From Coriobacteriia bacterium (GTDB taxonomy: Bacteria; Actinomycetota; Coriobacteriia; WRKU01; WQUG01): DNA of 52,760 nt. Under the pieces are notes generated by a model, which worked only from the letters and a program-made list of their open reading frames with translations, made no database searches and had not been told where the DNA came from. Shown in pieces: positions 1 through 52,760 of the stretch (the stretch's first letter is position 1; every line of letters begins with the position of its first letter). Where the stretch lies: assembly GCA_009784345.1 (NCBI GenBank), contig WRBW01000003.1, positions 1 to 52,760 on the forward strand, written 5' to 3'. The translations under genes were made by a program, and so were the position numbers.

Positions 1-1970
1 AAATCGAGTTCTGCCAACTTGAAACCGTCTGTAGTTGCAAGCAGGGCTTCGAAGCGCTCTTTCGCTGTCTGCGCAAATGAATCCGAAACCAACCAAACCT
101 CACCAGGATGCTGTCCCCTACCCACGCGTCCGCGCAATTGATGAAGCTGTGCAAGTCCGTAGCGGTCCGCATCAAGTATCACCATGACTGTTGCGTTATG
201 AACGTCCACGCCGACCTCTATGACGGTCGTAGAAATCAAAACGTCTATCTTTCCAGCACGGAAACGGTCCATGACGGCTGCCTTTTCAGTTGATTTCATG
301 CGCCCTGTCAGCAGCTCAACACGATAGTCGGCAAACTCGCCCATGCTCAGCATATCTGCAAGTCGCAGCGCAGGCACTGCCTCTGCCTGTGAAGACTCAT
401 CAATCAGGGCGCAGACGATGTAAGCTTGTCTTCCTGCCGCCACCGCTTGATGTACCGCGTCATAGGGTTTGTCAATGGCAGAAAACTTCACCTTCTGCGT
501 GCTGACGCCGGCACCGGCAATAGGCCTTTCGCGCAAGTAGCTCGCAGCCAAATCCCCAAAGGCCGTCAAGGTCAGAGTGCGCGGGATGGGGGTCGCACTC
601 ATTACCAGAACATCAGCGCTGCATCCGTCGGTCCAACCCTTGTCATGAAGTGCCTTGCGCTGCTCGACACCAAAGCGATGCTGCTCGTCTACTATCGCAA
701 GGGTCATGCGCTTGAAAATGACATCTGGCTGCAACAAGGCATGAGTACCAAAAAGAACCGAAAGTTTGCCAGATGCAAGATCTTTGAGAAGATCTCTGCG
801 CAGGTTCGCAGGTGTCGCACTGGTCAACAGACCCCAGCTAACTCCAATTTGGTCAAACAAAGGCCCCAGCTTTCCTGCATACTGCTGAGCCAAGACTTCA
901 GTTGGTGCCATCATGGCGGCCTGCCCCGCAGAATCTGCCGCGACTGCTAGGGCGTAGGCCGCAACGATGGTCTTGCCCGTACCCACGTCCCCCAACAAGA
1001 GCCGCTGCATAGGTTTTGAAGCAGCCATATCCTGTAGTATTTCTGACACGGCAGTAGCCTGATCAGTCGTCAGCTCAAAGGGAATATTTTCATCCAGTGC
1101 CTTGCGAGCACGACCCTGTTCATGGTGAGTATGACCACTACCCTCGCGGGTCAGGGCGTAGCGGCGACGCGCAAGCAGCAGCTGAAAATCAAGGAGTTCA
1201 CCGTAGGCCAGCCTTTGTCGTGCAAGATGAGCCTGCTCGAGGCTTTCGGGAAAGTGCAGCTTGTGCAGTGCCCACGCGTATGATGGGAAATCATGAGCAG
1301 CACGCATAGCTACCGGCAGGTATTCACTGACCTGTGCAAAATCGTCGACGGCAGCAGCCACGATACGGCGAAGCCAGCCAACAGAAAGCCCTTCTGTGGT
1401 GCCGTGAACCGGCAGTACCCGACCCATATGACTACTCTCGGTGCTCTGGACGCTCTCCCCCGCTGTCTGACCTTGCGTGAGAGCCGCGTCCACCGGTGCG
1501 TCAGCTATTTTTTCAACAAAAGGTTGGACGATTTGCTTCAGACCCTGGCGATACTTGATGTCTCCCGAAAAAGCCAGCACTTGTCCCTTGCGGTAGCTTT
1601 GTTCGACCCAGGGCTGATTGAACCAGACGCCAATCAGAGTACCCGTGCCGTCTGTCAGGGTGACTTCGGTGACCGTCAACTGCTTGCGTCCCGGGCGTCG
1701 CATGCTGCGCTTTGTAACTTCATGGACGGTACCCACGACGGTGGCGTCGCCTGGCTGGACGGGCCCGAGCTGTGCGGTATTGGTCAGATCAAGATAGCGG
1801 TAGGGCGCGTGGTACAGCAGATCGCCGATGGTGGTAATGCCCAGATTCGTCAGTAGCTTTGCCCGTGTGGCGTTGACGAAGCGAGCCTGGGCGACATCTG
1901 CCGACCAGGCCAGAAGGCGGCTTGCCGGATCTTTCGTGACAAGCTTGTTGCTCTTGCTCGTGGTTGTCAC
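1..1970 (-). CDS. recG: ATP-dependent DNA helicase RecG (3' end of gene runs off the window)
   Basis: Reverse-strand translation from GTG at 1970 (VTTTSKSNKLVTKDPASRLLAWSADVAQARFVNATRAKLLTNLGITTIGDLLYHAPYRYLDLT...) matches the RecG wedge/OB domain; helicase motifs continue to position 1. Confidence 0.9.
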   Translation of the reverse strand, partial: MTTTSKSNKLVTKDPASRLLAWSADVAQARFVNATRAKLLTNLGITTIGDLLYHAPYRYLDLTNTAQLGPVQPGDATVVGTVHEVTKRSMRRPGRKQLTVTEVTLTDGTGTLIGVWFNQPWVEQSYRKGQVLAFSGDIKYRQGLKQIVQPFVEKIADAPVDAALTQGQTAGESVQSTESSHMGRVLPVHGTTEGLSVGWLRRIVAAAVDDFAQVSEYLPVAMRAAHDFPSYAWALHKLHFPESLEQAHLARQRLAYGELLDFQLLLARRRYALTREGSGHTHHEQGRARKALDENIPFELTTDQATAVSEILQDMAASKPMQRLLLGDVGTGKTIVAAYALAVAADSAGQAAMMAPTEVLAQQYAGKLGPLFDQIGVSWGLLTSATPANLRRDLLKDLASGKLSVLFGTHALLQPDVIFKRMTLAIVDEQHRFGVEQRKALHDKGWTDGCSADVLVMSATPIPRTLTLTAFGDLAASYLRERPIAGAGVSTQKVKFSAIDKPYDAVHQAVAAGRQAYIVCALIDESSQAEAVPALRLADMLSMGEFADYRVELLTGRMKSTEKAAVMDRFRAGKIDVLISTTVIEVGVDVHNATVMVILDADRYGLAQLHQLRGRVGRGQHPGEVWLVSDSFAQTAKERFEALLATTDGFKLAELD
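1447..1458 (-). repeat. Dispersed 12-mer copy (TGGACGCTCTCC, 11/12) in recG
   Basis: TGGACGCTCTCCCCC; codes AGESVQS. Confidence 0.75.
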
Positions 1971-1991
1971 GCTACCCGCTCCTGCCTTGTG

Positions 1992-2891
1992 CTAGTTCTT
2001 GTAGTCAGCTGGGTCGAGGTCGCGCCAGAACAAGGTGGCGGCGGTTCCTGGGCCGGCATAGATGCCCACGATAATGCCAATCTGGTTTGTTCCCGTATAG
2101 GTGCCGGGCACCTTATCTTCCTTCATGAAAGCATGAAGCTCTTCGACGTGCGAGACATCTTCAGCATAGAGAAGCATATAGTTGAGGTCGCCCTTGTCAG
2201 CGACGTCCTGATAGCGCTCATTTATGATTTTAGGAATAGAATGGAAGGCCTTTTTGCGACCGCGCATTTTTTTAATGGCATCGATGACGCCGTCGTCTTC
2301 AAAAGTGCATATAGGTTTGATGTCAAGAGCAGAAGCCACGAGGCCTGCGGCGCGTCCTGCTCGTCCGCCGCGCACCAGGTATTCCAGCGTGTCAAAGACA
2401 ATCAGGAGGCTCATTTCGTCACGCACCGCCGTTAGGTAGTTGACGGTTTCTTGAACACTGAGTCCAGCATTTACCGCACGCAGTGCCTGCTGGCACAGCA
2501 CCTGCATTGAAAGTGTCACGATGCGTGAATCAAAGACATGAACCGGAATGGGTGCATCTTCTGCTGCCATGCAGGCGACGTCATAGGTCGCGGACAGGCC
2601 AGAAGAAATGCAGACATAGAGCACGCTTTCATAACCAGCGTCTGCGAGCTCCTGAAACTTTTGGTCAAAGGTTAGACGGCTGGGCTGAGAGGTTTTGGGC
2701 AACTTGTTATAATCTGACAAGAGGGCATCCCAAAAGTCGCGAGCCCCAAAGTGGTCAGAATCTGAAGTGCTGCCATCAGGAAAAGCCAGAGGAATGGGAA
2801 CGATATCAAACCCCAAATCGATGACCTCGGCGTTAGTGCGGTCGCACCCACCATCAGTAATAATGGCGATCTTCGATTGGTTCTTTGACAC
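1992..2891 (-). CDS. DegV family (FakB-like) fatty-acid-binding protein
   Basis: ORF IAIITDGGCDRTNAEVIDLGFDIVPIPLAFPDG...; DegV fold signature; adjacent to DAK2/FakA-like gene. Confidence 0.88.
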   Translation of the reverse strand: MSKNQSKIAIITDGGCDRTNAEVIDLGFDIVPIPLAFPDGSTSDSDHFGARDFWDALLSDYNKLPKTSQPSRLTFDQKFQELADAGYESVLYVCISSGLSATYDVACMAAEDAPIPVHVFDSRIVTLSMQVLCQQALRAVNAGLSVQETVNYLTAVRDEMSLLIVFDTLEYLVRGGRAGRAAGLVASALDIKPICTFEDDGVIDAIKKMRGRKKAFHSIPKIINERYQDVADKGDLNYMLLYAEDVSHVEELHAFMKEDKVPGTYTGTNQIGIIVGIYAGPGTAATLFWRDLDPADYKN

Positions 2892-2983
2892 GTGTTCTCT
2901 CCTCTTCCCTAGGATTTACTTTGCGTTGCTGAAGCTAATTGGCGGCTTTCCAAACCTCTTGTAATACGCTGGAGCTGTCTCGC

Positions 2984-4639
2984 TTACTCGATGGCCAGCA
3001 GCAGTGGATACAGTGGCTGGTCACCACGTTGGCAGTCAACCTCGAGGTCTGGATAGGCCTTTTCGATTTGAGCCGCCAGTGCTTCCATGGCTTCATCGCT
3101 GTAGTCTTCGCCTGCAAGAATGGTTAGGTTTTCGCAGGCATGTGCGCAGAGCTTTGGCATAAGTGCGAGGGCAACCTCATCAACGCTGCTGCCCAGTACT
3201 TCGATGTCTTTCGAGTCGACAATGCCCATGATGTCGCCTTCTTTGATTTTGCCGACAGCGGGCGCGCTCGAGTCCTTTATGGCAGCGGTTACCTCGCCAT
3301 AGTTGACCTCTTCGGCGCCTTCAAGCATCTCTTCTGCTAGAGCCTCGACGTCAGTCGCTGCCCCATCAAACATCAGCATGGCAGAGAAAGCAGCAGGTAC
3401 GTTGGTTGTAGGCACCACATAAGCAGGCTGTGGCAGTGCGGTTGCAGCAGCCTGAGCCGCCATAACAATGTTCTTATTATTGGGCAGCAAGATGATGTTA
3501 TCAGCATTTAAGGTCGCAGCCGCATCGATGAAGTCCTGAGTTGAAGGGTTCATGGTCTGCCCACCCTTGATGACGTAGTCAACACCCAGTGAAGTCAAAA
3601 TGTTTGCCAAACCGTCTCCTGACGAAACGGCAATGACGGCAATGTTTTTGTGAGGCGCGGGCGCTGCATTTGCACCAGCTGCCCCTGTGCCTGTCTGCGC
3701 AGCCTGCTGCTGACGCATATTGTGAATGTGCACATCTGCAACTTCACCCTGCTTCAAGTGGAAGGCTAGAACAGCCGCTGGGTCATCTGTGTGGACGTGC
3801 ACCTTGTACTGACCATCTGCACCAACGACCAATTCGCTACCACCCAAAGTGCCCAGATGGTCCAAGGCTGCATCGACATCAAAGTCGCCGCTACTCATAA
3901 AGAGGAACTCTGTGCAGTACAGGAATTCATCATCATCCCAGTCATCCACGGGTGTTACGACCATGTCGTTTCCGCGCATAGGCTCAAACTGAGGCAAATC
4001 TGCAAGCTCACGACCCAAGAGCAGTGCCATAAAAGCATCGTAGACAATAACCAGACCAAAGCCACCAGCGTCAACGACGCCCGCTTCCTTCAAGACCGGC
4101 AAAAGTTCTGGTGTGCGACGTACTGATTCATGGGCCGCTGCAGAAACACCATCTGCCGCTGCCTCAAAGTCCAGACCAGCCTCTGCCGCAGAACGTGCAG
4201 CAGTTGCCATATCTGCAATGACCGTAAGCATCGTACCCTCAACAGGCTTACGAACAGCCTGCCAGGCGACTTCTTTGGCGCGCTCTAAAGATGCGGCCAG
4301 ACGCTCGGTAGCCTCAAAGCCATCAGAAGCCACCAGACCCTCGCAGATACCACGAATAATCTGGGACAAAATAACACCCGAGTTCCCGCGAGCGCCCATC
4401 AAAGACCCATGTGTCGCAGACTTGCAATACTCTTCAATGCTGGCACCTGCAGCAAGCTTAGACACATCATTTACAACAGATTCCAGTGTCAAGGTCATAT
4501 TCGTACCCGTGTCACCATCGGGCACGGGAAAGACATTCAATTTATTAACTTCTTCGACGCGCAGCTTCAGAGCCTGAGCTGCACCAGCGATAACGGCAAC
4601 GACGGGAGTCGCAGCCTGTTTGTCTGACTTTGTCATCAC
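2984..4639 (-). CDS. DAK2 domain (FakA-like) kinase
   Basis: NVFPVPDGDTGTNMTLTLESV...GSLMGARGNSGVILSQIIRG: DhaL/DAK2 motifs; C-terminal FakA-like domain. Confidence 0.88.
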   Translation of the reverse strand: MMTKSDKQAATPVVAVIAGAAQALKLRVEEVNKLNVFPVPDGDTGTNMTLTLESVVNDVSKLAAGASIEEYCKSATHGSLMGARGNSGVILSQIIRGICEGLVASDGFEATERLAASLERAKEVAWQAVRKPVEGTMLTVIADMATAARSAAEAGLDFEAAADGVSAAAHESVRRTPELLPVLKEAGVVDAGGFGLVIVYDAFMALLLGRELADLPQFEPMRGNDMVVTPVDDWDDDEFLYCTEFLFMSSGDFDVDAALDHLGTLGGSELVVGADGQYKVHVHTDDPAAVLAFHLKQGEVADVHIHNMRQQQAAQTGTGAAGANAAPAPHKNIAVIAVSSGDGLANILTSLGVDYVIKGGQTMNPSTQDFIDAAATLNADNIILLPNNKNIVMAAQAAATALPQPAYVVPTTNVPAAFSAMLMFDGAATDVEALAEEMLEGAEEVNYGEVTAAIKDSSAPAVGKIKEGDIMGIVDSKDIEVLGSSVDEVALALMPKLCAHACENLTILAGEDYSDEAMEALAAQIEKAYPDLEVDCQRGDQPLYPLLLAIE

Positions 4640-5020
4640 TTAAGCCCCCTGACGAACTTTCACTTCCAAAACGTGCACGTCGACACGCTCGACCTTGATT
4701 TCAGTCATCGTGGTCAGGGTGTAACGCACGCGGTCAGCCAGATTACGCGATACTTCAGCAAGCTGTGTACCGTATTCGATGACGACATAGAGGTCAACTT
4801 CGACCGTCGAGGCCAGAGGCTCGCCCGCCTCATCAACAGAGTTAGTGATTCTCACGCCACGACGCAGCTTGTTTTGTGGCAAAAGCTGCACCAGTCCATC
4901 GCGCAAGCTCGGGGCCGCCATGCCCACAACACCATAACTTTCCATCGCAGAATAACCCGCCAAATCGGCCAAAACTTCGTTGGAAATATGAATGGCCCCG
5001 CCTGTCAATTCAGCTGTCAT
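4640..5020 (-). CDS. Asp23/Gls24 family envelope stress protein
   Basis: MTAELTGGAIHISNEVLADLAGYSAMESYGVVGMA...; start at 5020 preferred over the longer ORF (5137), which runs into the upstream hairpin. Confidence 0.85.
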   Translation of the reverse strand: MTAELTGGAIHISNEVLADLAGYSAMESYGVVGMAAPSLRDGLVQLLPQNKLRRGVRITNSVDEAGEPLASTVEVDLYVVIEYGTQLAEVSRNLADRVRYTLTTMTEIKVERVDVHVLEVKVRQGA

Positions 5021-5112
5021 GAGACTCCCTTTCTCGATAATTACCAGCCGTCCATTATAACAAAACAGCCTGGTACCCCTCCCTGGGTTTAGGTGCAAAA
5101 CATATAAGAAGA

Positions 5113-5124
5113 GGAGTGCGTCCA
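5113..5124 (+). repeat. Dispersed 12-mer copy (perfect), left arm of tsf terminator
   Basis: GGAGTGCGTCCA. Confidence 0.9.
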
Positions 5125-5128
5125 GGTC

Positions 5129-5140
5129 TGGACACACTCC
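5129..5140 (-). repeat. Dispersed 12-mer copy (TGGACACACTCC, 11/12), right arm of tsf terminator
   Basis: TGGACACACTCCCCC. Confidence 0.85.
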
Positions 5141-5163
5141 CCCGCTTGATTACTTATGAGGTC

Positions 5164-6051
5164 TTAGGCAGCAGTTGAGCCCAAGTCGTAGCGCGTGAAG
5201 GCTACGATCTCGATGCTGTCGCCGATTTCTTTGGCGACGCGTGCGGTGTATTGCTCGATGCTGATGTCCATGTCCTTGACATAGGCTTGCTCGACCAGCG
5301 CCTGCTCTTTAAAGAACTTGTTCAGGCGACCTTCGGCCATTTTTTCCTGAATGGCTTCTGGCTTGCCGCTTTCTGCAGCTTGGGTCTTGTAGATTTCCTT
5401 TTCGCGGTTGATAACGTCTGCATCAAAGTCGTCGCGGCGCACGGCCATAGGGCTTGCGGCAGCTACCTGCATGGCAACGTCGCGGGCGTAAATCTTGAAG
5501 ACTTCATTTTCAGCCGTAGCCTGGTTGCCCAGAGCAAACTGAACCATGATGCCGATCTTTGCGCCGCCGTGGATGTAGGCTGCCAAAGCACCGGTGCTTT
5601 CGATTTCAACGCGCGTGAAGCGGGCGACCTGGATGTTTTCACCCAGCTTACCGACGGCTTCACCAAAGAGCTCTTCAACGGTTATGTCGCGGTTAGGAAC
5701 CTTCAGGGTCTTCAGCGCATCGACATCTGCAGGGTTGTCTTTGACAACTACCTCTGCCAGAAGCTTCACGAAATCAGTAAAGTTCTGATTCATGGCAACA
5801 AAGTCTGTTTCGCAGTTCACTTCGATCAGTGCACCGGTCTTGTCGTCAACGCTGATATATTCTGCAATCGCACCTTCGTTAGTGGCACGACCTGCCTTTT
5901 TGGCATGTGCAGCCAGACCTTGAGTACGCAGGTAGTCGATGGCCTTTTCGATGTCACCTTCGACTTCGGTCAGAGCCTTCTTGCACTCCATCATGCCGGC
6001 GCCGGTCTTTTCACGCAATTCCTTAACAAGTTTTGCCGTAATTTCTGCCAT
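5164..6051 (-). CDS. tsf: Elongation factor Ts
   Basis: MAEITAKLVKELREKTGAGMMECKKALTEVEGDIEKAIDYLR. Confidence 0.97.
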   Translation of the reverse strand: MAEITAKLVKELREKTGAGMMECKKALTEVEGDIEKAIDYLRTQGLAAHAKKAGRATNEGAIAEYISVDDKTGALIEVNCETDFVAMNQNFTDFVKLLAEVVVKDNPADVDALKTLKVPNRDITVEELFGEAVGKLGENIQVARFTRVEIESTGALAAYIHGGAKIGIMVQFALGNQATAENEVFKIYARDVAMQVAAASPMAVRRDDFDADVINREKEIYKTQAAESGKPEAIQEKMAEGRLNKFFKEQALVEQAYVKDMDISIEQYTARVAKEIGDSIEIVAFTRYDLGSTAA

Positions 6052-6113
6052 GGTGTAGCTCCTCCTTATGAGTGTAAATGCTGTGTTAGCACGCTTGTAT
6101 CAGTGGGGTCAGC

Positions 6114-7028
6114 TTATGCAGCTGGGGTTGTGCCTGTTTCAGCAGCTGCAGTGACTTCAGCATCTGCAACTTCGCTCAGGTCAACAACAGGCGCGTCCTC
6201 TTCAGGGCGCACAGGGCTTGCCTCAATGTGCTGTACGACTTCTTCTTCAGAAGGTGCAGCAGCGGCAGCAGCCAAGTCAGCGGCGGCAGCTTTTTCAGCC
6301 TCAAGTTCAGCAGCCTTCATGGCAGTGATGCCACCGTTACCCTCAAGAACCGCAGCAGAAATAACATTCGTGATTAGTGAAATCGAACGAATCGCATCAT
6401 CGTTTGCAGGGATGGGGAAATCAACCTCATCGGGATCGCTGTTGGTGTCAAGAATTGCAATAATAGGAATATTAAGACGACGAGCCTCAGCAACCGCAAT
6501 GGTCTCACGGGTTGTGTCAACGATGAACAATGCCGCAGGAAGCTTACGCATGTTGCGAATACCTTCGAGGTTATTGCGCAGCTTTGCGAGCTCCTTGTTC
6601 TTGAGGATTTGCTCCTTCTTTGGCAGTGTTGCCATGGTGCCATCTTCGATCATGGCTTCGATTTTTTCCATGTGAGTAACGCGCGAACGCACGGTTTCAA
6701 AGTTAGTCAGCATACCGCCCAACCAGCGATGTGTAACGTAAGGCATACCAGCTTGCTTTGCAGCAGTCTCCAGAGGCTCTTGTGCCTGCTTCTTTGTGCC
6801 GACAAAGAGGATTTCGCCGCTGTTCTTACCTTCAGCACCTTGCTTGCCAACGGTGTAGGCATATTTGTAAGCTTTTTCAAGCTCAGCCATAGTTTTTTGG
6901 AGGTTCAAGATATAGATGCCGCCACGCTGGGTGAAAATGTAGGGCTTCATCTTTGGATTCCAACGACGGGTCTGATGCCCAAAGTGGACGCCTGCTTCTA
7001 ACAGGCCTTTCATAGTAACAGTAGCCAT
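6114..7028 (-). CDS. rpsB: 30S ribosomal protein S2
   Basis: MATVTMKGLLEAGVHFGHQTRRWNPKMKPYIF; start at 7028 rather than the 7106 ORF start. Confidence 0.97.
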   Translation of the reverse strand: MATVTMKGLLEAGVHFGHQTRRWNPKMKPYIFTQRGGIYILNLQKTMAELEKAYKYAYTVGKQGAEGKNSGEILFVGTKKQAQEPLETAAKQAGMPYVTHRWLGGMLTNFETVRSRVTHMEKIEAMIEDGTMATLPKKEQILKNKELAKLRNNLEGIRNMRKLPAALFIVDTTRETIAVAEARRLNIPIIAILDTNSDPDEVDFPIPANDDAIRSISLITNVISAAVLEGNGGITAMKAAELEAEKAAAADLAAAAAAPSEEEVVQHIEASPVRPEEDAPVVDLSEVADAEVTAAAETGTTPAA

Positions 7029-7136
7029 AGTAGTACCTATTCCTTTCGTTGTGTCCTCTGCAAGCTTCTTCCTAGCGCGCCACCTCTTTGAGGCACATCG
7101 GCACATCTAGTCCACTTGCATGTGTAATACTGCGGA

Positions 7137-7148
7137 GGAGTGCGTCCT
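7137..7148 (+). repeat. Dispersed 12-mer copy (GGAGTGCGTCCT, 11/12), intergenic, rpsB leader
   Basis: GCGGAGGAGTGCGTCCT. Confidence 0.8.
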
Positions 7149-7203
7149 TGCACCCAACACAGTTTGCTGTTCAATGGTGTCCCCTTCAAAAATGCAAATG
7201 GGG

Positions 7204-7310
7204 TTCCCCAAGATTTTTTACGAGTACATAAGTGCCGTATCGGAGAGCGACGCGTAAAAATCTACGCGAGCTTTACGATACGGTGCTTTGGTGCCGTAAA
7301 AAACTTGGGG
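7204..7310 (-). other. Roughly 105-nt nested palindrome (three stems) between tRNA-His and rpsB, overlapping the tRNA 3' end
   Basis: CCCCAAG/CTTGGGG + TTTTTTACG/CGTAAAAAA, then CCGTATCG/CGATACGG, then CGCGTA/TACGCG nested inside. Confidence 0.75.
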
Positions 7311-7383
7311 CGAGTAACGGGATTTGAACCCGCGGCCTCCTGAGCCACAGTCAGGCGCTCTAACCAGCTGAGCTATACCCGCC
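7306..7383 (-). tRNA. tRNA-His (anticodon GTG), CCA encoded
   Basis: Minus strand GGCGGGTATAGCTCAGCTGGTTAGAGCGCCTGACTGTGGCTCAGGAGGCCGCGGGTTCAAATCCCGTTACTCGCCCCA; G-1:C73 pair typical of tRNA-His. Confidence 0.95.
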
Positions 7384-7530
7384 ATTTTCAGCAGCTCAAT
7401 ATTGTAGCAAAAAATCCCCTAGCTGTCACAAGAATTGAGAGAGACTTTTTGCTCATAATTTCACCAAAGGCCCCTTTTGGGTCTTTGGACTGCACTGCTG
7501 TAGTCACACTTACCAGTGATGATGTCAACG

Positions 7531-8673
7531 CTAGCGATTAAGGTCGAATTGGGGGCTGACGGCCATGTAGACAGCACGTGCCACGGCATCGCGCCAATAA
7601 TTCTCTTCAAAGTGACCCAGATCCGTGGGGCTTGCCGTGCTCCCCAGCACGATTTCAACCGTATTGCGCGCTGCTGCCTCGCCAAAGGCATCGATGCGCT
7701 CAAGCCCTGCTTCAATCTGTTGATACTGTAATCGTTCTTGAATCTTTACGGCGGCAGAATTGGCAGAAATGTCAGGAGCCTTAATGACAATACCGCCACC
7801 ACCAGAGGTATTGACGCTGAGACGAATCTGCAGCTCGGGCATGGCAGCCTCTGCCCTGCGATCAAACTCTCCTTGCGCGACGCTGCGCTCTCTACTGCTG
7901 CGTGTGACCGTGACCTCCGCATGTGCCGCTTCAAAAAGCGAAGACAATCTACGCGAGACATCAAAGCTCACATCCCCAGCAGCCGTCGACACATAGTGCG
8001 GCTCGATAACAACTTGCAGGCCATTTAAGGCAAACTCAACCAGCCCCGCACTTAAGACATGACTTGCAACATAGACCGAAACCTGTAGCTCGTCTTCATT
8101 TTCCGTATCGGTGATAGAAAAGCCAGAAGGCGGTGTTGTCAAAAGAACCGTTCCCGCAGGCTCATCAGAAGGCAGTTGCTTTACACTCACAACCAGACCC
8201 AGTCGCTCGAGGGTCATTCGAGCAGTTTCAATATCTTGTCCAATGAGGTCTGGCAAAACAATACCATCAGGACCTGCAGATACGTGGAGCTCAATGCGGT
8301 CGCCTTCTTGAAGTCGCGTGCCCTGCAGCGGTAGCTGATCTATCACCTCGCCCTGTGGCGCGTCACTGGCCTCGAGTCCCGCAACATTACCCTGCAGGCC
8401 CACATCAGCGAGCTTGCGCTGAGCCTCTTCGATGCTCAATCCCACGAGCATGGGCGCACTCAACACCGGAGACACCCACGTGCTCATGGCAAGATAAAAG
8501 ACTATGCAGGCAAGAGAGAGCGTCCACAGTAGGTAGCGCGTAATTTTTTCGCCGGTCAAGAGCTTTCTACGCGGGCTTCGTTCGCGCTCGATGGCAGGAA
8601 GGCGCAGCAGCTCAGCTGAACTGAGCTTGCTCGCAATACTGCCTCCTGCTATGTGCGACCGGTCCTCTGTCAT
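7531..8673 (-). CDS. PASTA domain-containing membrane protein
   Basis: One TM (LLWTLSLACIVFYLAMSTWV) followed by PASTA repeats (PMLVGLSIEEAQRKLADVGL; LPDLIGQDIETARMTLERLGL). Confidence 0.8.
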   Translation of the reverse strand: MTEDRSHIAGGSIASKLSSAELLRLPAIERERSPRRKLLTGEKITRYLLWTLSLACIVFYLAMSTWVSPVLSAPMLVGLSIEEAQRKLADVGLQGNVAGLEASDAPQGEVIDQLPLQGTRLQEGDRIELHVSAGPDGIVLPDLIGQDIETARMTLERLGLVVSVKQLPSDEPAGTVLLTTPPSGFSITDTENEDELQVSVYVASHVLSAGLVEFALNGLQVVIEPHYVSTAAGDVSFDVSRRLSSLFEAAHAEVTVTRSSRERSVAQGEFDRRAEAAMPELQIRLSVNTSGGGGIVIKAPDISANSAAVKIQERLQYQQIEAGLERIDAFGEAAARNTVEIVLGSTASPTDLGHFEENYWRDAVARAVYMAVSPQFDLNR

Positions 8674-8691
8674 GGCGACAGCTTGAAGTGT

Positions 8692-9630
8692 TTAAGCTTT
8701 TTGGTCGACTTGATAGTAGCTCTGGATGAAGCGAATGCTCTTTGTCTTGCAGTCCATGATGATGGAGTGCGCCTGATTTCCGTCACCGACGCCACTCAGG
8801 AGCTCGCCATCCGTGATGCCAGTTGCCAAAAAGACGGCGTCATCGCTGCGAACGAGGTCATCGCGCTGCAGTACGGCGTCGACATCGAGTTCTGCCGTCG
8901 CTATAGCACGCGCACGCTCGTCATCGTTTCTAAAGAGGAAGCGTCCCTGGAAATCGCCGCCCATGCAGCGCATGGCCGTAGCTGCTAATACACCTTCGGG
9001 TGCGGCACCACTGCCCATGTAGAGGTCGACGCCGGTGTCATCGAGAGCTGTTGCCATGACAGCAAAAATGTCCCCATCACCAATCAGGCGAACGCGAGCG
9101 CCAGCAGCACGCACTGCTGCAATGGTGTCAGCGTTGCGGTCGCGGTCAAGCAGGCACACCGTCAGATCGCTGACCTCTACTCCCAAGGCCTTTGCAACGG
9201 CCTGGCAGTTTGCTTCTGGACTGGCGTCGATATCTATCACGCCTGCGGCAGCTGGTCCGACTGCTATTTTTTCCATGTAAGTATCAGGGGCATACAGCAG
9301 GGCGCCGCGTGGTGCAAAGGCAAGTACGGCCAATGAATTGGGCTGTGAATAGGCGCACATATTGGTGCCCTCAACAGGGTCAACCGCAATGTCGATTTCT
9401 TCGCCACCCGTGCCTACTTCTTCACCGATGAAAAGCATGGGGGCTTCATCACGCTCGCCTTCTCCTATGACGACGCGACCAGAAATAGGCAGCTTATTCA
9501 AGGCCTCGCGCATCGCCTCAACAGCGGCGCCATCAGCGATTTTCTTTTCGCCACGACCGACCCAAGCACCTGCAGCAATCGCCGCTGCCTCGGTAACGCC
9601 TAGCATTTGGTTAATTCTGACCTGATCCAT
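8692..9630 (-). CDS. glpX: Fructose-1,6-bisphosphatase class II
   Basis: MDQVRINQMLGVTEAAAIAAGAWVGRGEKKIADGAAVEAMRE...VVIGEGERDEAPMLFIGEEVG. Confidence 0.93.
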   Translation of the reverse strand: MDQVRINQMLGVTEAAAIAAGAWVGRGEKKIADGAAVEAMREALNKLPISGRVVIGEGERDEAPMLFIGEEVGTGGEEIDIAVDPVEGTNMCAYSQPNSLAVLAFAPRGALLYAPDTYMEKIAVGPAAAGVIDIDASPEANCQAVAKALGVEVSDLTVCLLDRDRNADTIAAVRAAGARVRLIGDGDIFAVMATALDDTGVDLYMGSGAAPEGVLAATAMRCMGGDFQGRFLFRNDDERARAIATAELDVDAVLQRDDLVRSDDAVFLATGITDGELLSGVGDGNQAHSIIMDCKTKSIRFIQSYYQVDQKA

Positions 9631-9635
9631 GTACT

Positions 9636-11033
9636 CTATCCTTTTCTCTTCAGTCGCGCACAAAAATGGCCATCAGGGCCACCTGAACTTGGTAATATGT
9701 TCAAAAACCCATCCTTGCCCAGCGCATCCACAAAGGGCGGTGCCACTTCGCTTTCCGTGAAGGGCTCTACTTCATATTCTTTGCCAGCTGCTGTAGCTAA
9801 GAATCGCTCTATGACAGACTGGTTTTCTACCGTAGCAATTGTACACGTTGCATAGAAGAGTCGACCACCTGGTTTCACCAAAGCTGCAGACCAGGAAATC
9901 ATGCGCGAGCCCAGCTTTGCAAGCGCAATCAAGTCATCGGGCGAAAGCTTCCAGCGCTTGTCTGCGCCGCGGCGCAGGGTACCAAGCCCCGAACAGGGTG
10001 CGTCAATCAAAACGCTGTCAAAGGATGGACGCACTCCCCCTGTTAAGAGTCCTTTTTCTAAACGCTCATAAGCTGATTGCTTTTTCACATCTATCGTCAG
10101 ATAGCGTGCTTCCCGAACTCCGTAGCTTTGCGCCGTGCGCAGGGCAACCTGATTCTTGAACTCATACAAATCGAGGCCAACAATCTGTGCAGGCCCGCCG
10201 CGCCTGCGAGCACCCGCTGCCATGACGAGTGACTTTGTGCCGCGTCCGCTGCCGACCTCAAGAAGCTGCTGGTCAGGCTGAGCCTTCACCAAGTCAACTA
10301 CCTGCTGGGCAGCTAGGTCCATTGCTACAAAGGATGCACGCAGCTCTGCCGGCATGGCCCAGAACTTGGCCTGGTCGAGGATCTGATAGGCACCCTCGAC
10401 TCCGGCGGATTTATAGCCAACTTTGGCAGCCTCAAGCGCCGCGAGGGACTGTTTTTCTGACCGCAGAAAGGGCAGCTGCGCGACATACAGAGGCGCTGGC
10501 TCATTATTGGTAGCCATCATTTCACGTGCACGCTTCGCGCCGTACTGGTCTTCCATCAAACGTGCCAGCCACAGAGGGTGACCATAAAGTGTCGCCGCAG
10601 CATTCAAATCTGTCTCAGGGTCGCCCCCCGGAAAGAGCTTCTCGCGCTTTTCGCTGAGCCTGCGTAAGACGGCGTTTGCAAGACCTCGATAAGTCTTTGA
10701 ATTCGTGGCAAAGTAGGCCAGCTCTACACCTTGGTTCACCACAACGTAGGCCTCGGTCTTTTCGAAAAAGAGCTCATAGGCGGCAAGTGCGAGCGCGTCT
10801 TTCAAATCGTCAGGCGTCGCTTCTGGCTTTGACAATTCGGTCGCAACGAGCTGGTCCAAAGTGCCGCGCGTGGCAATAGTGCCGTAGGCAAGCCGTGTGG
10901 CAAAGGCCTTGTCGCGCGGGTCTATGTTGGCGCCCACTAGTGCAGACTGCATGGCCTCTGCTGCATAGGACTGCTTTTCGCGCACCCGCTTGATAACCTT
11001 AAAGGCGAGCCGCCGTGCGGGACTTAAACCCAT
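9636..11033 (-). CDS. rsmB: 16S rRNA (cytosine-C5) methyltransferase RsmB/Sun
   Basis: NusB-like N-terminus then LLEVGSGRGTKSLVMA, DAPCSGLGTLRRGADKRWK. Confidence 0.88.
   Translation of the reverse strand: MGLSPARRLAFKVIKRVREKQSYAAEAMQSALVGANIDPRDKAFATRLAYGTIATRGTLDQLVATELSKPEATPDDLKDALALAAYELFFEKTEAYVVVNQGVELAYFATNSKTYRGLANAVLRRLSEKREKLFPGGDPETDLNAAATLYGHPLWLARLMEDQYGAKRAREMMATNNEPAPLYVAQLPFLRSEKQSLAALEAAKVGYKSAGVEGAYQILDQAKFWAMPAELRASFVAMDLAAQQVVDLVKAQPDQQLLEVGSGRGTKSLVMAAGARRRGGPAQIVGLDLYEFKNQVALRTAQSYGVREARYLTIDVKKQSAYERLEKGLLTGGVRPSFDSVLIDAPCSGLGTLRRGADKRWKLSPDDLIALAKLGSRMISWSAALVKPGGRLFYATCTIATVENQSVIERFLATAAGKEYEVEPFTESEVAPPFVDALGKDGFLNILPSSGGPDGHFCARLKRKG
10026..10037 (-). repeat. 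Dispersed 12-mer copy (perfect) in rsmB
   Basis: TGGACGCACTCCCCC; codes GVRP. Confidence 0.9.
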
Positions 11034-12130
11034 GTTAAACCGTCCTTCGCTGGAAATCCGTTCAGCCAATCTGCTGCTGGCATGACTTTTTTGCCGTCAG
11101 GCTTGACCTCAATCAACTCGACACTGCCGTCTGCACAGCCCAGGTAAACACGTCGCGTACCCGAACTTTTGACCAGGCTCACCTGACCTTTGCGGAGTGC
11201 GTCCACACCCCTTGACTCACTGCCTTCTTGAGATTCTTCGACGCGCTGCGCTCGTTCAAGGTGAAGAGGTGAAGCTTCTTCCGAATACTTTATTGCTTCG
11301 AGGATGGTCGCACCCTTGCCCTCTATTTCAAGGCGTGCGGGTGCGTGAACGCTGCTTGCGCGAACACGGCGCAAGAAAGTTTCGACCGTCAGGTCGCTAC
11401 TCAGTCGCAGCTCTGCCTTTTCAATCTTGTCAGCATAGCTGACCTGGGACTCATCTTGAACGGTCCAGGCAGCAGACCTGCCCAGGATGCTTGGGATCAA
11501 GTCAACCAGCAGTTGCCCACCCAGTACGGCTAGTTCGCGACGCAGCTGCGGGGCTGTTTTGCTGGCAACTTCGGTCATCGCCACACCGCAGTAAGGTCCC
11601 GTATCGAGACCCGCCTCCATGTACATGATGCTGACACCGGTATGGCTGTCTCCTTCAAGAATGGCACGCTCAATTGGTGCTGCACCGCGCCATCTGGGCA
11701 AAAGCGATGCGTGAACATTGATGCATCCTGCAGCAGGAATATCGAGCACCTCTTGTGGCAAAATCATGCCGTAGGCAGCAACGACAATCAAGTCGGGCTT
11801 GAGCTCTGCAAGCTCTTTTTGAACCTCTTCATCACGCAGACTTGTTGGCCTGTGCAGGTTGATGCCGCGATCGATGGCTAGCTTGCTGACCTCGCTGGGT
11901 ACGGGCTTGCTACCCCTTTTTGATACGGCATCGGGCCGTGAATAGACGGCAACGACTTCGGAAAAGGACAGGGTGTCGAGCATAATGCGCAGTACATCTG
12001 CTGCAAAATCGGGGGTTCCCATAAAGACGATGCGAGCCTTGGGTGCAATAAAGGCTGGCCGATCAATGCGCTCGGCCAAATGGTTAATATTGTCATAATT
12101 TGACATTATGGGGATGAAGCGCTCAAACAT
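11024..12130 (-). CDS. fmt: Methionyl-tRNA formyltransferase
   Basis: RIVFMGTPDFAADVLR..., VAAYGMILPQEVLDIPAAGCINVHASLLPRWRGAAPIERAILEGD. Confidence 0.94.
   Translation of the reverse strand: MFERFIPIMSNYDNINHLAERIDRPAFIAPKARIVFMGTPDFAADVLRIMLDTLSFSEVVAVYSRPDAVSKRGSKPVPSEVSKLAIDRGINLHRPTSLRDEEVQKELAELKPDLIVVAAYGMILPQEVLDIPAAGCINVHASLLPRWRGAAPIERAILEGDSHTGVSIMYMEAGLDTGPYCGVAMTEVASKTAPQLRRELAVLGGQLLVDLIPSILGRSAAWTVQDESQVSYADKIEKAELRLSSDLTVETFLRRVRASSVHAPARLEIEGKGATILEAIKYSEEASPLHLERAQRVEESQEGSESRGVDALRKGQVSLVKSSGTRRVYLGCADGSVELIEVKPDGKKVMPAADWLNGFPAKDGLTWV
11194..11205 (+). repeat. Dispersed 12-mer copy (perfect) in fmt
   Basis: GCGGAGTGCGTCCA; codes VDALR. Confidence 0.9.
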
Positions 12131-12153
12131 CTCTGTTACTCCTTCGCAAGCGT

Positions 12154-12720
12154 CTAGAGCAGGTCAAAGTATTCACGCAGGGCATGCTTTTTGTCATCAT
12201 CGCTCAAGCGATCGACAAAGCTCACGCCATCAAGGTGGTCATTTTCATGCTGGAACACACGTGCTAGAAAACCTTCTGCTACTACTTTCACCGGATTGCC
12301 CTGATGGTCAAAGCCTTCGACCACGACCCCGCTCGATCTTTCCACCGGTGCGTAGAGTGCTGGAAAAGACAGGCAACCTTCTTCGTCTTCTACGCACTCA
12401 CCAGCTAAAATGACTTTCGGGTTCACCAGAGCAGCAGCCCCCGTGTCCCCAACAGGCGTACCGACCTCACCCTCTTCGCCTTCGATGTCATAAACAAAAA
12501 CGCGCTGGGCAACACCTACCTGGATGGCTGCAAGTCCCGCACCATTTTCCTTACGCATCGTTAGAATTAAATCGTCTACCAGCTGCTGTAGCTGCAGCAA
12601 GGCAGCATCACTGCTGAGGTCAACGGGCTTACTGACCTGCGATAAACGCGGATCGGGATGGGAGACCACTTTGCGCGCACTGCCGCCCGTTTTTTTCATA
12701 AAAGGTGCTTTGAATACCAC
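12154..12720 (-). CDS. def: Peptide deformylase
   Basis: GAGLAAIQVGVAQRVF, EEGCLSFP, FQHENDHLDGVSF. Confidence 0.95.
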   Translation of the reverse strand: MVFKAPFMKKTGGSARKVVSHPDPRLSQVSKPVDLSSDAALLQLQQLVDDLILTMRKENGAGLAAIQVGVAQRVFVYDIEGEEGEVGTPVGDTGAAALVNPKVILAGECVEDEEGCLSFPALYAPVERSSGVVVEGFDHQGNPVKVVAEGFLARVFQHENDHLDGVSFVDRLSDDDKKHALREYFDLL

Positions 12721-12728
12721 AGTAAATC

Positions 12729-13457
12729 CTAATTGTCTGTTGCTGTTAAATAGAGAATTCCGTCATCTGGAATGGGAATACTCTCCGTCCCCTGCATGAC
12801 TATGACGTTTTCGGGACTGGCGATCTCAACGCGGGCCTCATGGGCGCCATCAAAAGTTTCGCTATTGCTGTCGGTGCCGCTGGTTATCGAGCCATCGAAG
12901 GCAATGTTGCCATCGACCAAAACCTGCACGACGCTTGCACGTCCCTCGCGAGCTTCAACCGTAAAGGAGAAGGGCACGCGCTGGTCTTCTGGCACCTGCG
13001 CTTCTGGCGTGGTACTGACCGTGGGGGTGGCCTCTGCGGGAAGTGGGTTCGTACCTGGCACAAAGCCGCTGTCCCTGTTCATAAAATAAATACCGCCAGC
13101 TATGACGGCAATCACTACGACGACCACGGCAATAACGCGCCAATTCATTTCATGCTCAGACTTTCGAGGCAGCGGTGCGAGGCTGGGGTTATAGGATGGC
13201 CTGGTCGCAGGCTCTCGACGTGAACCCTGTGACTGCCGATCAAACTGTGCCAGGAAGGAGGCTGGGTCGACACCACAGATTTTGCAGTAACTGAGGATGT
13301 AGCCGCGGGCATAACCTGACGCGGGCACGGCATCAAGGTTGTCGTTTTCCAGATTATCGATGGCAGACTGCATGATATGCGTGCGTTGTGACACGTCTTG
13401 GGCCGTGAGCCCAGCACTACGCCTTGCTTCAATAAGCATATCACCCAAGCTGCTCAT
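12729..13457 (-). CDS. RodZ-like helix-turn-helix membrane protein with DUF4115-like domain
   Basis: MSSLGDMLIEARRSAGLTAQDVSQRTHI...ASGYARGYILSYCKICGVDP + TM + beta-rich C-terminus. Confidence 0.8.
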   Translation of the reverse strand: MSSLGDMLIEARRSAGLTAQDVSQRTHIMQSAIDNLENDNLDAVPASGYARGYILSYCKICGVDPASFLAQFDRQSQGSRREPATRPSYNPSLAPLPRKSEHEMNWRVIAVVVVVIAVIAGGIYFMNRDSGFVPGTNPLPAEATPTVSTTPEAQVPEDQRVPFSFTVEAREGRASVVQVLVDGNIAFDGSITSGTDSNSETFDGAHEARVEIASPENVIVMQGTESIPIPDDGILYLTATDN

Positions 13458-13458
13458 G

Positions 13459-15969
13459 CTAATCTACCCTCTCCTCGGGATCAAAGTCATCATCGTAGTC
13501 CTGATCAAAGTCAGCATCAAAATCTGCCTCTGCCTCGTCCTCGAAATCGTCCTCGTCATAATCATCGGGATTTCTCAGCCGGGCAAGGCCTGCACTGTCA
13601 ATCAAAACTTCGCGGGGTTTCGAGCCGTCTGGCGGCCCAACTACCCCTCTAGAATGTAACATATCCATGATGCGCCCTGCACGAGAATAACCCACAGAGA
13701 AGCGTCTTTGAATGCCGCTGGTCGACCCAAAGCCGGCAGCAACCACCATTTCAGCCGCGTCCCACAGCAGGGCGTCTTCTTCACCGGCACTGTCAGAGCC
13801 GTCAGAACCATCAGCTCCTGATACCGCGACATCGAAAATCGATTCGTCATAGGTGACGTCTCCTGCTTGATCGCGCAAGAATCCGACAGCCGCCTCGATT
13901 TCGTCTTCTGAGACATAGCAGCCCTGGATGCGCTTGGGCTCAGGCCAGGACGGAATCGAGAAGAGCATATCACCCAGACCTGTCAGCTTTTCTGCACCAG
14001 AAACGTCCAAAATAACACGTGAGTTACTGGCAGTCGCCGTTCTAAAGGCAACACGGTTGGTAATATTTGCCTTGATTTGACCGGTCACAACATTGGCATC
14101 AGGTCGCTGCGTTGCCACAATCAGGTGAATACCTGCTGCACGTGCCAGCTGGGCAATCTGAACAATGGATGACTCGACTTCTTTTGCTGCCTTGTCCATC
14201 AGATTTGCGAGCTCATCGATGACGATGACCAAATAGGGCAGCTCAAGAGCATCCTCGCCATGCTTGCCATCGATGACGGCCTGATTGTATTCCCCAATGT
14301 TTCGGGCTCGATGCTTTTCAAGCGTCGCCAGACGTCTTTCCATCTCTCCCACAGCCCAGGCAAGAGCAGATGCCGCCTTCTTCACGCTGGTCACAACGGG
14401 CACCTTCAAGTGCGGAAGACCATTAAACATCGAGAACTCAACACGCTTGGGATCAATCAGAATCAGGTTTACTTCAGCAGGTGTTGCCCGCATAATCATC
14501 GTCATAATCATCGAGTTGACTGCGACCGATTTACCCGACCCCGTAGCACCAGCAACCAGCAGGTGTGGCATGCTCGCAAGATTGCGGGCAATGCTTGCGC
14601 CGGTGACATCACGCCCAAAGTACAGGGTCAAAGGCCCGTCGCCTGAATCTGTCGGCTTGATTACATCGCCCAAGGTAACAGAAGAGCGGCTCGCATTAGG
14701 CACCTCGACGCCCACCAAGCTCTCGCCAGGAATCGGCGCCAGAATACGAATCGTCGGAGCCGCCAGTGCATAGGCCAGATTGTCATTAAGCGCCGTCACC
14801 TTATTCATTTTAACGCCACTGGCAATGTCAACCTTGTACAGGGTGACCGTCGGGCCCACAATCCAGTCAACTACCTGGGAATCAACACCGAATTCGCGGA
14901 GTGTGTCCACCAGCAGATCTGCCGTTGCCTGCTGTTGCGCCTCTGCCTCCGGAGAGTTTTCATCGAAGTCTGCCGTTCCTTTTTTGAGCAAGTCCATGGC
15001 TGGCAAGACAAAGCCTTCAAGCGCGCGTGGCGCCGTCGTATTATGCGCCAGAACTTCAGTAACGGCTGCGGCAGGCTCGATAACCTCAGTCGCCTTTTCT
15101 TCTGCCGGCTTCTTTTTCTTGCCCTTTAAGACCTGGGTGCGCTCGAGTTCATCCTCATCATCGTCGAGCAGCGTGGTCGGGGCATTATCAAGGGTATTTA
15201 TTCCGGGACTCTTGCGTCTACCCGTGGTGCGAGCAGGAGCATCGTCAGGCTCCTGTGCTGCCAGCTTTTCTGTGCGTGGCATAAGGGCTGCCTTTTCAGC
15301 CTGTGCGTAGGCGCGCTCTTCTGCGCGGTCTGCACGCCAGTCTGAAAGCCACTCGAATACTGCTGACAGCGAAAAGCCCGTGATGATGAGACCAATGAGT
15401 CCTAGTGCAATGAAGATGACATAGGAAATCGCGGTGCCCGCAAGAGCATGTACCGCCCAGGCAAGAGCATTGCCTAGGTAACCACCATGTGACTGCAAGG
15501 TAGCAGATTCAAAGGGCGTAGCCTGCGCTGCACTAACCGCAACGAGCCCCACTACACCTATGACGGCAAGCAAAAAGAGCGACAAGCCTACCGCAAAACG
15601 CATTTCAGAAAAGCGCAGAGCGGGAATGAAAAAGGTAAGACCCATGATTATCAGTACAAAGGGCAAGACAAAGCGACCAAGTCCGATGAGAAGACCCAGC
15701 CCCATGTCGATAAAGCCCGTAGCAACCCCGGTCAGTATCCCAAAGACAGGCAAGATAACGCTCAGGGCAAGCACCGTACCTAAAGTAACGAGGACTATGC
15801 CCCATATGTCAGAAGCTGCACGCTCATCAATCAGGGGGCTGCGCTGCGCCTTCTTACTTGCACGCCCCGTCTTTTGTGAGCCCGTGCGTGAACTGGCAGC
15901 TTTGGACGCACTCCCCCTGCTGCCGGTTCGTGAGCCACTTTTACTCTGAGTTTTTTTCTTTGCTGACAC
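13459..15969 (-). CDS. ftsK: DNA translocase FtsK/SpoIIIE
   Basis: Four-TM N-terminus, PHLLVAGATGSGKSVAVNSMIMTM Walker A, C-terminal gamma winged helix, acidic tail. Confidence 0.95.
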   Translation of the reverse strand: MSAKKKTQSKSGSRTGSRGSASKAASSRTGSQKTGRASKKAQRSPLIDERAASDIWGIVLVTLGTVLALSVILPVFGILTGVATGFIDMGLGLLIGLGRFVLPFVLIIMGLTFFIPALRFSEMRFAVGLSLFLLAVIGVVGLVAVSAAQATPFESATLQSHGGYLGNALAWAVHALAGTAISYVIFIALGLIGLIITGFSLSAVFEWLSDWRADRAEERAYAQAEKAALMPRTEKLAAQEPDDAPARTTGRRKSPGINTLDNAPTTLLDDDEDELERTQVLKGKKKKPAEEKATEVIEPAAAVTEVLAHNTTAPRALEGFVLPAMDLLKKGTADFDENSPEAEAQQQATADLLVDTLREFGVDSQVVDWIVGPTVTLYKVDIASGVKMNKVTALNDNLAYALAAPTIRILAPIPGESLVGVEVPNASRSSVTLGDVIKPTDSGDGPLTLYFGRDVTGASIARNLASMPHLLVAGATGSGKSVAVNSMIMTMIMRATPAEVNLILIDPKRVEFSMFNGLPHLKVPVVTSVKKAASALAWAVGEMERRLATLEKHRARNIGEYNQAVIDGKHGEDALELPYLVIVIDELANLMDKAAKEVESSIVQIAQLARAAGIHLIVATQRPDANVVTGQIKANITNRVAFRTATASNSRVILDVSGAEKLTGLGDMLFSIPSWPEPKRIQGCYVSEDEIEAAVGFLRDQAGDVTYDESIFDVAVSGADGSDGSDSAGEEDALLWDAAEMVVAAGFGSTSGIQRRFSVGYSRAGRIMDMLHSRGVVGPPDGSKPREVLIDSAGLARLRNPDDYDEDDFEDEAEADFDADFDQDYDDDFDPEERVD
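14898..14909 (+). repeat. Dispersed 12-mer copy (GGAGTGTGTCCA, 11/12) in ftsK
   Basis: GCGGAGTGTGTCCA; codes VDTLR. Confidence 0.8.
15903..15914 (-). repeat. Dispersed 12-mer copy (perfect) in ftsK N-terminus
   Basis: TGGACGCACTCCCCC; codes GSASK (a third reading frame). Confidence 0.9.
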
Positions 15970-15993
15970 AGTTCCCCATTCTTGCTTGAAGCT

Positions 15994-16857
15994 TTATAGA
16001 TAGAAGTGCAGGAAGATCAAAATGACCCCCAGCAAGGCGGCATAGATGGCAAAAAAGTTAAGGCTTGTGCGCTGAACCAGTCTAATCATCCAGGCAATAG
16101 TGAGGTAGCCGACGATACCTGCGATGACAAAGGCGATAGCCGATATCCAGAAACTGGGCAGCACGAGGTCTCCTTGCACCCAGCGCACGGTGTCACGCAG
16201 CGAACCCGCGACGATGACGGGAATCGTGAGGAGGAAGCTAAAACGTGTTGCTTGCTCGCGTGACATACCCATCCACAGACCAGCGGCGATGGTAGAGCCA
16301 CTGCGTGAAATTCCGGGGATGACGGCAAGGCCTTGGATAAAGCCGATGCCTGCTGCACGGGCTGGGGTCAGCTTGTCCATACTGCGATGCTGCTTCATTT
16401 TCTGCAAAGCATATTCAGAAGACACGAGCATAAGGGCGGTGACGATAAACATGGAGCCGAGGATAAACATATTTGCCGCGTAGGCATCGAGTCTACTTGA
16501 AAACACCAGTCCCATGGGGCCGGTGACCAGCATGGCGATTATCAAAAAGACCGTGATGCGTCTTTGCGCCGACATGCTTTCGCGGTTTGCAGGAAGCCAA
16601 GAGATAATGATGTCTTTTATGTCATTGCGAAAGTAGACGATGGCAGCGATGAGCGTCGGGATATGCAGGAAAAAGTAGAAGTCTACCGCGCCTGCTGGTT
16701 CTCCGCCAAAGAGCATGTTCAAGATGGAGAGCTGACCTGAGCTCGAAACCGGGATGAACTCTGTCAGGCCTTGCACCAGTGCCATGACGACGGCATAGAC
16801 CCAGTCGCCAATGACAAGTGTTGCAGCCTGAGTTGATGCAAGCATGCTAGTGAGCAT
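15994..16857 (-). CDS. uppP: Undecaprenyl-diphosphatase
   Basis: ALVQGLTEFIPVSSSGQLSI, PGISRSGSTIAAGLWMGMSREQATRFSFLL. Confidence 0.93.
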   Translation of the reverse strand: MLTSMLASTQAATLVIGDWVYAVVMALVQGLTEFIPVSSSGQLSILNMLFGGEPAGAVDFYFFLHIPTLIAAIVYFRNDIKDIIISWLPANRESMSAQRRITVFLIIAMLVTGPMGLVFSSRLDAYAANMFILGSMFIVTALMLVSSEYALQKMKQHRSMDKLTPARAAGIGFIQGLAVIPGISRSGSTIAAGLWMGMSREQATRFSFLLTIPVIVAGSLRDTVRWVQGDLVLPSFWISAIAFVIAGIVGYLTIAWMIRLVQRTSLNFFAIYAALLGVILIFLHFYL

Positions 16858-16908
16858 AGCCTAAGCCTCCCCGCCTTTGTTGTTGGTGCCCTTCAACATC
16901 GCGCCCAA

Positions 16909-18921
16909 CTATATTTCCATGATGACGGGTATGACCATGGGTCTGGTTTTTGTGCGTTCCCACACTAATTGAGATACGGCATCCTTGACCGATCTACGGG
17001 CATTGTTCAAGGTCGCCTTCTCACGCAGATTGCGCTCAAGTGTTTTTGTGGCGCGCTCTGCGATTTCTGATTGGAAGAACTCGGGGTCAGATACACTGAC
17101 GCCGCGGAAAATCACTTCCATGTCACCCATGGCCTGCTTGCGACTGCGGTTCACGTTTGCCACGATGGTCACGATGCCATCCTGGCTCAGGTGCTGGCGG
17201 TCACGCAAAATGACGCTGTCAAAATCGCCGACATTCAAGCCGTCGACGTAAATCACACCGTTTTGCACAGGTTCTTTTTGGTAGGCGCCATCTTCATCGA
17301 ATTCAATGACGTCACCGTTTTCTAAGACAAAGATGTATTCTTCAGGAATACCCACCTGCAGGGCAAGCTCTTTGTGGGCATGCAGGTGCCTGGTCTCGCC
17401 ATGCACGGGCAGGAAGTATTCTGGCTTGATGATGTTGAGCAGCATTTTCAGTTCTTCTGAGGCTGCGTGTCCACTAACATGCACTTTGGCATCGCGACCC
17501 TCATGGACCTCTGCTCCGCATTTGACCAATTGGTTGATAACCGTGTTAACCGCCTGCTCATTACCGGGAACCGGCGTTGCCGAAAAGATGACGGTGTCAC
17601 CTGCGGCCACACGAATACTGCGATGTTCACCAATAGCCATACGCGACAGGGCAGATAAGGGCTCGCCCTGACTGCCGGTACACAAAACAACGATGTCTTC
17701 TGGTTCGTAGTCGCGCAGATTAAAGGCGTCGATAATCATGTCGTCAGGAATGGCCAGATAGCCCAGCTTACGTGCAATCTCTGTGTTGCGCAGCATGCTT
17801 CGTCCTGTTACTGCCACCTTCCTGCCAGAGGCGATGGCTGCGTCACAAATCTGCTGCAGACGATGGATGTGGCTCGAGAACGAGGCTATGATGATGCGTT
17901 GCTTTGCCTGTGCCATGATGGAACGTAGTGATCTGCCTACTTCAGCTTCGCTGGGGGTGATGCCTGGTCTTTCAGCACAGGTCGAATCAGACAGCAGTAG
18001 CATGACGCCCTCGTCGCCTGCTTTTACCAGCGCAGAGTAGTCGACGACACGCCCGTTGATGGGGGTCTGGTCGAACTTGAAGTCGCCCGTGTGCAACACA
18101 TTACCGACAGGTGTCTGAATGAGCACCGCAACCGCATCAGGAATCGAGTGGTTGACATCAATGAAGTTGAGACCGAAGACTCCGCACTTGAGGTGATCCT
18201 TGCTGCTGACTTCGGTAAATTTTGCATTTTTGATGCCGTGTTCTTCAAACTTACCCTTGATCATGCCGCAGGTGAGCTTTGTGGTGATAATGGGTACGCT
18301 GCGGCGGCTCAAATCTTTAAGCAGCCAGGGCAGGGCACCCGTGTGGTCTTCATGACCATGGGTGATGACGATGCCCTTCAGTTTGTGCTCGTTTTCGATG
18401 ACGTAGGAATAGTCGGGCAAAATAAGGTCGATACCCAGCTGATTTTCGTCGGGAAACATGAGTCCTGCATCAACAACAATCATGTCATCGCCATATTCAA
18501 AGACGGTCATGTTCTTGCCGATGGCGTCCAGTCCACCCAAAGGTATGACCCTCAGGCGCTTTTCAGTCGAAGTGTCTTTCCGAGCAGGTTGTGCATTTTT
18601 CTGAGTGTTCGTGCGCCCCGCAGACTTAGCAGTCGCGCGCCCCGCAGGCTTTGAGGCAGTTTTTGCCAGCGGCTTTGCCTTTTGCTTTGTCATCTGCTTC
18701 GTACCTGGCTTGACGATTTGCTTCTCGCCTTGCTTTGCCAGACCCTTCGCCTGTCCTCTTTTGGGGGCAGAGCGCGGGCTCGTCTTGGGACGAGGCTTTC
18801 TCGTATTCTGCCTCTTTGGCTGCTCGCCTGTCTGCGAGCTCTTTTTCTGCTCGTCTTTCGGCGAGTCTTGTCCGCCGCTTTGCGGCGCTTGAGATGTTTG
18901 CTTTGATGGCTTAGAGCTCAT
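16909..18921 (-). CDS. Ribonuclease J with long basic N-terminal extension
   Basis: LRVIPLGGLDAIGKNMTVFEYGDDMIVVDAGLMFPDE..., ITHGHEDHTGALPWLL; about 130-aa K/R/Q/T/P-rich N-terminus. Confidence 0.92.
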   Translation of the reverse strand: MSSKPSKQTSQAPQSGGQDSPKDEQKKSSQTGEQPKRQNTRKPRPKTSPRSAPKRGQAKGLAKQGEKQIVKPGTKQMTKQKAKPLAKTASKPAGRATAKSAGRTNTQKNAQPARKDTSTEKRLRVIPLGGLDAIGKNMTVFEYGDDMIVVDAGLMFPDENQLGIDLILPDYSYVIENEHKLKGIVITHGHEDHTGALPWLLKDLSRRSVPIITTKLTCGMIKGKFEEHGIKNAKFTEVSSKDHLKCGVFGLNFIDVNHSIPDAVAVLIQTPVGNVLHTGDFKFDQTPINGRVVDYSALVKAGDEGVMLLLSDSTCAERPGITPSEAEVGRSLRSIMAQAKQRIIIASFSSHIHRLQQICDAAIASGRKVAVTGRSMLRNTEIARKLGYLAIPDDMIIDAFNLRDYEPEDIVVLCTGSQGEPLSALSRMAIGEHRSIRVAAGDTVIFSATPVPGNEQAVNTVINQLVKCGAEVHEGRDAKVHVSGHAASEELKMLLNIIKPEYFLPVHGETRHLHAHKELALQVGIPEEYIFVLENGDVIEFDEDGAYQKEPVQNGVIYVDGLNVGDFDSVILRDRQHLSQDGIVTIVANVNRSRKQAMGDMEVIFRGVSVSDPEFFQSEIAERATKTLERNLREKATLNNARRSVKDAVSQLVWERTKTRPMVIPVIMEI

Positions 18922-19825
18922 CGAGCCTCCTAAAAGTATCACTCATGACGGTCAAAAGTTCTGCCGTTTGGTCCTCTGTTGCGTTAACCAAGGGTAGACG
19001 CACCGGACCTACGGGGAAATCAAGCAGCGCTAGGGCGCGCTTGACCAAAATCGGGTTAGAAGTCGTGAATAGTTGTTTCTGCAGTGGGCGCAGGGTCTGA
19101 TCAATCGCCTCAGCTGCAGCCTTATTGCCAGCCATATAGGCCTCGATCATTTCCTTCATGGCGGGAGCAGCAATATTACCAATGGTCGAAATAACGCCCA
19201 CTCCACCACGCTCCAGGTTGGGTAGTGTCAGGCAGTCGTCTCCGGCAAAGATTTCGAAATCATCAGGCGTATTCGCGACAATGGTCTCGAGCTGAGCCAT
19301 GTCATCATTGGCCTGCTTCAGAGCCCTAATGTTAGGCACATCGTCGGCAAGGCGAATAATGGTATCTGGGTCAATATTGACGACACTGCGTCCTGGAATG
19401 TTGTACACCACAACCGGCACTTCAACGGCTTCAGCAATCAGACGCATGTGCTGATAAATACCCTCTTGCGGCGGCTTATTGTAGTAGGGCGTTACTGCCA
19501 TAATGGCATTGATGCGTCCACCTTTCAGCGCGCACACACGCTGGGCAAAAAGAACGCTGTCTTCAGTACAGTTGTCACCAATATTAGCAACCAGGGGTAC
19601 ATCGTCACCAACTGCCTCGATAACCGCTTCGAACAAGTCGCAGCGCTCATCACGGCTAATTGTGGGGCTCTCCCCCGTTGTACCATTCACAATCAGACCA
19701 TCATTGCCTTGCTCGATAAGCTTAAGTGCCAGCTCCTGCGCACGGGGCAGGTCAAGCGAACCATCCTCTTTAAAGGGTGTCACCATGGCTGTCAGCAAGC
19801 GACCAAAGCGTGGTATGTAGGCCAT
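18911..19825 (-). CDS. dapA: 4-hydroxy-tetrahydrodipicolinate synthase
   Basis: RLLTAMVTPFKEDGSLD, NGTTGESPTISRDE, YYNKPPQEGIYQH. Confidence 0.94.
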   Translation of the reverse strand: MAYIPRFGRLLTAMVTPFKEDGSLDLPRAQELALKLIEQGNDGLIVNGTTGESPTISRDERCDLFEAVIEAVGDDVPLVANIGDNCTEDSVLFAQRVCALKGGRINAIMAVTPYYNKPPQEGIYQHMRLIAEAVEVPVVVYNIPGRSVVNIDPDTIIRLADDVPNIRALKQANDDMAQLETIVANTPDDFEIFAGDDCLTLPNLERGGVGVISTIGNIAAPAMKEMIEAYMAGNKAAAEAIDQTLRPLQKQLFTTSNPILVKRALALLDFPVGPVRLPLVNATEDQTAELLTVMSDTFRRLDEL

Positions 19826-20009
19826 ATGAATGTCTCCTTTTTGACGTGTCATATCTCTTCTCCATGCGCCGCAGCGCATGCTAATTCAACTCTCTATTTT
19901 CGCACAGTCTTTTGTTTATTTGATGCAGCGACAGACAGAAGAGTGTTTCGTTACCATTTAGTTTGCAATCAAGCGGAGGAGTGCTCCGAGTCACAATACA
20001 TTACACTAC

Positions 20010-20771
20010 TTAATCATCATAGGGGTTTACTTCTGGTTGCCAAAAAGGCCCCGTAAAGGCTTCTTCGTCCCCCTGCGTGAAGTCACGCAGGTTCGTCAGA
20101 GCATCGACGATTTCAGCCTCAGATAAAATACGTCCCGAAAGCTGATCAAAACTTAAGGGAAGCTCGACATCATGGGGTACGGGATAGTCGCTAAAGAATA
20201 GACCGTAGCTGCCTTCATCCGTTTGTGCCAGTACAAAGACCCCCAGCCACGACCAGTAGACCTGCGTTGCCTGTGCATCCAAGCCCTGAACACTTAATTC
20301 ATCCTCTAGCCGAGTCAGGGCACTCTGGTATTGCAGGTAGACATCATCAAAGCTGTGGGCAATAAGACTCGTGTCTTGTTCACGCCAGACAAGCATGCTC
20401 CGGTTCCAACTGCCCTGCTCATCGTAAAGGGGCAGAAAATACATCGCAGGAGCCTGCAGATCGTGCCAATCTTCGACGAAACTCCCATCCCCTGCAGGCT
20501 CAAGTCCCAAAGGGTAGACGGGCAGATAGTTTGCAAGGGGCGCAGCTAGGCCAAAGAGCGGGCTGCCAGCGCGTACCCGAAAATCAGGGCGCAGGGTCAG
20601 ACCCACGTTGACATCTGCTGGATCTTCCCAGACCAACAGCCAGTCTTGCGTCGTCACCGGACGCGACAAGTCATAGCGTTGCGAGCTCAAGCAGCCCGTC
20701 AACACAAGACTTGCCATGATAAGCACGGCAAGTGCGAGGACTGGACGTACTCTGCAAAGAAAGCTCTTCAT
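20010..20771 (-). CDS. Putative lipoprotein of unknown function
   Basis: Lipobox signal: LALAVLIMASLVLTGCLSS; no family recognised. Confidence 0.65.
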   Translation of the reverse strand: MKSFLCRVRPVLALAVLIMASLVLTGCLSSQRYDLSRPVTTQDWLLVWEDPADVNVGLTLRPDFRVRAGSPLFGLAAPLANYLPVYPLGLEPAGDGSFVEDWHDLQAPAMYFLPLYDEQGSWNRSMLVWREQDTSLIAHSFDDVYLQYQSALTRLEDELSVQGLDAQATQVYWSWLGVFVLAQTDEGSYGLFFSDYPVPHDVELPLSFDQLSGRILSEAEIVDALTNLRDFTQGDEEAFTGPFWQPEVNPYDD

Positions 20772-20772
20772 G

Positions 20773-22311
20773 CTAGATCAAGAACAGGGCCGCAATAACG
20801 CCCACGAGTCCGATGGCCGACAAGGCATAGACCGGAATCTTTGGCATTTCACCTTTGTTTTGCATGGCTCTTCCAAAGATGAAAAAGACAAAGGGGTGCA
20901 CCAAGAAGGGCATGGCAAAAATGAAGGGGAGCAAGCTTGCGATCTCCGCCCCAAACATGCCGTCTTGTGTTGCCGCAAAAAGTCCAAAGTGCGACAGTGA
21001 AGAGGTCACGGCGGCGGCTGCATAATCAAGGGGCATCTTGAAGGCGCTGAGCAAAACAAAGCCGCCGAACATGGCGGTCAGCTGCCAACCCAATGAGAAC
21101 TGCATAAGTCCCGTTATTTCCTTGCTGTCCTCACCATCTGCGCGGCGCAGAGTACGCAGCGACCAGGCGGTCAGACCGACACCGACTACCAATACGGCGA
21201 TGGCGGGAATGAGCGTCAAGTTGCCTTGTGCTGCAGATACGGCCAAAACCGAAAATACGAAAATGTGGGCAATAAAGGGCAGGTTAATCATGATGGGCGT
21301 CCTGCTTGCTGCCTTCTTGCCCAGGTCCCCTGCCGTGCAGGCTCCGGTCAGGCCAGCATGCGAAAGGCCTCCGGCCAGACCAGGTGCAAGACAGCGCACA
21401 TTGGCCATCTTTGCAAAGGTCATGATAAGCGCGATGCCGCCAAACATCCACAGCAGCTGTCCGAAGAAGCCAAAGGCAAGTACCGCATTCATTTCGCTGA
21501 CATTAAAGGCCTCCATGATGCGCGAACCGCCCACCATGAAATTTCCTGCCAAGACGATGGGAAGACCGGCAAAAAGCAGGGCTCGAATGGTCGAACCAAA
21601 GGTCCACTTATAGAAAACCGCACCCAGGGTGGCCGTTATCACCATGGCGAAAAATATTTGTGGCAGCGCAATCAGAGGCGCCACTATCTGCGCGATGTAA
21701 AAACTCGCCACCAGAATCAGAATGATGACAAAGGTCTCGAGGATTCCCTTACGCACGTAGAGCTTGCGGTTCTCGAAGGTCGCCCGGTGGTCGATAAGTA
21801 TTATCGATGCCGTCAGTCCTATGAAGGCAAGCAGGGTGTAGTAGCTGCTCATCGAGCCGGCATCGATGCCCACCGTAAAGCGAAATATCGCCTCGATACC
21901 CAGCAGGAGGAAAAAGGTACGAATCAGGTAGAACAGCTGGGCAGAAGTCGTTCCCACGACAATTTCTTTGTCAGAAGGAATCATAAAGGTGTCGGGCGCC
22001 ACTATTTTCTTGTTGAAAATTTTCCGCAGTTCTTGCCCGCCCACAAAGAAGGCGGCAATCAGGGCAATAATGGTACTGCGACTGACAAGCTCGATAATCT
22101 TGAACTCTGGCAGCCCAGGGGACGCAACATCACTGGCGACCAGAACGTAGCCCAGACCGAGGCCAAAGACTACGACCAGAAGGATGGCAGAATAGACCGT
22201 TCCTGCAACCAAGGTACGCGCAACCAAAACCAGGGGAATCAGCAAAAACAGCGAGAGCCAAAACTGATTCAGCACCTGAATTTTCGATATTTCTAGAAGT
22301 ATTTCAGCCAT
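20773..22311 (-). CDS. Polytopic membrane protein of unknown function
   Basis: 512 aa, very hydrophobic with many predicted TM segments; start 2 bp from lipoprotein gene (co-transcribed). Confidence 0.65.
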   Translation of the reverse strand: MAEILLEISKIQVLNQFWLSLFLLIPLVLVARTLVAGTVYSAILLVVVFGLGLGYVLVASDVASPGLPEFKIIELVSRSTIIALIAAFFVGGQELRKIFNKKIVAPDTFMIPSDKEIVVGTTSAQLFYLIRTFFLLLGIEAIFRFTVGIDAGSMSSYYTLLAFIGLTASIILIDHRATFENRKLYVRKGILETFVIILILVASFYIAQIVAPLIALPQIFFAMVITATLGAVFYKWTFGSTIRALLFAGLPIVLAGNFMVGGSRIMEAFNVSEMNAVLAFGFFGQLLWMFGGIALIMTFAKMANVRCLAPGLAGGLSHAGLTGACTAGDLGKKAASRTPIMINLPFIAHIFVFSVLAVSAAQGNLTLIPAIAVLVVGVGLTAWSLRTLRRADGEDSKEITGLMQFSLGWQLTAMFGGFVLLSAFKMPLDYAAAAVTSSLSHFGLFAATQDGMFGAEIASLLPFIFAMPFLVHPFVFFIFGRAMQNKGEMPKIPVYALSAIGLVGVIAALFLI

Positions 22312-22447
22312 GTACCTTCCCTTTTCATCGAGGCTGGGTGGTGGAAAGAAAAAATGCGTTCTAAGGATTGTAGCAGAAATCCTCCATCAAGCAGTCAGCC
22401 CGGATGCAGGCTCACCTATCCTCCACAACACCGGGAAAGCCCTCGAA

Positions 22448-23116
22448 TCAAACAGCAGCAGCTCTTGCCACCATGTCTTGATAGGCTGCAGCTGGGTCAT
22501 CTGCTTTATAGAAAGCATTTCCCGCAACAAAGCAAGCTGCCCCTTGTGCAGAGCACAGTCCGATGGTGTCAGGATTTATGCCCCCATCAACCTGAATAAG
22601 CGGAGTGCGTCCAGCGCTCTCGCACATTGCCTTGAGCTCTCGCAAACGGTCAACCGTTTCAGGTATGAAGGACTGCCCAGAAAAGCCTGGATAGACCGAC
22701 ATGATAAGTATCATGTCAACACAGTCTAGATAGGGCTCAAGACTTGAGACGCAGGCGTCAGGCTTTATCGACAAGCCGAACTTCTTACCACGTGAGTGGA
22801 CGCACTCCGCCATCTTATTAACATCATTGGCAGCTTCGAGGTGAACGGTGATGTAGTCACAGCCGGCGTCGAGGTACCACTCGATGGTTTCGTCGGGGTT
22901 TTCAATCATCAGGTGTGCGTCAAAGACAAGATTTGATATCGGGCGCAGGGCCGCTATGACGGGAGGTCCAAAGGTCAGGTTGGGCACAAAGTGGCCGTCC
23001 ATGACGTCGAGGTGAATCCAAGGACAGCCGGCGTTTTCTGCCGTCTTGAGCGCAGCTGCAAGCTTGGTGAAGTCTGCCGACAAGAGCGACGGCGAAATGA
23101 TAATTGATTGAGACAT
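22448..23116 (-). CDS. rpe: Ribulose-phosphate 3-epimerase
   Basis: SPSLLSADFTKLAAAL, HLDVMDGHFVPNLTFGP, PGFSGQSFIPE, VDGGINPDT. Confidence 0.95.
   Translation of the reverse strand: MSQSIIISPSLLSADFTKLAAALKTAENAGCPWIHLDVMDGHFVPNLTFGPPVIAALRPISNLVFDAHLMIENPDETIEWYLDAGCDYITVHLEAANDVNKMAECVHSRGKKFGLSIKPDACVSSLEPYLDCVDMILIMSVYPGFSGQSFIPETVDRLRELKAMCESAGRTPLIQVDGGINPDTIGLCSAQGAACFVAGNAFYKADDPAAAYQDMVARAAAV
22602..22613 (+). repeat. Dispersed 12-mer copy (perfect) in rpe
   Basis: GCGGAGTGCGTCCA; codes AGRTPL. Confidence 0.9.
22797..22808 (-). repeat. Dispersed 12-mer copy (perfect) in rpe, second site
   Basis: TGGACGCACTCCGCC; codes AECVHS. Confidence 0.9.
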
Positions 23117-23183
23117 TACAATCCCTTCAAAACTACGAAGTGCTCCTGATGTGCAGAGTCAAAGAGTCTGTGCATCAGCTGCT

Positions 23184-24176
23184 TTACTCTGATCCTACGG
23201 GTCGACTCATGAGCTTCCCAAACCCCTGCTCCGGATCAAGTCCTTCGTAGAGGATTTCATAAATAAGCTGCGTAACAGGCATTTCTACGCCGCGGTCACG
23301 AGCAAGTTCATAAATGCTATTGCAGGCAACAGCGCCTTCCACCACCATTTTAGTGCGCGCCTGATACCCGTCGAGCGTGTCACCACGGGCAATGCCTTCG
23401 CCCAGGCTGCGATTGCGGGAGTGGCGCGAGGTGCAGGTGACTATGAGGTCGCCCATGCCAGCCAGGCCGCGGAAGGTGTCGGTTTGGGCACCAACTGCCT
23501 CGCCGAGGCGCACGAGTTCTGCGAGACCGCGGGTCATCAGCGATGCTTTTGCGTTGTCACCAAAGCCCAAGCCGTCACAGATACCACAGGCAATGGCAAC
23601 AACATTCTTGCCGGCGCCACAGAGCTCTACCCCCATGAGGTCAGTATTGGTGTAGACGCGGAAAAAGGGTGTCGAAAAGAGTTCTTGGAAATAACGCGCG
23701 ATTTCTTCGTTGTGAGCAGCAACAACCGTCGCCGAAGGCACCGCCTTGCTGACCTCTTCTGCGTGGTTAGGTCCTGATAGTGCCGCAATGCGCTCTGGGT
23801 TACCTAGGACTTCTTCGAGGATTTCAGTCATCAAAAGGTGCGTACCTGCCTCGAGCCCCTTTGAGAGGATAATAACGGGCGTATCGCTGGGAAGCGTTTT
23901 TGCCATCTCTTCAGCGGTCGCGCGCACCCCAATGCTGGGCGTCACCATGACAACGGCATCTGCTCCCTTGAGTGCTGTCGAAATGTCAGAGCTTGCTTTC
24001 GTGCGCTCGCTGAGCTGCACCTTTGGCAGGTAAAGGGGATTTCTGCCAGATGCATTGAGGGCATCTGCGATTTCGGTTTCATAGGCCCAAATACTGACGG
24101 TGTTTCCCTTACCATCAAGGAGCCAAGCAGCTGCCATTCCCCATGAGCCTGCTCCAATGACGCTTATCTTAGACAT
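23184..24176 (-). CDS. gpsA: NAD(P)H-dependent glycerol-3-phosphate dehydrogenase
   Basis: SVIGAGSWGMAAAWLL, LSGPNHAEEVSKAVPSATVVA, GVELCGAGKNVVAIACGI. Confidence 0.95.
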   Translation of the reverse strand: MSKISVIGAGSWGMAAAWLLDGKGNTVSIWAYETEIADALNASGRNPLYLPKVQLSERTKASSDISTALKGADAVVMVTPSIGVRATAEEMAKTLPSDTPVIILSKGLEAGTHLLMTEILEEVLGNPERIAALSGPNHAEEVSKAVPSATVVAAHNEEIARYFQELFSTPFFRVYTNTDLMGVELCGAGKNVVAIACGICDGLGFGDNAKASLMTRGLAELVRLGEAVGAQTDTFRGLAGMGDLIVTCTSRHSRNRSLGEGIARGDTLDGYQARTKMVVEGAVACNSIYELARDRGVEMPVTQLIYEILYEGLDPEQGFGKLMSRPVGSE

Positions 24177-24179
24177 AGC

Positions 24180-24869
24180 TTACTCGCTTTCTGAAGGGCG
24201 TGTTCGTTTGCCGCGATCTTTCCAGGAAAAACGTGGTTCACTGCCTTCACGCAGTCGTTTAATGTTAGCACGGTGAAAGATAGGAACAATCACGGCTATA
24301 ACGGCGGCAAAGAGCGTCAGTGGCCAATTGTTATATACCAGTGCCGTCCACAAGGGAAAGCTAACTGCCGTGACCATCGTTCCCACGGATACATAGCGGG
24401 TAATCGCCGTTGTTGAAAAGAAGATTGCTGCTGAAATAACAAAGACCACGGGGACCAGGGCAAACATGACCCCTGCCGTTGTAGCAGCACCTTTGCCACC
24501 CTTGAACCTGATGTAGGGCGAGGCCGTGTGCCCAATAATGGCGGCGAGTGCCGCTGCAATCATGAGCCAAGCTGAAAGAGCCTGATCCCAACCAGCCGCG
24601 CCAGCTATGCTTCGAGCCAAAAAGACCGGAATCGCACCCTTCGCCATATCAAGCAGCAGTATGCCAATACCTGCTTTTGCCCCCAAGATGCGAAAGGTAT
24701 TGGTGGCGCCTAGGTTGCCCGAACCCTCTTTCAAAAGGTTCACCTTAAAAAAGATCTTCCCTACCATCATCGCAAAGGGAATAGCCCCAAAAAGGTAGGC
24801 AAAGAGTGTCACTGCCACAAAAACAAGACCTGCTGGTAGCAGCAAGAAAAGATCAACAAAAAAAGACAT
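24180..24869 (-). CDS. plsY: Glycerol-3-phosphate acyltransferase PlsY
   Basis: FGAIPFAMMVGKIFFKVNLLKEGSGNLGATNTFRILGAKAGI, RFKGGKGAATTAGV. Confidence 0.92.
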   Translation of the reverse strand: MSFFVDLFLLLPAGLVFVAVTLFAYLFGAIPFAMMVGKIFFKVNLLKEGSGNLGATNTFRILGAKAGIGILLLDMAKGAIPVFLARSIAGAAGWDQALSAWLMIAAALAAIIGHTASPYIRFKGGKGAATTAGVMFALVPVVFVISAAIFFSTTAITRYVSVGTMVTAVSFPLWTALVYNNWPLTLFAAVIAVIVPIFHRANIKRLREGSEPRFSWKDRGKRTRPSESE

Positions 24870-25026
24870 ACGGGGACAAACTCCTTTGGCAAAAGAGGGC
24901 TTGAAAAGCACATGAATACGGTAGCACATAATCGCGCGAAAAATATGTGCTAAAACTCTCAAAGGTGCAGGTCAGAGAGGGTGTGCAAGCATATTTTTGT
25001 CTACATTTTTGTATACACTTTCGTAA

Positions 25027-26547
25027 TTAGCCCTTGCGCTTAAATTTAAGGATGACGGGTGTGCCTGCAAGGTCAAAGTGCTCGCGCAGACGGTTCTCCA
25101 GATAGCGCTGATAACTGTCATCAACCAGATGTGGATGATTACAGAAAAAAGTGAATCCTGGAGGCTCATAATGCGTCTGCGCAACGTACTTGATGGTGAG
25201 CTTCTGTGGTCCTTTGCTCACGGTATGTCCGAACTGGCGGAGCTCTGTCAAAAAGCGGTTGAGGGCAGAAGTTGTTATCTGCATGCGATAGTTCGCAAAG
25301 ACGTCAAGCACGGCATCGAGAATACGATCGAGACCACGTCCACTCTTAGCACTGACGCGAATGACGGGAGCCCAAGAGATGAAGTTTAGACGGTCTTCAA
25401 TGCGGTCCATCAAAATAGTGCGAGCACGCTCTGCCTCATCGGCGTGCTCTGCCGATTCCTGCTTCATCAAATCCCATTTGTTGAGCAAGACCACGATGGC
25501 GCGTCCACGCTCTTGCGCATAAGAAGCGATGCGCTGGTCTTGGTCTGTCAGGCCGATTTCTGCATCAATCACCAAGAGCACGACATCGGCGCGGTCTATG
25601 GCACGCATGGCGCGAACAAAGCCATAGTATTCGACATCTGAATCGATAACGGCCTTCCTGCGGATTCCTGCCGTATCTACCAGAGTGATTTCGCGGTCTT
25701 TGTAGATAAAGTCGGTATCGATGGCGTCTCGCGTTGTGCCCGCAACATCTGAAACGATGGCGCGATCCATGTTTGAAAGGCGATTAGTCAGTGATGATTT
25801 TCCTGCATTCGGCCTGCCGATGACGGCCACCATGATGGGGTCATTGGGGTCAAAAACGGGTCTACGACTGCGGCGACGCGCCTCTTCGCCATAAGGGTCC
25901 TGGTCTGGATCATACTCCCCATCGACAAAATCACCGTCTGCATCGACTTCATACAATTCATACTCGTCGTAGTCGACCCCCTCGAGACCGGCAATATCTG
26001 CCGTCGTCGTCGGATAGACATTTTCATGAAGCTGCACGGGCTCGGGCAGCACCTTGATGATTTCATCAAAGAGGTCGCCCGTTCCGGTACCGTGGGTTGC
26101 AGACAAGGGATAGGGCTCACCCAGACCGAGGTTCCAGAACTCATAGGTCTCGCGCTCGCTAGTGGGGTCATCGACCTTGTTCACCGCCAGAAAGACGGGC
26201 TTTTTTGAGCGCTTGAGCATCCGAGCAAGCGTCTCGTCATCTGCCGTCATACCTGTCTGCCCGTCAACGAGCAGCACAATCGCATCAGCCTGCTGCATGG
26301 CAATGTCTGCCTGAGCACGAATACCCGCCTGAAAATCATCGTCACGTGCCATTTCGATGCCGCCCGTATCAATCAAAATAAAGTGATGACCAGACCAATC
26401 AGCCTCATGATAACTGCGATCGCGCGTCACACCGCGCTCGCCATGGACGATGGCATCGCTGCGACCACTGATGCGGTTCACAAAGCTCGACTTACCCACA
26501 TTGGGGCGACCAACAATAGCTATGACCGGCAAGGTTTTTCTGGGCAT
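25027..26547 (-). CDS. der: GTPase Der
   Basis: Two G domains: VAIVGRPNVGKSSFVNRI and VAVIGRPNAGKSSLTNRLS; KH-like C-terminus. Confidence 0.96.
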   Translation of the reverse strand: MPRKTLPVIAIVGRPNVGKSSFVNRISGRSDAIVHGERGVTRDRSYHEADWSGHHFILIDTGGIEMARDDDFQAGIRAQADIAMQQADAIVLLVDGQTGMTADDETLARMLKRSKKPVFLAVNKVDDPTSERETYEFWNLGLGEPYPLSATHGTGTGDLFDEIIKVLPEPVQLHENVYPTTTADIAGLEGVDYDEYELYEVDADGDFVDGEYDPDQDPYGEEARRRSRRPVFDPNDPIMVAVIGRPNAGKSSLTNRLSNMDRAIVSDVAGTTRDAIDTDFIYKDREITLVDTAGIRRKAVIDSDVEYYGFVRAMRAIDRADVVLLVIDAEIGLTDQDQRIASYAQERGRAIVVLLNKWDLMKQESAEHADEAERARTILMDRIEDRLNFISWAPVIRVSAKSGRGLDRILDAVLDVFANYRMQITTSALNRFLTELRQFGHTVSKGPQKLTIKYVAQTHYEPPGFTFFCNHPHLVDDSYQRYLENRLREHFDLAGTPVILKFKRKG

Positions 26548-26565
26548 GGTAATACCTCTCTTTGC

Positions 26566-28041
26566 TTATGCTTCGTCTTTGAGTGCCTGTGCGGCGGCGG
26601 CAATCTGCGCGGTCAGCCCGGCAACACCCGTCTGGTAAAAGGCGATGTGAACGGGTCTACCCTGACCGCAGGTGCGGAGCTCATCAATCAACTGCTGCGC
26701 CGTATAATCATCAAGGGTAATGCCGTCATCATTGAAGATACAGTCAGGAATGAGATAGCGATGCTTTTCGACTCCAGCGTGACCCTCTTCATGCAAGTAC
26801 TCGCAATCAAGCTTTACACCGCGCAAAATATCGAGACCTGTGAGAAGCCCCGTCACACTGACATTGCCGCCAAAGAAGCGATTCTTTATGGGCAAGAGGC
26901 GCAACTTGCCTCCCGCATTGATGCCACCTAAAACACCTAGCCATGTTTGCGTTAAGAGCTCGCCGCAGACGATGGTTATGGCTTCCTTGCCTGCGTCGGC
27001 AGGCAACATCTTGCCGTCTGGGCCCGATGGCTGAGGGGGCAACAGGGTCAGTGCCGTTGAAAGCTCATCAAGATTATCGCGGACATCGGCAATAAAGTTC
27101 AAAATCATCCCGATGCCATTTTCAAGCTGCGGAAAGCCATCGTAGTATTGCGGTAGCGGGAAGGGCGCGTGGGCATGTACGTAGAACTCATCCGCCAAAT
27201 AGACCCAGGTAAGTCCCGTCTCCTTTTCGTGAGCAAACTGGTAGGTCTGTACTTGGTCGATAACAGACTTGCACCACTCTTCGCGCTCAGCCGGCACCGT
27301 GCTCGCATCTGTCAGCATTTCTTTGAGACGAGCGGGTGCATAGTCCGTGTAGGCCACCGGGACAATACCGACACTCAGGACATGAGCAATGCGCGCCGGA
27401 TCCTGCAAATAAGCAAGTGTCTCATCTAAGATAGCGCCATCATTGACGCCAGGTACCAGCACTATCTGGATATGAAAATCGATACCAGCCTCTATGAGCT
27501 CATCAAAGTTTTCCAATGCAAGATCATGGTTTTTACCCATCAAGCGCGTGCGCACCTCAGGATTTGATGCATGAAAGGACAGACGAAGCGGAGAAATGCG
27601 CTGCTCCACGATACGGTCCTTATCTTCGGGCTTTAAGTTTGTTAGGGTAATAAAGTTTCCCTGCAGGAAAGACAGACGATAGTCATCGTCGCGCATGCAC
27701 AGGGTTTTGCGCGCTGTTGCCGGCAGCTGCCTCATAAAGCAAAAGACGCAGTCGTTCTTGCAGCTGTGGATTTTGTCATAAATCACGTCGTCAAAAACCA
27801 GTCCCCAGCCGTCCTGCAAATTATCGCGCTGCAGCATGACCGTGCGCAGGTCACCGTCAGCGGCTCGAAGCTCGAGCTCGACTTCAGGACCATCGCTTTC
27901 CCACAGCCATTCGATGTAGTCGTGAGCTGGCTTGCCATTGATGGAATGGACGTACTCCCCCGCCGAAATTCCTGCCGCGTCTGCAATCGACCAAGGTTCA
28001 ACAGCTGCAATCAGGGCTGCACGCGTAATCTTAGGATTCAT
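26566..28041 (-). CDS. DUF512 (PDZ + radical-SAM-like) family protein
   Basis: PDZ-like start, IHSCKNDCVFCFMRQLPATARKTLCMRDDDYRLSFLQGNFITLTNL. Confidence 0.85.
   Translation of the reverse strand: MNPKITRAALIAAVEPWSIADAAGISAGEYVHSINGKPAHDYIEWLWESDGPEVELELRAADGDLRTVMLQRDNLQDGWGLVFDDVIYDKIHSCKNDCVFCFMRQLPATARKTLCMRDDDYRLSFLQGNFITLTNLKPEDKDRIVEQRISPLRLSFHASNPEVRTRLMGKNHDLALENFDELIEAGIDFHIQIVLVPGVNDGAILDETLAYLQDPARIAHVLSVGIVPVAYTDYAPARLKEMLTDASTVPAEREEWCKSVIDQVQTYQFAHEKETGLTWVYLADEFYVHAHAPFPLPQYYDGFPQLENGIGMILNFIADVRDNLDELSTALTLLPPQPSGPDGKMLPADAGKEAITIVCGELLTQTWLGVLGGINAGGKLRLLPIKNRFFGGNVSVTGLLTGLDILRGVKLDCEYLHEEGHAGVEKHRYLIPDCIFNDDGITLDDYTAQQLIDELRTCGQGRPVHIAFYQTGVAGLTAQIAAAAQALKDEA
27946..27957 (-). 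repeat. Dispersed 12-mer copy (TGGACGTACTCC, 11/12) in DUF512 gene
   Basis: TGGACGTACTCCCCC; codes GEYVHS. Confidence 0.85.
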
Positions 28042-28927
28042 AGTCTGCTCCAAGTTGTTCTGACGGGGCGATTTCGCTAATGCGGGCAACGACGCTCTGC
28101 AGCTGGTCTTCTGGCGTTGAGGCTCCGGCTGTCACGCCCACTTTTTGTGCACCTTCAAACCAGGCTTCATCGAGCTCTGCCTTCGTCTCGATGTGATAGC
28201 TGCGCGGACAGGCCTCGCGGCTGATCTCATACAGGCGGCGCGTATTGCCGCTATTGTGCCCCCCGACGACAATCATGACGTCAACCTGATGGGACAGAGC
28301 TTCGGTTGCCTGCTGCCTTTTGGTCGTTGCGCTGCAGATAGTATTAACGACGCGCAGTTCGCGCACCTTGTCGCGCAGCTCTGCCACCACTTCATTTAAG
28401 GCTTCTGCCGTTTGAGTCGTCTGAATCACGACGCCAACCCGCTCATCTTTTAGCTCTTCAAGCGGCGGTAGGTCAGATGCACCCGCCACGATATGGGCTT
28501 TTTTGCCGGCACGCGCTTCGATGCCAAAGACTTCGGGGTGGTCAGGTTCGCCCACAATCAGGACGGTATAGCCTTCGTCTGCCAGCTTTTCTGCAGCCTC
28601 TTGTACGCGCGCAACGTGGGGACAAGTTGCATCAACCACTTTGGCGCCACGCGCCTCTGCTTCTTCAATGACACAGGGTGCCACACCATGACTGCGGATA
28701 ATAAGGGTGCTTTCCACTCCGTCACCAGCAGGTGCCAAGTCATCAAGACTGGTCACGACATCGACCCCAATGAGCCGCAAGGTATCAACGGCCTGCGGAT
28801 TATGAATGAGCTCGCCCAGGCTTGCCACCGGCGCGCCCTTAGCTGAACGGGCAGCCTCACGGGCAAGCTTTAGGGCACGCTCGACACCGTAGCAGGTGCC
28901 CGCAGGTCTTGCAACATGGATTTCCAT
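28031..28927 (-). CDS. ispH: 4-hydroxy-3-methylbut-2-enyl diphosphate reductase
   Basis: ARPAGTCYGVERALKLA, IIRSHGV, VDATCPHVARVQEAA, TAGASTPEDQL. Confidence 0.95.
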   Translation of the reverse strand: MEIHVARPAGTCYGVERALKLAREAARSAKGAPVASLGELIHNPQAVDTLRLIGVDVVTSLDDLAPAGDGVESTLIIRSHGVAPCVIEEAEARGAKVVDATCPHVARVQEAAEKLADEGYTVLIVGEPDHPEVFGIEARAGKKAHIVAGASDLPPLEELKDERVGVVIQTTQTAEALNEVVAELRDKVRELRVVNTICSATTKRQQATEALSHQVDVMIVVGGHNSGNTRRLYEISREACPRSYHIETKAELDEAWFEGAQKVGVTAGASTPEDQLQSVVARISEIAPSEQLGADYES

Positions 28928-28989
28928 GTCGCCACCATCCTCTCAATAAAACTCTCACTGACCGCCTCGCGAGCCAGCTTAATCTCTTC

Positions 28990-29790
28990 TTAGCGGCTGC
29001 GCTTTGCGTTGTCTGTGCGTGCTACCTCAAAGGAAGCAGCGATGCCCTCCATAACAAGATCCGTCAAGCGTGCTATGCGCTCTTTTTTTGCATATTCAGA
29101 AGCCGGCACCACCTCGTCAGGCACCAAAGCCTCGCCAAAGTGCACGTCAACGGCGGGAAAACGCAGGGTGCGCATACCATCAGGCCTGATGCGATCTGTT
29201 CCCGCAATACCTACGGGCACAACAGGCACATTGTTGCGAATCGCAAGCCAAGCAGCACCACCATGCGCCTCGCCCAAACCGTGGTCTTTGTCCACCATCA
29301 TGTCCTCGTTGCGAATGCGCGTGCCTTCGGGGAAAATCCCAATCGTGTCACCAGCTTTGAGCAAATTCGAGGCCTTGCGCATGGTATCAAGGTCAGCCTT
29401 GTCACGCGAAATGGGCAGTGCGCCCGCCTGGTCGATAATCCAGGCAAGAGGCTTGAATTTCCATAGATTTCGCTTGCCCAAGAGACGCAGCTTAAAGCCG
29501 TAACGGCGCGTCAGGGCAATCACCACAATGGCATCCATATTGCTCAAATGGTTGGGGCTCATGATGTAGGCACCCGTGGGCAGGTTTTCTGCCCCCGTGA
29601 CCCGAACGCGATACATCGGAACAATGATGATGCTTGCCAGAAAAAGCACAAAGGAACGCAGCACCCATTTGGGCTCGCCAGGCTTGCCCTTATCTGCAAG
29701 CGCATGCCTGCGCATGGCTACATGACGAGGCTCTCTGCTCTTCACCTTCGTCTTTTCTGCAGCATCTTTTTGCGGAGTACGTCCACTCAT
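28990..29790 (-). CDS. plsC: 1-acyl-sn-glycerol-3-phosphate acyltransferase
   Basis: MSPNHLSNMDAIVV, GIFPEGTRIRNEDM. Confidence 0.9.
   Translation of the reverse strand: MSGRTPQKDAAEKTKVKSREPRHVAMRRHALADKGKPGEPKWVLRSFVLFLASIIIVPMYRVRVTGAENLPTGAYIMSPNHLSNMDAIVVIALTRRYGFKLRLLGKRNLWKFKPLAWIIDQAGALPISRDKADLDTMRKASNLLKAGDTIGIFPEGTRIRNEDMMVDKDHGLGEAHGGAAWLAIRNNVPVVPVGIAGTDRIRPDGMRTLRFPAVDVHFGEALVPDEVVPASEYAKKERIARLTDLVMEGIAASFEVARTDNAKRSR
29774..29785 (+). repeat. Dispersed 12-mer copy (GGAGTACGTCCA, 11/12) in plsC N-terminus
   Basis: GCGGAGTACGTCCA; codes SGRTPQ. Confidence 0.85.
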
Positions 29791-30545
29791 GCAAGTTCAC
29801 CGCAGGTATCTTCTGCTATGTCTGGCAGCCCCTTAGTGTTGTCGTCGCCAGCACCACCATCTGGGCCACAAACGCGATTGCGCACCTCACTTGCCAGATT
29901 AACGATAGTGTCGATGACCTCTTCTTCAGTCATATGAGTCGTGTCGACTTCAACAGCACCTTCTGCCACCATCAAGGGTGCCACCTCGCGGTTCATGTCA
30001 TAGTGGTCACGATGCTTCAGTGACTGCAATATTGCCTCATAGTCGCAGGGAAGTCCGCGCGCTTCGTTTTGTTTACTGCGGCGACGGGCACGCTCCTCAA
30101 CATCTGCGGTCAAAAATATCTTTAAGGCAGCATTGGGAAAGACAACTGAACCTATGTCACGACCCTCGACAACATAGTTGCCTTGCGCTCCCAGCATACG
30201 CTGTTTTTGCAGCATGTCACCTCGCAGCTCGGGACAAGCAGAAACGGGGCTCACGGCACGATCTGCCTCTGGTGTCCTGATGAGGTCGGTCATTTCTTCA
30301 TCGCCAAAAAAGACGCGACTGGGCAGTACTTCACCCTCTTCGTAGGCAAAGCGAATACGTCTATCCTTGCTAAAAGCGCGCAGGGCGCTACCGTCAGATA
30401 AATCAATACCCCGCGCCAAAGCACCTACCGCTACGGCGCGATACATGGCACCCGTATCCAGATAGTGAAATCCCATTCGCAGGGCAACAGCCTTAGCAAC
30501 GCTCGATTTTCCCGAACCTGCAGGCCCATCAATAGCAATTATCAT
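29787..30545 (-). CDS. cmk: Cytidylate kinase
   Basis: MIIAIDGPAGSGKSSVAKAVALRMGFHYLDTGAMYRAVA. Confidence 0.95.
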   Translation of the reverse strand: MIIAIDGPAGSGKSSVAKAVALRMGFHYLDTGAMYRAVAVGALARGIDLSDGSALRAFSKDRRIRFAYEEGEVLPSRVFFGDEEMTDLIRTPEADRAVSPVSACPELRGDMLQKQRMLGAQGNYVVEGRDIGSVVFPNAALKIFLTADVEERARRRSKQNEARGLPCDYEAILQSLKHRDHYDMNREVAPLMVAEGAVEVDTTHMTEEEVIDTIVNLASEVRNRVCGPDGGAGDDNTKGLPDIAEDTCGELA

Positions 30546-30588
30546 GCTTCTTTTCTCCTCAAAATATCAAGGACTAAGTATAACAAAC

Positions 30589-30625
30589 GAAGAAGCGGCC
30601 ACCTGTGCTGGTTAGCCGCTTCTTC
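30589..30625 (-). terminator. Strong hairpin in the cmk leader (terminator/attenuator-like)
   Basis: GAAGAAGCGGC...GCCGCTTCTTC perfect 11-bp stem followed on the minus strand by GTTTGTTATA. Confidence 0.6.
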
Positions 30626-30718
30626 CAAAGGATAAGACCGATGCGCAGGGGGTCTCAATGCAGCACCGATACTCAGTGCACAACATTGTGTCAGCTCGAT
30701 TACTTTATAGCAAGCAGA

Positions 30719-30746
30719 AATTGGCCAATTGACAGAATTGTCAATT
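30719..30746. promoter_or_regulatory. Two overlapping palindromes (candidate operators) between cmk and the HTH gene
   Basis: AATTGGCCAATT (30719-30730) and AATTGACA-GAAT-TGTCAATT (30727-30746). Confidence 0.6.
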
Positions 30747-30915
30747 ATTTCTTTGTCGTTCAGGGTTTCTCTTTCGTATTCGAAGTGGGGATTTTGATAG
30801 AATGGGTTTTCTCTGCTGCTGATAATTGGGGAAAGCAGCATCTCGCGACCGCCAAACGACGAGAGCGCACTACTCCAGACAGTGCTCTTGGTGCGACATT
30901 TGGGAAGGTCTAGCC

Positions 30916-31299
30916 ATGTTTTTTGAACAGCACAACCTCCACAACTGCCCGTGTTCGCTCATCGAGATCCTCAAGGATGGTCAAATTGCAGTTCACTTTG
31001 GCAGGGTTTTGAGGAAGGCTCGTCTGAAAGAGCACTTCCTCAGCTGCGATTCGCTGGCCACAGAGATGCGCTGTCGATGCGGCATTCAAATTACCGGCAG
31101 AACTATATACCGTTATGAAAAAGGTTTAACGCAACCCTCTGTCGAATTTTTGGTTGCGGCGTCCCTGGTGCTCAGCCCCCACCTCTTCACTAACCTGCTG
31201 ACAGAGATACTGTCCCCAGGACTTATTGGACGATTTGAGATGCGCCAGGCTGCTGCCCACTATGATGCCAGCAAGCAGCTCCCCCTCTTCAAATACTGA
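30916..31299 (+). CDS. Small XRE-like helix-turn-helix protein
   Basis: GRVLRKARLKEHFLSCDSLATEMRCRCGIQITGRTIYRYEKGLTQPSVEFLVAASLVL; ATG at 30916 in frame with the longer ORF. Confidence 0.65.
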   Translation: MFFEQHNLHNCPCSLIEILKDGQIAVHFGRVLRKARLKEHFLSCDSLATEMRCRCGIQITGRTIYRYEKGLTQPSVEFLVAASLVLSPHLFTNLLTEILSPGLIGRFEMRQAAAHYDASKQLPLFKY

Positions 31300-31363
31300 A
31301 AGAGAATTGAAAAAATGTGCGCTGCGTAGTGCTTGAGAAGTGCTCTAGGCGTTCAAGATTAGT

Positions 31364-31433
31364 GCTAATTTAAAAATGAGGAAGCGCAGCGTAGCAAAAC
31401 CTACGTGAGCATTCCTCATTTTTTAAATTAGTG
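31364..31433. terminator. Large bidirectional terminator-like hairpin between convergent HTH gene and rplQ
   Basis: AGTGCTAATTTAAAAATGAGGAA ... TTCCTCATTTTTTAAATTAGTGCT; inner GCGTAG/CTACGT. Confidence 0.7.
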
Positions 31434-31458
31434 CTGAGATTGAGCGTCTAGTGCGCTT

Positions 31459-31809
31459 CTAGTCTACTAGCTCCATAATAACCATAGGAGTAGCATCACC
31501 CTTACGTGGTCCCAATTTTAGGATACGGGTGTAGCCACCGTTGCGGCCTTCAAAACGTTCGACCTCGTTAAAGATCTTTGAAACAACTTCTTTGTCGCCG
31601 ATGGCTGCAATAGCCAGACGACGGCTGTGCACGTCTCCGCGCTTTGCCCAGGTAATTACTTTATCAACGTTGGGGCGAATCTCCTTGGCACGAACCTCAG
31701 TGGTCTTGATGCGATCGTTGCGCAGCACAGCGGCAGTCAAAGACTTCTTTATCGCCTTAGTGTGCGCAGAATCGGTGCCCAGTTTGCGACCCTTTTTTTG
31801 GTGTCTCAT
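31459..31809 (-). CDS. rplQ: 50S ribosomal protein L17
   Basis: MRHQKKGRKLGTDSAHTKAIKKSLTAAVLRNDRIKTTEVRAKE. Confidence 0.97.
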   Translation of the reverse strand: MRHQKKGRKLGTDSAHTKAIKKSLTAAVLRNDRIKTTEVRAKEIRPNVDKVITWAKRGDVHSRRLAIAAIGDKEVVSKIFNEVERFEGRNGGYTRILKLGPRKGDATPMVIMELVD

Positions 31810-31829
31810 GTGTGGACCTACTCCTCTAT

Positions 31830-32768
31830 CTAGTTCTTTAGGTTAAGACCCATGTCGATGAGCTTGTCCTTGACTTCTTCGATTGATTTAGCACCGAAGT
31901 TGCGGACGTTCATCAGGTCATTTTCTGTACATTCGGTCAGTTGACCAATGGTGTTTACACCCTGGCGCTTCAGGCAATTGTATGCACGAACTGACAGGTC
32001 GAGCTCCTCGATGGGGGTATCGAGGCCGCTGGTGTCACTGCGATCGATTTCAACAAAAATCGAACCCTCTTCAAGAGGCGTGATGGTCTGTTCGACAAAG
32101 AGCTGAGTGTGCTCATTGATGACGCGACCAGCGCGTGCGATAACATCATCAGGAACAACGCTCCCGTTCGTTTCGACCTCGAGAATCAGCTTTTCGTAGT
32201 CGGTACGCTGGCCAACACGCGTGTTTTCGACGGTGTAGGTGCAGCGCAGGACGGGCGAAAACAGCGAGTCTATAGGGATAACGCCAATGGCATCCCCGGC
32301 ACGCTTGTTGCGTTCTGCTGAAACGTAGCCACGACCTGTGTCGATGTTGATGTACATGGTCAGCGTGGCACCCTTGTTAAGGTTGGCGATTTCGCGCTCG
32401 GGGTTAACGAGCTCGAATTCGTTAGGCAGCTTGAGGTCTGCGCCTGTCACGACAGCAGGACCGGTTACGGTCAGTTCAGCTTCGGCATGACCCTCGCCAA
32501 TGCCCGTGTCGCGAAACACGAGGCCTTTGACGTTGAGGATGATGTCGGTTACGTCTTCGCGCATACCGTCCAGAGCAGTAAACTCATGCTGTGCACCGTC
32601 GATGCGGATGCTTGTTGCAGCTGCACCTTCCAAAGAGGAAAGCAGTACACGGCGCATGCAGTTGCCGAGAGTGTATCCAAAACCTCTGTCAAGCGGCTCT
32701 ACGATGTAGCGGCTTACGTTGTCTCCAACGTGCTCGACCGTAACTTCTGGTCTCATAAATCTCGTCAT
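31830..32768 (-). CDS. rpoA: DNA-directed RNA polymerase subunit alpha
   Basis: PLDRGFGYTLGNCMRRVLLSSLEGAAATSI; alpha-CTD LSVRAYNCLKRQGVNTIGQL. Confidence 0.98.
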   Translation of the reverse strand: MTRFMRPEVTVEHVGDNVSRYIVEPLDRGFGYTLGNCMRRVLLSSLEGAAATSIRIDGAQHEFTALDGMREDVTDIILNVKGLVFRDTGIGEGHAEAELTVTGPAVVTGADLKLPNEFELVNPEREIANLNKGATLTMYINIDTGRGYVSAERNKRAGDAIGVIPIDSLFSPVLRCTYTVENTRVGQRTDYEKLILEVETNGSVVPDDVIARAGRVINEHTQLFVEQTITPLEEGSIFVEIDRSDTSGLDTPIEELDLSVRAYNCLKRQGVNTIGQLTECTENDLMNVRNFGAKSIEEVKDKLIDMGLNLKN

Positions 32769-32791
32769 AGATACTATCCTTCCCTATCCTC

Positions 32792-33418
32792 TTATTTAGA
32801 GTAGAGCTCGACGATGAGGTTTTCTTTAACCGTCAGGTCGATCTGATCACGAGTTGGCAGTGAAATGACGCTACCCTGGAGCTTTTCGATGTCTACTTCG
32901 AGCCACCCAGGAACGGTGCTGCGCTCTGATGAGATAATGGCAGCCTTGATTACCAGCAGGTCCTTTGCCTTTGGTGCGATAGCCACCATGTCGCCAGGAC
33001 GTACGCGGTATGACGGAATGTCAACGCGCTTGCCGTTAACCTGAATATGTCCGTGACGTACGATCTGACGAGCCTCGCTGCGAGACTTTGCAAATCCGAG
33101 GCGGAACACTACGTTGTCGAGACGAGTCTCGAGCAGGCGCAAGAGGTTTTCACCCGTGATGCCCTGTTGACGGTTTGCCTCTTCGTAGTAGCTACGGAAC
33201 TGCTTTTCGAGCATGCCGTACATACGCTTGGTCTTTTGTTTTTCACGCAATTGAATACGATATTCGCTCTCGCGTGGACGCTTCTTACCAGCCTGACCAG
33301 GCGGATAAGGGCGCTTTTCCATTGCACATTTATCAGAATAGCAGCGGTCGCCTTTCAAGAAGAGCTTCTCTCCTTCACGGCGGCACAGTCTGCAAACTGG
33401 TCCAGTATATCTAGCCAT
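32792..33418 (-). CDS. rpsD: 30S ribosomal protein S4
   Basis: [41 protein letters not shown]. Confidence 0.98.
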
Positions 33419-33440
33419 TGTAGATTTCTCCTCTTATTAA

Positions 33441-33836
33441 TTAGACGCGACGACGCTTGCGGGGACGACAGCCATTGTGTGGAATGGGTGTAACATCCTG
33501 AATGCTGGCAATTTCAAGTCCAGCTGCCTGCAGTGAACGAATCGCAGTTTCGCGTCCGCTACCGGGGCCCTTTGCAAACACTGCCACTTTACGCATGCCA
33601 TGCTCCTGGGCGGTCTTTGCAACAGCTTCAGCTGCCAGTTGTGCAGCAAAAGGTGTTGACTTGCGGCTACCCTTGAAGCCTGACGTGCCTGCTGACTGCC
33701 AACAAATGACGTTGCCTGCAGGGTCGGTGATAGTAATGATGGTGTTGTTAAACGTAGACTTTACGTGAGCCTGACCAATCGCAATATTTTTGCGTTCACT
33801 ACGCTTGATGCGGCTGCGTACATTCTTTTTAGCCAT
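33441..33836 (-). CDS. rpsK: 30S ribosomal protein S11
   Basis: [42 protein letters not shown]. Confidence 0.98.
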
Positions 33837-33844
33837 GATTTAGC

Positions 33845-34216
33845 CTATCCCTTCTTCTTCGCGCCGATTTGACGACGTGGACCCTTGCGGGTACGCGCAT
33901 TAGTGCTGGTGCGCTGTCCACGAACGGGAAGACCACGGCGATGACGAAGTCCACGGTAACAACCGATCTCCATCAGCCTTTTGATGTTTTGTGATGTTTC
34001 GCGACGCAGGTCACCTTCTACTTTAAGGTTTGCGTCAATGTATTCACGCAGTTGCGTGATTTGAGCATCAGACAAATCGCCCACACGGATATCTGGATCA
34101 ATTCCAGTACCAGCAATAATTTGCTTTGATGTGGTCAGTCCAATGCCATAGATGTAAGTTAGACCAGTTTCTACACGCTTGTCGCGTGGAAGGTCTACAC
34201 CGAGTATACGAGCCAC
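33845..34216 (-). CDS. rpsM: 30S ribosomal protein S13
   Basis: [34 protein letters not shown]. Confidence 0.98.
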
Positions 34217-34236
34217 TCTCGTCCTCCTGCTTTCTC

Positions 34237-34350
34237 TTAGCCTTGGCGTTGTTTGTGGCGTGGGTTGTCACAAATGACCAACACACGACCATGACGTCGG
34301 ATAATTTTGCACTTATCGCACATTTTCTTTACTGAAGGCCGTACTTTCAC
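34237..34350 (-). CDS. rpmJ: 50S ribosomal protein L36 (not in ORF track; too short)
   Basis: Minus strand from [40 protein letters not shown]. Confidence 0.95.
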
Positions 34351-34422
34351 GACGCTCCCGCCTTTCAATCAGATGTAAATTAAAAATTTATTATTAACGT
34401 CCAGCCGCAGACGGTAATCTTC

Positions 34423-34644
34423 TTACTTATAACGGTAGGTGATGCGTCCACGTGACAGATCATAAGGGCTAACCTCTACGGTTACTTTGTCTCCGGGTAG
34501 TATGCGGATGTAATGCATGCGCATCTTGCCAGAAATGTGAGCTAGTACCTTATGTCCGTTTTCGAGTTCCACCTTGAACATAGCATTAGGGAGCGGCTCT
34601 AGTACCGTTCCTTCAAGCTCGATGGCGCCCTCTTTTTTCGTCAC
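34423..34644 (-). CDS. infA: Translation initiation factor IF-1
   Basis: [55 protein letters not shown] start at 34644 preferred. Confidence 0.95.
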
Positions 34645-34759
34645 GTGATAATCCTTGTCTCTAAAACACACAAATATATATACTGTTTGAAAACAGCAAC
34701 TAGTAAGTGTAGCAAAAATTGAACGGCCATTCAAGATGTAATTTTTATGGATTTTCGTC

Positions 34760-35575
34760 CTATTTCAGGATGAGCCCGACGGGACAGTGGTCGCTCCCGA
34801 AGACTTCTGCGTAGATAGGCGTGTCCTCCACATGAGGCATCAGTGAAGGTGAGCATAGAAAGTAATCAATACGCCAACCTACGTTGTTTGCGCGCGCATT
34901 GGCGCGGTAGGACCACCAGGTATAGAGACCTGGCACATCGGGATTGCGCTCACGCAGCGGATCGGCAAACCCTGTATCAAGGAGCTGAGTCAGCTTGGCG
35001 CGCTCTTCATCTGAAAAACCTGGCTTTCCTCTGTTGGGCTTGGGTCGTGCGAGGTCTATTTCCTCGTGCGCGCAATTCAGGTCTCCCCCAATGATGACGG
35101 GCTTGCTAACTGCAAGTCCTGAAACGAAGCGGCGAAAAGCATCCTCCCAGCGCATCCGAAAGTCAAGCCTGGCGAGCTCTGGTTGAGCATTGGGGGTATA
35201 GACATTGACCACCCAAAAATCTTTGAATTCACAGGCGGTGACCCTGCCCTCGCGGTCAAGGTCGGAGAGATGGACGTACTCCTCCGCCTTGTCATCAATC
35301 ATGGGGTTGTCGCCCGCAAGCTGGGGCGAGTCGACGTAGCGCAAGACGCGCAGAGGCTTTTCTTTCGAAAAGATAGCTGTTCCCGAGTAGCCCTTCTTGA
35401 GGGCGTAAGACCAGCTTTGGTAGTAGCCGGGAAGCTCGAGTTCGACCTGCCCTTCCTGCAGCTTGATTTCTTGCAGCATGAAGAGGTCGGCATCGAGTGC
35501 CTCGAATTGCTCCATGAAGCCTTTGTTGAGGCTCGCGCGTAGACCATTAACGTTCCATGAGATGAGTTTTTTCAT
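34760..35575 (-). CDS. xth: Exodeoxyribonuclease III
   Basis: [42 protein letters not shown]. Confidence 0.92.
35271..35282 (-). repeat. Dispersed 12-mer copy (TGGACGTACTCC, 11/12) in xth
   Basis: TGGACGTACTCCTCC; codes EEYVHL. Confidence 0.85.
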
Positions 35576-35585
35576 GAGACTTATT

Positions 35586-35625
35586 GTAGCGAATCGTAGC
35601 GAATGGTAGCGAATGGTAACGAATT
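35586..35625. repeat. Four tandem 10-bp repeats (GTAGCGAATS)
   Basis: GTAGCGAATC GTAGCGAATG GTAGCGAATG GTAACGAATT between the xth start and the subtilase 3' end. Confidence 0.85.
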
Positions 35626-35634
35626 GAAGTGAGG

Positions 35635-37746
35635 TTAGTTTACAACAACCTTGATGACCTTTGTGGCTTTTCCGGTGCCAAAGGTGAAGTAAGTCGTACC
35701 TTTTTTGAGGGCCTGTATGGTGACTTTTCTGCCCGATGCCTTTACCTTCTGGCTACCGTGAAGGGCATTAGACACCCATGAACCTTTACCCTTTTTCTTT
35801 GCAGCTTTGCCGAAGCTGCTGATGGTGGCAACAGCAGGCTTAGAGCTTTTCCAGGAAATGGTGAACTTCTTATTGTTGCAATAATAAGGTGCTACGCGTA
35901 CCACGACTGACTTGCCGCGCTTCATTTTTATCGTAGTAGCCGTCGCCTGCATGGTCACCGGATAGGTTGTTGAGGCGACGCTAGCCGAGTAAGGGCCGTA
36001 ACCCTGGGCATTTACCGTACAAACACGGAAGTAATAGGTAGTATTGTCGGCAAGCCCCGTTACCGTGTAGGCGTAACTAGCTGCAGAGGTGGGTATGGTG
36101 ATGCTTGCCCAGTTGCTGGAACTGCTGGGACGATACTGCAGGATATAGGCTTTGGCGGGGGAAGGATTGCTCGTGTCTTTGCTCCAGTAGACGCTGACGC
36201 TTTTGGGGCCGCGCTGGACGCTCGAAATGCGAGGCTGATAGGGCAAACCCTGTGCTAACTCAAAGGCCGCAAAGGCATTAAGGGCTCCTGCCCCGGTGTA
36301 GATATTGCCTTTTGCACCAATAGGCGTTGCCGTGCTGAGCAACAGGTTCTTTACCTGAGCCGCTGTCAAATTGGGATTGGCGCGCCAGACAAGTGCTGCT
36401 GCTGCGCACACAAAGGGTGCAGAGAATGAAGTACCTGATGCATAGTCGTAGGTATTGTTTTTGTCGAGCACCGTGATGCCGTCTCCTGGTGCTGCAATAT
36501 TTACCCCACTGTTGAAGGTGGAAAAGCTTGAGCGCTGCCCGTTTGCGCTGATAGACGCAACAGAAAGGACTGGTCCGTAGGCGGCGGGATAAAGGACGGG
36601 ATTACCGGCGAGTGCGTTGTTGCCAGCGCTTGCGACAACAAGGATGCCCGCAGCAACTGCCGCATCAATTGACTGTTGCAGATAGGCGGGGAACTCTGTT
36701 CCGCCGAGGGATAGATTGATGATACGCGCATTCTTTTTTGCAACGACATCGTTGATGGCACTGGTGACTGAAGACAGGTAAAGCACATTGTTTGCATCGG
36801 CAACTTTGTAGACAATGACGGTATTGTCCCAAGCTGCACCGGCTACACCGATGCCATTATTAGTGGCAGCACCAATAAGGCCCGCTGTTCCGGTGCCATG
36901 AGCGGCAAGGGGTAGCGTAGATTGTGGGGTAACGTCTGTTCTGTTTGAGCCAAAGTCATAGCCTGCAACAATGTTTGGGCCGCGATCGGCAATATTCATG
37001 TAGAAGCCTGTGTCGATAACCGCAATGGGAATGCTTGCTCCCGTTCCCCTTGTGCTACCCAGGCGTCCCCAAACAGCAGAGAAATTGCCGCCAGGAAAGG
37101 CATTAAGCCCCCAGGTTCCAATATTTGCAACCCTGGTGTTGTAGTAGGGATCGTTGGGATTTGAAGTATAGGCTGCGCAGGTCTCGACAATGACGTCGTA
37201 GTCGACACTTTCATAAAGACCGGTGGAAATCATTTCTGCCATGAGTTCTTGCGAGGTATCGCTGTCACTCTCAATGATTACGAGCGTCTCTGGATCTGAC
37301 GGTTCAGGGTTTTCAAGGATCTCTGTCGCCTCATCGACCTCGAGCTCGCTTGCAAGCTCTTGCACGGATGCCTCGATTTGCGCGGGGGTCGTCTCTTCTT
37401 TTGGCCACGCAACGATGCGCTGGGCATCTACGTTTTCAGCATCGGGACAGAGCGTCTCTGTTTCGTCAAGAACAGCTTCGTTGCTGTTTACGAGAGGTAT
37501 TGCCTCTTCGTCGCCTGCAACGATGCTGTCTGGCACGTTTGCCCGGCCAGTGCTGTCGATAATGGTATCAAGGGTACCGGTGGCCTCAAAAGACTGATTG
37601 TTTGCCGCAAAGGCCGTTGCAGGAAAGACGCTCAGAGTCGAGCTGGCAAGCAGCATCGCAGCAAGAAAAAGGGCAATCGCACGCCTTATGAAATTGTTTG
37701 ATGCGTGACCCATATTAGGCTTCCTTCGGCTTGTGACCCCACCCAT
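35635..37746 (-). CDS. Secreted subtilisin-like serine protease (S8) with fibronectin type III domain
   Basis: Signal peptide; IPIAVIDTGFYM (Asp), AAHGTGTAGLIGA (His), ASGTSFSAPFVCAAAAL (Ser); PRISSVQRGPKSVSVYW...TVTGLADNTTYYFRV (fn3). Confidence 0.88.
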   Translation of the reverse strand: MGGVTSRRKPNMGHASNNFIRRAIALFLAAMLLASSTLSVFPATAFAANNQSFEATGTLDTIIDSTGRANVPDSIVAGDEEAIPLVNSNEAVLDETETLCPDAENVDAQRIVAWPKEETTPAQIEASVQELASELEVDEATEILENPEPSDPETLVIIESDSDTSQELMAEMISTGLYESVDYDVIVETCAAYTSNPNDPYYNTRVANIGTWGLNAFPGGNFSAVWGRLGSTRGTGASIPIAVIDTGFYMNIADRGPNIVAGYDFGSNRTDVTPQSTLPLAAHGTGTAGLIGAATNNGIGVAGAAWDNTVIVYKVADANNVLYLSSVTSAINDVVAKKNARIINLSLGGTEFPAYLQQSIDAAVAAGILVVASAGNNALAGNPVLYPAAYGPVLSVASISANGQRSSFSTFNSGVNIAAPGDGITVLDKNNTYDYASGTSFSAPFVCAAAALVWRANPNLTAAQVKNLLLSTATPIGAKGNIYTGAGALNAFAAFELAQGLPYQPRISSVQRGPKSVSVYWSKDTSNPSPAKAYILQYRPSSSSNWASITIPTSAASYAYTVTGLADNTTYYFRVCTVNAQGYGPYSASVASTTYPVTMQATATTIKMKRGKSVVVRVAPYYCNNKKFTISWKSSKPAVATISSFGKAAKKKGKGSWVSNALHGSQKVKASGRKVTIQALKKGTTYFTFGTGKATKVIKVVVN

Positions 37747-37947
37747 GCCTCAGTCGCACGAACCCTCCGTCTGACTTCAACTAATTATAACAGGAACACG
37801 ACAATATGAACACATTTGCTGCACAATTACCTTATATTTATTCTTTGCATAATTTAAGGCGATACCGTGCAAATATACAGTACCGATAGGAAGTGCTGCG
37901 AAATATTCTTTTATAACTTTTGATTTGCGAACGAAGCGTGAAGAGGA

Positions 37948-38718
37948 CTATTCCTGAGTCAGGATAAGAGGGCCGTCCTCGGTGACAGCGACGGTATGTT
38001 CAATCTGAGCTGCTCGTGATCCGTCAGTGGTAACAACCGTCCAACCGTCGTTGCGCGTCACCACATCATCAGTTCCTAGGGTGAACATGGGCTCGAGGGC
38101 AAGCACCATGCCGACCTGCAGAACCGGGCCTTTGCCAGCTTTGCCCTCGTTAGGGATGTTGGGGTCTTCATGCATGGCTCGACCCACGCCGTGGCCAACA
38201 TATTTTTGGATGATCCCCATGCCGGCAGCGCGACCAACGCTACCAATAGCGTGACTGACGTCACCAAGCCTCTTGCCTGGGACGCATTGTTCAATACCCG
38301 CATAGAGTGCTTTGCGCGTCACATCAATGAGTTCTTGCGAGCGCTGGTCAGTCTCCCCCACGGGAACGGTGTCAGCATTGTCGCCAATCCAGCCCTTGAA
38401 GGTTGCCCCCACATCAATAGTGAAAATGTCGCCCCGGCAAAGCTTTACCTTCTTGCTGGGAATGCCATGGACCACTTCGCTATTGATACTTGCGCAGATT
38501 GAAGCAGGAAAGCCGCTGTAGCCCAGAAAGGTTGGTGTCGCCCCTGCTTCGCGGATGACCGCTTCGGCAATGTCATCGAGCTCGAGCGTGCTGATGCCCG
38601 GCTCGACCGCTTCGCGCGTACAGCGCAAGGCTCGTGCAGCGATGGCACCTGCAAGGCGCATCTGCTCGATTTCTTTTGGCGACTTGATGACTATGTTTTG
38701 TCTCATAAAGCGCGACAT
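37948..38718 (-). CDS. map: Methionine aminopeptidase type I
   Basis: IKSPKEIEQMRLAGAIAARAL, GYSGFPASICASINSEVVHGIPS. Confidence 0.95.
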   Translation of the reverse strand: MSRFMRQNIVIKSPKEIEQMRLAGAIAARALRCTREAVEPGISTLELDDIAEAVIREAGATPTFLGYSGFPASICASINSEVVHGIPSKKVKLCRGDIFTIDVGATFKGWIGDNADTVPVGETDQRSQELIDVTRKALYAGIEQCVPGKRLGDVSHAIGSVGRAAGMGIIQKYVGHGVGRAMHEDPNIPNEGKAGKGPVLQVGMVLALEPMFTLGTDDVVTRNDGWTVVTTDGSRAAQIEHTVAVTEDGPLILTQE

Positions 38719-38757
38719 GGGCGGTAGGTCTTCAGTGAGCGTTCAGCTAGTCTTCAG

Positions 38758-39390
38758 TTAATCTTCGGTGACGATTTTTTGAACGTCAGCCCAGACTTCA
38801 TCAATACTGCGATCACCATCGATGGGATGGAGGATTCCCTTGCCGCGATAATAGTCAATAAGGGGCGCGGTGTTTTGTTCGTAAACCTCAAGGCGTTTGC
38901 GCACGACATCTTCTTTGTCGTCAGCACGCGTTTCAAGTTTGCACCCACACATAAGGCAGGTATCGCCCTCTGAAGCCGTGGTGATTCTGCCACAGGTGGG
39001 ACAGAACCGGCGCGTGCATACGCGCTGAACAATGACTTCTGGGTCGACGTCGATGGCTATCGCTACGTCAATTGAGCGTGCGAGCTCTGCTAATTGCTCA
39101 TCAAGAGCAATGGCCTGAGAGGTCGTGCGAGGGAAACCATCCAGGATAAAACCTTTGTTGGTGTCTTCGTCACCCATTCTGTCTTTGATAAGACCAATGA
39201 CGACTTCATCGGGAACGAGGTTTCCTGCATCCATGAAGCTCTTTGCCTCGAGGCCCAGAGGTGTGCCCGCACTGACCGCAGCACGTAGCATGTCTCCTGT
39301 CGAGATATGAGCAATATTAAAGAATTCCACCAGCTTTGCAGCCTGAGTACCTTTTCCTGAGCCTGGTGCACCGAGCAAAATTATATTCAT
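38758..39390 (-). CDS. adk: Adenylate kinase (zinc-type LID)
   Basis: MNIILLGAPGSGKGTQAAKLVE; CPTCG...CLMCGC in LID. Confidence 0.96.
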   Translation of the reverse strand: MNIILLGAPGSGKGTQAAKLVEFFNIAHISTGDMLRAAVSAGTPLGLEAKSFMDAGNLVPDEVVIGLIKDRMGDEDTNKGFILDGFPRTTSQAIALDEQLAELARSIDVAIAIDVDPEVIVQRVCTRRFCPTCGRITTASEGDTCLMCGCKLETRADDKEDVVRKRLEVYEQNTAPLIDYYRGKGILHPIDGDRSIDEVWADVQKIVTED

Positions 39391-39491
39391 GTATATACCT
39401 TTCATCAAATAAAACCACGCTCATAATAGCACATAGGCAGGTGGCAGGATAGCGGCTTTTACCGTGCTTTTTTCTGCTTGAATACCAGACT

Positions 39492-39568
39492 CTTTCATCT
39501 TTCTTTAAGGTTTTTTTCATCTTTCTTTCATCTTTTTTTAAGCTTTCTTTCATCCTAGATTAATCCTA
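39492..39568 (+). promoter_or_regulatory. Tandem array of seven 11-bp repeats (OmpR/PhoB-type operator candidate)
   Basis: CTTTCATCTTT CTTTAAGGTTT TTTTCATCTTT CTTTCATCTTT TTTTAAGCTTT CTTTCATCCTA GATTAATCCTA in exact 11-bp register. Confidence 0.75.
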
Positions 39569-39585
39569 GGTAAAAGTCCTTCCCT

Positions 39586-39591
39586 TATGAT
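39586..39591 (+). promoter_or_regulatory. -10 box TATGAT for the adhesin gene, 17 bp from the array edge
   Basis: TATGAT at 39586-39591; RBS AGAAAGGA before ATG 39649. Confidence 0.55.
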
Positions 39592-39648
39592 TCCTTTCAC
39601 ATGCCCGACAGAACCTGCGCCCAGAATGCACAGCAGAAAGGAACAGTC

Positions 39649-42600
39649 ATGTCCTTCATCATGAAACGTATTGCTGCAAAAGAAGGCATTGCCCTGGTGC
39701 TCATCGCCACCTTCATAGTGAGCATGCTTGCCTCGGCTGCACTGCCCCAGCGTGCAGATGCCGCCGTTCCTCCCGCGACGCGAGCCTTTGCCACGCAAAG
39801 CGGACATACGGGACCCATCGTGCATAGCTCTGGCACGCTGCCTGCCTACTGCCTTGATCATGGCGCAGCCTCCCCCAATGGCAGGACGCTGACAAGGGGA
39901 GCCAAGCTTTCTCGTGCTACGGGTAGTGTCGAGCAGTCCATTTCGAAGGCCATTGATCTAGGTCCACAAAACCTGAGCAGCAGAACTACCATTAACGGTG
40001 TCAGCTTGAGTAATCTCGAGTGGCGCATGGCGACGCAACTTGCCATCTTTCGTCTGCAGGGTGAGAGCCTTCTCTACAGCAGAAATACCAATCACTGGAG
40101 GGCCTCCACCTGGATTGTGAACCAGGCGACGAGCACCAGTCGCGTTCAGCTCAACCGCTACTGGATCTACCGTCCACCTGCAGGAAGCGGCATTCAAAGG
40201 ATGACCTTTTCCTGGGGCGACCCCCTCACGTCTCGCATTCGCGTACAAAAAACAGATGCGACATCTGGAGCGCTCCTCGCTGGGGCAAGCTTCGGGATAT
40301 GGTCAAACTCCTCCGCTGCTGCTGCGGGAAACACGGGCGCTGCAAGCTTCATAGGACGGGCAAGTTCAGATGCAAGCGGGCAGGCGTGGTGGTATCGCAT
40401 CCCTGTTGGCACAACTTACTATGTCAGAGAGCTTGCTCCACCTGCTGGCTATACCCTCAATACCGCCGTGCTGAGCGTCACCCCGGTGCTGGGAGACGAC
40501 TCTGAAGCGGCACAGGGCAGCCTTCCCCAGTACCTTGCGGGGACTATCGCAAATCAGCGTGCCGCCATTCACAGGATTGAGCTGACTAAAGAGTCGGTGT
40601 CGCCTGGGAGCCAGATCAGTGCTGAAGCCGTGCGGGGTAACCCCGCCTACCAACTGTCAGGAGCACAGTATGGCGTATGGACCGACAGGGCAGCGGCAGA
40701 CAGCAGAAACCTTAATCACCCCTCGATTGTTGGGCGGATGACGACAGACAGTCAGGGCCGAGCCTCGCTGTCAGGGCTGCTGCCAGGTACTTATTTTGTT
40801 CGAGAGTTCATACCGCCGGCTGGTCATGCCCTTGACTTGCAGACGCACAGCGTCACCTTGAGCGCCCTTGCTGGTGGCAGCAGTTTCACCGGCAGGGTCA
40901 GTTCTCAAGATGCGCGTCGCTATGGTGGCAACCTGGTCATTCAGAAAGTTGATGGTGAAACGGGTCTGGCGCAAGCACGTCCCGGTACGAGTCTCGCGGG
41001 GGCAGAATTCGAGATCAGATGGCCTGACCAGCAAGCACCAAGCGGCTGGACAACCCAAACGGTCAGTACCAACGCTGCGGGACGAGCAGTATATCAAGCA
41101 ACAGGGCCGTCAGCGCCCGGGATTCCGATTGGGAACTTTCAAATAAGAGAAACGAAGGCGCCACCGGGCTACCTCATTAGTCCTGAGTATAGCAATTGGA
41201 GAAGCTTCCAGGTGTCAGATTCTCCTGCTGCAGATAGGCCCCCTGAAATAGCCTTGTCTGCCCTGCTTTCCCCCATTGAGGAGCCCATCATAAGGGGAGA
41301 CCTTTCCCTTTTCAAATATGGCAGCGTGAGCGACCAAGGTGTTGAAACGAGTTTCGCCCTTGAACATATCCGCTTTGACCTTATTGACAACATGCCTTTG
41401 GGTGGTGATGGAAGACCCAATCCGCGCTTCGGACAGATTGTTGGAACTCTTTTCACTGACGAAGAAGGCAGAGCAAGCACCCGCGACCTGATACCTGATA
41501 GTGCCAGCTGGGGCAAGACAGATTACCGCAGTGGCTACCTTGAATATGGCGACTACATCTTAAGTGAAGATGCATCAACGACACCGATAGGTCTTCAGGC
41601 TGCAGATGACATGAGCTTCTCTATCACGGAAAACGGAGTTGAGCTGCACTACCTTATCTGCAATAAAGAAATCACGGCTTACTTGAGTATCGTCAAGCGC
41701 GATAGCGAGACCCTCAATACCATTGCCGTGAGCGGAACACGCTTTGACCTACTTAATTCAAACAAGGACGTCATAAGTCGCCTCACTACCGATGAGACCG
41801 GTCACGTACACCTGCCCGAAGTGCTCAAGCATGGCAACTACTATCTTCAGGAAGTACAGGCGCCGGACCGCTACCTCCTGCATACCGAGCCCATAGCCTT
41901 TAGCGTGGACAAAATTAGGGGGCTCGATAATCCCATCGTCATATGCGTCGACAACGACCCCGCAAAAGCAGCTCTTCGCGTTGTCAAAACTGACAGCATA
42001 ACAGCAACAGCCGTACCCGATACGGTCTTTGAAGTCAGAGCTAAAGATGATGTTGTAACCGGCGACGGAACCCTGCGCCTTGCCGCAGGAGAGCTTGCCG
42101 ACATTATCAGTACTGACGCAAGCGGCATTGCCGAAAGCATCCCCCTTTATCTGGGAAGCTACGAGATGCGCGAAGTAAAGACGACGCCTCATTACTTGCT
42201 CAACACGACCGTTTTTGACGTCAAGCTAGAGTACCAGGACCAAAACACAGCTCTTGTCTGGACTGAGGTCCCGGTACAAAATGAGCCCGTGCAGATCAGT
42301 TGCGAGATTGAAAAGCGCACGATATCCATTAGCTCTGCAGCCTATCGCTCTGGCGCAGGAGACGAGGTGCAGATTGATAATAGCGCGCAGGGCAGCAAAG
42401 AGCTCTATCGCTACGACCTCGATTTTTGGTCGACTTCGAACGACTGGGCAGATGAATTCGTTGTTTTTGACGCCTTAGAGGGAGTAGGTGCAGACCAGAT
42501 TCGCTTGCACGAATTGTGGACTCCTATCGTGAAGGGAGACACAAATGGACTTTACAACCTGTGGTATCAGACCAATCTGGCGAGCCAGGAGGTGACGCAG

Positions 42601-43263
42601 AGCTCTGTCAAGGCTGCTTCAAAGGACCTCTTTAACCCTGACAATCCTGAAGCAATCATGCGTTTTGAAAACCACGGCTGGGTACTGTGGTCAGAAGATC
42701 TTGATGCGAGTACGCGCATGCATTTCAAGGTCGATGACCTCAATCTTTCAGAGGGTGAGCACATTACAGGCCTCAAGCTGGAATTTGGACGGGTCGAGAA
42801 AGGCTTTACGAGCCTTGACGATTCCGGGGATTTGGCGCCTTTGAGCTATCTCGTGTACTGTCCGCGTCCCCTACCCAAATATGATGACACGGGTGCTGAA
42901 GTCATCATTTACAACTCGGCAAGCTCCCACATAACCCGCAACATTGTCCTCTTTGATGATGCCGCAGATACCGTCGAGACGAGACTTGTCGAAAGCTTCA
43001 ACTTAGAGCCAGCAATCCAGCCACAGCAAGAACAGCGTTTTGGCGAACGCTTGGTAGAAAACGACGCCTACCCTCGGGGTGACAAAGGCTATGGTAGCCA
43101 ACTCATTGACCCGAATCTGCAACACCGCATCACTGCCCACGGGCCTGCGACCCATGACCTCTTTGATGCTGGATTCTGGTTCGCCTTAGCAGCCGCATCA
43201 GCTTTTGGCGTGCTTGCCTGTCTGCTCGAGATGTATCTACGAAAAAGAGAGGAGGGTCAGTAG
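39649..43263 (+). CDS. Large surface adhesin: signal peptide, thioester (TQxA-type) domain, about six SpaA/Cna-B-like repeats, C-terminal TM and basic tail
   Basis: PAYCLDHG...MATQLAIFRL (candidate Cys-Gln thioester pair); repeats RIRVQKTDATSGALLAGASFGIW, NLVIQKVDGETG...AGAEFEI, YLSIVKRDSETLNTIAVSGTRFDLL, ALRVVKTDS...; C-terminus [29 protein letters not shown]. Confidence 0.82.
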   Translation: MSFIMKRIAAKEGIALVLIATFIVSMLASAALPQRADAAVPPATRAFATQSGHTGPIVHSSGTLPAYCLDHGAASPNGRTLTRGAKLSRATGSVEQSISKAIDLGPQNLSSRTTINGVSLSNLEWRMATQLAIFRLQGESLLYSRNTNHWRASTWIVNQATSTSRVQLNRYWIYRPPAGSGIQRMTFSWGDPLTSRIRVQKTDATSGALLAGASFGIWSNSSAAAAGNTGAASFIGRASSDASGQAWWYRIPVGTTYYVRELAPPAGYTLNTAVLSVTPVLGDDSEAAQGSLPQYLAGTIANQRAAIHRIELTKESVSPGSQISAEAVRGNPAYQLSGAQYGVWTDRAAADSRNLNHPSIVGRMTTDSQGRASLSGLLPGTYFVREFIPPAGHALDLQTHSVTLSALAGGSSFTGRVSSQDARRYGGNLVIQKVDGETGLAQARPGTSLAGAEFEIRWPDQQAPSGWTTQTVSTNAAGRAVYQATGPSAPGIPIGNFQIRETKAPPGYLISPEYSNWRSFQVSDSPAADRPPEIALSALLSPIEEPIIRGDLSLFKYGSVSDQGVETSFALEHIRFDLIDNMPLGGDGRPNPRFGQIVGTLFTDEEGRASTRDLIPDSASWGKTDYRSGYLEYGDYILSEDASTTPIGLQAADDMSFSITENGVELHYLICNKEITAYLSIVKRDSETLNTIAVSGTRFDLLNSNKDVISRLTTDETGHVHLPEVLKHGNYYLQEVQAPDRYLLHTEPIAFSVDKIRGLDNPIVICVDNDPAKAALRVVKTDSITATAVPDTVFEVRAKDDVVTGDGTLRLAAGELADIISTDASGIAESIPLYLGSYEMREVKTTPHYLLNTTVFDVKLEYQDQNTALVWTEVPVQNEPVQISCEIEKRTISISSAAYRSGAGDEVQIDNSAQGSKELYRYDLDFWSTSNDWADEFVVFDALEGVGADQIRLHELWTPIVKGDTNGLYNLWYQTNLASQEVTQSSVKAASKDLFNPDNPEAIMRFENHGWVLWSEDLDASTRMHFKVDDLNLSEGEHITGLKLEFGRVEKGFTSLDDSGDLAPLSYLVYCPRPLPKYDDTGAEVIIYNSASSHITRNIVLFDDAADTVETRLVESFNLEPAIQPQQEQRFGERLVENDAYPRGDKGYGSQLIDPNLQHRITAHGPATHDLFDAGFWFALAAASAFGVLACLLEMYLRKREEGQ

Positions 43264-44186
43264 CCGTAGTTTTGACGCGGGCTCCCATAGTAGAAGCCCG
43301 TACCTTGTGGCCGAAAGGTTTGCGCGCGCAGCTGCTCGACATAATCGCGAGGGTCTGCCCCATCGAGTACCGCACGATAGGCAGAAATCACCGTCGTTAT
43401 ATAGTTGACTCCTTTGGTGCGTCCCTCTATCTTGAGGCTATCGATCCCCGCATTACAGAGGTCATCGATGTGCTCAATCATGTTGAGGTCATAGGGGCTA
43501 AAGATAGTGGTGTATCCGTCATCTTCAATGACGGGAATGCTTTCGTTAGGGCGCTTTTTTTCAACGAGCTCATAGGACCAGCGGCAACTGTGAGCGCACT
43601 GACCTTTGTTTGCGTCTCTGTCAGCAAGATAGTTACTGATGATGCAGCGCCCACTAATAGCCATGCATTGCGCACCATGCACAAAGACCTCGAGCTGCAT
43701 GTCCTCAGGCAGGTTCTTGCGAAGCTCTGTCAGTTCACGTAAGTCAAGTTCACGTGCAGCAACGATACGCCTCGCACCTGCCTCGTACCAAGTCTGAGCA
43801 CTGAGGGAATTGGCAACACTTGCTTGTGTGCTGACATGCAGGTCGATTTCAGGTGCGATCTCGCCTGCTAGCTTTGCAGCCCCCAGATCAGACACTATGA
43901 AGGCATCAACCCCGGTGTCTTTTACGGCACCTAAGTAAGCTCTCAGAGAAGAGAGATCAGATTCATGGATGAGGGCATTGACGGTGAGGTAGATAAGGCG
44001 TTTTCTGGAGTGGACGTACTCCGCCGCGCTTTTCAATTCGTCGACACAAAAATTGGCAGCATTGTAGCGCAGGCCAAAGCTCTTACCGCCACAGTAGACG
44101 GCATCGGCCCCGCAGTCTATGGCGAGCTTAAGCGCCTCGATACTACCTGCAGGCGCCAACAGTTCTGGTCTCTGGTGCGCTCTCAT
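43257..44186 (-). CDS. Peptidase U32 family protein
   Basis: [66 protein letters not shown]. Confidence 0.9.
44011..44022 (-). repeat. Dispersed 12-mer copy (TGGACGTACTCC, 11/12) in U32 peptidase gene
   Basis: TGGACGTACTCCGCC; codes AEYVHS. Confidence 0.85.
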
Positions 44187-44929
44187 CCTACCTTGAGATG
44201 GCCAAGGAAAGTCTTCGTACGCTCATGTTGCGGATTTTCAAAGATAGCCTCTGGGGGTCCTTCTTCGACGATGTATCCACCATCCATAAACACGACTCGA
44301 TCTGCGACATCACGCGCAAAGCCCATTTCATGAGTCACGACAATCATGGTCATGCCGCCTTCTGCCAGATCACGCATGACGTTGAGCACGTCACGAACCA
44401 GCTCGGGGTCAAGTGAAGAGGTCACTTCGTCAAAGAGCATAACCGTCGGCTCCATCGCAAGTGCGCGCGCGATGGCAACACGTTGCTGCTGACCTCCTGA
44501 AAGCTGGCTGGGGAAAAAGTCGGCGCGTTCTGCAAGACCGACGCGTTCGAGCTGCGCGTAGGCAATTTCTGCCGCCTGCTCTTTGTTCATTTTGCGCACC
44601 TTCAGCAGGGCAAGCTCAACATTTCCCTGGGCTGTCTTATGCGGAAAGAGATTAAACTGCTGGAATACCATACCCAGCTGCTCGCGCGCTTTATTGATGT
44701 CAGTTCCCTTGGCGTTGATTTGGATGCCATTAACCCAGACTTCACCCGAGGTCGGGATTTCAAGCAGGTTGATGCAGCGCAGCATGGTTGATTTGCCGCT
44801 TCCCGATGGCCCGAGGACACAGACCACTTCACCCTTTTCAACTTCAAGATTTATGTCATGCAAAACGACGTTGTCGCCGTAAACCTTTTTGAGGTTTTTT
44901 ATTTGTACTATAGCTTCGCTCATGTTCAC
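44183..44929 (-). CDS. Polar amino-acid ABC transporter ATPase (GlnQ-like)
   Basis: [41 protein letters not shown]. Confidence 0.94.
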
Positions 44930-45876
44930 TACCTTGGATCCTGCAAAATGTTTTCATCGTGGCTCACAATGTGAGTAGATGGAACATTTAGGCGGGGTTG
45001 TCGTTTTCCAGGACGACCAGATGGTGCAGCTCCCGAGTCTTGTTCTGCCAACTTGTTCTCTAATCTGGCAACCAGTCTACCAGCAGGTATCGTAACAATG
45101 AGATAAAAACAGGCAGCAACCGTGAGAGGTGTCATATTAAACACGCGAGCGGACTCGATACGAGCATTGAGCATGACTTCGCCGATGGCAACCATGGCAA
45201 AAAGCGCCGTATCCTTCAAGAGCAAAATGAATTCTGACATACACGTTGGGATGATACGCCTAAAGGTCTGAGGCAGGACAACATAGGTCATGGCCATCGA
45301 GGTCTTCATGCCCAGTGAGCGCGCAGCCTCCATCTGTCCCTTAGGAATGGACTGGATGCCCGCACGAAAGATTTCTGCCAGATAAGCTGCAGAATTCGCA
45401 GAAAGAATCAGGAAGGCGCGAAACCAAGCTGAAAAGCCCAGCCCCAGAAAGCTTACCTGACTAAAGGGGTCCATTGCTGTTTGAAAGGCAGGTATCAGCG
45501 GCAGACCCATGTAGATAATCAAGATTTGCAGCAGCAGAGGCGTTCCTCTGACCACATCAATGTAGAAGGTTGAAATCCAGCGCAGGGGTGCAATCTTGCT
45601 CATCTTCATAAAAGCAAGACCAAGGCCAAAGGGGATGGCGAGGGCAAAGCCTATAAAGCCCAGTGCCAGCGTGATGGGAAAGCCCTGCAAAACCATCGGG
45701 AAGGTATCGATGGCAATACTGGGAGAAAAGAAGACGCGTGTAAAAGAAAAGGTCTCCCACCATTCAAGCATTCTTGCGAAAATATTGGCAGAACCAAAGA
45801 GTCCCATTAATGCCTGCTGTCCACCCAAAGCATGACTCTGTGAAAAAGCGGTCAATAGTGCGCTCAAATCCCTCAT
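44929..45876 (-). CDS. Polar amino-acid ABC transporter permease
   Basis: [46 protein letters not shown]. Confidence 0.93.
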
Positions 45877-45903
45877 ACCTCCAAAATATGCTTGTCACAA
45901 AAA

Positions 45904-45941
45904 GAGTGCGCCTACTATATTGTATAGCAGACGCACTCTAT
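45904..45941 (-). terminator. Intrinsic terminator after the substrate-binding protein gene
   Basis: AGAGTGCGCCTACTATA-TTG-TATAGCAGACGCACTCT with two mismatches; TTTTT follows on the minus strand. Confidence 0.75.
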
Positions 45942-45958
45942 ACACTTAAAAAAACTTC

Positions 45959-46807
45959 TTAAGGCATCGTTGGAGGATTGTCTGCGTCGATCCAGCGAGC
46001 GTAGATTTCTGCATAGGTACCATCTGCAATAACCGCAGCTAGTGCATCATTGATGGCCTCAGCAAGACCTGTTCTGCTCTTGCCCATCGAGAATCCAAAG
46101 TTTTCCTGTTCTGCTGAAGGAATCGGAATCGTCTTAATGGCAAAGTCGCCTTCTGCAGCCTGGTTCAAGACAACGGGGATGTCCAAAATAACAGCATCTA
46201 CTTCACCTGAAGACATGGCGAGGAAGGTGTCTTGTCCGCCAGCGTAAGGCATGATAGTCACACCTTTGTCTTCGAGGTAGTCAGTAGCAAAAATATGACC
46301 GGTGGTTCCTGTCTGCACGCCAACGCGTGAGCCCTCACCTAAATCAGAGATAGAGGTAATGTTCGAATCTGCTGGTACACCCAGTGCCTGGAATGACACG
46401 AAGTAGGGATTCGAGAACAGAATTGACTGAGCGCGCTCTTCGGTAATGGTCATAGCACTTGCGGCAAAGTCAAAGTCACGACTGTCAGAACTCAGAGCAG
46501 TCAGCAGTGCGTCCCACTCAAAGAAGACGAATTCGACTTCGGCTCCCATTTTTTCAGCAATAGCCTTAACCAAGTCAATGTCAAAGCCAACTACTTCTCC
46601 GCCATCGCGAGACTCAAAGGGAGGATAGGTAGGATCTGTCGCTACTACAAGCGTCTTTCCATCCCCACGTACGGCATCTGCAAGCGTCCAGTCGGCCGTT
46701 GCCTGCACATCATCAACTGCTTCTTCGGTGGCTGAACAGCCAACGACAGCAAAGGCAGCAACTACCATCAGTGCTGCAAGAATCAAACTAAGTAAACCCT
46801 TCTTCAT
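45959..46807 (-). CDS. Amino-acid ABC transporter substrate-binding lipoprotein
   Basis: MKKGLLSLILAALMVVAAFAVVGCSAT lipobox; YPPFESRDGGEVVGFDIDLVKAIAEKMG. Confidence 0.93.
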   Translation of the reverse strand: MKKGLLSLILAALMVVAAFAVVGCSATEEAVDDVQATADWTLADAVRGDGKTLVVATDPTYPPFESRDGGEVVGFDIDLVKAIAEKMGAEVEFVFFEWDALLTALSSDSRDFDFAASAMTITEERAQSILFSNPYFVSFQALGVPADSNITSISDLGEGSRVGVQTGTTGHIFATDYLEDKGVTIMPYAGGQDTFLAMSSGEVDAVILDIPVVLNQAAEGDFAIKTIPIPSAEQENFGFSMGKSRTGLAEAINDALAAVIADGTYAEIYARWIDADNPPTMP

Positions 46808-47061
46808 TACCTCACACCTTTCCTGTGATCGAACGAATGCTCTCCACGTCATTCATTATTCTAGCTAGTGTATTGTTTCACAACAAAGTTGGCTGTGCAA
46901 TTTTTATCTGTCCTATACAAAAAAAGTGCGCAGACACGTATATATGTATACATTTATGAATGATTTTATCCAAGCGCCCTCCACATAATGCCAACAGCTC
47001 TATGCGTTTTGAGGGCATACATTTCAGATTATGTGCAGATTAGTATGAGGATTCGTGAAGT

Positions 47062-47328
47062 GCTTTCGCGCGGCTGACCTGGTCTTTGACCCCACACTCG
47101 CATACTGGAGCTTTTGCTTGATATGATCTCACGACTAACCCTCTCGCCTGCTCCCTCCTGTTGCCAGGAAATCAACGTAGACGGTACGACTTACCCCTAA
47201 GGTGCGCCATGCTCACGTACACTCCTGTCGAGATATACGCTTACGTGGATTCTTTCGGCCGCACCTGCCTATGAACTAACGGGCATCACCTGTGTGACAC
47301 ACGCGCAACCACAGACCCGCGCGAAAGC
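47062..47328 (-). ncRNA. Candidate structured RNA of about 267 nt, divergent from comF
   Basis: Closed by perfect 12-bp stem GCTTTCGCGCGG/CCGCGCGAAAGC; internal AGGTGCG/CGCACCT, CACGTA/TACGTG, TCCTG-GCAA-CAGGA (GNRA), GGTC-AAA-GACC; TATAAT 7 nt upstream of the first stem base. Confidence 0.65.
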
Positions 47329-47334
47329 TTGACT

Positions 47335-47340
47335 ATTATA
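47335..47340 (-). promoter_or_regulatory. -10 box TATAAT for the candidate ncRNA
   Basis: Minus strand TATAAT; expected start 47328 is the first base of the closing stem. Confidence 0.6.
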
Positions 47341-47357
47341 CACTCTCGCCGCAAAAT

Positions 47358-47401
47358 CTTTAAGCTTTCTTTCACCTTGAGTTAAGGATCCTTTAAGGGT
47401 C
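47358..47401. promoter_or_regulatory. Tandem array of four 11-bp repeats between comF and the ncRNA
   Basis: CTTTAAGCTTT CTTTCACCTTG AGTTAAGGATC CTTTAAGGGTC; shares TTTAAGCTTTCTTTCAyC with the adhesin array. Confidence 0.7.
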
Positions 47402-47431
47402 AGCTGCCATACTGCTTGTGAGGTGATAAAA

Positions 47432-48166
47432 ATGAAGCTCCAGACACAGCTCTTGCAGGCTCCGATTCTCAGCAGTATGAAGGATATACTGGGGGAAATT
47501 GTTGCTCCGACTCGCTGCGCCGGCTGCGAGCGCCAGGGCGCAGTCTTCTGTCCGCACTGCATGGCATCACTGCCCTACCTTTACCTTCAGCACCAGGCTT
47601 GCCCAAAGTGTGCCGGTCCCTATGGTGCGCTGACCTGCACGGAATGTTGGGAAGTAAGTTACAGCTTTAGCCATGCCTTGGCACTGAGCCTGCTTGACGG
47701 CCCACTTGCCCGCGCCATCGTCATCTACAAGGACGGAAATGAGCGGAGGCTGGCTCGCTGCTTTGGAGCTCTGCTGGCGGAGTGCGTCCAAACCACCTGG
47801 TCTGAGTGGCTCGACCCTGATTGTCAAATCAGCTGGATTCCTGCTACGGCTGCTGCTGTTCGAAGGCGTGGCTTTGACCACGGAGAACTGCTTGCTTACG
47901 CCCTATCAAAGCAGCTTAACATTGCGGCACTCCCCCTCTTGTCGCGACCACGCGCACGCGACCAAAGAGGTTTGTCGCGCAAGCAGCGCATGAAGGGGTT
48001 CAAGGAATTTACGGTACAGCCACAAAAAAATAAGCAAGACCTGCACAAGGTCTTGCTTATTGATGATGTCTTTACCACCGGTGCCACCTTAGAAGCAGCA
48101 AGCCTAGCTTTGCTCGAAAATGGTGCTGCAGAAGTTCGGGTCGCTGTATTAGGCCGCGCCTGGTAG
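47432..48166 (+). CDS. comF: ComF family phosphoribosyltransferase-like competence protein
   Basis: APTRCAGCERQGAVFCPHCMASLPYL zinc ribbon; VLLIDDVFTTGATLEAASLALLENGAAEVRVAVLGR PRTase motif. Confidence 0.88.
   Translation: MKLQTQLLQAPILSSMKDILGEIVAPTRCAGCERQGAVFCPHCMASLPYLYLQHQACPKCAGPYGALTCTECWEVSYSFSHALALSLLDGPLARAIVIYKDGNERRLARCFGALLAECVQTTWSEWLDPDCQISWIPATAAAVRRRGFDHGELLAYALSKQLNIAALPLLSRPRARDQRGLSRKQRMKGFKEFTVQPQKNKQDLHKVLLIDDVFTTGATLEAASLALLENGAAEVRVAVLGRAW
47779..47790 (+). repeat. Dispersed 12-mer copy (perfect, with full flank) in comF
   Basis: GGCGGAGTGCGTCCA; codes AECVQT. Confidence 0.9.
48024..48061 (-). terminator. Minus-strand intrinsic terminator inside the comF coding sequence
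   Basis: AATAAGCAAGACCT-GCACA-AGGTCTTGCTTATT perfect 14-bp stem; T7 follows on the minus strand. Confidence 0.8.
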
Positions 48167-48307
48167 CTCGTACACCAGATGTCCAATCTTTGTGTCGTCG
48201 CGCCATTTATCAAATCTCACGTAACTTAGTACGCTTCGCTTTGAGAAATGACTCGACTCCTTAATCTTGAACATCTGGAGCACGAGCATTGCGAATTGGG
48301 AACTAGG

Positions 48308-49507
48308 CTACTTCATGGTGTGGGGAATTTCTTCTGCTGTAATTACACCCCGCTCGGTGATGTAGCCCTTAATGTATTTTGCTGGTGTCACGTCAAAGGC
48401 AGGGTTAAAGCAGGACACATGCGTGGGGGTATTTTTGAACCATCCATCAAAGGAAAAGCCTCCGCCTTTGCGTGCGATGGACATGTGGTGACCCTTCGAC
48501 AAAGGAAGCTCTGCAGGTCCCTGAGCCGTCATCTTATCAAAGGCAGCAGAGATTTCTGGTGTAGTCGCATCAAAGGTGCCACTGACCGTAATCCCCTCGA
48601 TTTCCTTTTGATCGCGAACCTCGATTTCGATTTGCTTACCTTCTGCAAGCTCCAGATCGAAGGTGGTAGAAGGTGCTGCGATATAGAAAGGAATACCATG
48701 TTCTTTTGCCAGAATCGCAAGACCGTAGGTACCAATCTTATTAGCAGTGTCACCATTGGCACAAATCCGGTCTGCTCCGACGACAACGGCATCAACAAGA
48801 CCTTCTCCCATGACAAAGGCAGCCATATTGTCGCAGATGAGTTGTGAGGGGACGCCTGCAAAGAGGAGCTCCCAAGCCGTGAGTCTACCACCCTGATTAA
48901 CAGGGCGCGTTTCATCAACCCAGACATGCTCGACCTTATCCTGCAAGTGAGCCGAGTATATGACGCCCAGAGCGGTACCATAAAAAGTCGTAGCCAAAGA
49001 ACCTGCATTACAGTGCGTCAAGAATTTGGTCGGACCATCAAAGAGTGCTGCACCAAAGTCTCCCAAGGCACGATTTGCAGCCTCATCTTCTTCCATGACT
49101 TTATGAGCCTCTGCAATTAGTAAGTCCCTGATAGTTTCTGGGTTCATTGAGGATTGGACGCACTCCGCCAAGACAGCGCGAAGCCTGTTGACCTCGCGCG
49201 AGAGGTTCACCGCCGTGGGGCGAGCATCAGCCAGTTCATCACAAACCGTCATGGCTGCAGCCAGGTAGTCATCGCCTGCTGATTCGAAGTCCATGCCTTC
49301 CGTTGCGCTCCACAGGGCTACTCCTAGGGCGCCGGCAGCACCAATGGCGGGGGCGCCACGAACCGCCAGCGTTTTGATGGCAACAATGACGCCTTCGTAG
49401 GTGCTGCACACCAAAATGTCCCCTTGAAGGGGCAGGCGCGTCTGATCAATCATGTGAACGCTCGTGTCTTCCCACCAAATAGTTCTGGGTAGCTGTTCTA
49501 CTGACAT
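48308..49507 (-). CDS. mtnA: S-methyl-5-thioribose-1-phosphate isomerase-like (eIF-2B alpha family)
   Basis: IKTLAVRGAPAIGAAGALGVAL, HCNAGSLATTFYGTALGVIYSA, VVGADRICANGDTANKIGTYGLA. Confidence 0.9.
   Translation of the reverse strand: MSVEQLPRTIWWEDTSVHMIDQTRLPLQGDILVCSTYEGVIVAIKTLAVRGAPAIGAAGALGVALWSATEGMDFESAGDDYLAAAMTVCDELADARPTAVNLSREVNRLRAVLAECVQSSMNPETIRDLLIAEAHKVMEEDEAANRALGDFGAALFDGPTKFLTHCNAGSLATTFYGTALGVIYSAHLQDKVEHVWVDETRPVNQGGRLTAWELLFAGVPSQLICDNMAAFVMGEGLVDAVVVGADRICANGDTANKIGTYGLAILAKEHGIPFYIAAPSTTFDLELAEGKQIEIEVRDQKEIEGITVSGTFDATTPEISAAFDKMTAQGPAELPLSKGHHMSIARKGGGFSFDGWFKNTPTHVSCFNPAFDVTPAKYIKGYITERGVITAEEIPHTMK
49155..49166 (-). repeat. Dispersed 12-mer copy (perfect, with full flank) in mtnA
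   Basis: TGGACGCACTCCGCC; codes AECVQS. Confidence 0.9.
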
Positions 49508-49576
49508 AGTTCCTCCTTGTTGTGTTGCAGCGGTCCTGTCAAAAGATGTTGAGATAGGCCTTTCGTGTTTCTGGGT

Positions 49577-50587
49577 CTATCTGGGGTCGAGTTCATTAAT
49601 GATGCCTTGCAGGTCTTCTGGCAAGTCGTCTTCAAAATGCATTTCCTCGCCGCTGATCGGGTGGGTGAAACGTATCTTGTAAGAATGCAGGAATTGACGC
49701 TGCAGATAATGATTGGCTGGCAGCGTGCCGCGCCCGTACGCGGGGTCACCCACGATGGGATGACCAATGTAACGCATATGAACGCGAATCTGGTGGGTTC
49801 GCCCGGTAAAGAGCTTGCATTCAAGCAGGGTAAAACCATCGTCATAGCGGCCGGGTTCGAAGCGTTCGATGACCTTGAAGGTCGTTTGCGCCTCTTTTGC
49901 CTTCTCGCTATCACTGATCTTCATGCGGAGTTTATCGCCCGGGGCTCGTCCTATGGGGGCATCGATGATTCCCGTTTCGGGTGCTATCCATCCGTGGACA
50001 AGTGCAAGATAGCGGCGATCTACGGCGCGTTCGCGAATGGCATCTTGCAGGCGGGACTGTGCCCTATCCGTTTTGCCCACCAGCATGAGGCCCGAGGTAT
50101 CCATGTCGAGGCGATGCACAATACCGGGGCGGTCGCCACCTTGGAGCTTGCCGAGCTCGAGGGAATGTGCAAGCAGTGCATTGACGAGCGTGCCGCTGTA
50201 GTGCCCCGGTGCTGGGTGAACTACCATGCCTGCCTCTTTAGACAGAACGATGATTTCGTCGTCCTCGAAGCGGATATCAAGCGGGATATATTCTGGTTCG
50301 AGATGAGAGCTGCGCGGTGGCGGGATGGTGATGCGCACATCGTCGCCTTCTTGCAGCAGGTATTTTTTTGCCTGAAGCACACCATTTACCAGCACGAGGC
50401 CTTCTTCGATGTATCTGGTCGCACGCGAGCGCGTTTCAACCTCTGGGATTGCCCCGACAAAGACATCAAGACGTTTCCCCGCGTCAGCTGCAAGAGCAAT
50501 GACCTCGATGGTTCGCGCATCAGGACCTGGCTCGAAGCTGTAGTCGTCGTCGAGAGAATCGAGATATCTGTGCTCATTCATCATCAA
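49577..50587 (-). CDS. RluD-family pseudouridine synthase
   Basis: S4-like N-terminus, GIVHRLDMDTSGLMLVGKTDRAQSRL, LFTGRTHQIRVHMRYIGHPIVGDPAYG. Confidence 0.93.
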   Translation of the reverse strand: MMMNEHRYLDSLDDDYSFEPGPDARTIEVIALAADAGKRLDVFVGAIPEVETRSRATRYIEEGLVLVNGVLQAKKYLLQEGDDVRITIPPPRSSHLEPEYIPLDIRFEDDEIIVLSKEAGMVVHPAPGHYSGTLVNALLAHSLELGKLQGGDRPGIVHRLDMDTSGLMLVGKTDRAQSRLQDAIRERAVDRRYLALVHGWIAPETGIIDAPIGRAPGDKLRMKISDSEKAKEAQTTFKVIERFEPGRYDDGFTLLECKLFTGRTHQIRVHMRYIGHPIVGDPAYGRGTLPANHYLQRQFLHSYKIRFTHPISGEEMHFEDDLPEDLQGIINELDPR

Positions 50588-51296
50588 GACCCTTTTCCCA
50601 ATCTTTGAGCTGCGTGCTCATGCGCTCGCGCAGGGGGCGCTTATCGACGCGTGATGGAGCAGTCTCTGCAGATTCGTCGCTTGAGGCCTCGCCCGTATCC
50701 CCCCGAGGCGAAGGTTCCTGTCCAGAAGGCTCGTCTGATCTTGTCGCAATTGATGCGTCGGCACTCATAGTGGGCGCAGGTGCGGGTGCGGGTGTGGTCG
50801 CTGGCTTTTCTTTGCTAAAAAGTTCGCGCCAGACGATATGTTTCGACTGGAACAAGAACCAGAACAGAAAGAGTGTGGCACCAAGCGTAATACCGATATC
50901 TGCAACATTGAAAACGGCAAAATTTATCAAACGAAAATCAAACATATCGATGACTGAATGGCTTATGACGCGGTCAAGCGTGTTGCCCAAGGCTCCTGCA
51001 AATACCAGAGCAGTTCCCACGACGACCGTCCACGCCTTGGGTCTTTCGGTCATCCAAAACCAGATAACCATGACGACGAGCAGTGCCATTGCCACAAAGA
51101 AAAGTTCGCGCTGGCCCTGCATCATCGAAAAAGCGGCACCGTAGTTGCGCACATAGGTCAGATGGAAGACATTGGGCCACACAGCGATGCTTTCGCGCAG
51201 CTCCATCGAGTTCGTCACCAACTGCTTCACGACAAAATCAAGCAGAAGCCAAAAGATGGCCACTGCTTGAAACATTTTTCGAGGCTCGGTGAGCAA
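50574..51296 (-). CDS. lspA: Lipoprotein signal peptidase with about 85-aa C-terminal extension
   Basis: LTYVRNYGAAFSMMQGQ, GALGNTLDRVISHSVIDMFDF, FAVFNVADIGITLG. Confidence 0.9.
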   Translation of the reverse strand: MLTEPRKMFQAVAIFWLLLDFVVKQLVTNSMELRESIAVWPNVFHLTYVRNYGAAFSMMQGQRELFFVAMALLVVMVIWFWMTERPKAWTVVVGTALVFAGALGNTLDRVISHSVIDMFDFRLINFAVFNVADIGITLGATLFLFWFLFQSKHIVWRELFSKEKPATTPAPAPAPTMSADASIATRSDEPSGQEPSPRGDTGEASSDESAETAPSRVDKRPLRERMSTQLKDWEKGLDDE

Positions 51297-51310
51297 GCTT
51301 GTGCCCTCTT

Positions 51311-52760
51311 CTACGATACTTCGTAGTTGAGCTGCGTCAAGACTTCAGCGCAGCGCGCGCAGACATCTGGGTAGCGCTTGTCACTGCCAAAGGTGCGGTA
51401 GTTCCAGCAACGAGGACATTTCTCGAGTTGCGACTTTGCAATCTGCGCCGAAACAAGGCTGAGCTCTTCGCTATCATTGCCGTCAGCGTTGTCCTCGGCA
51501 CTTGCCACAGACTGAGCAGCAGATGCTTCTAGCTGCTTGAAATTGACCTCTGCCACAATGAACATTTCTTGCAAGACCTGAACATCAAGTTCTTGCAGGA
51601 CCGCAATCACATCAGCAGGCGCCGTGATAGTAACGACCGCTTCCTGACTCTTACCAATAAGCCCGGAGTTACGCGCTTCTTCGAGAGCCTTCGTGACCTG
51701 GTCACGCACCGCCAATACCTGATTAAAGGTAGCGACCAAGCTATCTGACTCTTCAGCGCACAGATTCAGCTCGAAGCTAGGCCAGTCACATAAATGGACG
51801 CTCTCCACCAGGTTTCCTGAAGCATCTTTTTTCCAGGCCTCATCCATGAAGCTCCAGGTCTCCTCTGCCGTAAAGGCAAGCACGGGCGCAAAGGTCCTGA
51901 CCAGCAGGCTCAGGGCAGCTGCCAGCACGGTCTGCGCGCTGCGACGCTCGAGGGACTGCGCTGCATCAGAATAGAGGCGGTCCTTCAAGACATCGATGTA
52001 GAGGGAAGAAAAGTCGCCCAGGAAGTCGATGGCTTCGCGCTGTGCGAGGTAGAACTTCCAATCGTCATTGCAGCTCGTGATGGTGGCGTGCAAGTCGCGC
52101 AGGCGAATCATCCAGTATTTGTCAGTCTGCAGGAGCTCTTTGTGGCTGAGTGCGTCCACTACTGGGTCAAAGTCGTGCGTATTGGCAAGCAGGAAGCGCA
52201 GGGAATTGCGGATTCTGCGATATGAATCTGACACGCGGGTCAGGATTTCATCAGAAATGCCCACGTCGCCGCTAAAGTCTGTCGTTGCGACCCAAAGGCG
52301 GATGATGTCTGCGCCCAGTTTATTGGTGATGTCGATAGGTGAAATCACGTTACCGATCGATTTGCTCATCTTGCGGCCTTCGCCGTCGACCGTGAAGCCG
52401 TGAGTCATGAGATTGTTAAAAGGAGCTTCGCCGTAGGCACCGATGCTCAAGAGATATGATGACTGGAACCAGCCGCGGTGCTGGTCTGAGCCTTCTAGGT
52501 ACATTTGTGCCGGACGGTGCAACTCTGGTCGAGCCTCGAGCACTGATGTGTGGCTGACGCCCGATTCCCACCAGACATCTACAATGTCAGTTTCCGGTGT
52601 CAGTTCGCTGCAGCCACATTTTTCGCAGGCCGTTCCCGCCGGCAGATAGTCAGCAGGATCGGTGGTAAACCAGGCATCTGCGCCGCGCTCTTTGAAAAGC
52701 GCGATGACGGCGTCAAAGGTCGCTTCATTTGCTACCACTTCACCGCACTGCGTGCAGCGG
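51311..52760 (-). CDS. ileS: Isoleucyl-tRNA synthetase, C-terminal part (5' end of gene off window)
   Basis: HGFTVDGEGRKMSKSIGNVI, C-terminal zinc motif CPRCWNY...DVCARCAEVL. Confidence 0.95.
   Translation of the reverse strand, partial: RCTQCGEVVANEATFDAVIALFKERGADAWFTTDPADYLPAGTACEKCGCSELTPETDIVDVWWESGVSHTSVLEARPELHRPAQMYLEGSDQHRGWFQSSYLLSIGAYGEAPFNNLMTHGFTVDGEGRKMSKSIGNVISPIDITNKLGADIIRLWVATTDFSGDVGISDEILTRVSDSYRRIRNSLRFLLANTHDFDPVVDALSHKELLQTDKYWMIRLRDLHATITSCNDDWKFYLAQREAIDFLGDFSSLYIDVLKDRLYSDAAQSLERRSAQTVLAAALSLLVRTFAPVLAFTAEETWSFMDEAWKKDASGNLVESVHLCDWPSFELNLCAEESDSLVATFNQVLAVRDQVTKALEEARNSGLIGKSQEAVVTITAPADVIAVLQELDVQVLQEMFIVAEVNFKQLEASAAQSVASAEDNADGNDSEELSLVSAQIAKSQLEKCPRCWNYRTFGSDKRYPDVCARCAEVLTQLNYEVS
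51795..51806 (-). repeat. Dispersed 12-mer copy (TGGACGCTCTCC, 11/12) in ileS
   Basis: TGGACGCTCTCCACC; codes VESVHL. Confidence 0.75.
52149..52160 (+). repeat. Dispersed 12-mer copy (TGAGTGCGTCCA, 11/12) in ileS
   Basis: GGCTGAGTGCGTCCA; codes VDALS. Confidence 0.75.

Follow-up and report, generated by a model that had tools for sequence, protein, structure and literature searches.

Inverted copies of a dispersed, uptake-sequence-like motif as the predicted terminator of tsf in a Coriobacteriia bacterium

Directly after the gene for elongation factor Ts (tsf; 5164..6051, minus strand; Pfam EF_TS, 1.9e-64), two copies of a dispersed 12-nucleotide motif face one another, which raises the question of whether the pair ends the tsf transcript and whether such an arrangement speaks for the motif being a DNA-uptake sequence, as an earlier note had proposed by analogy with Neisseria and Haemophilus. 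In the window, i.e., the whole stretch of 52,760 nucleotides that was analysed, tsf is preceded by a minus-strand gene of the ORF list at 6114..7106 (expected to be rpsB from position and gene order) and followed, beyond the motif pair, by an Asp23-family gene (asp23; 4640..5020, minus strand) and then by a FakA-like gene (2984-4639). The copy GGAGTGCGTCCA, an exact match to the consensus at 5113..5124 on the plus strand, would supply the downstream arm of a hairpin in the transcript, and the inverted copy GGAGTGTGTCCA at 5129..5140 on the minus strand (TGGACACACTCC as read on the plus strand) would supply the upstream arm. Between them lies a 4-nt loop (5125..5128; GGTC on the plus strand, GACC in the minus-strand transcript), a length that is also the commonest spacer genome-wide. 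The motif arms begin 23 nt past the tsf stop (5164) and lie 92 nt before asp23.

The earlier note had counted 11 of 12 paired positions around a tetraloop, and this is what the plus strand as written contains, with a C.A opposition at position 7; because tsf is encoded on the minus strand, that mismatch turns into G.U, and all 12 arm positions pair on the transcribed strand. With flanking bases, the stem of the predicted hairpin (5110..5143, minus strand) reaches 15 bp plus three outer pairs and is followed by UCUUAUAUGUUU; the T-rich tail beyond the stem, TCTTATATGTTT in transcript sense, occupies 5098..5109 on the minus strand, with 6 T among the 10 nt beyond the arm. The hairpin has a folding energy of -28.7 kcal/mol (z -6.4), none of 200 dinucleotide shuffles being as stable, and it is the sole match, on the minus strand, in a consensus terminator scan of positions 4900-5300 (mean of 0.4 matches in shuffles). 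The terminator anatomy claimed for the pair is thus borne out: a stable GC-rich hairpin near the stop codon and a U-rich tail are the features of a Rho-independent terminator, and the motif pair is probably, on this sequence evidence, the terminator of tsf. It resembles ordinary terminators of this kind in its post-stop position, GC-rich stem, short loop, and T-rich tail, but differs from them in that a genome-wide motif supplies both of its arms.

Comparison of the tsf 3' ends of relatives bears on the same question. In G010, G009, and G007, a hairpin with the same 4-nt loop as in the own genome (G000) follows the stop codon, and in the alignment of these four sequences (four genomes, two genera) 48 of 48 cells pair, including two-sided changes at three pairs (U-A to C-G, G-C to A-U, and U-A to C-G); pairing drops to 25-60% when the partner is slid along the alignment, and 17-19 of 500 shuffles score as high in a covariation test that comprises only four sequences. 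Downstream of the orthologous hairpins of G010 and G009 stand TTTCTT and TTCATT, respectively. The arms of the motif-poor G009 no longer match the motif core, yet its hairpin is still fully paired, as if termination had been retained after the motif's other role faded. The hairpin is absent from the tsf 3' end of G008; in G004, G005, and G006, which belong to the same family, tsf is followed by an unrelated hairpin of the GAGCCGGCC type, and genomes farther removed carry other stems at this point (several of them ordinary hairpin-plus-T terminators) or none, the stems of relatives outside the motif-bearing genera being unrelated.

The motif itself is abundant throughout the genome, which is a draft of 1,481,145 bases in 128 contigs (85% complete, 2.4% contamination). 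Exact copies of the 12-mer number 175 (99 forward, 76 reverse), with none for a reversed-pattern control; GGAGTNNGTCCA occurs 296 times (149 and 147 by strand) against 8 for its control, and the window alone holds 25 matches at up to two mismatches against 4.7 expected. A chance origin of the motif and of the pair is excluded. The literal motif had no occurrence in the literature searched. The extended consensus, derived from 440 kb of sampled sequence, consists of an A-rich segment from -10 to -6, Y at -3, GG at -2 and -1, V at 0, GGAGT, G/A, C/T, GTCCA, and T, or, in short, an A-rich stretch plus roughly yGGvGGAGTgcGTCCAt, with little conserved farther out; the A-rich 5' flank and the GG at -2/-1 are also found in single copies, whether sense or antisense. 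Placement and pair statistics are based on 1.02 Mb of stretches from this genome, for which the gene calls are home-made and approximate. There, 83 of 209 perfect copies (40%) are intergenic, yet intergenic DNA makes up 12.7% of the total, and the 126 copies inside coding sequences (~60%) favour one sense and one antisense frame, chiefly encoding AECVH/Q and MDALR/L. Strand bias is absent, both relative to the genes (85 sense, 98 antisense) and relative to the local majority gene strand (126 and 148). Counts per 10 kb are more even than Poisson (variance/mean of 0.80, or 0.68 where the G+C fraction of the 10-kb segment is at least 0.50); segments with G+C below 0.50 average 1.42 copies versus 2.88, although they are few and G+C confounds the comparison.

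One such region was noted on contig C1 of the own genome (~60-108 kb; L059 1-20000, L060 12000-20000, and L110 1-7939): low in G+C and nearly motif-free, it encodes glycosyltransferase, DegT, and CDP-glycerol transferase genes, then PIN, YhcG nuclease, AIPR, DUF4420, and Z1. It looks like a surface-glycan and phage-defence island, and its lack of motif fits acquired DNA, though its G+C is also low. A 1596-aa open frame without a Pfam match was also observed on L060 (7197-11987, plus strand).

Within the window, exact single copies lie inside coding sequences at 10026..10037 (minus) and 11194..11205 (plus), and further exact copies are found at 15903..15914 (minus), 22602..22613 (plus), 22797..22808 (minus), 47779..47790 (plus), and 49155..49166 (minus). 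A single GGAGTGTGTCCA copy inside a coding sequence (14898..14909, plus) and an intergenic variant, GGAGTAGGTCCA (31813..31824, minus), have identical aligned sites in G009. The variant GGAGTACGTCCA occurs at 27947..27958 (minus), at 29774..29785 (plus), at 35271..35282 (minus), where the aligned G007 site reads GGAGTCTGTCCA (core kept, centre changed), and at 44011..44022 (minus), which is kept in G007 and decayed in G009. The window additionally encodes a surface adhesin of Gram-positive type (1220 aa; 39601-43263, plus strand), in which a thioester (TED) domain is combined with five SpaA-type repeats.

The arrangement seen at tsf recurs across the genome. When each arm was allowed up to one mismatch from GGAGTNNGTCCA and the arms lay within 20 nt of each other, the 1.02 Mb contained 17 convergent (+-) pairs, no divergent (-+) pair, no ++ pair, and one -- pair, compared with ~1.9 per class and a maximum of 8 +- pairs in 200 trials of random placement within compartments. 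The spacers are discrete, at 4 nt (nine pairs), 11-12 nt (seven), and 1 nt (one), and a stop codon lies within 60 nt of 16 of the 19 pairs with spacers of up to 25 nt, versus 24% of random intergenic positions. The search for closely spaced inverted pairs and their stop codons that the earlier note had called for therefore yielded about 20 such pairs, and the tsf pair is not the only one in the genome. A relaxed 4-nt-spaced pair pattern gave 11 forward and 14 reverse matches in G000, with no control match in any of the 14 genomes of the order that were compared; among these, only G000, G007, G010, G003, and G008 have 4-nt-spacer pairs. In G007, inverted pairs mostly use the arm GAGCACGTCCA and single copies favour GAGTCTGTCCA. 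A search for the 28-bp pair in 84,980 GTDB species genomes, from which the own genome and close kin were possibly excluded, returned one match, in Kitasatospora (L055), judged to be a chance match as a long GC-rich perfect palindrome; the pair was not found in the viral contigs searched.

Two properties of the pairs as a class temper their reading as terminators. Among 18 pairs in tandem gene context, the tails have no T bias by direction (3.22 downstream T versus 3.06 upstream A per 10 nt, p 0.95), and the two variable positions in the centre of the G000 pairs are complementary as often (30 of 40) as in independently drawn copies (29.9 expected); with tails and centres of this kind, the hairpins, taken as a class, could simply follow from the way the pairs are oriented. 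In a rough scan, the motif was present in 5 of 25 strong hairpin-plus-T gene ends, a share similar in order to the 17-29% given for Pasteurellaceae (Kingsford et al., 2007; PMC1852404). As made from sequence, the argument for termination depends on how the pairs are oriented, placed, and spaced, and on the fact that the tsf hairpin is conserved.

Within the order, the motif is restricted to a single family, where it varies by genus and by species. In the order-level comparison of 14 genomes including G000, the relative G007 (same family, another genus) has 216 copies with a centre that is mostly CT, G010, G008, G009, G006, and G003 have 10-53 copies each, and the rest of the order has at most three; in the wider phylum, GGAGTNNGTCCAT matches at most four times per genome in 396 other genomes versus 141 times in G000. 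Density thus ranges from ~200/Mb down to near zero across genera of a single family. Dialects can be distinguished, with the centre GC in G000 and CT in G007 and a preference for A at position 1 in G008 (AGAGTNNGTCCA); alignment of homologous sites shows turnover of most copies, while several retain the core and differ in the centre. De novo k-mer searches recovered the same core, weakly enriched, in G009 and found no equivalent motif in the 340 kb of G004.

Other repeats were observed in these relatives. The palindrome AACATNNNNNNNATGTT has 14 copies in the 340 kb of G004 versus 0.4 expected; G009 contains 16 copies of the palindrome CCTACNNNNGTAGG and overlapping, CRISPR-repeat-like 11-mers around AACGACACAACTCTAAAAC (9 copies). 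In G007 (L086-L089, L170-L189), poly-C/G runs of at least 9 are common (46 nine-mers in 335 kb versus 3.8 expected), and there are repeated elements centred on CCCCATGCCCAGAG and ACACCN7GTAGGN7ACTAACTGGA, possibly phase-variable or mobile repeats.

Single copies form the majority and ~60% of all copies fall within coding sequence, so the motif most likely did not spread for the sake of termination. In most of the respects examined its distribution is like that of an uptake sequence, with over-representation on both strands, intergenic enrichment, convergent pairs at gene ends, and dialects with a conserved core. According to the most recent statement found, uptake sequences are known only from Neisseriaceae and Pasteurellaceae (PMC12616744). 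An excess of +- pairs has been described for both DUS and USS, as have preferred spacings by which the extended motif stays intact and A-rich 5' flanks that turn into tails; DUS pairs in N. meningitidis comprise 226 +- versus 5 -+, and USS pairs in H. influenzae comprise 50 +- and 25 -+, with preferred spacings of about 8 and 19-22 nt (Kingsford et al., 2007; PMC1852404). The present motif resembles the DUS of Neisseriaceae as an abundant short motif with lineage dialects, a fixed core, single copies within and between genes, convergent gene-end pairs (here 17 versus 0), and an A-rich 5' flank supplying A/T tails, but its sequence and lineage are unrelated and its copies several-fold fewer (~200/Mb, below DUS and USS). 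With the USS of Pasteurellaceae it shares an extended motif with an A/T-rich flank, preferred spacings (here 4 and 11-12), and both coding and intergenic copies; AAGTGCGGT is nevertheless a different motif, the machinery differs, the long A/T tracts of USS lie 3' of the core whereas the A-rich flank here lies 5', and only +- pairs occur here whereas H. influenzae has both +- and -+. The likeness to DUS and USS terminator pairs asserted by the earlier note accordingly holds in orientation bias, discrete spacers, and post-stop placement (Kingsford et al., 2007; PMC1852404). Its further claim that the pair lends independent support to the uptake analogy stands in part: the pair pattern matches, but the support is not fully independent because a motif of any kind, once abundant, could end up in terminators, the tails have no direction bias, and centre complementarity is at chance.

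The uptake machinery encoded by the family gives a similarly qualified answer. Type IVa pilins are the class to which the receptors belong, ComP being proven in Neisseria and PpdA/ComN predicted in Pasteurellaceae. No genome of the family has a match to a type IVa pilin (N_methyl), and a receptor of the ComP class was not found here, another difference from DUS. In G000, ComEA (SLBB plus helix-hairpin-helix) is encoded immediately upstream of ComEC, DprA is also present, and a Tad locus encodes a TadZ-like protein, a CpaF-type ATPase, two T2SSF proteins, and a Flp-like pilin with GVSEYIIILAVIV. With ComEA, ComEC, and DprA present and a Tad/Flp pilus as the only pilus detected, this would be a third, independent uptake-sequence-like system, neither DUS nor USS. 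The ComEA, ComEC, and DprA families also occur in the majority of control genomes and in relatives poor in the motif, and motif-rich relatives cannot be told from motif-poor ones by whether they have ComEC, DprA, the Tad ATPase, or a 714-aa protein of the Tad locus; as motif-poor relatives have the competence and Tad genes to the same extent, uptake is permitted by the gene content, not pointed to.

Other accounts of the motif or of its hairpins were weighed against this background. Were the motif the site of an abundant chromosome-organising or regulatory protein, pairs spaced by 4 or 11-12 nt could be dimer or cooperative sites and the hairpin incidental, which would suit the discrete spacers, the partly symmetric GGA...TCC core, the more-even-than-random spacing, and the excess of copies between genes (13% of the DNA holds 40% of them). 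Such an account must be set against pairs that are exclusively convergent and placed after stop codons, against the G009 tsf hairpin, fully paired though its arms have lost the motif core, and against a density that falls from ~200/Mb to near zero within one family, which would be odd for a housekeeping architectural protein; it is considered unlikely, though it deserves to be taken seriously. Rather improbable is an account in which the hairpins stabilise or process 3' ends, with tsf termination being Rho-dependent or occurring farther downstream: the tails of the pairs as a group are indeed not T-biased, and several end in CCGCC rather than U, yet the tsf pair itself has a T-rich tail and scores as a terminator, its G010 and G009 orthologs run into TTTCTT and TTCATT, and ordinary hairpin-plus-T terminators occupy this site in several relatives farther removed.

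A mobile palindromic repeat of REP/BIME or terminator type, spread by a transposase and leaving single copies as decayed halves, would also be dispersed and numerous, with paired palindromes close to gene ends. REP/BIME units are extragenic only, however, whereas ~60% of the present copies lie in coding sequence with strong frame preference; the shared sequence ends at about 25 bp, and aligned homologous sites are mostly ordinary diverged sequence instead of gaps. This origin is very improbable and was rejected on the coding location of the copies. Hardly credible at all is an oriented recombination or segregation signal like Chi or KOPS, which, like the motif, would be short and over-represented across the whole chromosome but would not be expected to lack a gene-strand bias (85/98 and 126/148, gene strand serving as a proxy for replication direction) or to form symmetric convergent pairs; it was rejected because strand bias is absent.

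The best explanation, and one considered fairly probable, combines a recruited terminator, as predicted from sequence, with a motif that is uptake-sequence-like by analogy: two inverted copies of a family-specific dispersed motif would have been taken over to serve tsf as its intrinsic terminator. Transcription of the minus strand would produce a hairpin of 15 bp, capped by a 4-nt loop and followed by a U-rich tail, upon which RNA polymerase would be released before asp23. The motif would accumulate as a DNA-uptake-like tag that biases natural transformation toward the DNA of kin and is spread by recombination, and paired copies may be kept at gene ends because they also form hairpins. The more specific proposal, on which belief and doubt are nearly balanced, is that a DNA-uptake-sequence system, complete with dialects and paired-motif terminators, evolved independently for a third time in this family, known here from draft genomes only, and that it works with ComEA/ComEC and a Tad pilus in place of the type IVa pilus.

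The terminator built from paired motifs has so far been described only for the DUS and USS of Neisseria and of Haemophilus relatives. If the proposal is true, the uptake-sequence strategy would have evolved a third time, with different machinery, in an unrelated lineage that lacks type IVa pilins, and the receptor would be predicted to reside in ComEA or the Tad apparatus. The conserved tsf hairpin, for its part, suggests that such motifs can enter gene expression and, as in G009, outlast the motif itself.
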